Source: Candidatus Aerophobetes bacterium Ae_b3b (GTDB taxonomy: Bacteria > Aerophobota > Aerophobia > Aerophobales > AE-B3A). Taken from it: DNA of 64,000 nucleotides. The notes beneath the pieces were generated by a model. It was not told where the DNA came from. It saw only the letters and a program-made list of their open reading frames with translations, and did not search any database. Position 1 is the first letter of the stretch. The number at the start of each line of letters is the position of its first letter. The translations under genes and the position numbers were made by a program. Positions 1 to 64,000 of the stretch are shown here, piece by piece. The stretch is from positions 6,726 through 70,725 of the forward strand of contig NJBP01000004.1 in assembly GCA_005223085.1 (NCBI GenBank). The letters are read 5' to 3'.

Positions 1-167
1 TAAGTGGGAAAGTGATAGAAATCAATACTCAGCTTGAGGAGGACCCTTCCTTGATTAACAAAGATCCTTACGGACGCGGTTGGATGATAAAGCTCGAAAT
101 CTCCCATCCGCAAGAAATCGATTCTTTGCTCAACGCACAGGAATATAAAAAGTTAGTGGAACAATAG
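1..167 (+). CDS. gcvH: Glycine cleavage system H protein, C-terminal part (cut by window edge)
   Basis: The reading frame enters from the left edge (codons from base 3) and ends at TAG 165-167. The visible ~54 residues match the C-terminal third of GcvH: the core reads GKVIEIN, then DPYGRGWMIKLE, and ends in an acidic LLNAQEYKKL helix. GcvH carries the lipoyl group that shuttles the aminomethyl moiety between the P, T and L proteins of glycine cleavage. The lipoyl-lysine itself lies upstream, outside the window. The next gene is convergent. Only the tail is seen, but the match is characteristic. Confidence 0.85.
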   Translation, partial: SGKVIEINTQLEEDPSLINKDPYGRGWMIKLEISHPQEIDSLLNAQEYKKLVEQ

Positions 168-275
168 ATTAGGAAAATTTATGAGTGTCGTAGTTGACTC
201 GGAAAAAAAAGATAGAGCCTGTTATGTATTGAATATGGATCTCTTTATTCATTACCTTTCTCTTCGACTGCCAAA

Positions 276-1289
276 TTACCGTGATAGGTACTTCAAAGGA
301 TTCCGGGCTTTACCATTCTTAACTATGGCAAAGAAGAGATGGGGCCCGGTAGACCGCCCAGTATTGCCGCTCAAGCCTATTTTTTGACCCTGACGAACAT
401 ACTGTCCTCTCTTCACCAGCACCCGGGAAAGATGAGCATAATAACTACGGGAATTATCACCGCCTCGGATAACCACTAATTTTCCATATCCCTTGTTCCA
501 TCCCGTACCCCGATAGGTCACTACCACCCGACCACTGTGAGAAGCCCTTATCGGGGTCCCGGTATTCACAGCTATATCAATTCCCCGGTGATATTCCCTT
601 CCTTTTTTACTAAAAGGGTTAGGCCTCCAGCCAAAACCCGAACTGATGCGTCCTCTCACAGGCCAGATAAAGGTGTAAAGTGGTTTTATAGCCGGGACGA
701 AAATCTTTTGTCCTACCGGGATAAGGTGTGGGTTTTCAATCTGATTAATCTGCATAATTTCGTGCAAAGAGACATCATAGGTTCTAGCAATACGGCTCAG
801 AGTTTGGCCGCGGGGAACCTGATAGACAAAGCCATCCATATTGTAAATCTTTAATTTCTGACCGGGATGGATGGGCTGCGAGGGAGAAAGATTATTAGCA
901 TGTACCACGGTACTAAGGTGTAGACCATGCTCCCTAGCTATACCCCAAAGGGTAGCTCCCGGTTTTACCACGTGGGTCTTGACCTCAAGTAGATTTTTTT
1001 TCTGAGCTTCATTTAGGCTTTGATTGGAACCGGTATCTGTATTTTTCTTTTCTGCTCTCTCTCTTTGCGGTAAACGCCGTTGGGTATCATCCGTAGATCC
1101 CAAATATCTTGTATCTTGGTTGCTGAGTGTGCTCGAATTCATTTGCCTATCAGCCGGATTTAATGATGGAGCTTGACCCTGAGGATGTCTCACCAGTACT
1201 TTGAAAGCTACCAAGACCAGCACTAAAGAAAGAAATCCTATGAAGCAAATTTTGAATTTTCCTCTCAGCAAATTTTTTAGGCAACTCAT
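276..1289 (-). CDS. LysM-LysM-M23 (LytM-type) murein hydrolase/activator with altered metal site
   Basis: This 337-residue envelope protein has an N-terminal membrane anchor (residues ~12-30), a polar linker, two LysM peptidoglycan-binding repeats (~105-148 and ~155-199) and a C-terminal LytM/M23 domain (~208-337). The layout is that of NlpD/EnvC/DipM-type cell-separation factors. The first zinc motif (HRGID) and the YAH histidine are present. The usual terminal HxH of M23 enzymes reads HLF here (GPHLFFAI), so the last zinc ligand is missing. That suggests a regulator of amidases rather than an active endopeptidase. A consensus promoter lies at 1361-1389. It converges on gcvH. Confidence 0.9.
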   Translation of the reverse strand: MSCLKNLLRGKFKICFIGFLSLVLVLVAFKVLVRHPQGQAPSLNPADRQMNSSTLSNQDTRYLGSTDDTQRRLPQRERAEKKNTDTGSNQSLNEAQKKNLLEVKTHVVKPGATLWGIAREHGLHLSTVVHANNLSPSQPIHPGQKLKIYNMDGFVYQVPRGQTLSRIARTYDVSLHEIMQINQIENPHLIPVGQKIFVPAIKPLYTFIWPVRGRISSGFGWRPNPFSKKGREYHRGIDIAVNTGTPIRASHSGRVVVTYRGTGWNKGYGKLVVIRGGDNSRSYYAHLSRVLVKRGQYVRQGQKIGLSGNTGRSTGPHLFFAIVKNGKARNPLKYLSR

Positions 1290-1360
1290 TATTTTCTCCT
1301 CCAGGAAATAAACTTCGATATTTGATTTCTCTAGCTTCCGTACCTGTAGGTTCCATTCTC

Positions 1361-1389
1361 AATATAACACAATGCTAATGAGTTGTCAA
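1361..1389 (-). promoter_or_regulatory. Sigma70-type promoter for the LysM/M23 gene
   Basis: On the minus strand TTGACA (1384-1389) is followed after 17 nt by TATATT (1361-1366). This lies about 70 nt upstream of the start at 1289 and close to the vegetative consensus. Confidence 0.7.
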
Positions 1390-1441
1390 AAATGCGGAGG
1401 GAACCCAAAATTATAGGCTCTTTCGGCTACCGTCGTGCGTC

Positions 1442-1470
1442 TTGATTTATTCGTTTTTTCCTGATAAGAT
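1442..1470 (+). promoter_or_regulatory. Probable promoter for cutA
   Basis: TTGATT (1442-1447), a 17-nt spacer and TAAGAT (1465-1470) lie about 60 nt upstream of the cutA start. It is a weaker match than others in the window. Confidence 0.4.
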
Positions 1471-1812
1471 AATAGCGTCTGGACTCAAGATCACCCATGA
1501 GGTAGATTTATACATGAGGAGGCAAAAAATGACAGAATACATCCAGGTTTTAACCACTACAGAAAAAAGACAAGATGCTGAAAAAATTGCCAAAACTTTA
1601 GTAGAGAAAAGGTTAGCTGCTTGCATCCAGATTATGGGCCCGATGCTGAGCACCTATTGGTGGAAAAATCATGTTGAGACCGCGGAAGAATGGTTATGCA
1701 TCATCAAGAGTAAATTAAAGCTCTATGAAGAACTCGAAAAATCAATTCGGCAAATCCATCCCTATGAGGTGCCTGAGATATTAGCCATACCTGTTATTGT
1801 GGGCAGTAAAGA

Positions 1813-3352
<1,540 letters not shown>

Positions 3353-3406
3353 CTCTGGACGACTTGTAGAGCCAGATCCATAAAGGAAACTCAAAAAAAG
3401 GAATTC

Positions 3407-3433
3407 TTGCCAATCAGAGAAAATTGGTATAGT
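3407..3433 (+). promoter_or_regulatory. Extended -10 promoter for lptF, probably giving a leaderless mRNA
   Basis: TTGCCA (3407-3412) and TATAGT (3428-3433) are separated by 15 nt, and the -10 carries the TGn extension. The predicted start site (~3440) is only a few bases before the ATG at 3443, and no ribosome site is visible. Confidence 0.5.
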
Positions 3434-3442
3434 ATTAAAAAG

Positions 3443-4537
3443 ATGAAGATACTGAACCGCTATATTCTAAAGGAGATAAGTAGTGCTTTTATTTTTGGAT
3501 TCATCTTCTTTAACTTCATATTGTTCATTGGCATCATATTTGATCTTACCGAGCTCATCTTCATTGAAAATGTTCCTCTGGTAGATGTGGGTAAATTGGT
3601 AATATTTAAGGTTCCCTCTTTCTTTGACATCGTTATCCCCGTCTCGCTCCTATTCGCCAGTTTACTCAGTTTTGGGCGACTCAGCTCTGAAGGAGAAATA
3701 ATCGCTATGAGGAGCTCAGGGATAAGTTTATTCCATATAACGGGATTGCTGCTATTGTTCGCCTTTTCCTTAACCTTAGGATCTCTTTTGTTTTCTTTCT
3801 CTCTTACTCCCTGGTGTAACCAATATTATAAAAAGACATACCAAAAGATAATCTTTCAAAGACCTACCATCCAGGTTAAAGAAAGAATAATTACCAATCT
3901 TAAAGAGAGAAGACTTTACACTTATCACATTGATCCAAAAAATTACCAGATGCAGGAAATCGTTCTTTATGAATTTCCCTCCGACGGAAACTATATCTTT
4001 CCCCAAATTACTCTGGCTCAGCAGGGAAAATTCGAAGAGGAGATCTTAAAACTGGAAAAAGTAACCTTCTATCGTTTTGGAAATAATTACCGAATCTATC
4101 GAAGGGGAAGATTTGATTCTCAGACCGTTTATCTGACCTCCAGAGTTCCAGAGAAAGCCGCAGAGAAAAGAGCTATCAGCGAGTTGAACCTATGGCAAAT
4201 AGGTCAGAAATTGAGTTCGGAAAAAACTAAGCCTAAACCCGATGAAGAGAAAATAAGGAAGCTAGCCGTCGATTTCCACGGTCGAATAGCCATCCCTCTA
4301 GCTACTTTCTTAATGGGTCTGATTGCTGTTCCCCTGGCAATAAAGATAAAAAGGGGAGAGAAATCCATCAGTCTGGGAATAAGCCTCATCATAACTGTGG
4401 CCTATTATGTCCTTTTTATGGCAGGAAGGTTTTTAGGAAGGGGAGGACTTTTGCCCCCTTATCTTGCTATGTGGCTGCCCAACATATTGTTAAGTGCAGC
4501 CGGCATCTGGTTAAGTACGAGGCTTACCGAGGTATAA
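3443..4537 (+). CDS. lptF: LptF-type permease of the LPS transport ABC exporter
   Basis: This YjgP/YjgQ-family inner-membrane protein of ~364 residues is one half of the LptB2FG transporter that extracts lipopolysaccharide and passes it to LptC/LptA. Transmembrane helices occur in the first ~125 residues and in the last ~100, with a periplasmic beta-jellyroll domain between them, the standard topology. The N-terminus MKILNRYILKEISSAF is typical, so ATG 3443 is preferred over the upstream TTG at 3407, which lies in the -35. It is followed 7 nt later by lptG. Its presence argues for an LPS outer membrane. Confidence 0.9.
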   Translation: MKILNRYILKEISSAFIFGFIFFNFILFIGIIFDLTELIFIENVPLVDVGKLVIFKVPSFFDIVIPVSLLFASLLSFGRLSSEGEIIAMRSSGISLFHITGLLLLFAFSLTLGSLLFSFSLTPWCNQYYKKTYQKIIFQRPTIQVKERIITNLKERRLYTYHIDPKNYQMQEIVLYEFPSDGNYIFPQITLAQQGKFEEEILKLEKVTFYRFGNNYRIYRRGRFDSQTVYLTSRVPEKAAEKRAISELNLWQIGQKLSSEKTKPKPDEEKIRKLAVDFHGRIAIPLATFLMGLIAVPLAIKIKRGEKSISLGISLIITVAYYVLFMAGRFLGRGGLLPPYLAMWLPNILLSAAGIWLSTRLTEV

Positions 4538-4544
4538 AGCTCTC

Positions 4545-5597
4545 ATGAGAATCTTGGACAAATTTTTGAGTAAGGAATATCTAAGATTATATTTCGTTTT
4601 TATTTTCTTTTTTATCGCAATTTTTCTTCTCACTGATTTTTTTACCTCTATACATAATTTAAAAAAAGGAGCTAAAATCTGGGATGTAATTCAATATTAC
4701 TTTTTACAGATCCCATATTTATTCAATTTCCTCAGTCCCATGGCGGTCATTGTCTCCACCCTTTTTCTCATTACCCATTTAACTGGAACTCATCAGATTC
4801 AGGCTACACAAATTGCCGGAATATCTTTCAAAAGAACTGCTCTTCCTCTCTTAACTATAGGCCTCATCATTGGCTTCGTGGTAATTTTTGCAGACCAGAC
4901 TTTAATCTTCAAAGCAAATGTGACTGCCGAGAAGCTTAAGCAAGAAAACTTTTTGGGTCCTCCACGAAAAAAGGTACAAAAGAACATCTTTATTCATGTT
5001 CCTCCTTCCTACTTATTTTACATAAGATCATTTAATTCTGAGGCGGGAAGGATGGAAAATGTGTTCATATATGAAAAATCAACCCCTGGTACCGTTATTT
5101 TGGCCAAGGAAGGAAAATGGACGGGTAAGGAATGGATCTTATACCAGGGAATGAGATACCGATTAAATGAGAAAATGGAGGGAATACCATTTGCGGAAAA
5201 GACTCTACATCTGGATAGAAAACCTAGCTACTTCACCAGAAAATATTTTCCTCCCGAGAAAATGAACATAGCAGAACTGCAAAGGTACATAAGTGAATAC
5301 CGCAAAAGCGGATTCAAGACCCTTGATTTGGAAACAGAGCTAAACTTTAAGATTTCTTATCCCTTTACCAATTTTATTCTTCTTTTTTTGGGTATTCCAG
5401 TGGGATTGGTCTTGAGAAAGGGAGGAAGAGGAGCCAGCTTTGCCCTCGGTCTTCTCATAAGCTTTGCTTATTATGAGGCAATGGCTTTGCTTAAAACCCT
5501 GGGAGAAAACGGGATCGTCTCTCCTTTCTTAGCCGCTTGGGCTCCTAACTTGATTTTTTTAGCGGGAGGAATTTATCTATTCACCCGCGTAGAGTAG
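4545..5597 (+). CDS. lptG: LptG-type permease of the LPS transport ABC exporter
   Basis: This is the second YjgP/YjgQ-family permease, 350 residues, with the same plan as the preceding gene: membrane helices at ~15-35, 55-80 and 100-120, a periplasmic domain, then three C-terminal helices. The pair forms the LptFG heterodimer. A GAGGTA site inside the end of lptF lies upstream of the ATG. F versus G is assigned by order only. LptB, LptC and LptA are not in the window. Confidence 0.88.
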   Translation: MRILDKFLSKEYLRLYFVFIFFFIAIFLLTDFFTSIHNLKKGAKIWDVIQYYFLQIPYLFNFLSPMAVIVSTLFLITHLTGTHQIQATQIAGISFKRTALPLLTIGLIIGFVVIFADQTLIFKANVTAEKLKQENFLGPPRKKVQKNIFIHVPPSYLFYIRSFNSEAGRMENVFIYEKSTPGTVILAKEGKWTGKEWILYQGMRYRLNEKMEGIPFAEKTLHLDRKPSYFTRKYFPPEKMNIAELQRYISEYRKSGFKTLDLETELNFKISYPFTNFILLFLGIPVGLVLRKGGRGASFALGLLISFAYYEAMALLKTLGENGIVSPFLAAWAPNLIFLAGGIYLFTRVE

Positions 5598-5605
5598 AAA
5601 ATCAC

Positions 5606-6238
5606 TTAAGATTTTGAGTAAAAGTCCCGAAGATATCGGCGAATATCATCAAGGACGGGAGGATGCACCCGAAAAATTTCTATATCAGAGGGAAATTCAA
5701 TGCTATTGTTCTCCCTGATAAAGATAATCCCGCTTTCGTTTTCTTTGAGTGTTTCATTTATTCTTTTGGCAACGAACTCATCTCTCTTTTGCATGGCCTC
5801 TACATAAAATTGGGAGACTTTGCTGAGAGCCTTCTCACTCTGAAGATTTGCGGTCAGACATCTGATCCAGTCCATGCTCTCCCTGACTAGATTCATATCT
5901 TCTGTAGCTTGGAGCTCAGCACCTTTCTCCACATATCTTTTGACAATCCTGTAGCTCTTACCATTTAACTTCTTAATTCTCTTAAGACCCTTTTCTCCTT
6001 TCTCATTGATCAACTCGTGATATATCTTGTGGATCTTTCCAACCTTGCTCCCTAGATCGTCCAGACGGAGGCTCACTTCCTTCCAGTAAGCTTCAAGCTT
6101 CGCCGGATAATCCTTAGGTAACCCTTTTTCGTGGGATTCTGCTATAGGTAAAAGGGGGACAAGATAGAGCTTTTTTCCAGGCTTTTTGAAATGCTCCACA
6201 GGAAGTTTTTCTATCCTCCCTATAGCCTTCTTGACCAT
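5606..6238 (-). CDS. Uncharacterised ~210-residue helical protein, source of the 7.1-kb duplicate
   Basis: I do not recognise the family. The protein is charged and mostly helical, begins MVKKAIGRIEKLPVEHF, has a KLYLVPLLP segment near residue 27, and ends in a short beta/alpha segment (SGIIFIRENNS, then IRRYLRDFY). There is no signal peptide or membrane segment. Start 6238 is preferred because a GGGGGTG ribosome site lies 7 nt upstream; a TTG at 6286 would add 16 residues. Bases 5984-6178 recur almost unchanged at 7115-7309. A decayed ATPase start lies just upstream. Confidence 0.6.
   Translation of the reverse strand: MVKKAIGRIEKLPVEHFKKPGKKLYLVPLLPIAESHEKGLPKDYPAKLEAYWKEVSLRLDDLGSKVGKIHKIYHELINEKGEKGLKRIKKLNGKSYRIVKRYVEKGAELQATEDMNLVRESMDWIRCLTANLQSEKALSKVSQFYVEAMQKRDEFVAKRINETLKENESGIIFIRENNSIEFPSDIEIFRVHPPVLDDIRRYLRDFYSKS
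5984..6178. repeat. Direct repeat copy A (195 bp)
   Basis: Near-identical in the same orientation to 7115-7309, offset 1131 bases. It lies inside the hypothetical gene at 5606-6238. Confidence 0.9.
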
Positions 6239-6298
6239 CTCAATCACCCCCTGTTTTTCTCCAATTTTTTTCTCACCATCCCCCAATCAATTCATTTC

Positions 6299-6427
6299 TC
6301 ATTGCCCGATCCCCTCCAGAGTTGACCCTTCAAAAAACCTGCAGGTCATTTTCTCCTCAGCAATCTCCTCTCGATCGATTAAATCATCACCGGTGACTGG
6401 TTTTCCATAAGCGAATAGCTCTTTCAC
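6299..6427 (-). pseudogene. N-terminal remnant of an archaeal-type AAA ATPase
   Basis: A GTG at 6427 with a GTGAGG site opens 42 codons reading KELFAYGKPVTGDDLIDREE. That is the characteristic start of STAND/archaeal-type ATPases, where it precedes the Walker A segment. After EEIAEEKMTCRFFEG the match is lost and the frame stops at TGA 6299-6301 with no P-loop. A deletion appears to have removed the rest. The gene immediately downstream starts within ~60 nt. Confidence 0.55.
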
Positions 6428-6445
6428 TAGCAACCTCACTACCAG

Positions 6446-6540
6446 TTAGATTTGTTTTAAATTTAGCTTGCTATCTTTACTTTTATTTAACTTCCTTAGC
6501 TCACAAAGTATCTCTTTAAGAAGTAAGAGAGAATTGGTAT
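6446..6540 (-). pseudogene. 3'-end remnant of a second copy of the 57-residue gene at 8776-8949
   Basis: The 46 bases at 6470-6515 are identical to 8791-8836, and similarity continues a little on the upstream side. In the homologous frame this gives LLKEILCELRKLNKSKDS followed by a divergent tail and TAA (6446-6448). The head of the copy is missing: the phosphodiesterase gene now ends within it, its stop codon falling at the repeat's edge. Confidence 0.7.
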
Positions 6541-7055
6541 TTCACCAGATCCTTTCCTTGCCGCAGATCAACGAGCCTCCCTGTCACCTTGCCTTTATCA
6601 AAGTCAACTACGACAAAGCTTGGAGGAAAGCCTTTTTTGTCTTCTTTTTGCAGGTGGCCAGGATTCACCCACAAGACTCCATTCTTTTCCTTTATCTCAG
6701 GGACATGAGTATGGCCGTAGAGAATCACCTTTATTCTCTCGCAGTCTATTAACTCCTGCGGTGAAAGCTCACCCGGTGGGTCATTTTTGTGAGGGGTGGG
6801 AGCATGAGTGATAAGAGTTTTCACTCCACCAAATTCCCTCACCAGACGATTGGGTGTCTGAGGGTCCTGATAATAGGTGCTGAAAACCCCGGGAATTTTC
6901 ACTACTTCAACCGGAAACTCCTCTAGAACCTTAGCATCATCGTAATCGTCTCCCAGATGTATAATGGCTTGTACCTTTTCTTCAATGAGCTTGCGAGCGG
7001 CTGACTTCAGATTATCCAGATTTTTATGACTGTCACTTACCACACCCATTCTCAT
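6516..7055 (-). CDS. YfcE/MJ0936-like metallophosphoesterase with a variant third motif
   Basis: This ~179-residue calcineurin-like phosphodiesterase is a cytoplasmic hydrolase of phosphodiesters with a dinuclear metal centre. Visible motifs are GVVSDSH, HLGDDYDD, THAPTPH and YGHTH. The usual GN(H/C)D motif is replaced by IPGVFSTYY, so the bridging Asn is absent; a variant subfamily or altered activity is possible. Start 7055 is set by AAGGAG 7 nt upstream; the ATG at 7103 has no such site. It lies between a truncated duplicate (upstream) and a repeat remnant (its last codons), so it looks inserted or recombined in. Confidence 0.85.
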   Translation of the reverse strand: MRMGVVSDSHKNLDNLKSAARKLIEEKVQAIIHLGDDYDDAKVLEEFPVEVVKIPGVFSTYYQDPQTPNRLVREFGGVKTLITHAPTPHKNDPPGELSPQELIDCERIKVILYGHTHVPEIKEKNGVLWVNPGHLQKEDKKGFPPSFVVVDFDKGKVTGRLVDLRQGKDLVKYQFSLTS

Positions 7056-7099
7056 ATTCGCACTCCTTGGCTTTTGACCTATTTTTAAAAATTCATTTT

Positions 7100-7333
7100 T
7101 CAATCTGACTCTTCAAGACCCTTTTCTCCTTTCTCATTGATCAACTCGTGATATATCTTGTGGATCTTTCCAACCTTGCTTCCTAGATCGTCCAGACGGA
7201 GGCTCACTTCCTTCCAGTAAGCTTCAAGCTTTGCCGGATAATCCTTAGGTAACCCTTTTTCGTGGGATTCTGTTACAGGTAAAAGGGGGACAAGATAGAG
7301 TTTTCTTCCTAGGGAGCTTAACACATTTTCCAT
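7100..7333 (-). pseudogene. Truncated duplicate of the 5606-6238 gene
   Basis: This is a 77-codon frame. Residues ~10-73 are almost identical to residues 26-89 of the protein at 5606-6238 (KLYLVPLLP through INEKGEKGL), and at the DNA level 7115-7309 matches 5984-6178 with about seven differences by eye. The first nine residues and the last few (EESD) are unrelated and the C-terminal half is gone. It is a recent partial duplication broken at both ends; the stop overlaps an ATG of the next frame. Confidence 0.8.
7115..7309. repeat. Direct repeat copy B (195 bp)
   Basis: Partner of 5984-6178. About seven substitutions and no gaps are visible, which suggests a recent event. Confidence 0.9.
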
Positions 7334-7351
7334 TTAATACAAACGCCCAAT

Positions 7352-7879
7352 TTATTTCCAATATCCTATGCTATGAAGATAATACTCGGCAGTATATTCT
7401 CCCACCTGACTAAACCGTTGGGTCAATTTTCTAATTGCTTCTTTATCTCCCATACCTTTTAATGATCTTAAGAAGTTTGAAAAAGACCCGGCCTCTTGTA
7501 TCGTGTTCTGAAACTCCCTGGCATCCTCTATAATTGCTTTAACCTTATTTTTGTTCTTTATTACTCCCTCTCTTTTGAAGAGTTCGTTCACTGTCGCTTT
7601 TGCTAGTCTTTTGATATCGAAATTATAAAATCCTTTCTTGAGTGTAGACCAATTTTTTCTAACCATCCCCCAACCAAGTCCAGCTTGTAATACACATAAA
7701 CAAAGGACTTCAAAATATTGCTGGTCAGATTTTGGCCGAATGCCTGGTCTGCACCTGCTTTTTTCTTCCTTGGCAAAAGTACATTCCCAAGGCGCTCTAT
7801 GTTCTCTACTGCTTTCATTCATACTTATTGAAATGCGTTTCTTCCTAAATTTCTTGGCAAGGGGCCCAATTTCACTCAA
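7352..7879 (-). CDS. DNA-3-methyladenine glycosylase I (Tag)-like protein
   Basis: The central part matches the Tag helix-hairpin-helix glycosylase core: PKSDQQYFEVLCLCVLQAGL, then GWGMVRKNW, FDIKRLAKA, and GVIKNKNKVKAIIEDAREF. This family removes 3-methyladenine from DNA. Canonical Tag holds a zinc with Cys/His near its N- and C-termini; the ends here differ (an ECTFAKEEKSRC segment at the front, HSIGYWK at the end), so zinc binding is unclear. The start is uncertain: TTG 7879 has an AGAGGG site upstream, ATG 7822 is an internal alternative. It follows the broken HEPN gene. Confidence 0.7.
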   Translation of the reverse strand: MSEIGPLAKKFRKKRISISMNESSREHRAPWECTFAKEEKSRCRPGIRPKSDQQYFEVLCLCVLQAGLGWGMVRKNWSTLKKGFYNFDIKRLAKATVNELFKREGVIKNKNKVKAIIEDAREFQNTIQEAGSFSNFLRSLKGMGDKEAIRKLTQRFSQVGEYTAEYYLHSIGYWK

Positions 7880-7898
7880 CTTTCTTCCCTCTTAAACC

Positions 7899-8167
7899 TC
7901 AACCTTTAATCCTTTGAGTCAACTTTTTAGCAAAATCTAGAACCCCTAGCGCATCTTCCTTCGCTTTCTTCGCTTCCTCCAAGGTATAATCTTTCTCAAA
8001 ATAAAAGGAAGGGGCATCTTCAAAAGAGCCTTCAAGCTGATTTCAACTACCTCTTGAGCCCGCCTCACTACAAGATTGGGAAGATTTCTCTCAAAGACAT
8101 TGGTTAGCTCCCGGGAAATGCCTTCCGCCTGGCTAAGCAGTTTTTCTCCTCTTTGGAAATTATTCAA
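7899..8167 (-). pseudogene. HEPN-domain gene broken by internal deletion and frameshift
   Basis: The first ~50 codons (GEKLLSQAEGISRELTNVFE, then VRRAQEVVEISLKALLK) are the N-terminal half of a HEPN protein. The frame then shifts, and the other frame reads PSFYFEKDYTLEEAKKAKED through DFAKKLTQRIKG, the typical C-terminal helix, to TGA at 7899-7901. The middle ~45 residues, including the usual catalytic RxxxxH region, are missing. The start overlaps the nucleotidyltransferase stop by ATGA, the usual arrangement of MNT/HEPN pairs. Confidence 0.8.
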
Positions 8168-8658
8168 ATCTCAATCACCTCTTTGGGCTTCCAATCAGGC
8201 TTCAGATCCCAATAATATGAACCGTCCGGAAGAGAAACTTTTTTTGCTCCTAGCTCCTGGAGTCTTTTTTTAAAAGAGAAGAGTCTCTTCTCCAGAATGC
8301 CGTCATGATCATATAAAATAATTCCATGGTCAAGAACATCTAAGAGTATGAGCGGATTTTTCTCCAGTTCCTTCTCGCCTAAAAATACTGGATAAGGGTC
8401 TGGTAAAAATCCATCTTTTTTCAGTCTTTTGTATTCCTTGTCTTTTTCCAGATCCCTGAGAACCTTCAAGAATCTCTCCATAGGCCGATAACCACAAGAT
8501 TGATGAACGATCAAAAGATCTATATCACTTTGAGGCAAAGCTTCATTCCTCGCCACCGATCCAAAAAGTGCGCAGGACAAAAAATCCTCTCCAAAATGAA
8601 ATTTAAGAAGTTCCACTATATTATCCAGTAAGACTTTGTAGGTATCATATCCTATCAC
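8164..8658 (-). CDS. MNT-type nucleotidyltransferase (partner of the broken HEPN gene)
   Basis: This is a 164-residue minimal nucleotidyltransferase with the pol-beta motif FGSVARNEALPQSDIDLLIV (GS, then DxD) at residues ~33-52. Such proteins pair with HEPN toxins and neutralise them by adding nucleotides near the HEPN active site. The start is GTG 8658 with an AGAGG site. The catalytic motif looks intact although the HEPN partner is destroyed, so an antitoxin may have outlived its toxin. A small 57-residue gene lies upstream. Confidence 0.8.
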   Translation of the reverse strand: MIGYDTYKVLLDNIVELLKFHFGEDFLSCALFGSVARNEALPQSDIDLLIVHQSCGYRPMERFLKVLRDLEKDKEYKRLKKDGFLPDPYPVFLGEKELEKNPLILLDVLDHGIILYDHDGILEKRLFSFKKRLQELGAKKVSLPDGSYYWDLKPDWKPKEVIEI

Positions 8659-8775
8659 AATTTAACCTCTTTCTTCTTTACTAAGATAATCCACCTTAAT
8701 CCTCCCTACCCTACCGGTCATTTTCCGCTACTTTCCTGTGGAAATAGTCACGGCCGAAAAAATATTAGATTTATC

Positions 8776-8949
8776 TTATATTTTGCCCTCGCTATCTTTA
8801 CTTTTATTTAACTTCCTTAGCTCACAAAGTATCTCTCTGAGAAGCAGGAGAGTGAGACGACGATATTCGATCTCGCTTGATAACTTGGCCCACTTTCGTG
8901 GATTAGCCTCAGGTATGTAATCTTCCAGTACCTCAAGAATGTCCTTCAT
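8776..8949 (-). CDS. Small 57-residue protein, unknown function
   Basis: ATG 8949 has AAGGAG ten bases upstream. The product is helical and charged, beginning MKDILEVLEDYIPEANPRKW and ending with a leucine-rich RLTLLLLREILCELRKL helix. I do not recognise the family. Its 3' half is repeated at 6446-6540, indicating the gene was once duplicated. It precedes the nucleotidyltransferase by ~120 nt on the same strand and could belong to that module. Confidence 0.6.
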   Translation of the reverse strand: MKDILEVLEDYIPEANPRKWAKLSSEIEYRRLTLLLLREILCELRKLNKSKDSEGKI

Positions 8950-9000
8950 ATTCCATCACTCCTTTGCTTGACCATAGCAAGAGCCCTATATTTTCAGGGG

Positions 9001-9654
9001 TTAGGCCACAAAAACTATCCCTACAGAAATGGCGCAAGGTATAGATTCAGGATCAACATCTTTATGCGCTACTGGATAGATTCCCCAGCCTACCAGACTC
9101 ACTAAACGGTAAACATCAATCCCTACCGCCTCCATGGAAGGCCTTGCCTTCAAAGGGAAACGACATCGGCCACTGTCCAGGAATTGACAGATTCGACCCC
9201 CACAAAGAGCGGTCTTACATCCTCCCGCAGCAAAACCAGCCGCAAAATAATACCCGTCATTAAAAGCTAGAGCCTCAACTCCAGAGACTATACGATGCGT
9301 TTTACCCTGGTGGGCCATATGAGCCTTATACCACTTCTCATCGTCCACAAAATCCTCAGCCGGCAAAACATCATTCTTTACCATTATAGCATAACTATAT
9401 TTTTCTAATATCCTTCGCATCTGGTGCGGCTCGGGGGTATAGGGAGGACAATTAGGCGTTTCCCCGTATAAGTGGCAGCGAGGAACAAGACATTTCAGCC
9501 TCACCCGTGGGTCTACCACAACTTGCCTGGCAGGGATAATTCTGGCATCGGTTGCTCCTAACTGAAGAGATTTTTCTTGATAAAGATCAAGATCTTTTTT
9601 CAAAATCTTTTCCGGGGTATCTAGTTTTATTCTCCTGGCTCTAATCTTACCCAT
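9001..9654 (-). CDS. DUF2284-family cysteine-rich metal-binding protein
   Basis: The ~217-residue product has the DUF2284 signature: LGATDARIIPA, then VVVDPRVRLKCLVPRCHLYG, ETPNCPPYTP, and later GCKTALCGG and GRCRFP. The clustered cysteines suggest an iron-sulfur or other metal site; the function is unknown, and the family is common in anaerobes and archaea. Start 9654 (MGKIRARRIK) is preferred; GTG 9735 adds 27 residues but has no clear ribosome site. The next gene upstream is a CYTH protein 30 nt away. Confidence 0.8.
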   Translation of the reverse strand: MGKIRARRIKLDTPEKILKKDLDLYQEKSLQLGATDARIIPARQVVVDPRVRLKCLVPRCHLYGETPNCPPYTPEPHQMRRILEKYSYAIMVKNDVLPAEDFVDDEKWYKAHMAHQGKTHRIVSGVEALAFNDGYYFAAGFAAGGCKTALCGGRICQFLDSGRCRFPLKARPSMEAVGIDVYRLVSLVGWGIYPVAHKDVDPESIPCAISVGIVFVA

Positions 9655-9765
9655 TATTTGCTTCTCTTCAACCTGATTCTTAAGATTGACAACTCTGACC
9701 AAAAACTTGCCGAAGCTTTTTTGAAAGAACCTCACTACTTATAGAAATTAAGGAGAGAAACGGAT

Positions 9766-10278
9766 TTATTTTTCAACCTGACTCTCAAGAAGTTCAAGAT
9801 AAGAGTTCCTGGTGAGTTTTCTTTTTTCTATACCTAACTTTTGCAAAAGCTCGAACATCTTTTCTTTATGCTTCCAGGAGGTTCCTTCCAGCTCCATAAA
9901 ATTGCCTAATCCTTTTACTTCATCCAGATAAATTCTCAGATCTTCCCACTGATAAAAACTCCTCCATTTCTCCACTTCTCTTATGGGGGAAAACCCCAAA
10001 TTTTTTAAAAGGTTAAATGCCCCCTTCTCTACCCTTATCTGAATCTCTTTTCTGGTTTTCGTCTCCGGATCAAGCTTTTCTCCTTTGTAAGTTAAAAAAT
10101 AGTTATCTTCAACTTTCCGCATTCTCAAGGCTTCATCAGATTTTTTAAAATCATGACAGGGATGTCTGAAATAGACATCCTTTTGATGGGTTCGGTTGAT
10201 AAATTCTGCCCCTAACTCACCTAACCTCTTTTTCATTGGTTCAATCTCTATCTTTGCCTTGATCTCCACCTCCAGCAT
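9766..10278 (-). CDS. CYTH-domain protein (CyaB-like, class IV adenylate cyclase/triphosphatase fold)
   Basis: The 170-residue product opens with MLEVEIKAKI, the ExExK signature of CYTH enzymes, which act on triphosphate substrates inside a beta tunnel. Further motifs are the basic strand ALRMRKVEDNYFLTYKG and the YLDEVKGLGNFMELE strand. Close relatives are annotated class IV adenylate cyclase, but activity varies (thiamine-triphosphatase, polyphosphatase), so the substrate cannot be set from sequence. It lies directly downstream of ftsW. Confidence 0.8.
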   Translation of the reverse strand: MLEVEIKAKIEIEPMKKRLGELGAEFINRTHQKDVYFRHPCHDFKKSDEALRMRKVEDNYFLTYKGEKLDPETKTRKEIQIRVEKGAFNLLKNLGFSPIREVEKWRSFYQWEDLRIYLDEVKGLGNFMELEGTSWKHKEKMFELLQKLGIEKRKLTRNSYLELLESQVEK

Positions 10279-10314
10279 CTTAAGACCCCTTAATACTATT
10301 ACTTAAAAGAAAGT

Positions 10315-11427
10315 CTAGTCGGTATTCTTCAAATCCTTATTTTTAGAAATATTCAACAATATCCCCACCGCTGTCAGACACACTATCAAGGAAGAGCCTC
10401 CATAGCTAATGAAAGGCAGAGTAGCTCCAGTTGTGGGAAGAATTACTGTGGCTACACCCATATTGACAATGGCCTGAACGAGAATAAGACAGGTTAGTCC
10501 GAGAGCCAGAAGCTTACCCAGACCATCCGGTGCTTTTCTAGCAATTCTAAGACCACGCAGGGCTACCACAAAAAATAAAGCTATAATGATGCTGGTTCCA
10601 ATAAAACCGAGTTCCTCTCCAATTACGGCGAAAATAGAATCGGTGTGGGGAGCAGGAAGATAGAAAAGTTTTTCTTTTCCCTGACCTGGTCCCAGACCCC
10701 ACAGGCCCCCTGAGCCAATAGAGATCTTCAAATGCCGGGGATGAAAACCTATTCCCTGAGGGTCCAGTCCCGGGCGAAGAAATCCGAGTATCCTGATTTT
10801 CTGATAGCCTATCTTGAATATGGAGAAAGAGAGAGGTATCAAAGCTAGAATCACAGTGTAGGCAAGGTGAGAAATTCTGGCACCTCCGGCGTAGAGAAGA
10901 ATAAAGGCTAGTACGGCTATAATTAAAGCCGATCCTAGATCCGGCTCTATCATCACCAGAACAGAAATGACTCCCAGGGTAATAAAATAGGGTAGAGAGC
11001 CACTAATGTAACTTTGCATCTTTTCTTTCTTTCTTACCAGAGAAAAGGCAAGATAGATGATGAGACCCAGTTTGGTAAACTCACTGGGAGTGAAAGTGAT
11101 AGGGCCAAGGCCGATCAAGCGGTGTACACCACGGGTGGGTTTACCTATACCGGGTATGAAGACAGCACAAAGTAAAATTATAATAAAAAGAGGAAGGAAT
11201 CTCGATATGATCTGATATTTCTGATAATTAAACCTGCTGGCCAGCCAGAGGAAGATAAAACCCGGTCCCAGCCACAGCAGTTGACGCTTGAGAAAATAAT
11301 AAAGATCACCTTTATGATAAATATAGGCATAGGCTGCACTAGCACTAAAAAGTTCCATCAGCCCTATACCTACGAGTATCAACGTAGCAACCAGTAAAGG
11401 ATAATCAAAATCTTCCCCAGCTTTCAA
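10315..11427 (-). CDS. ftsW: FtsW, SEDS-family septal peptidoglycan glycosyltransferase
   Basis: This 370-residue polytopic membrane protein (about ten helices) polymerises lipid II at the septum together with the class B PBP encoded upstream. SEDS landmarks include GIGLMELFSASAAYAY, FTPSEFTKLGLIIY, EPDLGSALII, a GEELGFIG loop and the C-terminal LPTTGATLPFISYGGSSL block. It starts at TTG 11427, one base after the murD stop. It is the last dcw gene here; murG, murC, ftsQ, ftsA and ftsZ do not follow. Confidence 0.93.
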   Translation of the reverse strand: MKAGEDFDYPLLVATLILVGIGLMELFSASAAYAYIYHKGDLYYFLKRQLLWLGPGFIFLWLASRFNYQKYQIISRFLPLFIIILLCAVFIPGIGKPTRGVHRLIGLGPITFTPSEFTKLGLIIYLAFSLVRKKEKMQSYISGSLPYFITLGVISVLVMIEPDLGSALIIAVLAFILLYAGGARISHLAYTVILALIPLSFSIFKIGYQKIRILGFLRPGLDPQGIGFHPRHLKISIGSGGLWGLGPGQGKEKLFYLPAPHTDSIFAVIGEELGFIGTSIIIALFFVVALRGLRIARKAPDGLGKLLALGLTCLILVQAIVNMGVATVILPTTGATLPFISYGGSSLIVCLTAVGILLNISKNKDLKNTD

Positions 11428-11428
11428 T

Positions 11429-12775
11429 TTATGAGCCTAACTTTCTCACCTCCTCTTTAAAAACCTTTCCTCTCTCCTCATAATTCTTAAACTGATCAAA
11501 ACTGGCACAAGCAGGCGAAAGCAGAACACAATCACCTTTTTGAGCTTTATTAAAAGCCTCTCTTACTGCATCTCTCATATTTTCTACTTCGGAGAGTAGA
11601 CAGATGGTATTTAACTGAGCTTTAATTACCCTTTTAGCCTCCCCCAGCAAGATTACCCTCTTGACCCTTTCCTTTATGGCATTTCTAAGATAAAAGAAAT
11701 TGGCTCCCTTATCCTTTCCTCCCATAATGAGAATGATTGGCTGCGCGATGGACTCAAGGCAGCTCTTCACTGCCCCCTCGTTAGTGGCCTTAGAATCATT
11801 TATAAAATCCACTCCTCTTATCCTGGCCACCGGCTCACAGCGATGAGGCAGTCCTTTAAACTCCAGCAAAGCCTCTCTCACCGCTTCTCTCTCTAATCGA
11901 TAAAGAGAGGCGATAGCTATGGCAGAGAGAATATTTTCCAGATTATGAGACCCGGTAAAACTAATCTCGTCCCTGGAAACAACCACTTCCTCTCCCTCAA
12001 ACTTTCTCATTATGTGAGGTCCCTTAAGGAAAACTCCTCTTTCCAACCTCTCTTTTTGACTGAAAAAGATAACCTCTGCTCTGGTTTTTCTCCTTAAAGG
12101 GTAGACACGAGGATCGTCTCTATTTAATATGGTATAACCATCTGATTCCTGATTGGTGAGGATGCGACTTTTAAGCCAAATATATTGTTCAAGATCTGGA
12201 TGTCTATCCAGATGATCGGGGGAGATATTGAGAATACAGGATATAAAAGGCGAAAACTTCTTAATAGTTTCCAATTGGAAACTACTTACCTCTGTTACAA
12301 TTATTTTCCCGGGTCTTCTAACAACCTCAGAAAGAGGTATCCCTATGTTACCTGCTATCTGAACATCTTTGTAAGCTTTTTTCAGTATCTTCTCTGTGAG
12401 GACAGTGGTGGTGGTCTTTCCATTGGTACCCGTAATAGCAATAAGAGATCTATCTGGTAAAAAGCGGTAAGCTAGCTCTAACTCTCCCATTATAGGAATA
12501 TGTAGCTTTTCTGCCTGGCGAAGCAGGGGAATATCAAGAGGAATCCCAGGAGAAAGAACAATTAACTGGTGTCCGGGAAGGATTTCCAACGGGTGTGAGC
12601 CCAGGATTACCTTAATCCCATTTCTTTCAAACTCTCTGGCTCTAGCTCTCATCTCTTTACTATCTTCTAATTCATTAATGGTTACCTTTGCTCCCTTGTC
12701 CTTTAATAGACGGGTTGCTCCCATACCGCTGATTCCCATGCCCAGCACCAGTACTTTTTTACCTTTGAGCATCAT
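11429..12775 (-). CDS. murD: UDP-N-acetylmuramoyl-L-alanine:D-glutamate ligase
   Basis: MurD adds D-glutamate to UDP-MurNAc-L-Ala in the cytoplasm. The ~448-residue product has the N-terminal Rossmann start (LVLGMGISGMGATRLL), the ATP loop ITGTNGKTTTTVL, and NDSKATNEGA and LLSPACASFDQF motifs typical of MurD. ATG 12775 was chosen because GAGGTG lies 9 nt upstream; the GTG at 12787 overlaps that site. It overlaps or abuts mraY upstream and ftsW downstream. Confidence 0.93.
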   Translation of the reverse strand: MMLKGKKVLVLGMGISGMGATRLLKDKGAKVTINELEDSKEMRARAREFERNGIKVILGSHPLEILPGHQLIVLSPGIPLDIPLLRQAEKLHIPIMGELELAYRFLPDRSLIAITGTNGKTTTTVLTEKILKKAYKDVQIAGNIGIPLSEVVRRPGKIIVTEVSSFQLETIKKFSPFISCILNISPDHLDRHPDLEQYIWLKSRILTNQESDGYTILNRDDPRVYPLRRKTRAEVIFFSQKERLERGVFLKGPHIMRKFEGEEVVVSRDEISFTGSHNLENILSAIAIASLYRLEREAVREALLEFKGLPHRCEPVARIRGVDFINDSKATNEGAVKSCLESIAQPIILIMGGKDKGANFFYLRNAIKERVKRVILLGEAKRVIKAQLNTICLLSEVENMRDAVREAFNKAQKGDCVLLSPACASFDQFKNYEERGKVFKEEVRKLGS

Positions 12776-12780
12776 GGGCT

Positions 12781-13812
12781 TCACCACCTCAGGCTGCTTA
12801 ATCCTGCCAGAGCCAGAAGAAAAGCTAAAATCCAGAAACGGACGACAATCTTAGGCTCCTCTACTCCTTTAAGCTCATAATGATGATGGATGGGACTCAT
12901 TCTCAGGATACGCCTCCCAGTTAGTCGGAAGGAAATAACCTGCGATATTACAGATAAAGCCTCCAGCACAAAGACTCCTCCAATGAGAAGAAGCAGTATT
13001 TCTCTTTTTATCAAGATTGCGGTCATAGCCAGAGCTCCTCCTAGAAATTGGGCTCCTGTTTCTCCCATAAATACTTTAGCCGGGTAGCGATTGTACCATA
13101 GAAATCCCAGAGTCGCCCCCAGAAGTGCTGCCCAGAAGACCATCATCTCTTCTGCTCCAGGAACATGGTGAGTATTTACATAGCCATGAAAATAGGTAGC
13201 TCCCGCCACGTAGGCTAGAACACCGTAAGCTATCCCGGCGAACAGCATACAGCCGGCGACTAATCCATCCAGCCCATCGGTAATGTTAACGCTAATGGGA
13301 ACACACATCAGGATGAGCACAATCAAAGGAATGTAGCCCCACCCCAGGGCTAGACTGGCTCCGGTAAATGGAATGTAAAGATGAGTATCAAAAAAAGGCT
13401 GATAATAAAGAAAAAGGGCAACCGCCAGAGCCGGAATCAACTGAATGACCAATTTGGTTCTAATCCTAAGACCCCGGGAGCTCTTTTTTAATATTTTAAT
13501 CTCATCATCCCAGAATCCTATCAATCCCAGAAAAAGCGAAACAAAGAGAATAAGAAGAATTAGCTTATTGGTAAAATTGCCAAAGACAAGAAGGCTTAAA
13601 AGAAGGGCAACTATGATGAAAATCCCTCCTGCTACCGGAATACCCCTTTTTTCGCGATGAGTGGAAGGAGTAAACCTGCGAACGTAATCAACCCATCCTG
13701 CCTCTTTGAATTTCTTTATACATATCTTACCCCCCAACAGGCTCAAAGCAAGGGAAAGTAAAGCTGTGGCTGCGATACGCACCCATAGAGAAGAAATCAG
13801 GTAGAAGGGCAT
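12781..13812 (-). CDS. mraY: Phospho-MurNAc-pentapeptide translocase (lipid I synthase)
   Basis: This 343-residue integral membrane enzyme transfers phospho-MurNAc-pentapeptide to undecaprenyl phosphate. Diagnostic motifs are GLIGFWDDEIKI, NITDGLDGLV, the VFMGETGAQFLGG loop and SPIHHHYELKG, with about ten membrane helices. The start lies 16 nt inside the end of murF, indicating tight translational coupling in the dcw operon. Confidence 0.94.
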   Translation of the reverse strand: MPFYLISSLWVRIAATALLSLALSLLGGKICIKKFKEAGWVDYVRRFTPSTHREKRGIPVAGGIFIIVALLLSLLVFGNFTNKLILLILFVSLFLGLIGFWDDEIKILKKSSRGLRIRTKLVIQLIPALAVALFLYYQPFFDTHLYIPFTGASLALGWGYIPLIVLILMCVPISVNITDGLDGLVAGCMLFAGIAYGVLAYVAGATYFHGYVNTHHVPGAEEMMVFWAALLGATLGFLWYNRYPAKVFMGETGAQFLGGALAMTAILIKREILLLLIGGVFVLEALSVISQVISFRLTGRRILRMSPIHHHYELKGVEEPKIVVRFWILAFLLALAGLSSLRW

Positions 13813-15197
13813 AACTTCATCCTTAATCTATCAATGATTTCCTCCATCCTCATCTCTCTTGAGCCCTTAACCAAAAGACAATCATTTTCCCTGAGGAAAG
13901 TGAGTAATTTCTCAATCAGGCTTTTCTTATCTCGGAAGAAGAAAGCTTCTTCTATCCCAGCTTTTTTTGCCCCGGCAACTGTCTTATGAGAGTATTTCCC
14001 CAGAGTGAACAAAGCCTGGATGTTTAACTCCCCCATCAGGCTTCCTATTTTATAATGAAAAAATTCTGCCGCGCCTCCTAACTCCAACATATCTCCCAAG
14101 ACAACTATTTTCCGACCCCCTCTAATTTCCTTCAGCAGTTTCAAAGTCTGTTCCATAGACTCCGGATTTGCATTATAAGAATCATCAATTACTTTATATT
14201 TGCCCAATAGATATATCTGGGAATGCATGGAAGGAAGTTGAAAGTTTGACAGAGCTCGAGCCATAGTAGATAGAGGAACTCCCAGAATGAGAGCTACTGC
14301 GCAGGCAGCCAGGGCATTAGACACATTATATTCTCCAGGAATGGTCAGATGAATGGGAATCTTCCCTTTCCTGGAAATCAGGGTAAATTCCATGGCCTCC
14401 TGTTGGTTCTGGATGCCATCTGCTCCCACGTCAGATCCTTGCCCAATCCCAAAGGTGATTACCTTACATCTAGCTCTTGAGGCCAGTTCGGGAGTCCATT
14501 CACTATCATTGTTCAAAACTAGGCAATTGGTGGGATCCCTATTTAGCAGAGGAATAAGTTCTGCCTTGGCTTCTTTAATTTCCTCCAGACTTCCCAGAAA
14601 TCCCACATGAGAGTGATGGATGTTACTAATCACCCCAATGTGAGGTTCAACAATCTCAGCCAGGCGCTGGATCTCTCCTCTGGAATTCATCCCCATTTCA
14701 AAAACTCCTAATCTATGGGAGGAGGAAAGCTTAAGCAAGGAGAGGGGAACTCCAATTTGATTATTAAAATTTCCTTCGGATTTCAAAACCGGATATTGCT
14801 GGGATAGAATCTGCCAGATCATTTCCTTAACTGTAGTTTTGCCATTACTACCTGTTACTGCTATGAGAGGCAGGGAGAGTCTCCTCTGATGGTATCTGGC
14901 CAGTTCCTGTAAAGCTTGGAGGGTGTCTTTTACCTCTACCAGAAAAAAATCTCCGCCAGGAGGATAAATTGGCTCAGAGACAATGGCTCCACAGGCTCCT
15001 CTTTCGCGAGATTCCTCGACAAATTGGTGCCCATCGAACTTCTTACCCACAAGAGCAACAAAGAGATCCCCCTTTTGAAGATTTCGGGTATCGGTGCAGA
15101 TTTGATGAGGTGAGATGGAGGAGATGTCAGGGATTTTTCCTGTCAGTCTACCCTGGGTAGCTTTCACTATCTCCCGGATGGAAAAGTTATCCTCCAT
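13797..15197 (-). CDS. murF: UDP-MurNAc-tripeptide:D-Ala-D-Ala ligase
   Basis: The product is 466 residues with the Mur ligase three-domain plan: the N-terminal uridine-binding part with a DTRNLQKGDLFVAL strand, the ATP loop AVTGSNGKTTVKEMI, the GNFNNQIGVPLSLL motif specific to MurF, and the ligand motif DDSYNANPESM. It adds D-Ala-D-Ala to the muropeptide precursor. A weak AGAGAAA site precedes ATG 15197. Confidence 0.93.
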   Translation of the reverse strand: MEDNFSIREIVKATQGRLTGKIPDISSISPHQICTDTRNLQKGDLFVALVGKKFDGHQFVEESRERGACGAIVSEPIYPPGGDFFLVEVKDTLQALQELARYHQRRLSLPLIAVTGSNGKTTVKEMIWQILSQQYPVLKSEGNFNNQIGVPLSLLKLSSSHRLGVFEMGMNSRGEIQRLAEIVEPHIGVISNIHHSHVGFLGSLEEIKEAKAELIPLLNRDPTNCLVLNNDSEWTPELASRARCKVITFGIGQGSDVGADGIQNQQEAMEFTLISRKGKIPIHLTIPGEYNVSNALAACAVALILGVPLSTMARALSNFQLPSMHSQIYLLGKYKVIDDSYNANPESMEQTLKLLKEIRGGRKIVVLGDMLELGGAAEFFHYKIGSLMGELNIQALFTLGKYSHKTVAGAKKAGIEEAFFFRDKKSLIEKLLTFLRENDCLLVKGSREMRMEEIIDRLRMKLCPST

Positions 15198-15249
15198 TGG
15201 CTTTCTCTACTCTTTTGACCATCTAAAATCATAGTTTCATCATATCATA

Positions 15250-16737
15250 TTATTCTCTCCCAAGCAAATCTTGCACTACTTTCCTGTCCTCAAACTCTAC
15301 TACCTTATCTTTGAAAATTTGAAATTTTTCATGCCCTTTGCCTGCAATAAGAAGGGTGTCTTCCGTTCTCATTCTTTCTAGAGCTTCCTGTATGGCTTCT
15401 CTGCGGTCGACTATAACCAAATAATCTCTTTCTCTTTTTCCTCCAGCCTCCTTTACTCCCTTTTCAATCTGGACAATAATCTCTTCGGGGTCCTCGCTCC
15501 TGGGGTTATCGGAAGTAACAATTGAATAGTCGGCCAATTTAAGGGCTACTTTGCCCATAAGGGGACGTTTTTGCCTATCTCTATCGCCGCCACAGCCAAA
15601 TACCACCAACAACCTCCCCTTAACGACTCCCCGTAGAGCTTGTAATACTTTCTCCAGACCATCTGCGGTATGAGCGTAATCCACAAAAACTCTGAAGCCC
15701 TGCGAATTTTCAGTAGGTTCAAGTCTGCCGGGGACCCTCCTTAAAGACTCAAGCCCCTCTTTGATCAGAGCAAAAGGAATTTCTTCTCCCCTCGCCACTG
15801 AGGCAGCGGCCAGAGCATTGTAAACGTTATGAATACCTAGAAGAGATAGATTTATCTTATCAATGCTGTCAGCTTCCAAGATAAAATGGACACCGTTAGA
15901 GCTGACTTCTAAAACCTTTCCCCGGACATCAGCCTCTTTGGTAATCCCATAGGTAATTATCTGGCAAGGAGTCTCAGCCATGATATAACTTGCCACAGGA
16001 TCATCCACATTAACTACGGCTCCTTTAGGTGGCTTTTTTGGGGGGAGATTGCCCAGTGATTTAAACAAGGAGACTTTGGCTTCCAAATACTCATCAAGGT
16101 TTTTATGAAAATCGAGGTGCTCCGGAGAAAAATTGGTGAATACAGCCCAATCAAATTCTACCCCCTCAACCCTGTGAAGAACGAGGGCATGGGAGGAGAC
16201 TTCCATCACGACATAGTCAAGATGGTCATCCACCATTGCCCTGATCATTCGCTGCGCATCCTCTGACTCGGGGGTAGTGATGGAAGAGAAAGAAGAAAAT
16301 CCCCTTCCCAGGGTGTAATCGATGGTTGATATCTTCCCAACCCTATAGCCACATCGTTTGAGAATAGACTCGATGAGGTAAGCGGTAGTAGTTTTACCAT
16401 TGGTCCCAGTAATTCCAATCACGCGTATCTGTCCCGAAGGAAACTCATAAAAACGATTAGAGATCTGAGCTAATGCCACCCTTGAGGAAGGAACTCTGAC
16501 TGAAACGATTTTTGGGAAGGGGATTTGGATTTCTTTTTCTACTATTACTGCCTTAGCTCCTTTTTCTATAGCCTCAAGAATAAAGTCGTGGCCATCCTCC
16601 TTGAAGCCAGAAATAGCGACAAACAAGAAGTCCGGCTGGATCTTTCTCGAATCGTAGGCTACTCCCTCTATTTCCAAATCGGGATTGCCAGCTATTTTCT
16701 CTACATCTATCTCGGTGATAAGTTCTCTTAAATTCAT
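15250..16737 (-). CDS. murE: UDP-MurNAc-L-Ala-D-Glu:meso-diaminopimelate ligase
   Basis: The 495-residue Mur ligase has a DSRKIQPDFLFVAISG strand, the ATP loop GITGTNGKTTTAYLIE, the carbamylated-lysine region ENLD-like motifs, and the C-terminal TSDNPRSEDPEEI. The DNPR signature is that of meso-DAP-adding enzymes, so the cell wall is predicted to be DAP-type. A MITE-like element begins only 33 nt upstream of the start. Confidence 0.93.
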   Translation of the reverse strand: MNLRELITEIDVEKIAGNPDLEIEGVAYDSRKIQPDFLFVAISGFKEDGHDFILEAIEKGAKAVIVEKEIQIPFPKIVSVRVPSSRVALAQISNRFYEFPSGQIRVIGITGTNGKTTTAYLIESILKRCGYRVGKISTIDYTLGRGFSSFSSITTPESEDAQRMIRAMVDDHLDYVVMEVSSHALVLHRVEGVEFDWAVFTNFSPEHLDFHKNLDEYLEAKVSLFKSLGNLPPKKPPKGAVVNVDDPVASYIMAETPCQIITYGITKEADVRGKVLEVSSNGVHFILEADSIDKINLSLLGIHNVYNALAAASVARGEEIPFALIKEGLESLRRVPGRLEPTENSQGFRVFVDYAHTADGLEKVLQALRGVVKGRLLVVFGCGGDRDRQKRPLMGKVALKLADYSIVTSDNPRSEDPEEIIVQIEKGVKEAGGKRERDYLVIVDRREAIQEALERMRTEDTLLIAGKGHEKFQIFKDKVVEFEDRKVVQDLLGRE

Positions 16738-16770
16738 GGATTACTCTTTGTCCCGTATGGTAATTTTGGT

Positions 16771-16992
16771 CAAGAAGTATCTCGGCACTCTTCCCCTTCG
16801 TCGCTGTATATCGACTTTGGATTGTTTCTGCTCGTCATCTCGTCTCGGGAAAGACGTGAAACTCGTCGCTCCGCTCCTCAGACATCACGTCTTTCTTCTT
16901 CCTCAACTCCAAGACTCATTAAGGTGGCTGATATAAGGCTCCTGCGGGGAAAGTCCCTCGATACGCGTATAAATCTTCTCAATACTTTCCTG
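16771..16992 (+). mobile_element. MITE-like repeat element, copy 1
   Basis: About 222 bp, nearly identical by eye to the reverse complement of 21703-21929. The ends are imperfect terminal inverted repeats (CAAGAAGTAT at the left, ATACTTTCCTG at the right). In the middle a perfect 10-bp palindrome arm pair, AAAGACGTGA and TCACGTCTTT, encloses ~25 nt. It carries no transposase, which fits a non-autonomous element. Its right terminal repeat supplies the last codons and stop of the neighbouring coiled-coil gene. No clear target duplication is seen. Confidence 0.7.
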
Positions 16993-17380
16993 AAGAAACC
17001 AACGTACCGTTTCTCTCCAGCTCATTTCTCCGTATAATCAGCCGGGCTCGTTCGGTAGCCATCTCATTTATCTTCCTTCTCAGTTCACTGCGCTCCATTT
17101 TTAGTAGTTTGATTTTGGCTACAAAAAAATCTAATCTTTCCCGGTAGTTTTCTAAAGCTAGATTAGTGTTCTGAATCTCTATCCTCAGTCTCTCTACTTT
17201 TTGACTAATTCCCTCTATTTCTTTATTCCTTATCTCAGCAAGTATCTCATCTCGAGCTTCTATTATTTTAACGGCAGGATTTCTACCAATTTTTTCAGTA
17301 GCTCTGAACCCCTCGAAAAAGGCCGGCCGTAGTTCCGATCCACCGTATTGCTTTGAAGTTTTCAGCTTTGTTTTCGGCAT
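16979..17380 (-). CDS. Coiled-coil hypothetical protein within the dcw cluster
   Basis: The 133-residue product is mostly a long heptad-rich coiled coil from residue ~40 (ARDEILAEIRNKEIEGISQ through NEMATERARLIIRRNELE). There is no membrane segment or known domain. It sits between ftsI and murE, where this cluster usually has nothing, and could be an unrecognised division or elongation factor. The final residues (SSGKY and stop) are encoded by the end of the MITE-like element, so the native C-terminus was probably longer or different. Confidence 0.65.
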   Translation of the reverse strand: MPKTKLKTSKQYGGSELRPAFFEGFRATEKIGRNPAVKIIEARDEILAEIRNKEIEGISQKVERLRIEIQNTNLALENYRERLDFFVAKIKLLKMERSELRRKINEMATERARLIIRRNELERNGTLVSSGKY

Positions 17381-17472
17381 TTTTAACCCCCCTCTTTTGA
17401 AGTAAGAAATTGTTCCACCCTATTTCTTAATCACCCCAATTCTTGAAACTTTGATACTTTAAAATAGCCTGC

Positions 17473-19308
17473 TCAGTTCTTTGTAGGAGAAATAACCTTA
17501 GATAGGTCACTCAGCCACGACCTATTCAGATTAGCCGCTGCTGAGGAAAAAAGCGAGGTTAGATCCCTCTTCAGGTTCCTTTTAGGAGAGGGTAACTTCT
17601 CTTTTGCCTGGATCAACTCTTCCTTTTGAGGTAAGATATTTAAGTAAGGTAGGACTCTTTTCATTATTCTTCTAAAAAGAGGTGCCGCCACCTCTCCTCC
17701 ATAATATGCCCCCGTAGGCTCCTTAATTATCACAATTCCAGCGATTCTAGGTGAGTCTACGGGGGCAAAACCCATAAAGGAGGCAATATACTTATTGGGA
17801 AGGTATCCCCTTTCATTAGATGCAGGGATCTGTGCCGTCCCTGTCTTTCCTCCGAGAGAATATCCGGTGACCTTTGCCCTTTTTCCCGTTCCCTCTTCTA
17901 CAACCCCTTCCAAAAGTGATTTTATCGTTTGAGATAAAGACTCAGAGCTCACTCTTCTTATCACCAAAGGTCGGTTCTCCTTAATTATCTTACCATCCGA
18001 GCTAGACACGTATTTAACCACGTAAGGTCTTAGAAGTTTTCCTCCATTTATGAGAGCACTCAAAGCGGTAACCATCTGAACAGGAGTGACTGCAATTCCC
18101 TGACCGATAGAGATAGCGGGTAGATCGGTAAGCGACCAATCCGAAGGAGATCTAACAATTCCTTTGCCTTCTCCGGGAAGATCTACTCCGGTTCGGTTTC
18201 CGAAGCCGAAAAGACGAATGTACTTATGGAATTTCTCCTTTTTCATCCTGCTTGCTAACTCGATTACCCCAACGTTTGAGGAATTTTCAAAAATCTCGGT
18301 AACACTTAGGTCTCGATCGAAATTCTTCCAGTCATGAAATAGGTGATTAGCAACCCTGACTGATTCCCCACAATAAATCTTCTCATTTAGATCTGTCAGT
18401 CCCTCTTGCAATAAAGCACTCGCAGTAAAGGATTTAAAAGATGAACCAGGCTCATAAAGGGATTGAACTACCCTATTCTTTCTAGTGAAGGGTGAATAAT
18501 CGGAGTAGTGATTAGGATCATAATCAGGTTTATTGGCTAGAGCGAGAATCTCACCCGTTTGAGGATCCATAAACAAGGCCTCCACGGATTTGGCTTTGGT
18601 TTTCTTGAGAGTAAGAGATAATTCTTGTTCTACCATGGACTGGATGACATTGTCTAAGGTCAAGACCAAGTTCTTACCAGGAACCAGAGCCTGAAGAGTA
18701 TCTTTAGCAAAGGGAATTTCGTAACCCAAAGCATCTTCTCTTATCCAGAAATGACCCGTCTCTCCTTGTAGTTCACTGTTATAAGAAAGCTCTACCCCGG
18801 CCAATCCCTGATTGTCCACTCCAGCAAATCCTAAAAGAGAAGAGGCCAGTTCCCCCTGAGGGTAAAATCTCTTACTTTCCTCCACAAATCCTATCCCTTT
18901 GAGACCCAGTGCTTCAATTCTTTTTTTCTGGGCCAGGGAGAGCTTTCTTTTTAGCCAAACAAAGACCTTCTTCTGTCTCAATTTCTTTGTCAAGCTGGAA
19001 ACCTTCATCCTTACGATGGGAGAAAGTTTCCCGGCTACTTTCTTAGAATGGGAAATCTTTCCCGGGCGAGCATAAAGAGAATAGGAAGGGATATTAACGG
19101 CTAGCTTTCCCAGGTTTCGGTCATAAATTGATCCTCTTTTTGGAGAAATCTTTATTGATTTTGTCTGTCCCTTGCTCGCTTGCCGGAAAAACTTCTGGTG
19201 GTTTAGAATCTGCAGGTCATATAAACGGCCTTCCAGAATAATTAGAGCCATAAAGAGAAGAAAAAAGGGTAAATAGATGCGAGCTCGGCAATCTCTTTTT
19301 CTAGCCAC
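17473..19308 (-). CDS. ftsI: Class B penicillin-binding protein (FtsI/PBP3-type septal transpeptidase)
   Basis: This 611-residue transpeptidase cross-links septal peptidoglycan. It has one N-terminal membrane helix (~12-27), a PBP dimerisation domain starting with the SPKRGSIYDRN block, and transpeptidase motifs SxxK (Ser289 to Lys292), SSN (343-345) and KTGT (488-491). All active-site motifs are intact. No PASTA repeats are present. The start is GTG 19308 with AAGGAG 6 nt upstream. Its position between ftsL and the mur genes supports the septal role. Confidence 0.92.
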   Translation of the reverse strand: MARKRDCRARIYLPFFLLFMALIILEGRLYDLQILNHQKFFRQASKGQTKSIKISPKRGSIYDRNLGKLAVNIPSYSLYARPGKISHSKKVAGKLSPIVRMKVSSLTKKLRQKKVFVWLKRKLSLAQKKRIEALGLKGIGFVEESKRFYPQGELASSLLGFAGVDNQGLAGVELSYNSELQGETGHFWIREDALGYEIPFAKDTLQALVPGKNLVLTLDNVIQSMVEQELSLTLKKTKAKSVEALFMDPQTGEILALANKPDYDPNHYSDYSPFTRKNRVVQSLYEPGSSFKSFTASALLQEGLTDLNEKIYCGESVRVANHLFHDWKNFDRDLSVTEIFENSSNVGVIELASRMKKEKFHKYIRLFGFGNRTGVDLPGEGKGIVRSPSDWSLTDLPAISIGQGIAVTPVQMVTALSALINGGKLLRPYVVKYVSSSDGKIIKENRPLVIRRVSSESLSQTIKSLLEGVVEEGTGKRAKVTGYSLGGKTGTAQIPASNERGYLPNKYIASFMGFAPVDSPRIAGIVIIKEPTGAYYGGEVAAPLFRRIMKRVLPYLNILPQKEELIQAKEKLPSPKRNLKRDLTSLFSSAAANLNRSWLSDLSKVISPTKN

Positions 19309-19330
19309 GAAGATCTCCTTGGAGGACTTT

Positions 19331-19597
19331 TTAATCCCGGGGCGAATCTTTCCTAATAAATCTCACTTCCTCGGGTTCCCCTAACTTTAGCCTCTCTCGA
19401 GCATAAACCTCCAGTCTTCTCAAAGATAAGGAGGTCGAAATTTTTCTTTTTAAGACCGCATTCTCTTTCTCCACATTTTTTATCTTACTTTGAAGTCTTT
19501 GCACGGTGTAGCTATTCCTGATCAATTCCATGTGCTTGTAAACCTCCATCCCTGCCAATCCCAAAATAAAAATGAGGATTAGTAAAAACCACCTCAA
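19331..19597 (-). CDS. ftsL: FtsL-like division protein
   Basis: The product has 88 residues: a single membrane helix at ~2-19 followed by a coiled coil (~30-60) and a short basic tail. This is the FtsL/DivIC bitopic plan, and it sits at the standard ftsL position between rsmH and ftsI. Sequence identity in the family is low, so the call rests on topology and synteny. The start is TTG 19597, with an AAAGG site in the end of rsmH. Confidence 0.8.
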   Translation of the reverse strand: MRWFLLILIFILGLAGMEVYKHMELIRNSYTVQRLQSKIKNVEKENAVLKRKISTSLSLRRLEVYARERLKLGEPEEVRFIRKDSPRD

Positions 19598-19599
19598 TT

Positions 19600-20490
19600 T
19601 TATAGCCTTTCCGCTGCCCTTAGCCGAGCCGAACGAGCACTCGGGTTGGCTAGAATCTCATTTGATGATGGCTTGACTACCTTTTTGGTCAGGATCTTCA
19701 GCCTATTCTTTTTTCCTTCGCTGAATTCCCTTTTAACTATTCTGTCTTCCAGAGAATGATAGCTAATCACACAGACTCTTCCTCCAGGTCGCAGCCACTC
19801 AAAACTGAGGGGAAGAGCTATCTTTATATTTTCAAGCTCTTGATTTACTTTGATTCGTAAAGCTTGAAAAATCTTGGTAGCAAAATGTATCTTTCTTTTT
19901 TTCCGAACCTCAGCCGGAATAGCTTTTCTTACCACTTCTACCAGATCCCAGGTGGTCTTGAGGGAACTTTTTTGCCTCTCTCGAACTGCAAACTCTGCTA
20001 CCCGCCGGGCCCATCTCTCCTCCCCCAACCTCAAAAAGATATCCCCTAGTTCGGCTGCCGAGAGGTTGTTCACCAGATAAGCGGCTGTCATTTTCTGTGA
20101 TCTGTCCACTCTCATATCTAAAGGAGCAGAACCCCGAAAACTAAAGCCTCTCTCTCGACTTTTTAACTGAAAAGAAGATAGCCCTAGATCGTAAAGTATA
20201 CTGTCTACCTCTCTTATCTTTTTCTCTTTTAGAATTTGAGGGAGATGTTTAAAGTTTGCTTTAACCAAGCTAATGTGTGATTGATACTTCTTTAGTGCTT
20301 CCTTAGCTACTTTGAGAGTTTCTTCGTCACGATCTATCCCTATTAAGCTAATTCTACCCCTTGCTTTTTCCAGGATGGCCTCACTGTGACCACCTGTACC
20401 TATAGTGCAGTCAACATAAACATCCCCCTCTTTTGGAGCGAGCCAGTGCAAAACCTCTGTGACCATTACCGGCTGATGAGAGAATTTCAA
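19600..20490 (-). CDS. rsmH: 16S rRNA (cytosine-1402-N4) methyltransferase RsmH
   Basis: The 296-residue SAM-dependent methyltransferase has the N-terminus FSHQPVMVTEVLHWL, the SAM motif VDCTIGTGGHSEAIL, the SILYDLGLSSFQL motif and the C-terminal ISYHSLEDRIVKREF block. It methylates C1402 in the ribosomal P site. It starts at TTG 20490, overlapping the mraZ stop by four bases. Confidence 0.94.
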   Translation of the reverse strand: MKFSHQPVMVTEVLHWLAPKEGDVYVDCTIGTGGHSEAILEKARGRISLIGIDRDEETLKVAKEALKKYQSHISLVKANFKHLPQILKEKKIREVDSILYDLGLSSFQLKSRERGFSFRGSAPLDMRVDRSQKMTAAYLVNNLSAAELGDIFLRLGEERWARRVAEFAVRERQKSSLKTTWDLVEVVRKAIPAEVRKKRKIHFATKIFQALRIKVNQELENIKIALPLSFEWLRPGGRVCVISYHSLEDRIVKREFSEGKKNRLKILTKKVVKPSSNEILANPSARSARLRAAERL

Positions 20491-20927
20491 ATCTCCACAT
20501 CCATAATCTTCTCCGATAACTCCTCGAAGATGGATCTCTGCTCCCGGTAGTACTTATTCCAGTTTTCCTCGCTCCATATCTCTATTTTATTGAAAGCACC
20601 AATTACAGCAATCTTCTCCTTAATTTGGGCAAAATCCTTCAAAGTTTGCGGCAAGGTGATTCTTCCCTGACCATCTGGCTGAACTGGATGAGCTCCAGAG
20701 AAGAGAAGTCTTAGAAAGGCCCGGGCATTGGATTTAGTGGTAGATAAGTAGGTCAATCGATCTCCGAGATTTTTCCATTCCGATAGAGGGTAGAGAAATA
20801 GACTCCTATCCAATCCCCGGGTAATGATAAACCTATCCTCACCCTGCTTGGTAAGTTGACGCAGAGGAGAGGGAATGATGATTCGGTTCTTTTTGTCTAT
20901 GGTATGATGGTATTCCCCCATGAACAT
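20487..20927 (-). CDS. mraZ: Transcriptional regulator MraZ
   Basis: The 146-residue protein carries two AbrB-like MraZ domains, each with the DxxGR-type motif (DKKNRIIIPSPLR in the first, DGQGRITLPQTL in the second). MraZ represses its own dcw operon by binding tandem repeats upstream. ATG 20927 has GGGAG 7 nt upstream. It is the first gene of the cluster; operator and promoter are visible next to it. Confidence 0.93.
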   Translation of the reverse strand: MFMGEYHHTIDKKNRIIIPSPLRQLTKQGEDRFIITRGLDRSLFLYPLSEWKNLGDRLTYLSTTKSNARAFLRLLFSGAHPVQPDGQGRITLPQTLKDFAQIKEKIAVIGAFNKIEIWSEENWNKYYREQRSIFEELSEKIMDVEI

Positions 20928-20948
20928 TTAACTCTCCCGCTATTTTCT

Positions 20949-20980
20949 CCACTTCACTCCACTTTTTACCACCAACACCC
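20949..20980 (-). promoter_or_regulatory. MraZ-box operator repeats
   Basis: Read on the minus strand, GTGG motifs recur at 10-base steps between the -10 and the mraZ start (…TTGGTGGTAAA, AAGTGGAGTG, AAGTGGAG…). Helically phased GTGG repeats are the known MraZ target, so autoregulation is expected. Confidence 0.7.
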
Positions 20981-21008
20981 ATTATAAACTAAAAAAAAAA
21001 ATTGTCAA
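20981..21008 (-). promoter_or_regulatory. dcw operon promoter (perfect consensus)
   Basis: TTGACA (21003-21008), 16 nt rich in T, then TATAAT (20981-20986) on the minus strand. Both hexamers are perfect. It is immediately followed by the MraZ boxes. Confidence 0.85.
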
Positions 21009-21042
21009 GGGGTCACTCACCACAAAAAATTCTTGAGTGAGA

Positions 21043-21071
21043 TTGACACTTCCAAGGAAAAGTGTTATTCT
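21043..21071 (+). promoter_or_regulatory. Promoter for the HAD hydrolase gene
   Basis: TTGACA (21043-21048), 17 nt, TATTCT (21066-21071). It is divergent from the dcw promoter, with ~35 bases between the two -35 boxes. Confidence 0.65.
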
Positions 21072-21108
21072 CTTGCCCGAAAGAAAATTCTAAGGGCATC
21101 CATCATCG

Positions 21109-21696
21109 ATGAAGAAAATGAATAATTTTAAAGCCATTATATTTGATCTGGATGGGGTAATAGTGAAATCCGAGCTTGACTTCAAGCTGATAAGGAAGGA
21201 GATTTTCGGCTCAGAGTTAGATGAGCCGGTACTTGAGCAGATCGAGCAGCTCAAGGAACCAGAGGAGAAAAAAAGGGCTATAAGGATCCTAGAAAATCAC
21301 GAAATGAAAGCCGCCCTCACATCAGAGCTTAATCTTGGTATTATGGCGCTGCTCAGATTACTCTCCCAAAAAAAAATAAAACGTGCTATCGTTACTCGCA
21401 ATAGTAGGAAGTCGGTTAGGATTATTCTTGACCGGTTCAAACTGGATTTCGACGCCATAGTTACCAGAAAAGAAGCTCCACCCAAACCAGCCAAAGAGCC
21501 AGTTCTCCTGGCCTGCGAAAAAATGGGAGTCCAGCCAGAAGAAGTAATATTGATAGGAGATTATGAATTTGACATGCTGGCAGGAAAGAGGGCAGGGGTC
21601 ACCACAATTCTCTTGCGTACCCCTAATCAACTATCCTCACAAAATGCCGATCTAGTGATCGACTCTGTTTTGGAACTTGCCAAATCAATCTCTTGA
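21109..21696 (+). CDS. HAD-superfamily phosphatase (phosphoglycolate phosphatase-like)
   Basis: The 195-residue product has the four HAD motifs: AIIFDLDGVIV (nucleophile DxD), VTRNSRK, a PPKPAKEP lysine and LIGDYEFDMLAG. A small helical cap lies between motifs I and II, so it resembles Gph/PgmB-type small-molecule phosphatases. The substrate is not set by sequence. A MITE-like element starts 6 nt after its stop. Confidence 0.87.
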   Translation: MKKMNNFKAIIFDLDGVIVKSELDFKLIRKEIFGSELDEPVLEQIEQLKEPEEKKRAIRILENHEMKAALTSELNLGIMALLRLLSQKKIKRAIVTRNSRKSVRIILDRFKLDFDAIVTRKEAPPKPAKEPVLLACEKMGVQPEEVILIGDYEFDMLAGKRAGVTTILLRTPNQLSSQNADLVIDSVLELAKSIS

Positions 21697-21702
21697 TAGT
21701 AC

Positions 21703-21929
21703 CAAGAAAGTATTAGTACTCAGAAGATTTATACGCGTATCGAGGGACTTTCCCCGGAGGAGCCTTATATCAGCCACCTTAACGAGTCTTGGAGTTGAGG
21801 AAGAAGAAAGACGTGATGTCTGAGGAGCAAAGCGACGAGTTTCACGTCTTTCCCGAGACGAGAAGACGAGCAGAAACAATCCAAAGTCGATATACAGCGA
21901 CGAAGGGGAAGAGTCCCGAGATTCTCTTG
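21703..21929 (-). mobile_element. MITE-like repeat element, copy 2 (inverted relative to copy 1)
   Basis: About 227 bp, reverse complement of 16771-16992 with scattered substitutions and a 6-nt insertion near one end. The ends are CAAGAAAGTAT and ATTCTCTTG. The central AAAGACGTGA/TCACGTCTTT palindrome arms are fully conserved while the loop has changed, which suggests selection on the hairpin or recent spread. It lies between the HAD gene and the LarA-family operon. Confidence 0.7.
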
Positions 21930-22036
21930 ACAAGTTTTTGACTTTGCATTAGGCTAAGGGCGGATAAATATTGTGTTAATGCGTGAAGAGACTTCTCCTC
22001 TGGAAAAAGGAGAAACCAAAAAGAGGATGTAAGAGA

Positions 22037-22576
22037 ATGAGTCTACAGGAAAAATGGGAAAGAGCTATCGGGGAAACAAAGATTTTGAGACCTCGCTTAC
22101 GGAGTCTTCTAGCTTTTGAAAATACCGAATTACCTTATACATGTTTAACCAAATCAGTAGTTAATGTGGGAGATACCGTGGTGCGAAAAGGTAAGGTGGT
22201 AGTTCATAAACCAATGATAGTTCTGCCCCGGGACCTTCCTCAATTTGAAGGTTTTGAGTTCGAAAGGGACTTTGACGAGGTAGATGAAGATGAAATTGGA
22301 AGATTCCTGCTCATGCGTGGAGTTTCCTTTCCTATGTTAAAATACAGTAATCAAACCTATACTGTCAATCTATTTGAAGGTCCATTGGGAAAAGCGATCG
22401 GTCACTTTTCCAGACAGTTAGAGAGAAAAGAGGATGTCCATTCCGGACTGATTACTGGTCCGGAAGATAGCTGGCAATTTTCGGTCTTGATCTACGTCGG
22501 AACTTTAGCCGTCAGGTCAGCCCCTCATGATATAGAAAGACTTCTGGATTATCTCAACAAACATGGACATCGGTGA
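22037..22576 (+). CDS. Conserved hypothetical protein, first gene of the LarA-family operon
   Basis: The product has 179 residues with no signal peptide or membrane segment. It contains a conserved-looking block VNVGDTVVRKGKVVVHKPMI followed by an acidic stretch and a C-terminal VLIYVGTLAVRSAPHDIERL. I do not recognise the family. ATG 22037 (MSLQEKWERAIGE) is preferred with AGAGG upstream; the longer frame from 21983 adds basic residues unlike the rest. It lies 18 nt before a LarA-family gene. Confidence 0.65.
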   Translation: MSLQEKWERAIGETKILRPRLRSLLAFENTELPYTCLTKSVVNVGDTVVRKGKVVVHKPMIVLPRDLPQFEGFEFERDFDEVDEDEIGRFLLMRGVSFPMLKYSNQTYTVNLFEGPLGKAIGHFSRQLERKEDVHSGLITGPEDSWQFSVLIYVGTLAVRSAPHDIERLLDYLNKHGHR

Positions 22577-22594
22577 GGAGTGTAGTTACTCAAA

Positions 22595-23974
22595 ATGAAA
22601 GTAAAACTGCCCTATGGAAAAGAAAGTTTGATTTTGGATCTACCAGATGACCAGGTACAGATTATAGAACCAAAAGAATTGGAAGAAACCTCAACCACCT
22701 CGGAAACTCTGGAAAATGCATTAGAAAAACCTTTGGCTGGTTCAAAATTGAAGGACATGGTGAGGAACCAAAAAGTGTGTGCTCTGGTCGAGGATAGTAC
22801 CAGAAACGAGCCTCATTGGCACCAAATCGAGGCCAGTGCAAAACGGCTAAAAGGAGCAAAGCATATTCAATACATAATTACGACCGGTTCTCACGATCCA
22901 GAAACTAAGGGAAATCTTGAGGTTGTGGGAATTATCAAAGAGATTGCAAAAAGATACCGTCTTAACCATACCATTTTGATTCATGATTGTGAAAGACCTA
23001 CTGTAACGGTAGGTACAACCACCCGAGGGACAAAAGTTGAAGTTGACCCGGAACTCTTAAAAGTGGAAGTCTTTTTTGTTACCACTAACATGAAGAATCA
23101 CTATTTTGCGGGCTATTGTAATGCTATTAAAAACTTTCTTCCCGGGTGTTGTTCCTTTGAAACAATAGAAGCTAATCACAGACTTGCCTTAGAAAGGGAG
23201 GCATCTTTTGGCAGGCATCCCTGGCATTATGATCCCGAACGACGTTCCAATCCGGTTGCTGAAGATATGTTAGAGGCCATGGATCTTATCAGCCAAGGTA
23301 GGAGAGTGTACACCATGGCTACCATTGGTAGCAAAAGACTCATCTGGGCTGCAGCGGGTGACGTTGAAACTGTAACCAGGGAAGGCATCAGAGTGGTAGA
23401 CCAAACAACTAGTTTCTATCTAAAACCCAGCAAATATTCTATCGTCTCCCCGGGTGGTTATCCTGACGATGAAACTCTCTACGCTTCTCAGAGGGGACTT
23501 GATCTAGTAAATAATGCCATTCTTGATAAAGGAGAGATTATCTGGTTAGCCGCTTGTGACGGTGGATATCAAGGTCTGGCTCCTAGTGAAAAGGCCAAAA
23601 AAAATTTTTATGATTCCCTAACTCTGGACAAATCGAAAGATGCGCTTGCCCCTGAAATCAAGAAGAACTACAGATTGTTCAAGCAGAAAGCTTATAAAAT
23701 GGCAAGAATCATTGGGCGAGTAAATAGAGTCTGGCTATATTCCAAGCTTGATGAAAGAACAGTTCGGGCAGCTCATTTAAATCCTACAAAAAATCCACAG
23801 AAAATCATCGACCAATGGATTAGAGATAATTCTCAGGAGACGATCTTAGTATTTAAAGATGCCAATAAACTAGCTATATACAATGCTCACCTAACCAAAA
23901 AAGAAGCTGAAGTTTCAAAATCCTTGTTTCCTAGAGTAGCGCCTGCAAATCAGAGTGATGGGAACCGATTCTAG
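22595..23974 (+). CDS. LarA-family (DUF2088) nickel-pincer-type racemase/epimerase homologue
   Basis: The 459-residue protein resembles lactate racemase LarA, which uses a nickel-pincer nucleotide to racemise 2-hydroxyacids by hydride transfer. Visible equivalents include EDSTRNEP (acid/arginine pair), TTGSHDP (histidine), the NHYFAGYCNAIKNFLPGC block with the pincer-anchoring lysine, and a following NHRLALE. The key residues look conserved, so an active 2-hydroxyacid racemase or epimerase is plausible. The cofactor genes larB, larC and larE are not in the window. The operon partners are unknown proteins. Confidence 0.82.
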   Translation: MKVKLPYGKESLILDLPDDQVQIIEPKELEETSTTSETLENALEKPLAGSKLKDMVRNQKVCALVEDSTRNEPHWHQIEASAKRLKGAKHIQYIITTGSHDPETKGNLEVVGIIKEIAKRYRLNHTILIHDCERPTVTVGTTTRGTKVEVDPELLKVEVFFVTTNMKNHYFAGYCNAIKNFLPGCCSFETIEANHRLALEREASFGRHPWHYDPERRSNPVAEDMLEAMDLISQGRRVYTMATIGSKRLIWAAAGDVETVTREGIRVVDQTTSFYLKPSKYSIVSPGGYPDDETLYASQRGLDLVNNAILDKGEIIWLAACDGGYQGLAPSEKAKKNFYDSLTLDKSKDALAPEIKKNYRLFKQKAYKMARIIGRVNRVWLYSKLDERTVRAAHLNPTKNPQKIIDQWIRDNSQETILVFKDANKLAIYNAHLTKKEAEVSKSLFPRVAPANQSDGNRF

Positions 23975-23985
23975 AGGAGAAAGAT

Positions 23986-24744
23986 ATGAGTGAGGATATT
24001 AGTCCGGCTATGGAAGGATGGGAATACCGGCCAGATAAGGTGACCGCAAGAAAAATAAAGGGAAGGAACGCAAAGGACAAAATTCAGATGAGGATAGAAC
24101 TCGGTCTTCTCCAAATGGAAGCAGAGGGTAGACCCGATGGAAAAAGGCCTTATGGTAAAGAGTCTTTACTGGATTATCATCTATCACGATTAGAACAATA
24201 TAAAACCAGCCATGGCACCACCCGGGGATTTGAGTTGAGTAAGAGCGATTGTGAAAAGCTGTACGAGGAAGCTGTCCAATATTATCACCGCTACCTCAGC
24301 CTATTTTCGTTAAAAGATTATCCAGGAGTCATAAGGGATACCGACCGCAATCTCAGAGCACACAATTTGGTTTTAAGATACGCCGCCGATGAGCGATATA
24401 AAACAGCTTTTAGCCGCTACATACCCTATATAATAATGATGAATACCAAGGCAAAAGCATCGATCAGTTTAGAAAAAAAAGATTACGAGAAAGCCTTAAA
24501 GCAAACAAAGCTGGGAATGGAAAGAATTGATGACTTTTTCCAAAGTTTGGATCAGTCAGAATTATCCAAAGAAAGTGAGGAGATAGAATCACTGAGAGAA
24601 CTAGCACAAGAAATCAGAAAGAAGAAACCGCTTACGCACTTGGAAGAATTGAACATAGAGTTAGAAGAGGCTGTCAGAAGAGAAAATTTTGAAGAGGCGG
24701 CCCGACTCCGGGATGAAATAAAAGAGCTGCAAGGCAAAAATTAA
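23986..24744 (+). CDS. UVR-motif protein, unknown function
   Basis: The 252-residue product is largely helical. The last ~35 residues form a UvrB/UvrC-type UVR motif (ELEEAVRRENFEEAARLRDE), also found in ClpC and McsA as a protein-interaction helix hairpin. The middle (residues ~80-200) may be TPR-like helices (KKDYEKALKQTKLGMERIDD). It starts with a good AGGAGAAAG site 12 nt after the LarA-family gene. The role is unknown; the UVR motif is the only recognised part. Confidence 0.7.
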   Translation: MSEDISPAMEGWEYRPDKVTARKIKGRNAKDKIQMRIELGLLQMEAEGRPDGKRPYGKESLLDYHLSRLEQYKTSHGTTRGFELSKSDCEKLYEEAVQYYHRYLSLFSLKDYPGVIRDTDRNLRAHNLVLRYAADERYKTAFSRYIPYIIMMNTKAKASISLEKKDYEKALKQTKLGMERIDDFFQSLDQSELSKESEEIESLRELAQEIRKKKPLTHLEELNIELEEAVRRENFEEAARLRDEIKELQGKN

Positions 24745-24816
24745 AGCTATCTTATTGGCTCTCCTACCAGTAGTCAACAACCAAATAAGCCAATCTTATC
24801 TTACGGTAGTGGAATC

Positions 24817-25581
24817 TCAATGTTCACCGGAGAATTTTTTGTCTTTTAAAGTCTCGGAACCTTTTGAATTCCGCGGTCCCAAGATAAGTCCGCCACAATG
24901 ATTTACCCCCTGAGTGAGGAAATGCTTTAAACTCAAAAAGACATTAAAAAAGGTAAGTCTCAAGGGGTGGGTGACTATCTGGATTCTTTTTTTTCTAATG
25001 GCGTCAATGACAGCCTCGGGGGTCTTCTCTGCATCAATAAGAGAGTAGGTCAAGCCTACTTGATGAAGAAGATGGGCGTCGGAAACCCCTATCAGAGGAA
25101 GGTTAAACTCGGTTGCTTTTCTTTCAGCTTTTTTGTTATAGTTAATTCTGCGGAAATAGAAATGAGTGTATTCTATAGCATCAAAAATATCGGTATACTC
25201 TTCCAACTTTGACTTTAGCGCCTGATACATGGGAAAGTAAGGATGGGGAGCTACCACTAAACTACCCTCGTTTTTATAATGCCTTAGGTCTTGTAGGCTT
25301 TGAATCTTTTGGGGAAGATTATCGGTGATATTCAGCAGTACAATGTGTTTTTCTTGTACAGAAAGCTCAATCCCGGGAATCAAAAGAATCCCTTTGCTGG
25401 CAGCGTAGTCTCTCAAATAATCATTATAGGTATAAAAATCGTGGTTGGTAATAGCAAGCACATCAAAGCCCTTCTGAGATGCATAATCAATCAATTGCCT
25501 GGCTGAATATCTGACTTTATCTTTAGGGTCCTCGCTAGTATGTAGGTGTAGATCAGCTTTTAATCTTCTATGAGTCATCAT
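24817..25581 (-). CDS. PHP-domain metallophosphoesterase
   Basis: The 254-residue product starts with the PHP signature LKADLHLHTSED and has NHD (LAITNHDFYTY), GIELSV, APHPYF and a terminal GVSDAHLLHQVG. These are metal ligands of the trinuclear PHP site found in histidinol phosphatase-like and TrpH/YciV-like phosphoesterases. The substrate is unknown. The ATG at 25581 overlaps the stop of a decayed PLP-enzyme gene (ATGA). Confidence 0.85.
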   Translation of the reverse strand: MMTHRRLKADLHLHTSEDPKDKVRYSARQLIDYASQKGFDVLAITNHDFYTYNDYLRDYAASKGILLIPGIELSVQEKHIVLLNITDNLPQKIQSLQDLRHYKNEGSLVVAPHPYFPMYQALKSKLEEYTDIFDAIEYTHFYFRRINYNKKAERKATEFNLPLIGVSDAHLLHQVGLTYSLIDAEKTPEAVIDAIRKKRIQIVTHPLRLTFFNVFLSLKHFLTQGVNHCGGLILGPRNSKGSETLKDKKFSGEH

Positions 25582-25863
25582 TTCCTAATCTCCAAAAGAA
25601 AAGCCTGATGAGGATCCATAGAACCACCAAATCTCACCATCTTTTTCCAGATTTTGTCAACAAGGGATTTTTTGCCCACACTCACTCCTGCAATGATATC
25701 GCTATGTCCGTTAAGATATTTAGAAGCACTATGAACAACCAGGTCAATTCCCCAGTTCAAGGGGCGAAGATTATAAGGGGTCAGGTGTCACTACCGCCTT
25801 GGTTACCTCATCAATGTATTCCCCTGCATGAACAGAAACTGTGGAGATCCCTTTAAATCTCAT
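25578..25863 (-). pseudogene. Cystathionine gamma-synthase family gene, collapsed by internal deletion
   Basis: ATG 25863 with GGAGA upstream reads FKGISTVSVHAGEYIDEVTK, then AVVTP, the typical N-terminus of Cys/Met-metabolism PLP enzymes. A stop follows, then in another frame WGIDLVVHSASKYLNGHSD, the PLP-lysine region, continuing to DPHQAFLLEIRK and TGA. About 150 residues between these blocks and the C-terminal ~150 are missing. The final TGA overlaps the PHP gene start. It cannot be an active enzyme. Confidence 0.85.
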
Positions 25864-26072
25864 GGTCTTTCTCCTTTATATTTATGCCAGGCTAGCTTCA
25901 TATTTTACTTGTCTCTTTTGAATACGATAAAGTCATTTGGACTTTCTGAGTAGCCGGCTTCAAACTAATAAAGTCTCTTTCTTCCCTAAATTTCTTTCCC
26001 ATCGAAGTGAACCTAACGAGTTCTGTCCCCAGTCTTTTAGGAATTGGGAGTTCCAAAGTTTACCAGATTTTT

Positions 26073-26102
26073 AAGAGGGGTCAACCACGCCGCACCCCTC
26101 TT
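26073..26102. promoter_or_regulatory. Inverted repeat upstream of the marR promoter
   Basis: AAGAGGGGT (26073-26081) and ACCCCTCTT (26094-26102) are perfect arms with a 12-nt loop, the right arm running into the -35. It could be a second operator or a terminator for the opposite strand. Confidence 0.5.
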
Positions 26103-26128
26103 GACAATTTATTTTTTTGTGCTATTAT
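26101..26128 (+). promoter_or_regulatory. Promoter of the marR-clpC unit
   Basis: TTGACA (26101-26106), 16 nt, TATTAT (26123-26128). Its -10 is overlapped by the palindrome at 26125-26145. Confidence 0.75.
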
Positions 26129-26145
26129 TTAACCAAGTTAAATAA
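26125..26145. promoter_or_regulatory. Perfect palindromic operator, probable MarR site
   Basis: TTATTTAAC, CAA, GTTAAATAA: 9-bp perfect arms with 3-nt spacer, placed on the -10 and start site and 15 nt before the marR ATG. Size and position fit MarR autoregulation. Confidence 0.7.
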
Positions 26146-26159
26146 TTTCGGAAGAAAAG

Positions 26160-26705
26160 ATGGAACGTTATCTGTTAGAGTTAGAAAGACTGATGGATCT
26201 TTTCAGCCGATTAATTAATATGACCACCTTGGAGACATTGACATACTTAAGGGAGTATCATCTCACTGTATCTCAGCTAAGGGGTTTGAGATTTCTTAAA
26301 CAACATGAGGATTGTCTGGTAGGAGATTTAGCCAATGGCCTGGCGGTAAGTTACCCGGCGGCCAGTAAACTCATAAACAGGCTTATCGATAGAGGACTCA
26401 GTCAGCGAAGGGACGATGAAACCGACCGAAGAAATACCAGACTAAGAGTTACCCTTAAAGGAGGAGAGGTGTTGGAAATTATAGAAGAGAAAAGACAAAG
26501 AGAGATAGCTCAGGTCTTCTTGAGACTAAAGGGGGATGAGCAAAGATTTCTAACTCAAGGATTAAAAAGGTTCCTTGAGGCTGCCTTATCAGATGAAGCA
26601 ATCATTGACAAGATATGTTTACATTGCGGAACTGATCATTTTGATGATTGTTTAATCAATAAATTAAATCTAATTAGAGCTGGTGGTAAATTGGGAAAGA
26701 TTTAG
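26160..26705 (+). CDS. MarR-family regulator with C-terminal cysteine/histidine motif
   Basis: The 181-residue product has a winged helix in residues ~30-115 (LTVSQLRGLRFLKQ, then VSYPAASKLINRLIDRGL recognition helix and wing RRDDETDRRNTRL). Beyond the usual MarR length is a tail with CLHCGTDHFDDC, which could bind zinc or act as a redox switch. It starts just after a palindromic operator and is followed 156 nt later by clpC, so it may control the chaperone in place of CtsR. That regulatory link is inferred. Confidence 0.85.
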   Translation: MERYLLELERLMDLFSRLINMTTLETLTYLREYHLTVSQLRGLRFLKQHEDCLVGDLANGLAVSYPAASKLINRLIDRGLSQRRDDETDRRNTRLRVTLKGGEVLEIIEEKRQREIAQVFLRLKGDEQRFLTQGLKRFLEAALSDEAIIDKICLHCGTDHFDDCLINKLNLIRAGGKLGKI

Positions 26706-26748
26706 AAAAAAAACGAAAGAGAATTTTCCTCTGGGGAAAATGGGGCAA

Positions 26749-26804
26749 GGTAGCCGCAACCTTTAGGTTGCGCTTGTTTACGCAGGCTAAAGCCTGCGAC
26801 TACC
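26749..26804. repeat. REP-like cloverleaf palindrome
   Basis: Two adjacent perfect hairpins, CGCAACCT/AGGTTGCG and CGCAGGCT/AGCCTGCG, are enclosed by GGTAG and CTACC, so the whole can fold as a three-way junction. The CGCAGGCTnnAGCCTGCG type is a dispersed palindrome seen in many bacterial genomes. It sits in the marR-clpC gap and may stabilise or attenuate the transcript. Confidence 0.65.
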
Positions 26805-26861
26805 AGATTATAGATGGACAAGCGGGAAAGAAAAACGTAAAGACTTAAAAGGAGATTAATT

Positions 26862-29312
26862 ATGTTTAGTAGATTCACTGAACAAGCAAAACGAGCCATC
26901 TTATTGGCTCAAGAAGAAGCCAATAGATTAAATCATGGTTATCTGGGAACCGAACATATCCTTCTAGGGTTGATCCGGGAAAATGAAGGAATAGCTGCTA
27001 ATGTTTTAAAGAACTCAGGAATAGATCTGGCCCGAGTTCGTCAGGCGGTGACAAACGCGGTAGGCAGAGGTCAGGAAGCTTCATTCCTGGGACAGATTCC
27101 TCTTACTTTGCGGGCCAATAAAGCCTTACAGTTAGCCGCGAAAGAGGCAAGACAATTGGGACACAACTATCTAGGGACTGAACATCTTCTCTTAGGATTG
27201 ACCAAAGACAAGGAGAGTCTGGCTGCCCAAATTCTTATGGGTTTAGGAGTGGATCTGGACCAGCTAAGGCAGGAGGTAATTAACCAGCTGGGAGAGCTGC
27301 CGTCTTCGGCAGCCAAGGTAACCGGATCTAGCAAAACTCCAGCTCTGGATCGATTCGGTCGTGATCTTACCCGGCTAGCTAAGGAAGGAAAGTTGGATCC
27401 AGTCATTGGAAGGGAAAAAGAGATTGAGCGGATAACCCAGATCCTCTGCCGGCGCACCAAAAACAATCCGGTCCTCATTGGCGAAGCGGGGGTAGGTAAG
27501 ACTGCCGTGGTTGAGGGCCTGGCGCAAAAAATAGTGGAAGGTTCTGTTCCTGAGGTTCTTTTAGACAAACGAGTGGTGACTATTGAACTGGGAGGAATGG
27601 TAGCCGGGACCAAATATCGAGGGGAGTTCGAGAAACGGCTGGAGCTGGTGTTAAACGAAATCAGGAAGGTCAAGAACATTATCCTCTTTGTGGATGAGGT
27701 ACACACTCTGGTAGGAGCAGGAGCAGCAGAGGGAGCTATAGACGCCTCAAATATGCTCAAGCCTTCTCTGGCCAGAGGAGAATTTCAGTGTATTGGGGCA
27801 ACCACTCTCAATGAGTATCGCAAATACGTGGAAAAAGATGAGGCACTGGAGAGGAGATTTCAGACGGTGCTGGTGGGTGAGCCTACGATTGAACAGACCA
27901 TTGAGATTCTTAAAGGCCTGAGGCCTAAATATGAGGAATTTCACCGGGTAAAGATAATCGATGACGCTCTAGTGGCAGCGACTAATCACTCTCATCGCTA
28001 CATTCAAGGAAGATTCCTTCCCGATAAGGCTATTGACGTAATAGACGAAGCTGCGGCAAGGGTAAGAATGCGGAGTGGTTCCTCAGGTCAGCTTAAGAAA
28101 ATAGAAAAGAGACTGCAAGAGATCGAAAAAGAAAAACAATTGGCGGTGAAGAAACAGGAATTTGAAAGAGCAGCACATCTTCGGGACGAGGAGAAGAATC
28201 TACAGCAGGTGGTTTCTAAGGAAAAAGCTCAACTTCAAAAAGGAAAGGGTGAGAAGGAAAAAAAGCCTCAAGTTACCCCCAAGGATGTGGCTCACATCAT
28301 TGCCAGTTGGACCAATATCCATGTAGAGGATCTCACTGAGGCTGAATCGACAAGGCTTCTTGGCATGGAAGAGACTCTCCATAAACGAATAGTTGGCCAG
28401 GATGAAGCGATAACCGCACTCTCTCAGTCCATCCGTCGAGCGCGAGCAGGAGTGAAGAATATCAAAAGACCTCTGGGCGTCTTTATTTTCATAGGTCCTA
28501 CTGGAGTAGGCAAAACCTACCTGGCCCGTAATTTAGCCCAGTTCCTCTTCGGAGATGAGGATGCCCTGATCAGGTTGGATATGTCTGAATATATGGAGAG
28601 GTTCAACGTCTCTCGGCTTATTGGTGCTCCTCCCGGTTATGTAGGATACCAGGAAGGGGGTGAGCTCACCGAGAAGGTTAGACGTCGTCCCTATTCGGTA
28701 ATTTTGCTGGACGAAATTGAAAAAGCTCACCCAGATGTATTCAATATCCTCCTTCAAGTCATGGAAGACGGGAGACTATCAGACAATTTAGGCCACGCAG
28801 TAGACTTCAGGAATACCGTTTTAATTATGACCTCCAATTTGGCAACCGAACAGATCACTACCGAAGGAAGTCTCGGATTTCAGGCCAAAAATAAGGCAGC
28901 TTTATCCCATCAGGAAATCAAAAGTAAAGTAACATCTGAACTAAAGAGAAACTTCCGTCCGGAATTCTTAAACCGGGTGGACGAGGTGATTGTCTTTCAC
29001 TCCTTGATAAAAAAGGAGATCAAGAAAATCCTAGACTTGATGCTCAATGAAGTTAAGGAGCTTCTTAAGGAAAAGGAGATCAAGCTGGAGCTCACCGAGG
29101 AGGCAAAGGATCTGATTGCCAAGGAGGGGTATGATCCCGATTTTGGAGCTCGACCCTTAAGGAGAGCCATCCAGAGGTTGATTGAGAATCCTCTGTCCGA
29201 GAAGATCCTGGAGGGAAAATTCAAGCAAGGAGATACTGTCACCGTCGAAATAAAAGAAGGAAATGTTGTCCTCAAGAAAAAAGAGGAACTTGCGGGAGCG
29301 CTTAGTAGATAG
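26862..29312 (+). CDS. clpC: ClpC-type AAA+ protease chaperone
   Basis: The 816-residue unfoldase feeds substrates to ClpP. It has two N-terminal Clp repeats (~3-75 and ~78-145), an AAA domain with Walker A GEAGVGKT (207-214), a linker carrying a UVR motif (KKQEFERAAHLRDEEKNLQ), and a second AAA domain with GPTGVGKT and SEYMERFNVSRLIGAPPGYV. A strong AAAGGAGAT site precedes the ATG. The upstream marR gene and palindrome suggest stress control; ctsR, mcsA and mcsB are absent. A hairpin terminator follows. Confidence 0.95.
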   Translation: MFSRFTEQAKRAILLAQEEANRLNHGYLGTEHILLGLIRENEGIAANVLKNSGIDLARVRQAVTNAVGRGQEASFLGQIPLTLRANKALQLAAKEARQLGHNYLGTEHLLLGLTKDKESLAAQILMGLGVDLDQLRQEVINQLGELPSSAAKVTGSSKTPALDRFGRDLTRLAKEGKLDPVIGREKEIERITQILCRRTKNNPVLIGEAGVGKTAVVEGLAQKIVEGSVPEVLLDKRVVTIELGGMVAGTKYRGEFEKRLELVLNEIRKVKNIILFVDEVHTLVGAGAAEGAIDASNMLKPSLARGEFQCIGATTLNEYRKYVEKDEALERRFQTVLVGEPTIEQTIEILKGLRPKYEEFHRVKIIDDALVAATNHSHRYIQGRFLPDKAIDVIDEAAARVRMRSGSSGQLKKIEKRLQEIEKEKQLAVKKQEFERAAHLRDEEKNLQQVVSKEKAQLQKGKGEKEKKPQVTPKDVAHIIASWTNIHVEDLTEAESTRLLGMEETLHKRIVGQDEAITALSQSIRRARAGVKNIKRPLGVFIFIGPTGVGKTYLARNLAQFLFGDEDALIRLDMSEYMERFNVSRLIGAPPGYVGYQEGGELTEKVRRRPYSVILLDEIEKAHPDVFNILLQVMEDGRLSDNLGHAVDFRNTVLIMTSNLATEQITTEGSLGFQAKNKAALSHQEIKSKVTSELKRNFRPEFLNRVDEVIVFHSLIKKEIKKILDLMLNEVKELLKEKEIKLELTEEAKDLIAKEGYDPDFGARPLRRAIQRLIENPLSEKILEGKFKQGDTVTVEIKEGNVVLKKKEELAGALSR

Positions 29313-29324
29313 ATATAAAACCAA

Positions 29325-29359
29325 TGGCCCTCCTGGCACTATCAAGCCCAGGAGGGCCA
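29325..29359 (+). terminator. Terminator-like hairpin after clpC
   Basis: A perfect 12-bp stem, TGGCCCTCCTGG with CCAGGAGGGCCA, encloses 11 nt. The T-tract is weak (AACTTAATTTG). Confidence 0.7.
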
Positions 29360-29362
29360 ACT

Positions 29363-29430
29363 TAATTTGCTCCTTCTTACTCTACCCATTGACTAAAAGC
29401 TTACAAAAATCGTGCTTCCCTACCTTTATA
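29363..29430 (-). pseudogene. Possible C-terminal remnant of an MFS transporter
   Basis: The minus strand here resembles the last codons of the MFS gene at 45846: TIFVSF, a stop, then SMGRVRR against TIFASFLLMGRVKM, with clear base-level similarity over ~36 nt. The rest is not recognisable. Weak evidence. Confidence 0.3.
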
Positions 29431-29510
29431 TCAAAAGACTCCGTTTTTTGTCGACTTTCCCCTAAAAAAGCAAAATCCATCTACAATTTTTCGAGTTCAA
29501 TACCCCCCAC

Positions 29511-29538
29511 TTGACACTTAGAAATTTTCGATTATAAT
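29511..29538 (+). promoter_or_regulatory. Promoter of the SorC-family regulator gene
   Basis: TTGACA (29511-29516), 16 nt, TATAAT (29533-29538); both hexamers perfect. Confidence 0.8.
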
Positions 29539-29545
29539 AAGAATA

Positions 29546-29572
29546 TGTTCAATATTTGAGAAAATGCTCAAA
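29546..29572. promoter_or_regulatory. Putative SorC-family operator
   Basis: Just downstream of the -10 are TGTTCAA (29546-29552) and the inverted repeat TTTGAG, 6 nt, CTCAAA (29555-29572). The inverse of TGTTCAA (TTGAACA) recurs at 30567-30573 upstream of the transporter operon. Confidence 0.45.
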
Positions 29573-29607
29573 ATCTAGAGAGCCTTAGTCTAGAGACCGC
29601 TGGTTCG

Positions 29608-30546
29608 ATGACAGACTTAATAACGAGAATAGCTTGGCTGTACTATAAAGAAGGATTGAAAGAGACTCAAATTGCTAGTATGCTGGATCTATCACGGAGC
29701 AAGGTAGGTCGTTTACTTCAGAAGGCTCGCCAGGACGGAATTGTTCACTTCCAGGTGCTCGGGACTACCAGCAATTGCCTAGAGATCGAGAAAAAACTCA
29801 TTGACTTATTTGATTTGCAGGACGCAGTAGTAGTTCCCACAGTTTCAGAAAATAAGATTAAAGAGAGTTTAGCCAAGGCAGCCGCTCAATACCTCGAGAG
29901 ACATCTCCCCAGTGGAAGCCTCTTTGCGGTAGGTTGGGGAATCACCATATCCGAAGTGCCTAAATTTATTCGCTCGCAAGAAATCCGCGATCTCAGAATA
30001 GTCACCCTTAATGGAGGACTTACCCCTTCATTTTATCTAAATCCCTACGACGTTGGGAGCAGGCTGGCCTATATCCTTGGAGGAGAGTGTTACTATGTTC
30101 ACGCTCCTGCCATAACCACATCCGAGCATCTGTGTCGCTCCCTTAAAGCCGATGCTACCGTAGAGCAGGCTCTGGAGATGGCCAAACACGCTGATTACTT
30201 TATGGTGGGCATCGGTAGGGCCGGTGCTGAGTCGACCTTGGTTAAGATGAGATATCTTAATCTAGGAGAAACCGAAGCTCTACGTCAACAAGGTGCCGTG
30301 GGGGATATCCTGGGCCAGTTTTTCAATGTCCAGGGTGAAAAAGTTAACTGTGACCTCCACAAAAGAATTGTAGGCTTTCCCATCGAGGATTTGAGCAAAA
30401 TGAAAAATGTGATCGGACTGGCCGGGGGAATAGCTAAAGCAGAGGCCATCCTAGGAGCACTCCATGGCATGTACATTAAGATCCTCATCACCGACGAGAA
30501 GACGGCCGAGTCCCTGATAAATCTTGAGCAAAGATCAGCTTCTTGA
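29608..30546 (+). CDS. SorC/DeoR-type sugar-binding transcriptional regulator
   Basis: The 312-residue product has an N-terminal helix-turn-helix (ITRIAWLYYKEGLKETQIAS through SRSKVGRLLQKARQDG, ~5-40) and a C-terminal SorC effector domain of the sugar-phosphate-isomerase fold (AVGWGITISEVP, GGLTP, MVGIGRAGAES, GLAGGIAKAEAI). Such regulators sense phosphorylated sugars. It immediately precedes the ABC importer and the RLP locus on the same strand, so it is the likely local regulator. EryD, the erythritol regulator, belongs to the same superfamily. Confidence 0.88.
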   Translation: MTDLITRIAWLYYKEGLKETQIASMLDLSRSKVGRLLQKARQDGIVHFQVLGTTSNCLEIEKKLIDLFDLQDAVVVPTVSENKIKESLAKAAAQYLERHLPSGSLFAVGWGITISEVPKFIRSQEIRDLRIVTLNGGLTPSFYLNPYDVGSRLAYILGGECYYVHAPAITTSEHLCRSLKADATVEQALEMAKHADYFMVGIGRAGAESTLVKMRYLNLGETEALRQQGAVGDILGQFFNVQGEKVNCDLHKRIVGFPIEDLSKMKNVIGLAGGIAKAEAILGALHGMYIKILITDEKTAESLINLEQRSAS

Positions 30547-30566
30547 AATTAGATCTTTTTTGTTAG

Positions 30567-30681
30567 TTGAACACTTATTTCATTGGGTAGTCCAAGAGCA
30601 TGAGAAGAAAGGAGGTGAAAAAGAGAATAAAGAGGCGTAAAGTGGAAAAATAAGTTCATTGACGAAAGGGAGGTAAATCAG
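30567..30681 (+). promoter_or_regulatory. Leader region of the sugar ABC operon
   Basis: It contains TTGAACA (30567-30573), matching the motif in the regulator's own promoter, and a 17-codon very basic frame (30600-30653, MRRKEVKKRIKRRKVEK) overlapping an AAGGAGG site. The role of the small frame is unclear. The GGGAGG ribosome site of the binding protein lies at ~30669. Confidence 0.35.
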
Positions 30682-32223
30682 ATGAAAAGAAACAAAGTGA
30701 TACTTGGTGCGGTGGTGACATTGGCGGCTCTATTGCTAGTGTCTGTGGGAGTGGCTCCAGTATTTTGCTACACCGCCGCCCAGGAAAAATATTTTCCCCG
30801 GGTAGATCGGAAAATGTCCCCGTTCTTAATGGCCCGGTGGGGAATTGTCCCTGGATATCAATTCCCCAACGATTGGGTCAAGACAGTGGATTGGTCAGAG
30901 ATTAAGAAAAAATACGGCGGAACTACGGTGACTATGGCCATTCAGGGACACGATGTTTCCGCCCCGGAGATGTTCAAAAAGGACTTCGAGGCCCTTTCCG
31001 GAATTAAGGTCGAGCTATACGGTGTTCCCTCAGAAGAGTTCACTGAGAAACTGCTGGTGGAATTCCTTGCCGGGACTGCCAAATACGACACCGTGGAGTA
31101 CTACCAGGGCGACACCGGAATGTTCATTCCCTATCTAGCTGATCTAGCTCCGTATGTGACCAAATTTAAATATACGGACATCAAGGATATTCACCCAGTT
31201 TATTTCTGGATTCACTCACTCCGCGACGGCAGAATAGTCGCCCTCCCCTTTGATAGTGACTGTCGATTACTGCATTATCGCCCCAAGATGCTGGCACTGG
31301 CCGGATATGATCGACCACCCAAAACCTGGACAGAAACCCTCGAGTACTGCAAAAAGCTAGAGCAGGCACTACCCGAGGGAACATATGCCATTGGATTCCC
31401 GGGATCTCGTCATTTTGGGGCTCTCAAGGCCTGGATGGATATTGCCGGTTCTGAAGGGGTAGAGTTCTTTACCGAAGGCTGGAAGGTAGCTCTTAACACT
31501 CCCGACGGAGTGGGAGCTCTCAGGACAATGATGGAGCTTTCCAAGTACGCACCTCCGGGTCTAAAGAACTGGGGCTACTCTGAGTGTCGGGAAGCCTGGT
31601 TGGGCGGAAAAATGGCTATGGTCCAGCAGTGGCAGTGCGTGGGAAGACAAATGTACGATCCCGAACTCTCTGAGTTCGCTCTGGAAGATCCGCGCCCGGA
31701 AAGTGCTCCCTTACCTCAGGGAACCGGGCCCAATGCTCGAGAGGCCTACAGTGTCGTTCAGGGATCCTCTGCAAGTTTGACTGAAGTTAGCAAAAACAAG
31801 GAAGCAGCTGCCATCTGGCTTTTCTTCCTCAATGGAACGGAAACCCAGTTCGTCTATTCTATCTCCGGTACCGGAGTCGAGACAGGCTCCAGGAAGGTTC
31901 TGGAGAATCCCGTCTATCAGAAAGGATTCCCTCCCGCCAAAGCTTGGCTCTATGAGCTGGACTATGCCAATGCTGAACAGCTATGGATTTCAGAATGGTC
32001 AACTCTGGAATCGTTAGGTACGATGATTGTCAACTATGGACTGGTGGGAGAATATACTCCTGAAAAAGCCATGGAGATTTTAGAGAAGAGGTGGACCCAA
32101 GTTATGAAACGGGCTGGATACTATCTGCCGGGAGCACCACCGGTACCCAGCGCCTACTGGCCAGAAATCAGGGATGCGTTTATTGAGAAAGTCAACGAGC
32201 TCTTCGATAGTCTCGGAGTATAA
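30682..32223 (+). CDS. Periplasmic solute-binding protein of a carbohydrate ABC importer
   Basis: The 513-residue family-1 extracellular binding protein has a Sec signal (residues ~1-29: basic MKRNK, then a hydrophobic core) and no lipobox. The pattern of segments (TVTMAIQGHDVSAPEMFKKD near the front, LAGTAKYDTVEYYQGDTG, DCRLLHYRPKMLALAGYDRP) fits the MalE/UgpB class. It captures a sugar or polyol. It is followed by a hairpin and two permeases; no ATPase gene is linked. Confidence 0.88.
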   Translation: MKRNKVILGAVVTLAALLLVSVGVAPVFCYTAAQEKYFPRVDRKMSPFLMARWGIVPGYQFPNDWVKTVDWSEIKKKYGGTTVTMAIQGHDVSAPEMFKKDFEALSGIKVELYGVPSEEFTEKLLVEFLAGTAKYDTVEYYQGDTGMFIPYLADLAPYVTKFKYTDIKDIHPVYFWIHSLRDGRIVALPFDSDCRLLHYRPKMLALAGYDRPPKTWTETLEYCKKLEQALPEGTYAIGFPGSRHFGALKAWMDIAGSEGVEFFTEGWKVALNTPDGVGALRTMMELSKYAPPGLKNWGYSECREAWLGGKMAMVQQWQCVGRQMYDPELSEFALEDPRPESAPLPQGTGPNAREAYSVVQGSSASLTEVSKNKEAAAIWLFFLNGTETQFVYSISGTGVETGSRKVLENPVYQKGFPPAKAWLYELDYANAEQLWISEWSTLESLGTMIVNYGLVGEYTPEKAMEILEKRWTQVMKRAGYYLPGAPPVPSAYWPEIRDAFIEKVNELFDSLGV

Positions 32224-32262
32224 CGACTTCGCTTCATCGCCACAGGAACCACTGTAAAAAGA

Positions 32263-32289
32263 GGGGCCCAGTTTCTGCAGCTGGGCCCC
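32263..32289 (+). terminator. Intercistronic hairpin after the binding-protein gene
   Basis: GGGGCCCAG and CTGGGCCCC form a 9-bp GC-rich stem with a 9-nt loop between the binding protein and the first permease. Such stems commonly stabilise or partly terminate the mRNA to give excess binding protein. A like stem sits at the equivalent place at 55846-55882. Confidence 0.6.
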
Positions 32290-32311
32290 AGAACCAAGAA
32301 GGTGTCTTATA

Positions 32312-33196
32312 GTGAAGAAGCTTAAGTGGAGAAAACTTCTGGTTATCCTGGCCCTGCTGGGCCCAGCCATGGCTATGTTCATAGGACTTACCGTCTATCC
32401 TTTCATCAAAAACCTCATCTGGAGTACTACCTTTTTTGTCCTCTACAAACCTACAAGCCAATACGTTTCTGCTGGTCTGGAAAACTACAAGGATATTCTG
32501 TTTGGGATTGAATTCTGGAACAGCGTCGAATCCAGTTTAGTAATCGTTTTTGGAGCCCTGGCTATAGAGTGTTTCATTGGCCTGGGAGTCGCTCTGGTGC
32601 TAAATGAGAGGTTCCGGGGACGGGGCATTCTGAGGACTCTCTTCATTATCCCCATGGGAGTTATGCCCATAGTAGCCGGAGTGGTCTGGAAACTGATGCT
32701 CTTTCCTGGAGGGAGTCTAATTAGCGACATCCTGGTGAAGATGCGATTGGCTTCCGGTCAGCTCGACTTCTGGGGTGATGTCCGGCTAGCCCGACTGAGT
32801 GTCATGGCGGCGGACATCTGGGGCTGGACCCCTTTTGTGGGCCTTATTCTTCTGGCTGGCCTGCAGGCCATCCCCAGTGAGTTATACGATGCGGCCCAGG
32901 TGGACGGTGCCTCACAGCTGCAGAGATTCACCCATGTGACCGCCCCCCTGCTCAAGTACGCCATAATTGTTGCTCTTATGTTTCGGGGAATGGATCTCCT
33001 TCGTCTTTTTGACACGGTGTACATGATGACCCAGGGAGGTCCCGGATATGCTACAGAAGTCATCAGTTTCTTTATCTACCGAAAAGGCTTTTCGGAGTTT
33101 GGTGTGGGATACGCGGCTGCTACGTCGGTCATAGTATTCGTGGTAATCTTCGTCATAGCTCAAATTACGGTGCGCAAGTCCGGTATTGCTGCCTGA
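32312..33196 (+). CDS. ABC sugar transporter permease (MalF/UgpA type)
   Basis: The 294-residue inner-membrane protein has six predicted helices and the EAA-type loop YDAAQVDGASQLQRF where it docks with the ATPase. The start is GTG 32312. With the next gene it forms the heterodimeric permease for the binding protein upstream. Confidence 0.88.
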   Translation: MKKLKWRKLLVILALLGPAMAMFIGLTVYPFIKNLIWSTTFFVLYKPTSQYVSAGLENYKDILFGIEFWNSVESSLVIVFGALAIECFIGLGVALVLNERFRGRGILRTLFIIPMGVMPIVAGVVWKLMLFPGGSLISDILVKMRLASGQLDFWGDVRLARLSVMAADIWGWTPFVGLILLAGLQAIPSELYDAAQVDGASQLQRFTHVTAPLLKYAIIVALMFRGMDLLRLFDTVYMMTQGGPGYATEVISFFIYRKGFSEFGVGYAAATSVIVFVVIFVIAQITVRKSGIAA

Positions 33197-33207
33197 GAGG
33201 TCTAAAT

Positions 33208-34038
33208 GTGAAGAGAATAAACATACCTAAAACCATCGGCATTTGTCTGGTAGTCCTCTACGTTGTGGCGGCTCTAATTCCAGTCTACTGGGTGGTTACC
33301 ACCGCCTTTAAACCCCGGATAGAAGTGTATACCTTTCCGGTGAAGTATATACCTTCCTCTTTCACCTGGGAGCCAGCTCATAATTCCCTTACCCAGCGGC
33401 CAACCATGAGTTTCCTCCGAAACAGTCTCTTTGCTGCAGTCGGCGCTACTATTCTCGCTCTGGCGCTGGGAGTGCCAGCTGCCTATGCCCTAGCCCGAGA
33501 GAAATTCCCGGGAAGGAAGGATATAGCCTTTTTTATCTTGACCACCAGAATGTTCCCTCCGGTAACTATTTGCATCCCCATCTACTTTATTATTAGGAAT
33601 GTAGGGTTGTTGGATAGGCTCGCCGGTTTGATAATCGTATACGCCATGTTTAACCTGGCTATCATCATTTGGGTAATGAAGGGATACATTCAACAGGTGC
33701 CGGTGGAAATTGAGGAAAGTGCCAGGGTAGATGGTTGCACCAAACTGGGGGCTTTTATCAGAATCACCCTGCCTCTGCTTGCCCCCGGAATGGCTGCGGT
33801 AGCAATTATTTCTCTGGTATTGTCGTGGAACGAATTCCTCTACGCTCTCATACTTACTCATTCGCCGGCTGCCAAAACCTTGCCGGTGGGAATTGCTGAA
33901 TTCATTGGCGGTGCCTACGGCATTCTCTGGGGTGAAATCTGCTTCCTTGGTACTGTAGCCATTATCCCTATGATCGTGCTCATTATGGTGGTTCAGAAAT
34001 ACATCGTCCGCGGTTTGACTATGGGCGCCATAAGATAA
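33208..34038 (+). CDS. ABC sugar transporter permease (MalG/UgpE type)
   Basis: The 276-residue six-helix permease has the loop IEESARVDGCTKLGAFIRI and the characteristic end KYIVRGLTMGAIR. It starts at GTG 33208, 11 nt after the first permease, with a GAGAGG site. The ATPase is probably a shared one encoded elsewhere. Confidence 0.88.
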   Translation: MKRINIPKTIGICLVVLYVVAALIPVYWVVTTAFKPRIEVYTFPVKYIPSSFTWEPAHNSLTQRPTMSFLRNSLFAAVGATILALALGVPAAYALAREKFPGRKDIAFFILTTRMFPPVTICIPIYFIIRNVGLLDRLAGLIIVYAMFNLAIIIWVMKGYIQQVPVEIEESARVDGCTKLGAFIRITLPLLAPGMAAVAIISLVLSWNEFLYALILTHSPAAKTLPVGIAEFIGGAYGILWGEICFLGTVAIIPMIVLIMVVQKYIVRGLTMGAIR

Positions 34039-34718
34039 ACAGCGTGGTTTCGCCCATAGATTCTAAGACCCCAGTCGAGAGTACCGTGCTCCAGTCATCC
34101 CTCGCGGGCTCCCCCATCTTGCGCTAATTATGTTCCCGTATAGGAAACTCAATAATTTGAAAGAAATAGGTGTAATAAAAGGCGACTTGAGAACCAAGTT
34201 GATAGGTGAAAATGAGCTAGAATTTCCAAGGAAAACAGGAATTTTTATAAAGCGAGGTTAAAGAAAAAAGAAAAATTCAAAAATTTCTCAAGATAACGGC
34301 TGGATCTTTGATAATTAAGGAAAAAAGCTGTACCCGGCCTTCAAGGAGTTGAGTTTCTTTTCCTAAAGGCGAGTGGATGTGTAAAGGTAATCTGGAATAC
34401 TTGTGTTTATAAAAGGATAAAAGCCTTTCTCTCGGTTTAGGGAATGGCCTCTGGAATCTTGAATTAGTTAAAAAATTGATCTTTTGCATTTTCCGGAAGA
34501 CCTCTCTTATGGAAAAGTCTGCAGGTCTTTTGGAGCCATTGTACACACCATAGGGGGAGAAGAGATGTTAGATATGGGTTTAGTGGACTGACACACTTAG
34601 GAGTTGAAATGAATTTGGGTGAGTTGAAAACCTGCCTATAACCGGCAAAATCAGTTCTTGAATTGGCTAATCATTAATGCATAGATTCTGAACAGAAGAG
34701 ACGAAAGGAGGCATTTGC
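34039..34718. other. 680-bp gap between the importer and the RLP locus
   Basis: No confident gene. A 43-codon frame at 34130-34261 (MFPYRKLNNLKEIGVIKGD to ELEFPRKTGIFIKRG) looks like coding sequence, perhaps the tail of a lost gene, but has no ribosome site and is not recognised. The 89-codon minus-strand frame at 34277-34546 is likely chance. The GGAGG ribosome site of the RLP gene ends the gap. No consensus promoter stands out. Confidence 0.3.
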
Positions 34719-36002
34719 GTGGCTAGATTTGATCCGATTGTTTTCTCTTCCTGGGAGGGACTCCATCAGGAAAACTATTTGATAGCCATGTATTTTATGG
34801 AGGTGGAGGCTAGCGTAGATCCAGTAGAGTTGGGTGTAGAGATCGCAGTGGACCAGACTACTGGCACCTGGACTGCCGTACCAGCCGAAACACCGGAAGT
34901 CCGTCGTCACCATATGGCCAAGTTGATAGCTCTTCACGAAGTTCCAAATTATGAGTTTGAGGTTCCTCAGGATACCAAGACAAGGCGCTATCTAATTCAG
35001 ATAGCATTCCCTACCATAAACTTTGGACCCCAGATTCCCATGCTGTTGAGCAGTGTGTTTGGCAACTTATCGTCTCGTGGCTGGATAAAATTACTGGACC
35101 TTCAGTTTCCCAGAACCTTTCTGGAAAGTTTTCCTGGTCCAAAATTTGGAATTGAAGGATTGCGCAGGCTTCTAGGGATATGGGATAGACCAATCTTATG
35201 TAATGTTATTAAACCCTGTACTGGTATCAGTCCTGAAGTAGGAGCTGAACTTGTCTACCAGGCAGCCAGGGGAGGGGTAGATATCATTAAGGACGATGAG
35301 TTGATCGGTGATGCTCCCTTTTCTCCAATGGTAAAGCGAGTGAAGGAATACATGTGCCGACTCAAGGAAGCCGACGAACAGAAAGGCGAAAAGACGCTAT
35401 TTGCAATAAATGTTACTGACCGGCAGGATAAGATTCGGGATAACGCTCTGAGAGCGATTGAGGCAGGGGCTAACGCACTGATGATAAGCTTTGCAACGGT
35501 CGGTTTCTCCATGGTACGAACTCTGGCAGAGGATAAGTCCATAAATGTTCCCATAATGGGGCATATGAATTTTGCCGGCGCGCTTTGCGAATCACCATGT
35601 TCAGGTGTGAGCTCCGAACTAATCTGTGGAAAGTTGGCCCGAATGGTGGGTATGGATATGGTTCTTGTTTATCCTCCTCAGAGCCGATTTCATCTCATAG
35701 AAAATAAGTTTGAGCGTGTTGTGCAGATATTGCAGCAACCTTTTTCCAAAATAAAACCAAGCTTTCCTTTATTAGCTGGCGGTGTTCATCCGGGAATAGT
35801 TCCTGCTACTCTAGACTCAATGGGGACTGATGTCATTATTGGCGCCGGAGGTTCTGTTCACGGTCATCCTGGTGGTGCTGTAGCCGGAGCTCGGGCTTTC
35901 CGGCAGGCCTTTGAAGCCTATTCTCGTGGCGTTGACTTGGAAGGATGGGCTCAGGATAAAGAGGAGCTGCAGCAAGCCTTGGGACTTTGGGGAACAGCAT
36001 GA
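34719..36002 (+). CDS. RuBisCO-like protein (form IV type, RLP)
   Basis: The 427-residue protein has the RuBisCO large-subunit fold. By eye, the carbamate/metal motif GGVDIIKDDE (Lys191, Asp193, Glu194), the IKP lysine (Lys165), the TGTWT motif, a histidine equivalent to His294 (GHMNF, His282) and the phosphate loop GAGGSVHGHPGG are kept. Lys177 is Cys167, and the loop-6 lysine and His327 equivalents are absent, so it is not a CO2-fixing RuBisCO. It probably enolises or decarboxylates a phosphorylated keto acid. GTG start 34719 has AAAGGAGG 8 nt upstream. Its stop overlaps the E1 alpha start. Confidence 0.9.
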   Translation: MARFDPIVFSSWEGLHQENYLIAMYFMEVEASVDPVELGVEIAVDQTTGTWTAVPAETPEVRRHHMAKLIALHEVPNYEFEVPQDTKTRRYLIQIAFPTINFGPQIPMLLSSVFGNLSSRGWIKLLDLQFPRTFLESFPGPKFGIEGLRRLLGIWDRPILCNVIKPCTGISPEVGAELVYQAARGGVDIIKDDELIGDAPFSPMVKRVKEYMCRLKEADEQKGEKTLFAINVTDRQDKIRDNALRAIEAGANALMISFATVGFSMVRTLAEDKSINVPIMGHMNFAGALCESPCSGVSSELICGKLARMVGMDMVLVYPPQSRFHLIENKFERVVQILQQPFSKIKPSFPLLAGGVHPGIVPATLDSMGTDVIIGAGGSVHGHPGGAVAGARAFRQAFEAYSRGVDLEGWAQDKEELQQALGLWGTA

Positions 36003-36994
36003 GCTTGGTAGACGAAGAAGAAAAACAGCGGTCTGTTCTGGCTCCTGAGTTCTATAGAAAAATGTTAGCCGTTAGGCTATTCGAGCAGCGTGCTATTGAG
36101 CTTTACACTCGAGGAGAGATTCGGGGAGTTATTCACCCCTATATCGGTGAGGAAGCTGTAGCTGTAGGAGCGTGCGCTGTTCTCAACAATGATGACTACG
36201 TGGTTTCTACTCATCGCGGCCATGGCCATTGCATTGCCAAAGGAGCTTCATTGGATCGGATGATGGCCGAACTTCTGGGACGTAGCAATGGCTACTGTCG
36301 AGGAAAGGGTGGTTCCATGCATCTGGCCACCTTTGAAGTGGGAATGTTGGGTGCCATAGGTATCGTGGCAGCAGGTATTCCCATTGCTGTGGGAGCTGGA
36401 CTATCAGTGAAATTGAGAAAGACTCGTCAGGTAGTAATTTGCTTTTTCGGTGATGGTGCTGTCAACCAGGGAGCATTCCATGAGGGTTTAAATATGGCTG
36501 CTGTGTGGAACTTACCGGTTGTCTTTCTGTGTGAAAATAATTTCTATGCTATCTCTACTCACGTGAGCAGAGTTTCGGCAGTAACCGAGGTGGCTCGGAG
36601 GAGTTGTGCCTATGACATTCCAGGTAAGCGAGTCGATGGCAATTCCGTATGGGCTGTCTACGAGGCGGTTCAGGAGGCAGTAGCCCGGGCTAGACATGGA
36701 CATGGTCCAAGTCTCATCGAGGCTCTGACCTACCGCCATGAAGGACATTACAAGGGAGACCCCGGTCATTATCGACCACCAGAGGAGTTAAAAAAATGGC
36801 AACGGAAGGATCCCATTAAAAAGTTAAGGAAAGAGTTACTAGCTAAAAATTGGCTGGAGCCAAAAGCACTGGAGGAACTGGAACAGGAGGTTGCCCAAGA
36901 TGTACAAAGGGCCGTTGAGTTTGCCAGGAAGAGTCCCTATCCTGCAGAGGAGGAACTCACAAGCGATATATTCGGAGGAGACCATAGGAAATGA
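35999..36994 (+). CDS. Thiamine-diphosphate enzyme E1 component, alpha subunit
   Basis: The ~331-residue product matches the alpha subunit of acetoin/2-oxoacid dehydrogenase E1 enzymes. It shows SMHL and GRGHGHC-like motifs and the ThDP motif FGDGAVNQGAFHEGLN ending in CENN (GDG...NN). It pairs with the beta subunit encoded next (ATGA overlap). ATG 35999 overlaps the RLP stop and has GGGGAA upstream. No E2, E3 or lipoyl-protein gene follows, so it may act as a stand-alone ThDP lyase, transketolase or decarboxylase on the RLP pathway. Confidence 0.88.
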   Translation: MSLVDEEEKQRSVLAPEFYRKMLAVRLFEQRAIELYTRGEIRGVIHPYIGEEAVAVGACAVLNNDDYVVSTHRGHGHCIAKGASLDRMMAELLGRSNGYCRGKGGSMHLATFEVGMLGAIGIVAAGIPIAVGAGLSVKLRKTRQVVICFFGDGAVNQGAFHEGLNMAAVWNLPVVFLCENNFYAISTHVSRVSAVTEVARRSCAYDIPGKRVDGNSVWAVYEAVQEAVARARHGHGPSLIEALTYRHEGHYKGDPGHYRPPEELKKWQRKDPIKKLRKELLAKNWLEPKALEELEQEVAQDVQRAVEFARKSPYPAEEELTSDIFGGDHRK

Positions 36995-37968
36995 GGGAAA
37001 TTAGCTACCGAGACGCCATAAATGAGGCTTTACAAGAGGAGATGAAGCGCGATGAAAGAGTGATACTACTTGGCGAAGACATCTCGCACTATGGTGGACC
37101 TCGGCGAGTAACCTGGGGTCTTGTTGAGAGTTTTGGTGAAGACCGGGTCAGGGATACACCTATTTCAGAGAATACTATTATAGGCACGGGTCTGGGAGCC
37201 GCTATTACCGGTATGCGGCCGCTTGTGGAGATTTCGTATATAGATTTTGCTTTACTGGCTATGGATCAAATTGGTAACCAAGTAGCCAAATTATCCTATA
37301 TGACCGGTGGTCAAACCAAGGTACCTTTGGTTATTCGGACCCAGGGTGGGGCTGGTGGTGGCACCGCTGCTCAGCACTCGCAGAGCTTGGAGATGCTATT
37401 TGTACATATTCCTGGGCTGAAAGTGGTAATTCCGGCTACTCCTTATGATGCTAAGGGATTAATTAAGATGGCTATCCGGGATGATAGCCCGGTGGTCTTC
37501 ATTGAACACAAGTTGCTCTATAGTACCAAGGGAATGGTTCCGGAAGAAGAGTATCTTATTCCTTTCGGTAAGGCGGCAATTCGCCGCAGTGGTTCGGATA
37601 TTACCATGGTAACTTATTCGGCCATGTTGTCAGAAGTGATGGCGGCTGCTGACGTACTCCATCAGAAGGAGATAGAAGCAGAAGTGCTTGATCTGAGGAC
37701 CCTTATCCCATTAGATATTGATGGTGTTCTGGCCTCGGTGAAAAAGACAGGGAGGTTACTGATAATCCATGAGGCCTCTTTGGTTGGAGGAATGGGGGCT
37801 GAAATTGCTGCCCAAGTTCAGGAACAGGCATTTGACTATCTGGATGCCCCTGTTATCCGTCTGGGAGCAGTTCCGATACCTATTCCTTATTCAGAGTCCC
37901 TGGAGCGGCTGGTTTTTCCCAATAAAGGGAAAATAGTTACTGCTAGCCGTGCCCTAATTGTTGCTTAA
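36991..37968 (+). CDS. Thiamine-diphosphate enzyme E1 component, beta subunit
   Basis: The 325-residue product has the E1 beta hallmarks REISYRDAINEALQEEM, GEDISHYGG, DTPISENTIIGTGLGAA and FIEHKLLY, and a C-terminal transketolase-C domain with LIIHEASLVGGMGAEIA. It forms an alpha2beta2 enzyme with the preceding protein. The cluster then breaks: a ~700-bp stretch with a transposase relic follows before the next gene. Confidence 0.88.
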   Translation: MREISYRDAINEALQEEMKRDERVILLGEDISHYGGPRRVTWGLVESFGEDRVRDTPISENTIIGTGLGAAITGMRPLVEISYIDFALLAMDQIGNQVAKLSYMTGGQTKVPLVIRTQGGAGGGTAAQHSQSLEMLFVHIPGLKVVIPATPYDAKGLIKMAIRDDSPVVFIEHKLLYSTKGMVPEEEYLIPFGKAAIRRSGSDITMVTYSAMLSEVMAAADVLHQKEIEAEVLDLRTLIPLDIDGVLASVKKTGRLLIIHEASLVGGMGAEIAAQVQEQAFDYLDAPVIRLGAVPIPIPYSESLERLVFPNKGKIVTASRALIVA

Positions 37969-37981
37969 CCTGTGTCGGTTT

Positions 37982-38041
37982 GACACCCTAAAAATACTTC
38001 CCGTAAGCCACGTCGCTTGACGGCGTGGTAAGGGAGGTGTC
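37982..38041. repeat. Long nested inverted repeat after the E1 beta gene
   Basis: GACACC pairs with GGTGTC at the ends, then CTTCCC with GGGAG, then CCACG/CGTGG around a CTTGA loop. The structure spans ~60 bases. It could be a terminator-like element or one end of the decayed insertion sequence next to it. Confidence 0.55.
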
Positions 38042-38067
38042 CAGCGAAGCTGCGCTAAGTTGCTCTT

Positions 38068-38432
38068 TCAATTAGAATTCGGCAATTTGCACCAAAGACA
38101 GGAATTTGACGAGTGTCCAAAGAGGTTATGAAGAACAAAGTTGTAAACGTTCCTAAACGCCCTCGTAGTCTCCAGAGACGAGACCCTCGCTCTAGGGAGA
38201 AGCTTCCTGAGGTTGATCACTGCTGCTGTGAGGAGAAGTTGGGTCTCCATCATAGCGAGTGACCTGGCAACCAATTGCCCGAGCACTATCAATGTACCTT
38301 TTTCGATCTGGGTAAGTGTTGGATTCTTCCTTTTTCGCACAGTAGATAATTTAGTTAGTGCGATGGCTCTTAAATCGTCTTGGTAGCTTTCTACCCCGAG
38401 GACAGATGAAAAGATCTTGCTCTATCATAATA
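38068..38432 (-). pseudogene. Relic of an IS1182-type transposase (3' part)
   Basis: Minus-strand frames, broken by stops, give IEQDLFICPRGRKLPRRFKS followed later by MMETQLLLTAAVINLRKLLP. The first resembles the cysteine-bearing insert of IS1182-like DDE transposases (…F.CP.G..L), the second the common C-terminal end (…Q.LLTA.V.NLK). The catalytic part is absent. The relic splits the RLP/E1 genes from the dehydrogenase and kinases. Confidence 0.55.
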
Positions 38433-38672
38433 ACAGTATATTCAGGAGCGTTGGGAAGGCAGCAAATGAATGCAGTATATATCAGAAACTACTAAGGGAG
38501 AGGAAGGGGGATTTCAAGGGGAAAGAATTTCCCCTTGATTATCTTGTACGGAGGTAAACGTCCGCTTCTAGCATTTATTCTTCTTCAGCACCGTCAAAGT
38601 GATGGGTTTTGACCTGTGAGGGGATAATAGTATGCCGATTCGCTGAGAAAACAGTGAAAGGGGTTTTTGAGG
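38433..38672. other. Gap upstream of the hydroxyacid dehydrogenase
   Basis: Nothing recognisable apart from an AAAGGGG ribosome site at its end and a short palindrome near 38553-38570 (CGGA...TCCG). Probably the rest of the decayed insertion plus a leader. Confidence 0.3.
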
Positions 38673-39767
38673 ATGAGACTCTTGTTGACCAGTAAACTAG
38701 AAGATGAAGACCTGAAGATATTGAGTCGCTACTTTGATGAAATAAGAATTCGTGGTCTCTACGTGCGTTCCAAGATTCTCCGGCCAGAGGAACTGGCTGC
38801 GGAGTTAGGAAATGTTGATATTCTGGTAGTAGAGTTTGATCAGGTAACACCAGAGGTATTGGATACCGCACCCAACCTGAAGTTAATAGTTTCGCTGCGG
38901 GCTGGTGCAGGCCGTAACATTAACCTGAGGGCTGCCACAGAAAGAGGCATACTGGTGGCCTGCTGTCCCGGTCGTAGCGCTGATCAGGTGGCTGATTTCA
39001 CCCTGGGTGTGATAGTAGCCCTTGTCCGACACATTGCTGAGACTCACTGTCTAATCAAGTCTCGACAGCTTACCGAGAAAAATCCCAAGCGAGAGGGCTT
39101 TGCCAAAGGTGATGTTGTCTGGATTATGAATGATCCCCAGAACTTTAGCTTCTTGCGTTTCAAAGGACCCATATTAGCTGGTCGGACTCTGGGTATTTTG
39201 GGATTTGGTGTCATCGGCCGGGAGGTAGCCCGCCGAGCCGGAGGCTTTAAGGTAACTATGATTGCCCATGATCCCTACGTTTCACCTGAGGAAATAGCAG
39301 AATTTAGAGTAAAGCTGGTTGATTGCGACACTCTGTTCAGAGAGTCAGACTTTCTTACGGTGCATGTTAAGGATAGTCCTGAAACCCGTGGCTTGGCTGG
39401 AAGATATCAGTTCTCCCTGATGAAATCTACCGCTTACTTTATCAATACGGCTCGGGGTTCCGTCGTTGACTACAATGCCTTATACGAGGTGCTGGTTAAC
39501 AAGAAAATTGCCGGTGCAGCTCTGGATGTATTCGAGGAAGAACCGCTGCCCCCTGATCACCCACTGCTGGATCTGGACAATGTCCTACTGACTCCTCACA
39601 TTGCCGGGGCCAGTCCCGATTGCTATAGGGTATCCTCTCCCCTGGCGAGAAAGGCAATTGAGGACTTTCTGGCTGGTCGCAAACCGCGATTTCTGGCCAA
39701 CGAGCAGGTCTGGGAACGCCGAAGGTTCAGAATCGACAAAGACAAATCAGATTACCGGGAAAATTAA
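38673..39767 (+). CDS. D-isomer-specific 2-hydroxyacid dehydrogenase
   Basis: The ~364-residue NAD-dependent dehydrogenase of the SerA/phosphoglycerate-dehydrogenase class has the Rossmann motif LGILGFGVIGREVARR and catalytic Arg (INTARGSVVD), Glu (ALDVFEEEPL) and His (TPHIAGAS). It lacks an ACT domain. In this locus it probably oxidises a 2-hydroxy sugar acid or reduces the keto acid. ATG 38673 is chosen with AAAGGGG 9 nt upstream, over TTG 38667. Its TAA overlaps the first base of the kinase ATG. Confidence 0.87.
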   Translation: MRLLLTSKLEDEDLKILSRYFDEIRIRGLYVRSKILRPEELAAELGNVDILVVEFDQVTPEVLDTAPNLKLIVSLRAGAGRNINLRAATERGILVACCPGRSADQVADFTLGVIVALVRHIAETHCLIKSRQLTEKNPKREGFAKGDVVWIMNDPQNFSFLRFKGPILAGRTLGILGFGVIGREVARRAGGFKVTMIAHDPYVSPEEIAEFRVKLVDCDTLFRESDFLTVHVKDSPETRGLAGRYQFSLMKSTAYFINTARGSVVDYNALYEVLVNKKIAGAALDVFEEEPLPPDHPLLDLDNVLLTPHIAGASPDCYRVSSPLARKAIEDFLAGRKPRFLANEQVWERRRFRIDKDKSDYREN

Positions 39768-41281
39768 TGAGCTCTCGGGAATTGGTAATTGGAATAGATA
39801 TTGGAACTTCTCAAGCCAAAGGAGGGGTATTTGATCCCCAAGGCAGATGTCTGGGGAAGGCCTCCTTCTCGTATGCCATACATTCCCCACATCCTTCTTG
39901 GGATGAGGTTGACGCTGAGGACTGGTGGCAGGCGGTCTGTCACATAATCCACCAATCTCTTGCCACAGCCAGAGTGTCCAGCAGGGATATTGCTGCCATA
40001 TCAGTCAGTAGCCTGCTACCCTGCTGCCTTCCGGTCGATCACCAGGGAAACCCCCTCCGTAGGGCCATTATCTGGCGCGATCGGCGCACCGATCAAGAGT
40101 GCGCTTGGATGGAGCAGCACATCGGAGGCGATGCCTGCTTCGAAATCTCCGGCAACCGTATTGACCATTATTTCTGGGGTCCTAAGGTGCTCTGGATAAA
40201 GCATCAGGAGCCAAAAATCTTTAAGAGAACCTGGAAGCTGCTACAGGCTCACAGCTACATGGTGCTGAAGCTTTGTGGTGAAACGGTGACTGATTTCACC
40301 TGTGGCAATCTCTCTATACCCTTCTATGATTACCGCAGGAAATGCTGGTCACCTGCAATGAGTGAGAAGATGGGGGTTCCCATTGAGATGCTGCCTGATT
40401 TAAGACCTTCACACATGGTGGTCGGTCGGGTGAGCACCAACGTAACCGGAGAAACTGGTCTTGATAGGGGTACCCTGGTAGTCACAGGGTGTGGAGACTT
40501 TGCTTCCTCAACCCTGGGAGCGGGCGTTTATCGTCAGGGAGAGGCTTGCATGATGTTGGGAACCGCCGGAAACTTACTCATCCCTATGGATAACCCCAAC
40601 TTCGATCCCCGTCTCATTAATTCTTCTCATGCCTTGCCCAACCGGTACATAAGTTTTGCCACTTCTTATGCTGGTGGCTCACTTCAGTGGTTACGGCAGG
40701 TTCTGGCTGGATCAAGAAACGAATTTGACATCTCTTACCAACAGTTGGATTTGGAGGCCTCCCGCATCCCGCTAGGATCAGAGGGACTGCTGTTTCTCCC
40801 ATTTCTTCCGGGAGAACTTACTATTAACTGGGACCGGACATCACGAGGTGTCTTCTTTGGCCTAACTCTGAATCACACCAGAGGACACCTCTACCGAGCT
40901 GTACTGGAATCGATTGGATATCGATACCGTCACATGCTAGAAATCATGGCCAGTCGCGGAATCAGGGTGAAAAAAGCAACCCTTATCAATGGCGGTGGAA
41001 AAAGTCCAGTTTGGCGACAAATTCTGGCCGACATTACCGGTATGCACCTTAATTACACGGAGTCAGAGGGAGCTCCCCTGGGAAACGCAGTATTGGCTGC
41101 CATGGGAGCCAAGCTCATCAAGAGTGGCGAGGAAGTAAAGAACTGGTTATCGATAAAGAGTGAAACTGAACCCGACCAGAGAGCTTATCGGTTATACAAC
41201 GATTACTTTCAACTGTACAAAAGACTTTATGAGCACCTGAAGGATGATTTTCAGGAACGCTATCGCTTTGTTGGCAGCTAA
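39767..41281 (+). CDS. FGGY-family carbohydrate kinase 1
   Basis: The 504-residue ATP-dependent sugar or polyol kinase has the N-terminal phosphate loop IGIDIGTSQAKGGVFDP and the C-terminal adenosine/FGGY-type motif LINGGGKSPVWRQILADITG. FGGY enzymes phosphorylate xylulose, ribulose, erythritol, glycerol and relatives; the substrate cannot be read off. It overlaps the dehydrogenase by one base and is followed by a second, different FGGY kinase. Confidence 0.88.
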   Translation: MSSRELVIGIDIGTSQAKGGVFDPQGRCLGKASFSYAIHSPHPSWDEVDAEDWWQAVCHIIHQSLATARVSSRDIAAISVSSLLPCCLPVDHQGNPLRRAIIWRDRRTDQECAWMEQHIGGDACFEISGNRIDHYFWGPKVLWIKHQEPKIFKRTWKLLQAHSYMVLKLCGETVTDFTCGNLSIPFYDYRRKCWSPAMSEKMGVPIEMLPDLRPSHMVVGRVSTNVTGETGLDRGTLVVTGCGDFASSTLGAGVYRQGEACMMLGTAGNLLIPMDNPNFDPRLINSSHALPNRYISFATSYAGGSLQWLRQVLAGSRNEFDISYQQLDLEASRIPLGSEGLLFLPFLPGELTINWDRTSRGVFFGLTLNHTRGHLYRAVLESIGYRYRHMLEIMASRGIRVKKATLINGGGKSPVWRQILADITGMHLNYTESEGAPLGNAVLAAMGAKLIKSGEEVKNWLSIKSETEPDQRAYRLYNDYFQLYKRLYEHLKDDFQERYRFVGS

Positions 41282-41302
41282 CAGAGGACGAGGAGTGGTG
41301 CG

Positions 41303-42835
41303 ATGGTTGTAATAGGATTGGATCTGGGAACTACTGTCTGTAAAGCTGGGCTCTTCGATACCACAGGAAAACTTTTAAAACTGGTTAGAAGGGAATATCC
41401 GGTTACCAGTGATTATCCGGGGTGGGCTGAGCAGAATCCTGATATTGTTTGGAACACCATTCGAATGGTTTTGTCAGAGATCGCTGAAGATAAACAGTTA
41501 AACGATCCTATCAAGGCGATTTGCATCTCAGCTCAGGGTGAGGCAGTAGTCTTTCTCGATCAACGGGGCAGGCCCTTGCGTAATTCCATCCTCGGGATGG
41601 ATATGAGATCGGTGGAGCAGGCAGAGCGTTTAAAAAGCAAGCTGGGAGCCGAATGGTTTTTAGAGACCCCCGGAGTTCCTCCTCATCCCCTCACTACAGT
41701 AGCCAAGATCCTCTGGGTTAAGGAACATGAGCCGGAGATTGCCCAAAAAACTGTTCGCTACCTTTGCTATGAGGATTTTGCCTTCTTCAAACTAGGCGAC
41801 GTTCCCGCCATCGACTACTCCCTTGCTTGCCGGACTGGGCTTTTTGATATGAGAAAGAAAAAATGGTCAGCGAAGATATTGGATTATACCGGGATAAACG
41901 AAGATCAACTGGCCAACATCTACCCCTCGGGAGAGGCGATCGGCAAAATTAACCGAAAAATAGCTCATACTTTGGGCTTACCGACCGATATTCTACTGGT
42001 CACTGGCGGACACGATGTGACCTGTGCGGCTTTGGGAGCAGGTGCCATCAACAAGGGAGTGGGGGGAGATATTCTGGGGACGGCGGAAATTTTTGGCGTT
42101 ACTGTGGAGAACAACTCAGTGGCGAAAGAAATAAAACCGAGTAACTTTGCCTGCTACTGTCACGTAGTTCCGAACAAGTTCTGGCTGATGACTTTGAATC
42201 ACACCGGTGGGCTTCTCCTCAGGTGGTATCGAGATAACTTTGGTGAGTCAGAGGTAAAGCTGTCTGAGAAAGAAGGAAAAGATGTCTTTGACTTAATAGT
42301 AAGTAAAAGTAAGCCCGACATTGCAGAAAGCATGATCCTTCCCCATTTTGTAGGCAGCGGCACTCCCTGGATAGATGCTCGTTCCAAAGGAGCAATAGTG
42401 GGTTTGAGCATTCACACCAACAAAGCCGATATTATTCGAGCCATCCTGGAAGCCGTCATTTATGAGCAAAAGATAAGTATAGACATTTTTGAAAAATACG
42501 GAGTCGATATTAAAGAGATCAGAGCAGTGGGGGGAGGTAGTAAATCTCGGTTCTGGCTACAGATAAGGTCAGATATCCTGGGAAAAGCTGTTCTTACTTT
42601 GGAAACTGAGGAGGCTTCCTGCCTCGGAACCGCCATTCTTGCCAACTATGCTCTGGGGAATTATCCCTCTATTGAGAACGGCGTCGAACAAATGGTGAAG
42701 ATGAAGGACAGAATCGAACCGAACAAAAAACTTTACTCCCGGTACCAGCAAAGATATCTTATTTACCAAGAGCTTTACCCAGCCCTCAAGAAGATCAATT
42801 ATTCGCTTCAGCAAATAAGCTCCAGGGGAGGTTGA
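41303..42835 (+). CDS. FGGY-family carbohydrate kinase 2
   Basis: The 510-residue kinase has IGLDLGTTVCKAGLFDT at the start and AVGGGSKSRFWLQIRSDILG near residue 410. It is clearly distinct from its neighbour, so the pair is not a recent duplication. Two kinases may act on two pathway intermediates or two substrates. ATG 41303 has GAGGAG upstream. The stop leaves a GGGGAGG site used by the next gene. Confidence 0.88.
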   Translation: MVVIGLDLGTTVCKAGLFDTTGKLLKLVRREYPVTSDYPGWAEQNPDIVWNTIRMVLSEIAEDKQLNDPIKAICISAQGEAVVFLDQRGRPLRNSILGMDMRSVEQAERLKSKLGAEWFLETPGVPPHPLTTVAKILWVKEHEPEIAQKTVRYLCYEDFAFFKLGDVPAIDYSLACRTGLFDMRKKKWSAKILDYTGINEDQLANIYPSGEAIGKINRKIAHTLGLPTDILLVTGGHDVTCAALGAGAINKGVGGDILGTAEIFGVTVENNSVAKEIKPSNFACYCHVVPNKFWLMTLNHTGGLLLRWYRDNFGESEVKLSEKEGKDVFDLIVSKSKPDIAESMILPHFVGSGTPWIDARSKGAIVGLSIHTNKADIIRAILEAVIYEQKISIDIFEKYGVDIKEIRAVGGGSKSRFWLQIRSDILGKAVLTLETEEASCLGTAILANYALGNYPSIENGVEQMVKMKDRIEPNKKLYSRYQQRYLIYQELYPALKKINYSLQQISSRGG

Positions 42836-42839
42836 TAAA

Positions 42840-44147
42840 TTGGAACTGCTTTATCAAAAACTAAAATCTCTTCAAGAAAAAAAACAGCCTATAAAGGTGG
42901 GCCTGGTTGGATGCGGCCAGATGGGATCAGGAATGGTAAGTCTGGTAAGCCAGATGCCCGGATTAGAAGTTGCAGCCGTGGCCGAATTAGACCTGGAAAA
43001 AGCCAAAGGTGCTTATGAGACTGCTGGAATTCCCGAGGGAAAAATTGCCGTTGTTGAGGACCCGGAAAAAGCGGAGGATCTCCTAGGTAGAGGCAAAGTC
43101 ATCATCTGCAAAAATGCTTTGACTCTGGTTTCTATCCCTTCTCTTCAAGCAGTGGTGGAAGCTACTGGTATCCCTCGAGTCGGTGCCCAGATTGCTTTAG
43201 AATGCATCTTTCACCAAAAGCATGTAATTATGCTGAATGTGGAAACCGAGGTGACGGTGGGTTGGATACTGAAAAAAATGGCTGATAAAACCAATGTTAT
43301 CTACACCGTCTCGGCGGGAGACGAGCCGGGAGCCATAAAAGAGCTCTACAACTTCGCCTCTTCTTTAGGATTTTCGGTGGTGACCGCCGGGAAGGGTAAA
43401 AATAATCCCCTAGATTTGGATGCAACTCCTGATGAGTGCCAGGAAGAAGCCCTGAGAAAAGATATGAACCCCAAAATGCTAACTTCCTTTATAGACGGGA
43501 CAAAAACAATGATTGAAATGGCTGCAGTGGCCAACGCCACTGGTCTCGTTCCCGACGTCCCGGGAATGCATGGTCCCAAAGTTGATGTCTCTGAACTCAC
43601 TCAGGTATTAATACCCAAGAAAGACGGAGGTATATTGAGTAGAAGTGGGGTGGTTGACTACTCTATCGGCAAAGTGGCTCCGGGTGTTTTCCTGATAGTA
43701 ACCACGGGTAAAGAAAGGGTAAGAAAAGATTTAGGATTCTACGGCATGGGAGAAGGTCCCTATTACCTTCTTTACCGTCCTTATCATCTATGCAGTATAG
43801 AGACTCCTCTTTCCGTAGCTAGAGCGGTTCTTTTTAATGAACCCACCTTAAATTCAGAACAAAGAGTAGCTGAAGTGGTAACGGTAGCCAAGCAGAATCT
43901 AGATGTCGGAGTCACCATTGATGGAATAGGGGGCTACCATGTGCTTGGACGAATCTATCCAGCGCAAGAAGCAAGAAAAAAAAATCTTTTACCTTTAGGA
44001 CTAGCTGAAGGAGGCAGAGTCAAGATAAGAGTCGCCAAAGGGGAATACATCACTATGGATATGGTTGAGCCAGAAACGGAATCGACCGTTTACCAGCTTT
44101 GGAAATTACAGGAAAGCCTCTGGCAATCCGAGCTTAAGAGTAAATAA
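42840..44147 (+). CDS. Homoserine dehydrogenase-like oxidoreductase with C-terminal SAF domain (COG4091 type)
   Basis: The 435-residue product has an N-terminal Rossmann fold (VGLVGCGQMGSGMVSLVSQM) and a mid domain, and ends in a SAF-like domain (~365-435, DVGVTIDGIGGYHVLGRIYP and LAEGGRVKIRVAKGEYI). Proteins of this type occur beside polyol and branched-sugar catabolic genes; the reaction is not established. It starts at TTG 42840, with GGGGAGG in the end of the kinase. Confidence 0.82.
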   Translation: MELLYQKLKSLQEKKQPIKVGLVGCGQMGSGMVSLVSQMPGLEVAAVAELDLEKAKGAYETAGIPEGKIAVVEDPEKAEDLLGRGKVIICKNALTLVSIPSLQAVVEATGIPRVGAQIALECIFHQKHVIMLNVETEVTVGWILKKMADKTNVIYTVSAGDEPGAIKELYNFASSLGFSVVTAGKGKNNPLDLDATPDECQEEALRKDMNPKMLTSFIDGTKTMIEMAAVANATGLVPDVPGMHGPKVDVSELTQVLIPKKDGGILSRSGVVDYSIGKVAPGVFLIVTTGKERVRKDLGFYGMGEGPYYLLYRPYHLCSIETPLSVARAVLFNEPTLNSEQRVAEVVTVAKQNLDVGVTIDGIGGYHVLGRIYPAQEARKKNLLPLGLAEGGRVKIRVAKGEYITMDMVEPETESTVYQLWKLQESLWQSELKSK

Positions 44148-44175
44148 GTAAGACCGGGCTAAAAAGGAAGGTAGG

Positions 44176-44808
44176 TTGAATTTAGAAAAAGTAGAGGTGG
44201 TCCCAAGCAGGATGCTGCGGGTGAGGATACCGCAAGAACAGGGAGTAAGATCGGTCTTTTGCCGGACAGAATCAGGGACTGCCGGGACAGGTAAGCCAAT
44301 GCCGAAAAAGCTAGAATCTGAAGAAGGCGAGAAATACCACTTTGCTGTGGGAAGCGATCATGCCGGGTTCTCTCTAAAGGAGAGGATCAAAGAGTACCTC
44401 TGTGGAGAAGGAAGAGCTGTCCTGGATGTAGGTATCCATACTTTGAGGAGTGTCGGCACCGGGCCCGTAGCCGAGAAAGTGGGACGTCTGGTGGCCAAGG
44501 GGAAATGCGAAAAGGGTATTTTGGTTTGTGGAACCGGTATTGGTATGGCAATGGGAGCAAATAAAGTCTTCGGTATCAGAGCAGCCCTCTGTTACAACCA
44601 GTTTACTGCCTCTTATGCCAAGCGCCACAATGATGCCAACGTAATTTGCCTGGGAGCCCGGGTTCTGGGGGAAGAACTGGCCATTGAGTGTGTCAGGACC
44701 TGGTTAAGGGAAGAATTTCTGAGGGATAAATACGCCCAGCGCCTTGCCTATCTAGATGTTATTGAAAATCATTCCTGCCGGAATAAACTAGCAAAAAAGG
44801 GAGAGTGA
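44176..44808 (+). CDS. RpiB-family sugar-phosphate isomerase with N-terminal extension
   Basis: The RpiB domain starts near residue 55 (VGSDHAGFSLKERIKEYL) and carries the catalytic cysteine loop VCGTGIGMAMGANKV and the RHNDANVICLGARV motif. RpiB/LacAB/EryI enzymes interconvert ribose-5-P/ribulose-5-P, or erythrose-4-P/erythrulose-4-P. The ~50 residues before the domain are unusual for the family; an internal ATG at 44299 would give a normal ~169-residue enzyme. It fits as the last step turning a ketose phosphate into a central intermediate. Confidence 0.85.
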   Translation: MNLEKVEVVPSRMLRVRIPQEQGVRSVFCRTESGTAGTGKPMPKKLESEEGEKYHFAVGSDHAGFSLKERIKEYLCGEGRAVLDVGIHTLRSVGTGPVAEKVGRLVAKGKCEKGILVCGTGIGMAMGANKVFGIRAALCYNQFTASYAKRHNDANVICLGARVLGEELAIECVRTWLREEFLRDKYAQRLAYLDVIENHSCRNKLAKKGE

Positions 44809-44811
44809 ACT

Positions 44812-45849
44812 TTGAAAGCGTTAGTATATCATGCCATCCAAGACTTTCGCATTGAAGAGATTGAAAAACCCGCCTGTCCACCAGAAGGCTTACTTCTAAA
44901 AGTTAAAGCTTGTGGTTTGTGTGGAGGAGATGTTCGCACATACTTTGGGGGTCACAAAAGTGTCACTCCTCCCTGGATTATCGGCCATGAGATTGCGGGA
45001 ATAGTAGAAGAAGTGGGCGATCAAACTAAAGGTTTCCATAAGGGAAATCGTCTGGCGGTAGCTCCTGTCGTTTACTGCGGTAAGTGCCCCTTTTGCCTCG
45101 AGGGGAAACATTATCTTTGCCAGAATGTCAAGGAAATTGCTCAGCATTGGCCAGGAGGATTTGCTGAATTTATGGCTATTCCGGAAGATGCTTTGAAATT
45201 GGGAAATGTTAATGTCATTCCTCAAGGTCTTTCCTTTGAAGAAGCTGCCATTTCCGAGCCTCCATCTTCGTGCCTTAATGCGCAGGATCGTGCTCAAGTT
45301 GGAATGGGAGATAGCGTGGTTATCATCGGAGCAGGGCCGGTCGGCTGTTTTCACTGTGAAATTGCCCGTATTCGTGGCGCTCTAAAGATTGTTATGGTAG
45401 ATTTGTTGAATGAACGGCTAAAACTGGCCGAGCGATTTAGCCCCGATCTTCTTCTTGAGAGTAGTGACTCTGGATATCTTAAGAAGTTGAATGATGAAAC
45501 AGAAGGTTTGGGGGCAGATGTCGTTATTGTGGCCTGCTCTTCCACCAAAGCCCAGCAGGATGCGCTAGAAATTGCCAGAAACGGAGGCAGAGTCATCTTT
45601 TTTGGAGGGCTTGCTCCGGGGAAAAGTTCCTCCAGCCTTGATGCTAACCTGCTCCATTACAAGAATCTGCAGATTTTTGGTGCCTACAGTTTTTCTCCTG
45701 AGCATCATCGGCTTTCTTTGAAGCTAATATCTAAAGGAAAAATAGATGCCAAAAAGTATATCACTCATGTTATTCCCCTGGAGAACATCATTGAAGGCAT
45801 TAAGGCGGTGAAGGAAGGGATAGTTTTAAAAGTAGTGGTCAGGATTTAG
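44812..45849 (+). CDS. Zinc-dependent medium-chain alcohol/polyol dehydrogenase
   Basis: The 345-residue MDR enzyme has the catalytic zinc ligands (CGLCGGDVR, GHEIAG), the four-cysteine structural zinc lobe CGKCPFCLEGKHYLC and a Rossmann motif VIIGAGPVGCFHCEIAR. It resembles sorbitol/threonine/tagatose-type dehydrogenases; it may convert the imported polyol to a ketose. It starts at TTG 44812, four bases after rpiB. Its end overlaps the convergent MFS gene by four bases. Confidence 0.87.
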   Translation: MKALVYHAIQDFRIEEIEKPACPPEGLLLKVKACGLCGGDVRTYFGGHKSVTPPWIIGHEIAGIVEEVGDQTKGFHKGNRLAVAPVVYCGKCPFCLEGKHYLCQNVKEIAQHWPGGFAEFMAIPEDALKLGNVNVIPQGLSFEEAAISEPPSSCLNAQDRAQVGMGDSVVIIGAGPVGCFHCEIARIRGALKIVMVDLLNERLKLAERFSPDLLLESSDSGYLKKLNDETEGLGADVVIVACSSTKAQQDALEIARNGGRVIFFGGLAPGKSSSSLDANLLHYKNLQIFGAYSFSPEHHRLSLKLISKGKIDAKKYITHVIPLENIIEGIKAVKEGIVLKVVVRI

Positions 45850-47036
45850 GCGTTTAACTTGCCCATCTTTACTCTACCCATTAACAAAAAGCTGGCAAAA
45901 ATTGTAATAAAGGCGACAAGAAAGGCATATTTTATCCCGATTAGGTACATTAAGGCTATGCCTACAAAAGGAGCTGTTATTCCCCTGACGCCCATAAGGC
46001 TATAGTCAATCCCCCAGTAGGACCCAATTTCTTTCTCCCTGGCTGCCTTGGTTATATAATTAAGTCTTGCCAGCTCCACACCTCCCGTGGTAGCACCGGA
46101 AAATACCGTTGCTATTGCCACCAGATAAATATCAGAGCTCAGAAAATAAAGAAGGGGAACGAAACTGGTCAATATAAAAATACGGTGAAGGGCGGCCAGA
46201 GGACCTTTCTTGTCGATGTAGTGGCCCCAAAGAAGATAAGAGATCAGCCAGAAGGCCGAAAAAAGAGCCCCCAATTTTCCCGCATCAGCATTGGAAACAC
46301 GAAGAGTATCTACCAGGAAAATTGGATAAAGTGGCATAGCAATGAGATTGCCGAAACCGAAGATAAAAAAGGTAGAAATATAGCGAAGAAAGCTTTTATC
46401 TTTTTGAAAAATATCCCTTATCTTAAGTAGAGAAAAACGCTCATTACTAGATTTTGAATTTTCATCACTTTTAACTCTAATTTTACCAAAAAAGTGAAGA
46501 GAAAAAATTCCCACCGCTGCACCTAAAGGAAAGACATATCGATAACTGATTTGATCAAGCAAAAAACCGCCTCCATAGGTTGCTATAATGGCAGCCAGAG
46601 CGAGCTCCACCCGGACATAACCCATAAGCTTTGCTCGATCTTCATCCGGGTAAATATCCTTCATTATTCTGGTGTAGGCTGGGGTCCCAGCATACTCAAA
46701 AATCCAGTAAAGAAGGATAATCACCAGAAAGATTTCTGGCTTAAAGGCAAAAAATGTTAAAAAAAGAGAACATCGAGCGAGGATTTTCACACCGATCACC
46801 CAGGGCATTTTCTTTCTTTTTCCTGAGATGTGTGCCCAGTAAAACGTAAACAGAGCTCCAACGAAGGGAATGGCGGTAAGAAAAGCCATCTGGCCCGAAG
46901 TAGCCCCGATTTTTCTGGCAATTATAGGAAAGAAAGCAATGGTCAGTCCATAGAAAATTCCGTAGAGGAAACCTCCCGTAGAATCATAATAATAAGTCAC
47001 TCTTATCCAGGATGGGACTCTTCTATTAAAAAACAA
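45846..47036 (-). CDS. Major facilitator superfamily transporter
   Basis: The 396-residue protein has about twelve membrane helices and a basic cytoplasmic loop (HISGKRKKMPW) after helix 2, typical of MFS. The substrate is unknown. The start at TTG 47036 has AAAGGA upstream. It is the last gene of the minus-strand cluster. Its 3' end resembles a fragment at 29363-29430. Confidence 0.82.
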   Translation of the reverse strand: MFFNRRVPSWIRVTYYYDSTGGFLYGIFYGLTIAFFPIIARKIGATSGQMAFLTAIPFVGALFTFYWAHISGKRKKMPWVIGVKILARCSLFLTFFAFKPEIFLVIILLYWIFEYAGTPAYTRIMKDIYPDEDRAKLMGYVRVELALAAIIATYGGGFLLDQISYRYVFPLGAAVGIFSLHFFGKIRVKSDENSKSSNERFSLLKIRDIFQKDKSFLRYISTFFIFGFGNLIAMPLYPIFLVDTLRVSNADAGKLGALFSAFWLISYLLWGHYIDKKGPLAALHRIFILTSFVPLLYFLSSDIYLVAIATVFSGATTGGVELARLNYITKAAREKEIGSYWGIDYSLMGVRGITAPFVGIALMYLIGIKYAFLVAFITIFASFLLMGRVKMGKLNA

Positions 47037-47104
47037 AAGCTTTTTCCTTTCTTGGCTGAAATTCTCTAACTTTTTTTATCATGACCTCGAAGTGAGGTTG
47101 GTAG

Positions 47105-48292
47105 TTAAAGGCGAGAAAAAACGGTATCCAGAATCTTTACTGCCTCATCTATATCTCTTTCCTCAATAATTAAAGGAGGGAGAAAGCGAAGGATTTTTTC
47201 CATCGTACAGTTAATCAAAAGACCCCTGTCACGACACCTGTTGACAATATCTTTACCGGGAAACCCCAGTTCAAGTCCAATCATCAATCCCTTACCCCTC
47301 ATAGCTTTAATGAAGGAATATTTTTTCTTTAGTTCCTCCAACCCAACCCGAAAGTAGTTTCCCCTCTCTCGAGCCTTTTCAACTAGATTTTCTTTTCTCA
47401 CCACTTTCAGGAAGGCCAGGGCAGCCGAGCAAGCTAGAGGATTACCGCCAAAGGTAGAGGCATGAGTTCCCGGCTCAAACGCAGAAGCAACCTTCTCTTT
47501 AGCCAGAGTTGCCCCTATAGGCATTCCTCCACCCAGGGGTTTAGCCAGAGTCATCACATCCGGCTCAATCCCGTAGTGCTGGTAGGCAAACATCTTACCT
47601 GTCCTCCCCAGACCACATTGAACCTCGTCTAAGATTAACAGAATCTCCTCTTTATGGCAGAACTGGCGAAGCTCACGTAGAAAGGTCTCTGAGGCTACAT
47701 TTATCCCTCCCTCTCCCTGAATAGGCTCCAGCATTACCGCACAGGTTTTAGAAGAGATCGCTTTTTTAACTCCTTTTAGATCGTTGAAAGGGGCGTACTT
47801 GAATCCGGGAAGAAAAGGACCAAAACCATTTTGATATTTTGTCTGAGCAGTGGCTTTTAGGGTGGCCAGAGTCCTTCCGTGAAAGGAACCTTTCATAGTA
47901 ATTATCTCATATCTTCTTCCGCCCAGCTTGCTACCAAACCTTCGAGCCAATTTAATGGCAGCCTCATTAGCCTCAGCCCCAGAATTAGAAAAAAATACCT
48001 TATCAGCAAAAGAGACCTCGCATAGGGCCTCGGCCAATTTAGTCTGAGGGTTAATATGATAAAGATTAGAGCAGTGAAGAAGTCTCTTGAGTTGACTTTC
48101 AACAGCTTTAACTATTTCTGGATGGCAGTGTCCTACAGCATTTACCCCGATACCAGAGATAAAGTCAAGATACTCTTTTCCATCACTGTCCCAAATCCTT
48201 ACCCCTTCACCTCTTTCCATGGCTATAGGGATACGGGAATAGGTATGCATCACATATTTTTTGTCCAGTCTCACAACTCTTCGATTGTTCAT
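47105..48292 (-). CDS. argD: Acetylornithine-type class III aminotransferase
   Basis: The 395-residue PLP enzyme shows the ArgD pattern: IWDSDGKEYLDFISGIGVNA, NSGAEANEAAIKLAR, LDEVQCGLGRTG and the PLP lysine in TLAKPLGGGMPIGA. It transaminates N-acetylornithine or related amines (ArgD/DapC class). No other arginine genes are nearby. It follows rnfC by one base, so its presence in a sugar operon is odd. Confidence 0.85.
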   Translation of the reverse strand: MNNRRVVRLDKKYVMHTYSRIPIAMERGEGVRIWDSDGKEYLDFISGIGVNAVGHCHPEIVKAVESQLKRLLHCSNLYHINPQTKLAEALCEVSFADKVFFSNSGAEANEAAIKLARRFGSKLGGRRYEIITMKGSFHGRTLATLKATAQTKYQNGFGPFLPGFKYAPFNDLKGVKKAISSKTCAVMLEPIQGEGGINVASETFLRELRQFCHKEEILLILDEVQCGLGRTGKMFAYQHYGIEPDVMTLAKPLGGGMPIGATLAKEKVASAFEPGTHASTFGGNPLACSAALAFLKVVRKENLVEKARERGNYFRVGLEELKKKYSFIKAMRGKGLMIGLELGFPGKDIVNRCRDRGLLINCTMEKILRFLPPLIIEERDIDEAVKILDTVFSRL

Positions 48293-48293
48293 T

Positions 48294-49601
48294 TTAAGCC
48301 TGCCTCTGGCTAACCTGAAATTTACCCAATTTCATTAGATGTACCAGGGGAATCTTGGATGGACAGACATAGGCACAGCAGCCGCATTCAATGCAATCCA
48401 TAACCCCATAATCTTTTAGACTATCCCATCTTTCTGCCTTTACCAGACGAGCAAGGATGGTAGGAACAAGACCCATGGGGCAGTGGTCTATACAGCGGGC
48501 ACACTTAATACAAGGCTCTTCCTCTCTGGCCACAGCTTCCGATTCGGTCAAAACCAGGATTCCAGATGTTCCCTTGATCACGGGAACATCTAGGGTATAT
48601 TGGGATAACCCCATCATGGGGCCACCCATAATCACTTTGCTGGCGTTCTCTTTCAATCCTCCACATTCCTCAACTACACAAGAAAAAGGGGTTCCCAGAG
48701 GAACCCAGAGATTAGCCGGCTGGCTCACCCCGGAACCAGTGATGGTAACTACCCTTTCTAAAAGAGGCTTACCCCATTTTATGGCTTCAGCAATGGCTAG
48801 GGCTGTGCCCACATTACTCACCACCACCCCCACATCAAGAGGGAGTCCACCCGAGGGAACCTCACGATTAAGAATTGCCTTAATGAGCATCTTCTCTCCC
48901 CCCTGGGGATACTTCGTTTTTAAAGGAACCACTTGAATATTTCCCTTGGCTTTCAATTTTTCTCTCATCAAGGCTATAGCATCGCCCTTATTGCTTTCAA
49001 TTCCCACATAACCTCTGGTAGCGCCAGTTACCTTGATAATCAGCCTTAAACCATACAAACAATCATCGGCTCTTTCCAGCATAAGACGGTGATCTCCAGT
49101 AAGATAAGGTTCACACTCACAGCCATTTAAGATTATGGTATCTATGGGTTTATTCTCGGGAGGGCTGAGTTTGACATGGGTAGGGAAAGCAGCCCCTCCT
49201 AATCCTACTATTCCAGCCTCCCGGATGATTTTTCTAATCTCTTTAGCCTCTAAAGATCTTGAACTGACTTCCCCTTTCTCCCAGACCTTTCTCCCATTGC
49301 CATTCCCCTCAATAATTATGGCCTCACCCTCACCTCCCACCGGGTGGGGAAGCTTCTCAATAGAGCTAACCTTTCCTGATATACTGGCGTGAATGGGACT
49401 GGAAATGAAAGAGTCGGCATCGGCGATTTTTTGGCCTTCTTCTACCAGGTCCCCTACTTTGACCAATGGTATGCCGGGAGCACCTGTATGCTGACTCAAG
49501 GGAAGGATAACCCGGGGAGGAGAAGAAATCTTTTTTATCTTTTTATCTTCACTTAATTCCTTCTTCTCCACCAAATGAAGTCCCTGCCTGAAAGTCTTCA
49601 T
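48294..49601 (-). CDS. rnfC: RnfC-like subunit of an Rnf electron-transport complex
   Basis: The ~435-residue protein has the RnfC domains: an N-terminal barrel-sandwich segment (LPLSQHTGAPGIPLVKVGD), the NADH/FMN Complex I 51-kDa-like fold (GIVGLGGAAFPTHVKLSPP, INGCECEPYLT-like), a SLBB region, and two 4Fe-4S motifs CIKCARCIDHCP and CIECGCCAYVCP. Rnf couples ferredoxin and NAD to ion pumping. rnfABDEG are not next to it. ATG 49601 is chosen with AGGAG 8 nt upstream. Confidence 0.85.
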   Translation of the reverse strand: MKTFRQGLHLVEKKELSEDKKIKKISSPPRVILPLSQHTGAPGIPLVKVGDLVEEGQKIADADSFISSPIHASISGKVSSIEKLPHPVGGEGEAIIIEGNGNGRKVWEKGEVSSRSLEAKEIRKIIREAGIVGLGGAAFPTHVKLSPPENKPIDTIILNGCECEPYLTGDHRLMLERADDCLYGLRLIIKVTGATRGYVGIESNKGDAIALMREKLKAKGNIQVVPLKTKYPQGGEKMLIKAILNREVPSGGLPLDVGVVVSNVGTALAIAEAIKWGKPLLERVVTITGSGVSQPANLWVPLGTPFSCVVEECGGLKENASKVIMGGPMMGLSQYTLDVPVIKGTSGILVLTESEAVAREEEPCIKCARCIDHCPMGLVPTILARLVKAERWDSLKDYGVMDCIECGCCAYVCPSKIPLVHLMKLGKFQVSQRQA

Positions 49602-49612
49602 CCTCACCTCTC

Positions 49613-50290
49613 CTATTTTTCGGGGTCAAAGCCGCAGATCTTCCTGAAGGATCTGGTGGCTTTCTCCAGATCCTCCTTTCCACTGAATATACTTGATGTA
49701 CCGGCTACCAAGACATTGGCCCCAGCAGAAAGGACCTGCGGGACAGTTTTCTCATTGATATTACCATCTACTTCAACGTCTATGTTGAGCTCTTTTTCTT
49801 CGATTAGCTCTCGTAAGCGCTTGATTTTAGGTACCACTGCCGGAATAAAGGCTTGCCCAGCATATCCGGGATCAACGGTCATCAATAAGACCATATCAAC
49901 CTCTGCCAATACATATTCAATCGAGGAAAGAGGTGTAGCCGGATTAAGAGCCACACACGCCCTCATTCCGTTTTCTTTGATTACATCGATTACACGGTAC
50001 AGAAAATGACAAACCTCCACATGGATGGAGATGATGTTGCTTCCCACCTCAGCGAATCTGCCAATGTATTTCTCTGGATTAGTAATTTGGAGATGTGCAT
50101 CAAACGGAAGAGAGGTTTTATCTCTTAAAGATTCGAGAATCAGCGGTCCCAGCATCAGATTGGGAACAAAATGGCCATCCATAATATCGAAGTGGAAGAG
50201 ATCTATCCCTCCCTTTTCCAGTTTCTTTATTTCATCCCCCAGCCTGGTAAGATCTGCACACATTAATGAGGCAGCAACTTTCACTTTCAT
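49613..50290 (-). CDS. rpe: Ribulose-phosphate 3-epimerase
   Basis: The 225-residue TIM barrel has the Rpe motifs ASLMCADLTRLGDEI, DLFHFDIMDGHFVPNL, VLLMTVDPGYAGQAF and VEVDGNINEKTVP, including the metal-binding His/Asp residues. It interconverts ribulose-5-P and xylulose-5-P, in line with the xylulokinase-like gene upstream. An aldehyde:ferredoxin oxidoreductase remnant ends 24 bases before its start. Confidence 0.93.
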   Translation of the reverse strand: MKVKVAASLMCADLTRLGDEIKKLEKGGIDLFHFDIMDGHFVPNLMLGPLILESLRDKTSLPFDAHLQITNPEKYIGRFAEVGSNIISIHVEVCHFLYRVIDVIKENGMRACVALNPATPLSSIEYVLAEVDMVLLMTVDPGYAGQAFIPAVVPKIKRLRELIEEKELNIDVEVDGNINEKTVPQVLSAGANVLVAGTSSIFSGKEDLEKATRSFRKICGFDPEK

Positions 50291-50313
50291 GTTTTTCTCC
50301 AGCCAAAGTTAAT

Positions 50314-50442
50314 CTATGAGTTCAAGCCCAGATTCTCTATTTTTTTAGGGGTAGGTATCCCCTCCTTACTCCATCTTCTTGCCTCATAATACTCGTCAAG
50401 CTCAACTGCATACATATCCTCCTCCATCCGGCATTTCCTCTC
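50314..50442 (-). pseudogene. C-terminal remnant of a tungsten aldehyde:ferredoxin oxidoreductase
   Basis: The minus-strand frame reads MYAVELDEYYEARRWSKEGI, then PTPKKIENLGL and a TAG (50314-50316). The DEYYxxRxWxxxGIPTxxKLxxLGL tail is a hallmark of AOR-family C-termini. The other ~570 residues are missing. An ATG at 50427 with GGAGAGG upstream could still allow translation of 37 residues. It is a relic of an enzyme needing the pterin cofactor. Confidence 0.75.
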
Positions 50443-50495
50443 CTTTCAAAAAAACCATCATTTTGATTCTGATAATTTTTAAACTTTGCCAACTG

Positions 50496-52028
50496 CTATT
50501 TTAAGGAAGCGATTTGCTCATAAATGGGCACCAGAGCTTGGTACGCATTCTTAAAGATAGGATATAGTCTCTCATATCTTTCCCGGGCCGAGGGACGAGG
50601 ACTCTGGACCTCCACAATCTTTACCAACCTCTCTGCCACTCTAAAATTTTTAAAAATCCCCGTGCCTATTCCACCGGCAATAGCAGCCCCCAATGAGGTA
50701 GCCTCCTCTATTAAGAGAGGGCAAAGAATTTTTCTTCCATAAACATCAGCCATGATCTGGCGCAGCAGCCTTCCTTTCGCTCCCCCTCCAATGACCCTCA
50801 CTTCCTCTACCCGAGCACCTTGATGCTCAAAAGCATCCAGGATAATCTTCAGGTTAAAGACAATACCCTCCAGAACAGATCTAATAAGATGTTCTCTTTT
50901 ATGAGTAAGGGTAAGACCGATAAATGCTCCCTTTGCATCCGGATTCCAGTAAGGACTTCTCTCCCCCATTAAATATGGTAGAAAAAGTAAATTTTGAGCA
51001 CCAGGCTCAACCGATTCTGCCTTCAAATCCATAATTTCATAGGGATCTACCTTTGCCTCTCTGGCAGCTTCAGTCTCCACCCAGCAGATATTATCCTTGA
51101 GCCACTGATAAGCTCCTCCGGCGGTCTGCATAGTACCGGCAGGCATAAACATTCCCGGATCAAGGTGAGAGAAGGTAAATGTTCGTTTTTCTGGATCATA
51201 AATAGGTTTTCGACTGGCCAGAGCAATCCAGGAAGAAGAACCCACGTAGTTATAAGAACTCCCTTCCCTTACCACTCCCGCTCCTACCGCAGCACAAGGT
51301 CCATCACCTCCACCCATCACTACCGGGGTGCCCGGCCCAAGGAAAGCCTCTTCACTAATTTCTCTGGTGACCTCACCCACTACATCTATAGAAGTATGTA
51401 ATTCAGGCAAAATTTCCACGGGGATCCTGATCAGCTTTAACATCTGGGAAGACCACTCTCTTTTCTGGATATCAAACAGATTCATCCCCGAGGCATCAGA
51501 ATAATCAGTAGCAAACCGATGAGTTAATCGGTAAATAATATAATCCTTGGCATGTACGAACTTATGCACCTTTTTGAAAATTCCCGGTTCATTGTCCCTG
51601 ACCCACATGATCTTGGCCGCTGAATAAGTGGGACTGATGCGATGACCAGTAATTGTATACACCTCATCTTCTCCCACAATCTCCCTAATTCGGTTTGCCT
51701 GCTCAACTCCCCTTTGATCTGCCCAGATAATGGAGTTTCGTAAAGGATTTCCCTGCTTATCCAGAGGCAGACATCCCATCATCTGTCCACTAAAGCTCAC
51801 GCAAGCCACATTTTTTTTAGATATTCTGGCCTTTTTTAATAGATCTTGCGTAGAAACACAAACCGCTTTCCACCAATCCAGGGGGTTCTGTTCCGCCCAA
51901 TTCACTCCAGGATAATGGGTCGCATAACTATGAAAACTACTAGCTACGAGCTTTCCGGCTGAATCGTAGAGGGTCGCCTTATTGCCGGTGGTGCCCAGGT
52001 CATGGGCTAAAATATATTCTTTTTTCAT
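50496..52028 (-). CDS. xylB: FGGY-family kinase, xylulokinase-like
   Basis: The 510-residue kinase begins AHDLGTTGNKATLYDSAGKL and has VIGGGAKGRLLRQIMADVYG and a conserved PYLMGERSPYWNPDAKGAF block characteristic of XylB-like enzymes. With rpe downstream it would feed the pentose-phosphate pathway. It is the third FGGY kinase in the window. Substrate specificity is inferred from context only. Confidence 0.85.
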   Translation of the reverse strand: MKKEYILAHDLGTTGNKATLYDSAGKLVASSFHSYATHYPGVNWAEQNPLDWWKAVCVSTQDLLKKARISKKNVACVSFSGQMMGCLPLDKQGNPLRNSIIWADQRGVEQANRIREIVGEDEVYTITGHRISPTYSAAKIMWVRDNEPGIFKKVHKFVHAKDYIIYRLTHRFATDYSDASGMNLFDIQKREWSSQMLKLIRIPVEILPELHTSIDVVGEVTREISEEAFLGPGTPVVMGGGDGPCAAVGAGVVREGSSYNYVGSSSWIALASRKPIYDPEKRTFTFSHLDPGMFMPAGTMQTAGGAYQWLKDNICWVETEAAREAKVDPYEIMDLKAESVEPGAQNLLFLPYLMGERSPYWNPDAKGAFIGLTLTHKREHLIRSVLEGIVFNLKIILDAFEHQGARVEEVRVIGGGAKGRLLRQIMADVYGRKILCPLLIEEATSLGAAIAGGIGTGIFKNFRVAERLVKIVEVQSPRPSARERYERLYPIFKNAYQALVPIYEQIASLK

Positions 52029-52070
52029 TTTTAGAAGGTTTTTGTATTGACTAGCACAGATTTAAATGTT

Positions 52071-53072
52071 TTATCTTCTCCTGGTATACCTTTCAATAAA
52101 CCGGTATGGGTAGGGAAGGGGGATATCGCTCGCTTTTTTCAGTTTATTCATCTCCTCCTCTGAAAGCTGCCAACCCATACACCCTAAATTTTCTTTTAAC
52201 TGCTCTAAGGAGCGTGCGCCCAGAATGGGGGCAGTTATACCGGGCTGTTGCAGAATCCAGTTCAGGGCTATTTGAGCAGGAGTTTTTCCGCGATTTTTGC
52301 CTATTTCAATAAGGTTATCAATAACCCGCCAGGTGAGTTCACTTTCACGCTGCTCTGGTTGATCATCCCATCTATCTTTCCTACCGACCCTACTGTTGGG
52401 TGGAGGGGACTGATTTCGCCTGTACTTGCCTGCAAGCCATCCACCTGCTATGGGAGACCAGGCCAGAAAGCCTAGTCCCTCCTCTCTGCAGAGAGGAAGA
52501 AGCTCCCACTCGGTACTTCTCACAATGAGGCTGTATTCGGCTTGCAGAGACCTAAAAGATTCCCATCCGTGAATTTTGCTGAGCATTAAAGCTTTTTGGA
52601 GTTGAGAGGCAGTGTAATTAGAAGCCCCCATATAACGGATTTTTCCCGCCCTCAATAAATCATCCATGGCACCCAAGGTTTCTTCTAATGGTGTTGAGAT
52701 GTCAAAACAGTGAACCTGGTAAAGATCAACGTAATCGGTTTTTAGCCTGCGTAGGCTCTCATTGATTGACTGGAAAATGTGCTTTCGTGATGCACCTGTA
52801 TCATTAGGACCATCTCCGGTAGGGAAAAAGACTTTAGTAGCAATAATCACCGAATGTCTGTTTTCTCTCGCTTTCAGCCAGGAACCGAGCATTGACTCTG
52901 CTACCCCGTTATTGTATATATCAGCGGTGTCGAAAAAATTGCCTCCCGCCCCCACGAACAAATCTGCCATGGCGTGCGCGGTTTTCTCGTCTGCGCCCCA
53001 GCCGAATGTCTGTGTCCCGAGGACAAGCTCAGAAACCTTCAGCCCGGTATCCCCAAGAAATCGGTACTGCAC
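52071..53072 (-). CDS. Aldo-keto reductase
   Basis: The 333-residue product is an AKR of the YghZ/GSP69 class with the catalytic Asp and Tyr in FFDTADIYNNGVAE, Lys in IIATKVF and His in LYQVHCFD. It probably reduces an aldose or other carbonyl with NADPH. It lies between deoC and the xylulokinase-like gene in a pentose-type operon. The start ATG 53072 is preceded by GGAGGAAG. Confidence 0.87.
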   Translation of the reverse strand: MQYRFLGDTGLKVSELVLGTQTFGWGADEKTAHAMADLFVGAGGNFFDTADIYNNGVAESMLGSWLKARENRHSVIIATKVFFPTGDGPNDTGASRKHIFQSINESLRRLKTDYVDLYQVHCFDISTPLEETLGAMDDLLRAGKIRYMGASNYTASQLQKALMLSKIHGWESFRSLQAEYSLIVRSTEWELLPLCREEGLGFLAWSPIAGGWLAGKYRRNQSPPPNSRVGRKDRWDDQPEQRESELTWRVIDNLIEIGKNRGKTPAQIALNWILQQPGITAPILGARSLEQLKENLGCMGWQLSEEEMNKLKKASDIPLPYPYRFIERYTRRR

Positions 53073-53193
53073 GTCTTCCTCCTTTTTATCTGTTGTAAAA
53101 AATTATAGTCTCTCTGTTTAATAAATCAAGAAAAGCAACATAAATATTCTTATTAACAAAAGCAAACGGTGCAAGTTAACTCTGAGGTAAAAT

Positions 53194-53916
53194 TCATTTA
53201 TAATTCCTGGAAACCCAGTCTTCCATAATAGTCTGAGTAGCACTTGTTCCTAGACGGGTTGCTCCCGCTTCAATCATGGCGAGAGCATCACTTAACCCAC
53301 GGATTCCACCGGATGCCTTGACACCGAGACGAGGACCTACTGTCCGATACATTAATTTTATATCTTCGACCTTAGCCCCTTCGGGACCAAAACCGGTCGA
53401 GGTTTTGACATAATGAGCCCCCGCTTCTTCCGCCAGCTTGCATGCCTCGATCTTCTCGTGCTCATTCAGGTAACACGTCTCCAGGATTACTTTCACCAGA
53501 GCACCTCTTCCGGCTTCCACCACCTGTTGGATCTCTTCACGCACATACTTGTAGTCACCTTCTTTCAAAGCTCCAACATTAAGGACCATATCAAGCTCCG
53601 CAGCGCCATCTTCTACAGCTCGTTGTGCCTCGGCCTTCTTCATTACAGGAGCATTTGCTCCCAGAGGAAAACCAATCACCGCATCTACTTTTACCTCAGA
53701 GTTTTTCAAAATGTCGGCACAGAGTCTCACATAGCAAGGATTGACACAGATCGCGGCGACCTTGTATTTCAAAGCGATGCTACAGCCTTCTCTAATCTCT
53801 ACTTCAGTAGAGGACGGTTTGAGAACAGCATGGTCTATAGTCTTTGCCAATTGTTTCTCTGTAAGAGATGAAACTTCTAGCTTCTGTATAACTCTTTCCC
53901 ATCCACCGTTTGGCAT
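53194..53916 (-). CDS. deoC: Deoxyribose-phosphate aldolase
   Basis: The 240-residue class I aldolase has KTIDHAVLKPS at the front, VIGFPLGAN, and the Schiff-base lysine in HYVKTSTGFGPEGA. It cleaves 2-deoxyribose-5-P to acetaldehyde and glyceraldehyde-3-P, or acts on related sugars. ATG 53916 has GAGGTGA upstream. It lies downstream of the transporter genes with a 110-nt gap. Confidence 0.93.
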   Translation of the reverse strand: MPNGGWERVIQKLEVSSLTEKQLAKTIDHAVLKPSSTEVEIREGCSIALKYKVAAICVNPCYVRLCADILKNSEVKVDAVIGFPLGANAPVMKKAEAQRAVEDGAAELDMVLNVGALKEGDYKYVREEIQQVVEAGRGALVKVILETCYLNEHEKIEACKLAEEAGAHYVKTSTGFGPEGAKVEDIKLMYRTVGPRLGVKASGGIRGLSDALAMIEAGATRLGTSATQTIMEDWVSRNYK

Positions 53917-54026
53917 GGATTCACCTCACTCTTTGAAGTCACCAGGACCTGCATCATAACCTGGATATGGCGTGACATTACCTCCCGTATATCATGCCAC
54001 GGAAGGTGTCAACGGTATGACCAAAT

Positions 54027-54932
54027 CTATTCTTTGAGTGCACCGAAGGTAAGTCCGCGAACAAGGAATTTTGATACAAACGTTGTCAAAATCACCACGG
54101 GAATAATACCTATGAGGGATATAGAAGCCACCTTCCAGAACTCAAGACCCTTACTGGTAAGAGCTCCTGCGATAAGAATAGGAATGGTAGTTGCCTTGTG
54201 GAAACCGAGCACCAAAACGAAGATGAACTCATTCCAAGAAAAGATGAAGGACAGAACATAAACTGCAACTAAACCTGGAGCTGCTAAAGGAAGCGCAATC
54301 CGAAAGAAAGCTCCCAAATGTGAACAACCGTCTATGAAAGCCGCATCTTCCAAATCCCGAGGGAGATCCCTGAAAAAATCCATCATTAACCATACACCAA
54401 GAGGAAGGTTCAAGACCGTATGTGCCATAATGATGGCAAGAGGGTTGTCCAAAAGTCTTAAGGTTCTCATGAAGAGAAAATAAGGAATCACCACCGCAAC
54501 TGGAGGGAACATCCGATTCGAAAGAATCCAGACTGCAATATCCTTGTTTTTCCAACCTCTGAATACGAACCGACCCAACGAGTAGCCCGCAAAAGCTCCA
54601 AGCAGAAGCACTAAGGCACTCGAACAGGAGGCAATGAGGATAGAGTTCTTTAGAGACCTCAGCGTTCTCTCTCCCGCGGTTATGAATACAAAATGCCAAC
54701 CCTGCAGAGTGGGTTTGAACTGTACCCAGGGAATGAAAGTCGGGTTGAACGCATCCCCTGTATGCTTAAAGGAGGTGATTACCGCCCAGAAGATTGGGAA
54801 CATGGTCCAAATTGTGAAAACTACCATTATCAGCCATAAAATGGTCCAACCAAGTGGGGATCTTTTTTGCGTTCCAAGCTCTATCCTTCGCTGACGTCGC
54901 AGATTCTTGCGCTCGTTTCTTTGATTGTCCAC
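54027..54932 (-). CDS. ABC sugar transporter permease (MalG type), second system
   Basis: The 301-residue permease has a basic cytosolic tail (~25 residues), six membrane helices, the loop LEDAAFIDGCSHLGAFFRI and the end FLVRGLTFGALKE. The start is GTG 54932 with GAGGTA upstream, 9 nt after the partner permease. No ATPase gene is linked. Confidence 0.88.
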   Translation of the reverse strand: MDNQRNERKNLRRQRRIELGTQKRSPLGWTILWLIMVVFTIWTMFPIFWAVITSFKHTGDAFNPTFIPWVQFKPTLQGWHFVFITAGERTLRSLKNSILIASCSSALVLLLGAFAGYSLGRFVFRGWKNKDIAVWILSNRMFPPVAVVIPYFLFMRTLRLLDNPLAIIMAHTVLNLPLGVWLMMDFFRDLPRDLEDAAFIDGCSHLGAFFRIALPLAAPGLVAVYVLSFIFSWNEFIFVLVLGFHKATTIPILIAGALTSKGLEFWKVASISLIGIIPVVILTTFVSKFLVRGLTFGALKE

Positions 54933-54941
54933 GGGCTACCT

Positions 54942-55823
54942 CTAAATCTTCTTCCTAAGCCGGGATAATAGAATTAATGATATCCCTAGTACGATGAGGA
55001 GAAAGATCCATGACATGGCCGATCCTTTTCCCAGGTTCATCCACTTTATTCCTGTAAGATACACATAAAATGAGAGGGCTTCTGTAGCATTCGCCGGACC
55101 AGCACTGGTAATACCGAAGATAAGCTCGAAAAGTTTAAACGCATCAATAATCCTAATAAGGACAATGGTTACAATAATCGGTGCAACTAAGGGAAAAGTA
55201 ATCTTTCGAAAAACCTGGAAGTTTGAAGCACCGTCTACGGCTGCAGCATCATAGATTTCAACCGGAAGAGCTTGAAAGGCAGCGAAAAGTACCAGGAACA
55301 TAAAGGGCGTCCACTCCCAAACATCAACCATTACGATTGTGAACGGCGCAACAACAACAGATGTAGTCCACTTTACCTTGGCAAGCCCGATTGTCTGAAG
55401 AGCGGTATTTATGATTCCAATGTCAGGATGAAGCATCATTTTCCATAGGAAGGCTACTGCTATGGGAGGGCAGGCCATTGGGATAAGGAATAGAACTCGG
55501 AAAAAGTTTCGCCCTCGAAAATTATTGTGGAGAAGATGAGCTAGTCCCAGACCTATACCCAGTTGAATTACCACAGTCAAGAAGACAAAACGAACCGTAA
55601 ACCACAAAGCGCTCCAGAACCTGGGGTCTTTGAACAGGATGTCCCGAAAATTAGTGATACCTGTCCATTCAGGGTTTTCCATTATTGTTGCCAGCCACTT
55701 GGTGAAAGACAGGCGAAGTGACCAGGTTAGGGGGAAGATAGCCATTACAATAAGGTAAGCAAGGCAGGGTAGAAGAAAAAACCACTTTATGACGTGTTTA
55801 CGGTATGCGTATTTCAATTCCAC
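54942..55823 (-). CDS. ABC sugar transporter permease (MalF type), second system
   Basis: The 293-residue six-helix permease has the loop EIYDAAAVDGASNFQVFRKI. The start is GTG 55823 or the TTG two codons later. It pairs with the downstream permease and with the binding protein upstream; an inverted repeat separates it from the latter. Confidence 0.87.
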   Translation of the reverse strand: MELKYAYRKHVIKWFFLLPCLAYLIVMAIFPLTWSLRLSFTKWLATIMENPEWTGITNFRDILFKDPRFWSALWFTVRFVFLTVVIQLGIGLGLAHLLHNNFRGRNFFRVLFLIPMACPPIAVAFLWKMMLHPDIGIINTALQTIGLAKVKWTTSVVVAPFTIVMVDVWEWTPFMFLVLFAAFQALPVEIYDAAAVDGASNFQVFRKITFPLVAPIIVTIVLIRIIDAFKLFELIFGITSAGPANATEALSFYVYLTGIKWMNLGKGSAMSWIFLLIVLGISLILLSRLRKKI

Positions 55824-55845
55824 CTTTAGGTTTTACAAGTATTGA

Positions 55846-55882
55846 TTTGCCTGGTCCCGAAGAAAATCCGGGACCAGGCAAA
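55846..55882 (-). terminator. Intercistronic hairpin after the second binding-protein gene
   Basis: A perfect 14-bp stem, TTTGCCTGGTCCCG with CGGGACCAGGCAAA and a 9-nt loop, in the gap between binding protein and permease. The layout matches that of the first importer (32263-32289). Confidence 0.7.
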
Positions 55883-55907
55883 GGAACTCTTCGAGGTCTG
55901 TCCTATC

Positions 55908-57407
55908 CTATTCTAGACCAAGAGATTGTCGGTAGTAGCGCTGCTGATCTTCCTTGCCGTATTCATCCGTAATCCTGACCCAGTCATCATAAAGGGCAGC
56001 ACAGGCATCCTCCGGAGTTGTTGTTAGCGCTAATACTCCAGCAAGGCGGGTATCAAGGGCGTCGTAGTATTTTTCTCCTCCAGGTATCCTGAGGTCGGTT
56101 ACCGCGTATGGATCTGTCAGGATGTCCACGATTGCCTTCTGATAGCCCTTTGCCGCATTAGGATCCCAACCTCCCCTTTCCCAGAGGCCTAAGACCCCTG
56201 GATCAAAGTGAGATTTACGGTATGGGTTAACACCGGTATAGCCGTGAATACCGCAGGCATCCAAGAGACTCCGATCGGGGTTGGTAATGTAGGTTACCCA
56301 GTGATAGGCCATATCCACATTTTTTGTGGCTTTGGGAATTATCCAGACCCATCCTCCAAAGTTAAGGAAGTTAACCTGGTGATCCTCCTGGACCCATTTC
56401 TTGTTTAGGTGATCCCAGTATTTCCTGGCCCCGGGAAGAGGTCCATAGCCGAGCTTACCCTTCACCTTGGAGCCGTACTCATCCGGATACTGCTCCATGA
56501 TTCCAACATCTCCCCAGTCAAATCCTAAAGCTGCAATGCCGGAAACGTAAGCGTACCGGAACTCAGCGTACCCATACCCCAAAAGTCCTGGAGGTGCAAA
56601 TTTCGTAAGCTCCTGAAGCCTTGTGAAAGCTTCGATCCAGCCGGGGGTATTGCAGAGTGGCTCCATAGTATCGGCATCGAAGAAGATGTTTGAGGTGGTG
56701 TTGCTGGGTGGACCAGCCTTGGTGGCATATTGAGCAACAAGGTTGAGAATCTCCCACATGGCCTGTGTCTTCTGTTGGGCGATGAAAGCACATCCGTACT
56801 CGATCTCGCCATCGTTATCCCAGTCCCATCCATTGAAAAATTCCGAGATGTCGCGAACTTCAGTCCAATCTTTAGGCGGCAGATGGTAATCATAGCCATA
56901 CTTCTGCTTGAATTTCTCTTGGTACTCAGGGACCTCAAGAGCATCTTTCCGATAGTAGGTCATGTGGTTATCCCCATCGTATGGGAAAGCGACTGTCTTG
57001 CCTGCCCATCTGGTGATTACCTTAATTGCCGGGAGAATATCATCCCAGTCAGGGTAGCCGTATTTTGTGAATAGGGGATCCAACTCGACAACATGACCCC
57101 CACCGGCAACATCTCCCAACCAGCTGGAGGGGATAGCAGCAGTATCGAAGGTGCCAGTCTTGCTTGTGAACTCAATCCACAGCTTATCACTCAAACCTGC
57201 ATAGGGGACCACAATGACGTTGATTTTACCACCAGTTTCCCGCTCCCACAGAGGCTTCCAGGCATCGACTACCGGTACGTGCGTGCCCTCGACCATTACG
57301 GCAATCGTTCTTCCTGTGAAATCTACTTTTTCACCGGTTGCCACAAGCGCCGTTGATAGGAGCAAACAAAAACTTATCAAAGACACAAAAATGAGCCTTT
57401 TATACAT
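55908..57407 (-). CDS. Periplasmic solute-binding protein, second sugar ABC importer
   Basis: The 499-residue family-1 binding protein has a Sec signal (~1-25). Segments such as TIAVMVEGTHVPVVDAWKPL, FDTAAIPSSWLGDVAGGG and FPYDGDNHMTYYRKDALEV fit the carbohydrate-binding class. AAGGAG lies 9 nt before the ATG and a good promoter lies upstream. It is only distantly like the binding protein at 30682, so the two importers differ in ligand. Confidence 0.88.
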   Translation of the reverse strand: MYKRLIFVSLISFCLLLSTALVATGEKVDFTGRTIAVMVEGTHVPVVDAWKPLWERETGGKINVIVVPYAGLSDKLWIEFTSKTGTFDTAAIPSSWLGDVAGGGHVVELDPLFTKYGYPDWDDILPAIKVITRWAGKTVAFPYDGDNHMTYYRKDALEVPEYQEKFKQKYGYDYHLPPKDWTEVRDISEFFNGWDWDNDGEIEYGCAFIAQQKTQAMWEILNLVAQYATKAGPPSNTTSNIFFDADTMEPLCNTPGWIEAFTRLQELTKFAPPGLLGYGYAEFRYAYVSGIAALGFDWGDVGIMEQYPDEYGSKVKGKLGYGPLPGARKYWDHLNKKWVQEDHQVNFLNFGGWVWIIPKATKNVDMAYHWVTYITNPDRSLLDACGIHGYTGVNPYRKSHFDPGVLGLWERGGWDPNAAKGYQKAIVDILTDPYAVTDLRIPGGEKYYDALDTRLAGVLALTTTPEDACAALYDDWVRITDEYGKEDQQRYYRQSLGLE

Positions 57408-57604
57408 GAGCCTTCGCTCCTTTCGACTTACTTCACTCTTTCTCTGAAAGTTCCTCTTTGAAGAAACTCAATTGCTTCACACCTTCTTTATTCAGAGAAA
57501 CTTTCTTTTTCCCTAGCTAACGGGCCCCGCCTGCTTTTCACCTCCTTCTGGCCTTATTTTTAGCTTTTTTCTTTGCCAAAGATCTAACTTCCTACCTAAT
57601 TATT

Positions 57605-57632
57605 ATTATGTTAGCAAACCTTTTTTTGTCAA
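57605..57632 (-). promoter_or_regulatory. Promoter of the second sugar operon
   Basis: TTGACA (57627-57632), 16 nt, CATAAT (57605-57610) on the minus strand, ~200 nt ahead of the binding-protein gene. The rest of the 57408-57682 gap holds a T/C-rich leader with no clear operator. Confidence 0.65.
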
Positions 57633-57682
57633 GTGGTGCCTTCTCTATTTCCTGGTGAAATCTTGGACATCAAATCTTTCTT

Positions 57683-58507
57683 CTAGGCTTTCCTTCTTGT
57701 TATCACCATAAAGACTCTACTTAGAAGAGGAAGTATCCACATGAGAAGTAGGATGAAAAAGAAAGGAGAGATAGCTAGAGGAGTAGTTTTTCTTCTTACC
57801 TGAACAATTTCATTCTCCGGTATCGATTGTTGGGCTAGATCCTCAACGGCTCTGATCTCGTAGGCAATTGCTTTACCTTGCAAAGCTCTAGAGGGAGCCC
57901 ATCCGAGATGGTTTGACCTTCCCGTGGCTTCAGCCCAGATCCAACCGGATTGGCCATAAAATTTGAGAGTAGCATTGGCTTTTCGATATCCCGGCAAATA
58001 AACAATCGCAGCCGCATGACCCGGGACAAGAACTACAGCAGAGCGATAGCCGGCTGCCTTATACATGGTGGCCAGAAGAATAGCCAAGTCCTCGCAGTCT
58101 CCCCGGGCATTACCCTTCTCTATTCTGGCCACTAGCTCATCCGCATTGAGGGCAAATTCACGATACCCAAATTGATCGAGATCACTGGTGTAGCTGACTC
58201 CATCTCTGGCAAAGCGAAATATTTTTTCCGCCCTCTGGTAAGAATCGGGATATTTTGCTAAAAATTCCTTTCCATATTTATAGGCAAGATCACTGTTTTT
58301 ACCCAAGCTCTCAAAAGCTATTATGGGGCGAAATCCTTCTTTAGTAACTTGAAAAAAACCATCAACACCTTCAGCTCTTGTCCGGCAGATACGCCAGGAA
58401 TCATAGATCTGGTTATCTTTTTTATAGAAAATTTCCTCAATGGCCTGAGTTGGCGAGGCTAGAAAGACCCACCCAGCTATACCGAATAAAATTATCTTTA
58501 CCCTCAT
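57683..58507 (-). CDS. Transglutaminase-like (papain-fold) periplasmic protein
   Basis: The 274-residue product has a signal peptide (~1-22), a transglutaminase-like core with Cys138 (ARGDCEDLAILLATM) and His164 (VPGHAAAIVY) and a following acidic residue (WIWAEATG), and a C-terminal membrane helix (~245-265). The catalytic triad looks complete, so a protease or amidase of the envelope is plausible; the role is unknown. It follows a DUF350 gene by six bases. Confidence 0.8.
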   Translation of the reverse strand: MRVKIILFGIAGWVFLASPTQAIEEIFYKKDNQIYDSWRICRTRAEGVDGFFQVTKEGFRPIIAFESLGKNSDLAYKYGKEFLAKYPDSYQRAEKIFRFARDGVSYTSDLDQFGYREFALNADELVARIEKGNARGDCEDLAILLATMYKAAGYRSAVVLVPGHAAAIVYLPGYRKANATLKFYGQSGWIWAEATGRSNHLGWAPSRALQGKAIAYEIRAVEDLAQQSIPENEIVQVRRKTTPLAISPFFFILLLMWILPLLSRVFMVITRRKA

Positions 58508-58513
58508 TTTATC

Positions 58514-58996
58514 TTACAAAGACATGGTCAGAGCTGCATGTAATATGATTCCCAGAAATACCAGATAACCAAATACATAAATCCCCACGGCTAGAGAGTT
58601 ATCCTTAATACTGAGAAAGGGAATTTTGGGGGTCAATTTGTTAAGTATATTAAATAAGGCAATACCAATGAGAAGACTTACAAAAAAGCAGATACTTATC
58701 AAAGCAAGCCTCCTGAAGCCCATCAGACTCTGAACCAATGATCCACCGATAGCCAGGGGTGCTGTGCAGGAGCCATGAATGATAAGACCAATGAAGATGA
58801 TAAACCCTGCAATAAAGAGCCCCACAGAAACTGGATCCTTTCCTATACGCTCTCTTTCATGAATTCTGGGGGTTAAGGCATCCAGTATCCTTATTCCTAA
58901 TAAGCCCAGAAATGTGCAAAGAAAAGATATCAGCACCAATCTGACAGTCCAGAATAAGGCTAAAAGGTAAAATGGGACCGATGGGCCTATCTGCAT
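58514..58996 (-). CDS. DUF350-family membrane protein
   Basis: The 160-residue product has four membrane helices in two similar halves (ILDALTPRI then GLFIAGFIIFIGLIIHG; LNKLTPKIPF then AVGIYVFGYLVFLGIILHA), the internal repeat typical of DUF350. The function is unknown. It forms an operon with the transglutaminase-like gene and has its own good promoter. Confidence 0.8.
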   Translation of the reverse strand: MQIGPSVPFYLLALFWTVRLVLISFLCTFLGLLGIRILDALTPRIHERERIGKDPVSVGLFIAGFIIFIGLIIHGSCTAPLAIGGSLVQSLMGFRRLALISICFFVSLLIGIALFNILNKLTPKIPFLSIKDNSLAVGIYVFGYLVFLGIILHAALTMSL

Positions 58997-59073
58997 TTTG
59001 CTCCTCCTTCAGTATTTAAGGAAATTTCCTCCTTAGTTTTTAACTACTAGAATTTTGAGGTTCTCTTTGTTTT

Positions 59074-59102
59074 ATGATACACTATAAGCCTTCCCCTGTC
59101 AA
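59074..59102 (-). promoter_or_regulatory. Promoter of the DUF350-transglutaminase operon
   Basis: TTGACA (59097-59102), 17 nt, TATCAT (59074-59079) on the minus strand. Confidence 0.65.
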
Positions 59103-59274
59103 TTAGTCCTATCAAGCCAATAGCCCCCTTTCAAAATCTAAAATTTGTGGTATCATAACCAAGAAATGATGAATAAAAGGTCGAGCTAGAAGCATGTGAA
59201 AATCGTAAGCTTGCCAACGAATGGATTTATAGGTGGTTTCGGCGGATAAATCTTGAAGAGAGAAGACAAGAAAT

Positions 59275-59730
59275 ATGAAGTATAAGGAACGAATCAAGGA
59301 TCCCATGTTCTGGAGAATAGTAGGAATAGTCAGCCTGGTAGGCGGAGCTATCGTATTTTATATCCTGGGTACTACACCCTTACCTTCCCCACCCGAAATA
59401 CTACCTCCCAAAAGTTTAGAATTCACTATCTACCTTCTTTCCACGAGCTGGCTCATCTCCTCTACCGGGGTAAAAATAGGCCTGATTCTTAACAAGTCTT
59501 GGATGAAATTGGGTATCTTTAGTTGTATTTGTTTTGTATTCCTCTTGATCAATATGGGACTTATGCAAGCTGCATTGGTAAAAGAGGCGCCCATTCCAGA
59601 ACCTCAGCCGAATTCTCTCTATCCATATAACCTGGTGGCCTGGTGGTTTGTGAGCTGGTTCTGGATAGACCTGCTGGTAATAATAACTAGCTGGATGAAA
59701 AAGAGATGGCTTCGAAATACAAGTAGTTAG
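59275..59730 (+). CDS. Hypothetical four-helix membrane protein
   Basis: The 151-residue product has membrane helices at ~14-32, ~48-70, ~78-98 and ~122-142 and a proline-rich periplasmic loop (LPSPPEILPPK). I do not recognise the family. The gene overlaps the end of the convergent 4Fe-4S aldo-keto reductase by four bases. An AGAGAAG site lies upstream of the ATG. Confidence 0.6.
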   Translation: MKYKERIKDPMFWRIVGIVSLVGGAIVFYILGTTPLPSPPEILPPKSLEFTIYLLSTSWLISSTGVKIGLILNKSWMKLGIFSCICFVFLLINMGLMQAALVKEAPIPEPQPNSLYPYNLVAWWFVSWFWIDLLVIITSWMKKRWLRNTSS

Positions 59731-60740
59731 GTGGTCAGGAGGTCATGTTTTTCCTTGAGCATTTTGCGAATAGGTAGATGATAAGGGCATTTTTCTTCAC
59801 ATTCTTCACACTCGTTGCAAGCCTCAACATTGACCTTTTGCCTGGCATAGATGTCTCGGCACAATTCTCTTGCCTGAGGCACCTTCACTTTGTCTCCTAA
59901 TTCTTGAATGAGATAAATGGGGATTCCCTCCGGACAAGGCATACAATACATGCATCTTCGGCAGAAGTTCTCCTCTAAAGGATGACAAACCTTTTTTAAC
60001 TTCTCGAGTTCCTTTTCTGATAGAGGAAGCGGAGCCCTGCCCACAATAGCGTTAGATTCAACCTCCTTGGGTTGAATCATACCAGGGATCACCGTGGATA
60101 CGCTTTGCGCAAGTATCCACCGTAGAGAAAGCTCCGGTTCAGTTATCACGCCACCGGCTAAAGGCTTCATACAGATTACCCCTACTTCCTGTTCCTTGGC
60201 AGCTCTCAGTAAAGCTCGCTCATCAGGACCGTCCTCAATAATATTAAAGGGCACCTGAACTGTCTCGAAATCCTCATTTCTGATGGCCCTGAGTAACACA
60301 TCAGGATTATGGCCAGTGATCCCGATGTGATTTATCTTACCCTCCTCTTTGGCTTTCTTGAGTCCCTGCAATGAGCCATTTGGCCTGATCACTTGATCCA
60401 GCGTCTCTGAGTCGTTTACAAAATGAACCTGATAAAGGTCTATTACCTTTACTTGCAGTTTTCTCAGAGCAGCATCCACATCTTCAAGGGCCTGTTGAAA
60501 GCTACGACAGGGAGATTTGGTAGCCAAAAGGCACTCTTCTCTTCTTCCCTTGATCCCTTCACCAATCTTAACTTCACTGTCTCCATAGCCTTGGGCAGTG
60601 TCGAAAAAGTTAATTTTGTAGTCCAGAGCTAGTCCAACCAGTCTTCGAGCTTCCTCCCTCCCCAACTTCTGAATGGGGATCCCCCCAAAACCTATGACTG
60701 ACACCTCAAGAGCGGTCTTGCCCAATCTTCTGAGCTCCAT
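59727..60740 (-). CDS. Aldo-keto reductase with C-terminal 4Fe-4S domain
   Basis: The 337-residue product has an AKR barrel (residues 1-250; FFDTAQGYGDSE, LATKSPC, LYQVHFVN) followed by two ferredoxin-like clusters: CRRCMYCMPCP (260-269) and CNECEECEEKCP (308-318). The type is common in anaerobes and may exchange electrons with ferredoxin. A GAGGGAGG site precedes ATG 60740. The gap upstream (60750-60866) is an open frame in phase with the previous gene's stop. Confidence 0.87.
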   Translation of the reverse strand: MELRRLGKTALEVSVIGFGGIPIQKLGREEARRLVGLALDYKINFFDTAQGYGDSEVKIGEGIKGRREECLLATKSPCRSFQQALEDVDAALRKLQVKVIDLYQVHFVNDSETLDQVIRPNGSLQGLKKAKEEGKINHIGITGHNPDVLLRAIRNEDFETVQVPFNIIEDGPDERALLRAAKEQEVGVICMKPLAGGVITEPELSLRWILAQSVSTVIPGMIQPKEVESNAIVGRAPLPLSEKELEKLKKVCHPLEENFCRRCMYCMPCPEGIPIYLIQELGDKVKVPQARELCRDIYARQKVNVEACNECEECEEKCPYHLPIRKMLKEKHDLLTT

Positions 60741-60866
60741 TTTCCTCCCTCACTTAATTTTTTCCTTTTGATGAGAATCTTCCAAAAGATATTTAAAGAG
60801 AAATCCTCCTTCTGGGAAACTTTGGCCACTTATATCTCTGTGTGCGTTCTGAAGAGCCTCCAGAAT

Positions 60867-62036
60867 TCACTTATTTAGGATAGCTATCTTGCCCACCATG
60901 GTTGTACCTTTTTCACTGGTGACAAAAACAAGGTAAACCCCTCTGGCAACCCACTCTCCGGCTTCGTTAGTACCATCCCAAGCGGCTGTTTTTGACCCTT
61001 CCTCCAGGGTCACCTCATCATTCTCCTCCAGGATTCGCACTAGATTTCCCGCAACGTCAAAAATACGAACCATAACTGGAGAGTCTAAAGAAAGATCGCT
61101 GATTCTAACCCCTTGGCCTCTTTGAAGATCACAGGGGTTAGGATAGATGGTGATCGAATCACCTGGAGAAGTCCTTTCATTCAAGGAGATAACTTCCTTT
61201 ACGTCATTATAAAGCGAAGTGTCGGCTCTAATGCCTATTCGATTCCCACCCGGCCTCCAGGCATAGAAAGCTAATCCATTAGAAACCAGGTCATAGTCTT
61301 CAAATACTTCATACATTTCCTGAAGATGACCAGTTGGATTAAGGTAATCACTTTCATTACTATCGTAAAATGCCTGAATAATAGGAATAACCGGATAGTC
61401 TCCCTTTCTATGGGATAGAAATCGAGTAATGCATAGGTTCATATAGAGATTGACAGTTTTTTCACCTCCCTTTACGTAAGGATACATGGCAAAAAAAAGA
61501 AGATCGAAGGCCTTCTCCGTAAAATAGGACTGCCATTTTTCCTCGGCGTTACTGCCTCTAACTGCTATTGATACAGGCTTCGTGTCCAGGCTCTTTACCA
61601 GGTTGTAGAACTCCTCCTGGGAGGCTTTAGGGATTCTATGTGAAGCTGGTTCATCCAGAATGTACCAACTATAGATAGCAGAGTGCGATTTCCATTTGTT
61701 AACCTGTCTTTCTATCTCCGCTCGGTTCAGGAAATCCGTCTCCTTGTCATAGTAAGGTAAAGGAACAAAGACCTTAAATCCATATTGGTAGCAAAGATCA
61801 AGGTAGTCTTCTATTACTTCATCGCTCTGCCACATTAAAATATAGTCGAGCACCGCATTAAAATGAGCCTCCTGGGCAAGATCAAAATCCTTGTTTTCGT
61901 TGGTTCTTTCAGTAAATGCGTATGCCAGTTCAATTTTTTCATCCAGCCCGGATGACCAGCCTAAACTCACGTCTTTTCCGAAAAAAAACGCACACCACAT
62001 AAGAAGGCTAGTGAGAAAGATAATCTTTTTCAGCAT
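60867..62036 (-). CDS. Secreted glycosidase-like TIM-barrel protein with FlgD/Por-type C-terminal domain
   Basis: The ~389-residue product has a signal peptide (MLKKIIFLTSLLMW...), a central domain with barrel-like features (YGFKVFVPLPYYDKE, IYSWYILDEPASH, DLLFFAMYPYVKGGEK, FYAWRP) and a C-terminal beta domain of about 85 residues (ITIYPNPCDLQRG, VRIFDVAGNLVRIL, WDGTNEAGEWVARGVYLVFV). The acidic DEP and the tail suggest a glycoside-hydrolase-like enzyme exported by a type IX-like route or anchored by an FlgD-like Ig fold. Start 62036 is chosen by the signal peptide. Confidence 0.7.
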   Translation of the reverse strand: MLKKIIFLTSLLMWCAFFFGKDVSLGWSSGLDEKIELAYAFTERTNENKDFDLAQEAHFNAVLDYILMWQSDEVIEDYLDLCYQYGFKVFVPLPYYDKETDFLNRAEIERQVNKWKSHSAIYSWYILDEPASHRIPKASQEEFYNLVKSLDTKPVSIAVRGSNAEEKWQSYFTEKAFDLLFFAMYPYVKGGEKTVNLYMNLCITRFLSHRKGDYPVIPIIQAFYDSNESDYLNPTGHLQEMYEVFEDYDLVSNGLAFYAWRPGGNRIGIRADTSLYNDVKEVISLNERTSPGDSITIYPNPCDLQRGQGVRISDLSLDSPVMVRIFDVAGNLVRILEENDEVTLEEGSKTAAWDGTNEAGEWVARGVYLVFVTSEKGTTMVGKIAILNK

Positions 62037-62058
62037 TGTTTCTCTATTTGTCACAATT

Positions 62059-62829
62059 CTAGAGTCTAAAAGCAACCCCCCCTCTCAGTAAGAAACCATT
62101 CCAGATTCCCGCATCTATTAAGAAATGAAAATCATCGGTTATCTCATATTTCAAACCAATATTAAGCTGAACAATAACTGGCGTGAGCTTAGGCTTAATA
62201 TGGTCCAGAATCCCTAGATCTATCTTATCGGAGTAGGCCTCAGACTCAGATTCTCCGGTAGCGCCATCATAAAAATTACCATCAGCCTCATAAGAAAGAT
62301 ATCCTGATAGAGAAGCCAAACCAAAGCCAAGGCCAAAATAAGGATGGAATCTTGCCGACGGCTTGATATCCCATCGAAAACTTAAATGATATGAAATCAG
62401 GTCTATCAATAATTCACCCGTACCCAAGCCTTCAAAATAGCTACCGTCGCTAAATTCGTCCGTGGCTGACCCTTCTAAATCAAGCCTCATTTCTGTCTTT
62501 TCTAGGGACAACCCAAGACTAAAAGAGCCTTCTCTTCCTGCAGGATATAATCTAATTTCAACTCCGAAATTATATCCGGTAGAATCTAAACTAAAGTCCT
62601 GGTGGTAGTCCCTCTCCAATCCCGACTTTTCTGGATGTTCCTCTATAATTGCTTCTTTGAGCTCATCTCCGAGCGTATCCTCTACCACATCTTCCAAATA
62701 AGACTCTAAGAAACTCAAGTTCCAGCCACCATAATGAAGATCCACCTCCCATTTTCCTTTGGCAAATCCTGGTTGACTGATAACCAAAGTAAAACCACTG
62801 ATGAGAAAAATAAGGGCTATTTGTCTCAT
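62059..62829 (-). CDS. Predicted outer-membrane beta-barrel protein
   Basis: The 256-residue product has a signal peptide (~1-23) followed by alternating amphipathic strands rich in Gly, Tyr and Phe (YNFGVEIRLYPAG, FSLGLSLEKTEMRLDLEG, HPYFGLGFGLASLSGYLSYE, LNIGLKYEITDDFHFLIDAG), as in OmpW/OmpA-type small barrels. An acidic insert lies at ~45-75. It lies just upstream of the secreted barrel protein gene and may be in one operon with it. Confidence 0.75.
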   Translation of the reverse strand: MRQIALIFLISGFTLVISQPGFAKGKWEVDLHYGGWNLSFLESYLEDVVEDTLGDELKEAIIEEHPEKSGLERDYHQDFSLDSTGYNFGVEIRLYPAGREGSFSLGLSLEKTEMRLDLEGSATDEFSDGSYFEGLGTGELLIDLISYHLSFRWDIKPSARFHPYFGLGFGLASLSGYLSYEADGNFYDGATGESESEAYSDKIDLGILDHIKPKLTPVIVQLNIGLKYEITDDFHFLIDAGIWNGFLLRGGVAFRL

Positions 62830-62906
62830 TGTCTCACTTTCAGAAAATGCTTATTATCAGGCCTTCCCTATGAAACTTTTACTGAATCGGCATAGACAAT
62901 ATAAGC

Positions 62907-63632
62907 TTAAATACCCTCTCCCTGGGAAAACCATGGCTGATTTCTGGGCTTGGCCTGGGGTTTATTTTTATTGGCAAAGATAAGACCTTTTCTTTCTTCT
63001 AATTTTTCCAGTTTTTCCTCCACCTTTCTTATCCTCTTCACCAGGATATTGACTGCCTCAGCTACCGGATCGGGCAGCTTACCGTGCTCTAAGTCTATCA
63101 ATGGCTTTACCAGAAGTTTTTTAGCTTCCACTACTCTACCCGGGACTCCTACTACGGTAGCTCTAGGTGGAACCGGTTTTACTACCACAGAACCAGATCC
63201 AATCCTAGCACCGTCTCCTATCTTTATCGGTCCGAGGATGGTGGCCCCGGCGCCAATAACTACATAGTTACCTACGGTAGGGTGGCGTTTCCTCTTCCCC
63301 AGGGTAGTTCCTCCCAGGACTACTCCTTGATAAAGCAAGACATCATCTCCGATCTCAGATGTTTCTCCAATCACTACCCCCATACCATGATCAATGAAGA
63401 ATCTTCTGCCAATTCTAGCTCCGGGATGAATTTCAATCCCGGTTAAGAAGCGACTGATATGGGAGATTAATCTGCCCAAAAACTTAAAGTGGTGTGCCCA
63501 GAGAAAATGGGCTAGACGATGAAGCGAAATGGCATGTAAACCTGGGTAGCAAAATATCACCTCCCACACATTCCTGACAGCTGGATCTCGGTCAAAGGCG
63601 ACTTTTATATCTTCTTTTAAGCGTTCAAACAT
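62907..63632 (-). CDS. cysE: Serine O-acetyltransferase
   Basis: The 241-residue product has the SATase N-terminal helices ([20 protein letters not shown]) and a left-handed beta-helix of hexapeptide repeats ([55 protein letters not shown]). It acetylates serine for cysteine synthesis. The C-terminal ~60 residues form a basic coiled helix beyond the core. A weak promoter (cgtcaa 63691-63696, gttata 63670-63675 as read on plus) lies upstream. No cysK is nearby. Confidence 0.9.
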
Positions 63633-63733
63633 CTCTAACTTGTCCCTTCGTGTCTGGTGTTTTCTCGATGTTATACACAGGTAACATTTTCGTCAAATAT
63701 TCTCTTGAGGTGGTTCTATACTATAAACATAAT

Positions 63734-63939
63734 AAATTTCGTCAACTCATCTATGAGAAGTTATGCCCTATAATCGTTGCGAGACACGGCTCTTGTGTAG
63801 TCTATCTAAAGGGTAGTAGGTCTGGCAAAGTGCACTTAAAGATGAATTGAAGGCTCTCTCGGCCGGCGCCTGGTGGGGTGAAAAATATGCTGGGGAAAGG
63901 ATTCCTACCTTGGAGGAGCTAATCCCTAAATTTAGATAA
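63734..63939 (+). pseudogene. Decayed glycerophosphodiester phosphodiesterase fragment
   Basis: Near 63767 one frame reads PIIVARHGS, close to the usual IIAHRGxS start of GDPD enzymes. Then, after a frameshift near 63838, the other frame reads LKDELKALSAGAWWGEKYAG followed by ERIPTLEELIPKF and TAA (63937-63939), the conserved second block of the family. The intervening ~40 residues (with ENT and the ELDV motif) and the remaining C-terminus are missing. No clear start codon is seen. Confidence 0.6.
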
Positions 63940-64000
63940 CCCCGCCATTTCTGTTTTTAGTGGTCTCTTGCTGACCATTTCTGCGTATCTTAATCATTGA

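Follow-up and report, generated by a model that had tools for sequence, protein, structure and literature searches.

The window, a 64,000-nucleotide stretch of Candidatus Aerophobetes bacterium Ae_b3b (contig NJBP01000004.1), contains a cluster of nine genes headed by a RuBisCO-like protein (RLP) with no function assigned to it; its company with a thiamine-dependent enzyme and a probable type II DXP reductoisomerase suggests an undescribed route for sugar breakdown or salvage via deoxyxylulose phosphate, the usual starting compound of isoprenoid synthesis (Table 1). All nine genes that a sequence-only reading of this DNA had proposed (the RLP, E1 alpha/beta, the dehydrogenases, two FGGY kinases, a "COG4091 SAF" protein and RpiB) were open frames on one strand; we revised the start of E1alpha from the TTG at 35987 to the ATG at 35999 that overlaps the RLP stop. 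The ribosome site of the RLP gene is AAAGGAGG.

Table 1. Genes and features in and around the RLP locus of the window.
Feature	Position	Strand	Remark
SorC-type sugar-binding transcriptional regulator	29608..30546	+	Pfam Sugar-bind
CUT1 ABC sugar importer, binding protein and two permeases	30682..34038	+	
RuBisCO-like protein (RLP), form IV, uncharacterised clade	34719..36002	+	putative ketose-phosphate enolase/isomerase
ThDP-dependent E1 alpha subunit, PDH/acetoin dehydrogenase type	35999..36994	+	
ThDP-dependent E1 beta subunit	36991..37968	+	
D-2-hydroxyacid dehydrogenase family protein (HADH)	38667..39767	+	Pfam
FGGY kinase 1 (FGGY1), xylulokinase-like	39767..41281	+	
FGGY kinase 2 (FGGY2), xylulokinase-like	41303..42835	+	
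Probable type II DXP reductoisomerase (DXR-II; "COG4091 SAF" protein)	42840..44147	+	DRL_cat 235.9 bits
RpiB-family sugar-phosphate isomerase with N-terminal extension	44176..44808	+	
Zn-dependent sorbitol/threonine-type dehydrogenase	44812..45849	+	
Convergent sugar operon	45846..57407	-	Pfam

The genes had been described as mostly overlapping, and ATGA overlaps were indeed found at the RLP/E1alpha and E1alpha/E1beta junctions, with FGGY1 abutting HADH; however, ~700 bp without an ORF of 100 residues separate E1beta from HADH, and because of this gap the RLP-E1 genes and those from HADH onward may lie on two transcripts. The upstream SorC-type regulator and CUT1 ABC importer are a functional fit to the locus; the importer's binding protein and first permease matched Pfam SBP_bac_1 and BPD_transp_1, and its second permease (33208-34038) was called from its own sequence and homologues. 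Possibly linked to the locus is the convergent operon, which encodes an MFS protein, a class III aminotransferase, an RnfC-like protein, Rpe, FGGY3, an aldo-keto reductase, a DeoC/LacD aldolase and a further CUT1 ABC importer. RpiB fits the RpiB subfamily model; its earlier likening to EryI did not hold, as it scored 105 bits against the EryI-type D-erythrulose-4-P isomerase model, below the cut-off of 240.

The RLP matched RuBisCO_large (175.8 bits) and retains K175, K201, D203, E204 and H294, while K334, H327 and R295 are replaced by Arg, Leu and Met. These replacements set it apart from carboxylating RuBisCO and agree with the earlier observation that the loop-6 lysine is lost and the carbamate lysine kept; as a member of the RuBisCO fold family with K201/D203/E204 and an incomplete set of carboxylase residues, the protein is of form IV. 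Its top PDB matches were to MtnW, the 2,3-diketo-5-methylthiopentyl-1-P enolase (2OEK), with which it shares one half of our tree, but we rejected this assignment: it scored 322.8 against a cut-off of 513.6 (TIGR03332) and 360.4 against 409 (NF007095), the MtnW clade (100/100) leaves it out in favor of a clade of its own (100/99), it has no mtnK, mtnX, mtnB or mtnD neighbours, and Asn occupies the Lys98 column (the RuBisCO N123 position), where all three MtnW rows of the alignment have Lys. Lys98 of Geobacillus MtnW was reportedly found to be catalytic by Imker in 2007. Against the NCBIfam OiaX model the score was 219.7 (cut-off 700), and the OiaX/DUF1537-linked RLPs lie on the opposite side of the tree. 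The short Deep-Ykr MTRu-1P isomerase clade (100/100; cupin- or mtnKA-linked) also leaves the window RLP out, the two having in common only a half of the tree, in a tree that does not include the R. rubrum RLP. Judged by its residues, scores and tree position, the RLP is a member of an uncharacterised clade; to our knowledge, the majority of RLP clades still await a functional assignment. A genome-contig scan found only two relatives. The RLP lies outside both MtnW and OiaX, and the unrecognised sugar route of the sequence-only reading is likely.

That reading labelled the product of the seventh table gene from the RLP onward, counting the kinases separately, a COG4091 SAF-domain protein and missed its match to Pfam DRL_cat. 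All five diagnostic DXR-II residues are retained (G121, T229, H250, R320 and V351), at three of which (T229, H250 and V351) DLO-like outgroups diverge. The protein is ~44% identical over its full length to Brucella DXR-II/DRL (3UPL; PMC3847144), and it is very probably a DXR-II; the chemistry of the locus would then concern 1-deoxy-ketose phosphates in place of sugar acids. In the tree it sits with Priestia, Listeria and rhizobial DXR-II, but the DLO-like rows nest on a long branch. The tree also places it outside the order-wide orthologue (on C35 in the MAG, G000), which likely serves MEP synthesis, and we rejected the window protein as a housekeeping enzyme; unlike its Brucella counterpart it lies in a sugar operon with RLP and E1 and is possibly catabolic.

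The E1 pair has an intact ThDP motif and the catalytic E1beta Glu, and scored best against PDH-type models (E1beta 399.6 bits, above the cut-off of 321; E1alpha 385.9 bits, slightly below that of 393.85). No E2 or E3 was seen among the annotated neighbours of the locus, and the sole E2 gene of G000 is on C37. In the E1alpha tree the window E1 did not join the plasmid E1s linked to DXR-II, and some sugar operons that have neither an RLP nor DXR-II likewise contain an E1 pair (G012:C37, G011:C178); E1 function may be more general than RLP/DXR-II chemistry.

The MAG encodes three RLPs, which our tree places in three distant clades, and only three full-length split E1alpha/E1beta pairs, matched to them one to one. 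Because each of these unrelated RLPs adjoins an E1 pair, RLP and thiamine chemistry look coupled, and we consider it probable that the two work in a single route. A further RLP-E1 pair occurs in G001:C19; none was found in two further phyla surveyed, RLPs of the window clade in other phyla had only FGGY kinases as neighbours and no E1, and the RLPs of G005:C84 and G015:C26 had no E1 on their short contigs. All four pairings of RLP or DXR-II with E1 or a split transketolase occur in other loci or genomes: RLP with transketolase in mtnK-mtnA-TkN-TkC-RLP operons on rhizobial plasmids and in G162; DXR-II with E1 directly adjacent in G002 and G005 and in 32 of the 39 DXR-II records from plasmids, where E2 and an importer of the PTS-Gut or ABC kind frequently accompany them; and DXR-II with transketolase in G000:C19 and G013:C243.

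The outcome that the sequence-only reading had named as its refutation did not arise: the RLP falls in no characterised clade and sub-modules of the locus are conserved. The full nine-gene neighbourhood had no other occurrence in the genomes compared. In G002:C20 a SorC protein with 62% identity to the window's regulator lies upstream of a DXR-II-E1 pair, and plasmids of Priestia, Terrarubrum, S. meliloti and Listeria also have sugar-binding regulators next to DXR-II. HADH (83% identity) and FGGY1 (85%) have copies in G012:C50, where the former adjoins FGGY1 and DXR-II; relatives of FGGY2 adjoin RLPs in G000:C23, G001:C19 and G015:C26 and DXR-II in G005:C27 and G013:C46. DXR-II is also adjoined by a 65% identical RpiB in G005:C27 and by Zn-dehydrogenases of 57-66% identity in G005:C27, G013:C46 and G015:C7, while relatives of the convergent operon's DeoC and FGGY adjoin an E1 in G012:C26.

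The simplest metabolite common to these pairings would be 1-deoxyxylulose 5-phosphate (DXP) or a 1-substituted analogue, and we tentatively propose a route through it that we hold to be a little short of probable, and of which we infer the substrates, the direction and the role of E1 from the family identities, DXR-II residues and pairings observed. A 1-deoxy- or branched sugar would be imported and phosphorylated by the FGGY kinases, or else a 5-deoxypentulose would arise and be phosphorylated; MtnA, encoded in G000, can be a source of such ketose 1-phosphates. The RLP would take the C3 proton from the 2-ketose 1-phosphate and reprotonate the enediol, converting 5-deoxypentulose 1-phosphate to DXP by the type of reaction known from the R. 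rubrum MTA-isoprenoid shunt (Rru_A1998, cupin Rru_A2000), in which a Deep-Ykr RLP converts MTRu-1P to MTXu-5P en route to DXP (PMC4958253). Both would act on a 5-substituted ribulose 1-phosphate without requiring O2; in contrast to the shunt, our RLP is of a different clade, its partner is a ThDP E1, and the locus has FGGY kinases, an importer and DXR-II and no cupin. The similarity of a C23 bicupin to MTXu-5P sulfurylase was unconvincing (E 0.011). The window RLP's distance from the short isomerase clade in the tree counts against the DXP route, as do the place of the window DXR-II outside the order-wide orthologue, the RLPs that lack an E1 neighbour in other phyla and in G005:C84 and G015:C26, the E1 pairs of sugar operons that have no RLP or DXR-II, and the separation of the window E1 from the DXR-II-linked plasmid E1s. 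DXR-II would interconvert DXP and 2-C-methylerythritol 4-phosphate (MEP), giving methylerythritol-type substrates an entry and DXP an exit to isoprenoids. E1alpha/beta would break the C2-C3 bond of DXP, a substituted acetoin, much as acetoin dehydrogenase acts on acetoin, to yield glyceraldehyde 3-phosphate and an acetyl unit that passes to E2/CoA; alternatively it would run in reverse, starting with pyruvate. Also in favour of the route, E. coli PDH E1 mutants have DXP raised about 20-fold (PMC3424233). The acetoin dehydrogenase complex has E1 subunits of the same family, and some plasmid E2s are so annotated; unlike it, our locus has neither acetoin genes nor E2. The substrate class may be that of 5-deoxyribose salvage (kinase, isomerase, aldolase; PMC6079011), and in L006 a class II aldolase adjoins the related RLP, but cleavage there is aldol and not ThDP-dependent. 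HADH, RpiB and the Zn-dehydrogenase have no fixed role in the scheme.

It is less likely, on balance, that RLP and E1 are coupled on another substrate class. E1 would then split a 2,3-diketone or 3-ketose that the RLP makes by tautomerising a ketose phosphate, and HADH-FGGY1-FGGY2-DXR-II-RpiB-ZnADH would be a separate neighbouring module for branched tetritol phosphates. The 700 bp gap divides two such modules, parts of the second are present in G005:C27 and G013:C46 with no RLP/E1 and in G012:C50 with no E1, and RLP-E1 occurs without DXR-II in G000:C10, G000:C23 and G001; however, many plasmids, as well as G002 and G005, have DXR-II immediately next to E1, which brings the modules together time and again.

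DXS and DXR are both absent from 11 of the 17 genomes of the order, while IspH is present in all 17 and IspG in ten of the eleven DXR-less genomes; because the eleven keep IspH, DXP must come from elsewhere, a point in favour of the DXP route. A 2023 survey listed 181 species in which Dxs alone was lacking and judged that an alternative probably exists (PMC10663253). A DXP synthase role for the E1 pairs in place of DXS, joining pyruvate and glyceraldehyde 3-phosphate for isoprenoids in a biosynthetic or dual locus, would fit the joint absence of DXS and DXR, the DXR-II-E1 adjacency in G002 and G005 and the ~20-fold rise of DXP in E. coli PDH E1 (aceE) mutants (PMC3424233). We consider it improbable, since no E1 clade occurs once in every DXS-less genome, most E1s lie in importer-bearing sugar operons, and the rhizobial DXR-II-E1-E2 operons have a catabolic look. 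Neither the RLP (not detected in the DXS-less G003, G006, G011, G013 and G016) nor split transketolase (none seen in G001, G002, G003, G006 and G012) is a universal DXS substitute.

Quite improbable, too, is that the pair is an ordinary pyruvate dehydrogenase E1, copied into sugar operons for flux and merely co-regulated with the RLP; the PDH-type scores, the single E2 gene of G000 and an E1 adjoining E2 in G004:C40 agree with this, but genomes carry several divergent E1s, each with its own sugar operon, all three split E1s adjoin unrelated RLPs, and transketolase takes E1's place beside other RLPs. Finally, the earlier analogy to the OiaX/OiaT RLPs of D-apionate pathways, by which the RLP would decarboxylate or rearrange a 3-oxo acid phosphate, is very improbable: superfamily and sugar-operon setting are shared and a 2-hydroxyacid dehydrogenase and kinases lie nearby, but the RLP lies far under the OiaX cut-off in the other half of the tree, and the DUF1537 apiose kinase, already noted as missing, is absent among the locus neighbours.

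Beyond the DXP route in this MAG, it is possible, if rather doubtful, that there is a general, undescribed type of pathway where a thiamine-dependent enzyme cleaves 1-deoxy-ketose phosphates delivered by DXR-II or by an isomerase of the RuBisCO-like kind; titles and abstracts of the open literature gave no methylerythritol/DXP catabolic route or RLP-FGGY route. DXR-II has so far been treated as a biosynthetic enzyme; the recurrence of operons that combine it with importers and an E1-E2 complex points towards catabolism. The findings tie several RLP clades to thiamine chemistry, with named candidate substrates, and a lineage without Dxs and Dxr together offers concrete candidate enzymes for the published Dxs-less question. 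If the general pathway is true, DXP would be a catabolic intermediate, the joint loss of DXS and DXR in this lineage would be explained, and rhizobia and bacilli would gain a route to degrade methylerythritol-type compounds, which would carry ecological weight because such polyols are made by plants and also arise from isoprene in air.

The window is part of contig C33 in its source MAG (G000; 2.04 Mb, 86 contigs, 88.6% complete), and the nine genes listed in the sequence-only reading all proved to be true open frames in one orientation. The RLP and E1alpha genes, and likewise E1alpha and E1beta, are joined via ATGA overlaps; a second, tight gene run (HADH-FGGY1-FGGY2-DXR-II-RpiB-ZnADH) follows after ~700 bp without an ORF of 100 aa. 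This gap contains a weak terminator-like stem-loop, of a kind whose matches are no more frequent than expected by chance, and likely divides the locus into two transcripts. The genes directly upstream encode a regulator of the SorC type and a CUT1 importer. A second, convergent operon for sugars is also present in the window; it has a CUT1 importer of its own, a DeoC/LacD aldolase, an FGGY kinase, Rpe and an RnfC-like protein.

Features of the RLP locus and of other sugar loci (window positions unless another locus is named)
Feature	Position
RLP	34719-36002
E1alpha	35999-36994
E1beta	36991-37968
Gap between E1beta and HADH	37969-38666
Terminator-like stem-loop	38514
HADH	38667-39767
FGGY1	39767-41281
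FGGY2	41303-42835
DXR-II	42840-44147
RpiB	44176-44808
ZnADH	44812-45849
Convergent second sugar operon	45846-57407
RLP-E1 locus of G000:C10	L043:1-14000
Sugar operon of G000:C22	L108:3289-9827

The RLP had been described as lacking the loop-6 Lys while keeping the carbamate Lys, and the residues agree: it retains the carbamate Lys, the metal ligands and K175, and as K334 is replaced by Arg, H327 by Leu and R295 by Met, RuBisCO-type carboxylation should not be expected of it. The RLP fell below the model cut-offs for both MtnW and OiaX, and in a 31-row tree, which left out the R. rubrum RLP, it shared a clade (100/99) with RLPs of G177, a genome from an unrelated phylum, and of L005 and L006, two MAGs of Actinomycetota. 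This clade fell on the side that MtnW shares with the short isomerase-type RLPs, apart from OiaX and the DUF1537-linked RLPs. The proposed OiaX/OiaT likeness was therefore not borne out, and neither did the RLP join an MtnW-type clade, the kind of placement that, together with neighbors not conserved across genomes, had been named as refuting a new route. At the position of the Geobacillus MtnW Lys it carries Asn, as do RuBisCO and the short isomerase-type RLPs. FGGY kinases adjoin RLPs of the window clade in G177, G216, G194 and G197, and one lies two genes off in L006, which suggests a ketose-phosphate substrate for this clade. RLPs lie next to FGGY kinases in L037 and L113, where a saccharopine-dehydrogenase-like oxidoreductase (directly by the RLP in L037; a similar-looking one ~4 kb off in L113) is possibly a reductoisomerase analogue; in two genomes (L038, L039) an HMGL protein of isopropylmalate/homocitrate-synthase type, judged by eye, directly follows the RLP.

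The protein labeled a COG4091 SAF-domain protein is very probably a DXR-II, judging by its sequence: its Pfam match is DRL_cat, it shares ~44% identity over its full length with the Brucella enzyme (3UPL), and it keeps all five residues (G121, T229, H250, R320, V351) reported to set DXR-II apart from related DLO families (PMC3847144). In a DXR-II tree it pairs with a protein of G005:C27 (100/99), and is closer to Priestia, Listeria and rhizobial DXR-II than to the order's own orthologue, which in G000 is at C35 and in G011 adjoins an IspG-like gene and a gene read by eye as IspD. In L073 (G011:C73), two IspG-like frames in opposite orientations adjoin DXR-II.

G000 encodes three RLPs (C10, C23, C33) and exactly three full-length split E1alpha genes, each adjoining one RLP. 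These loci are not one duplicated block, because the RLPs belong to three distant clades and gene order differs. G001, of the same genus, also has an RLP-E1 pair. No E1 was found by window-clade RLPs outside the order, nor by two other RLPs of the order on their short contigs. In other lineages another thiamine enzyme, transketolase, takes the place of E1: of the six annotated plasmid loci with a short RLP that were inspected, five show mtnK-mtnA-TkN-TkC-RLP next to a sugar ABC importer and the sixth lacks it, and G162 has the order TkN-TkC-RLP. RLP and E1 are probably functionally coupled, as read from adjacency, which is not activity. The mtnK-mtnA-split transketolase-RLP operons with importers on rhizobial-type plasmids (L094, L114, L115, L116, L117) apparently serve methylthioribose or 5-deoxyribose catabolism. 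The C10 locus of G000 also carries an MttB-family methyltransferase, a corrinoid protein and URO-D-type genes by two xylose-isomerase-like TIM barrels.

DXR-II keeps similar company. Of the 39 best plasmid DXR-II records, 32 have E1alpha immediately downstream in the same orientation; these span several alphaproteobacterial genera, many being close relatives and hence non-independent. The usual neighbors include a regulator that binds sugars, either a glucitol-type PTS or an ABC importer, and E2, at times with E3 and lipoyl synthase. In Priestia, E1alpha-E1beta-E2-lpdA and a PTS lie no more than ~12 kb from DXR-II. Within the order, G002 and G005 pair DXR-II with E1, and G000:C19 and G013:C243 pair it with split transketolase. 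Operons in which DXR-II is combined with E1-E2(-E3), regulators that bind sugars, and either a glucitol-type PTS or ABC importers (L096, L098, L099, L100, L102, L103, L104) suggest catabolism of methylerythritol-like polyols. On a Listeria plasmid (L105) a PTS alone is beside DXR-II.

All four pairings (RLP-E1, RLP-Tk, DXR-II-E1, DXR-II-Tk) were thus found, and arguments from context point to DXP as the shared metabolite. DXP is the substrate of DXR-II, and DXS is a DXP-making thiamine enzyme. Chemically DXP is a substituted acetoin, acetoin being the natural substrate type of acetoin dehydrogenase E1. G000 encodes MtnA, an isomerase yielding 5-substituted ribulose 1-phosphates. The characterized Deep-Ykr RLP forms 1-methylthioxylulose 5-P, which a cupin then converts to DXP (PMC4958253), and E. 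coli aceE mutants show that DXP-making activity can arise in thiamine enzymes (PMC3424233). A cupin of G000:C22 matches Rru_A2000 (3JZV; E 9e-18), although other cupins score better; its sugar operon also contains a fused E1 of 787 aa, an FGGY kinase, a TIM barrel and a Zn-dehydrogenase. In our model, argued from gene context and rated somewhat short of an even chance as a whole, an imported sugar would be phosphorylated by the FGGY kinases, the RLP would shift a 2-keto 1-phosphate to a 1-deoxy-2-ketose 5-phosphate, DXR-II would exchange MEP and DXP, and E1 would cleave DXP to glyceraldehyde 3-phosphate and an acetyl unit, possibly accepted by the single E2 of G000 (C37); the part of RpiB, HADH and the Zn-dehydrogenase would be to ready additional sugars for the route or to draw them off.

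A gene-presence survey of 17 genomes of the order (G000-G016) found DXR in 6 and DXR-II in 10, a complementary distribution with both in none and neither in one, and DXS in five of the six genomes with DXR and in none of the other 11 (nominal Fisher p 0.0006 and 0.001, shared ancestry ignored). IspH is present in 17/17 and IspG in 16/17. The 11 genomes with neither DXS nor DXR keep IspH (11/11) and IspG (10/11), with DXR-II in DXR's place in 10; these MAGs are incomplete and fragmented, so that one genome's missing gene carries little weight, the pattern over eleven more. No single E1 orthologue common to all DXS-less genomes of the order was found. That a Dxs alternative probably exists had been inferred earlier from 181 species (PMC10663253). 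Since DXS is missing while IspH, and in ten cases IspG, is kept, the 11 genomes of the order must make DXP otherwise or take MEP from outside, and the E1 pairs are candidates for the source of DXP.
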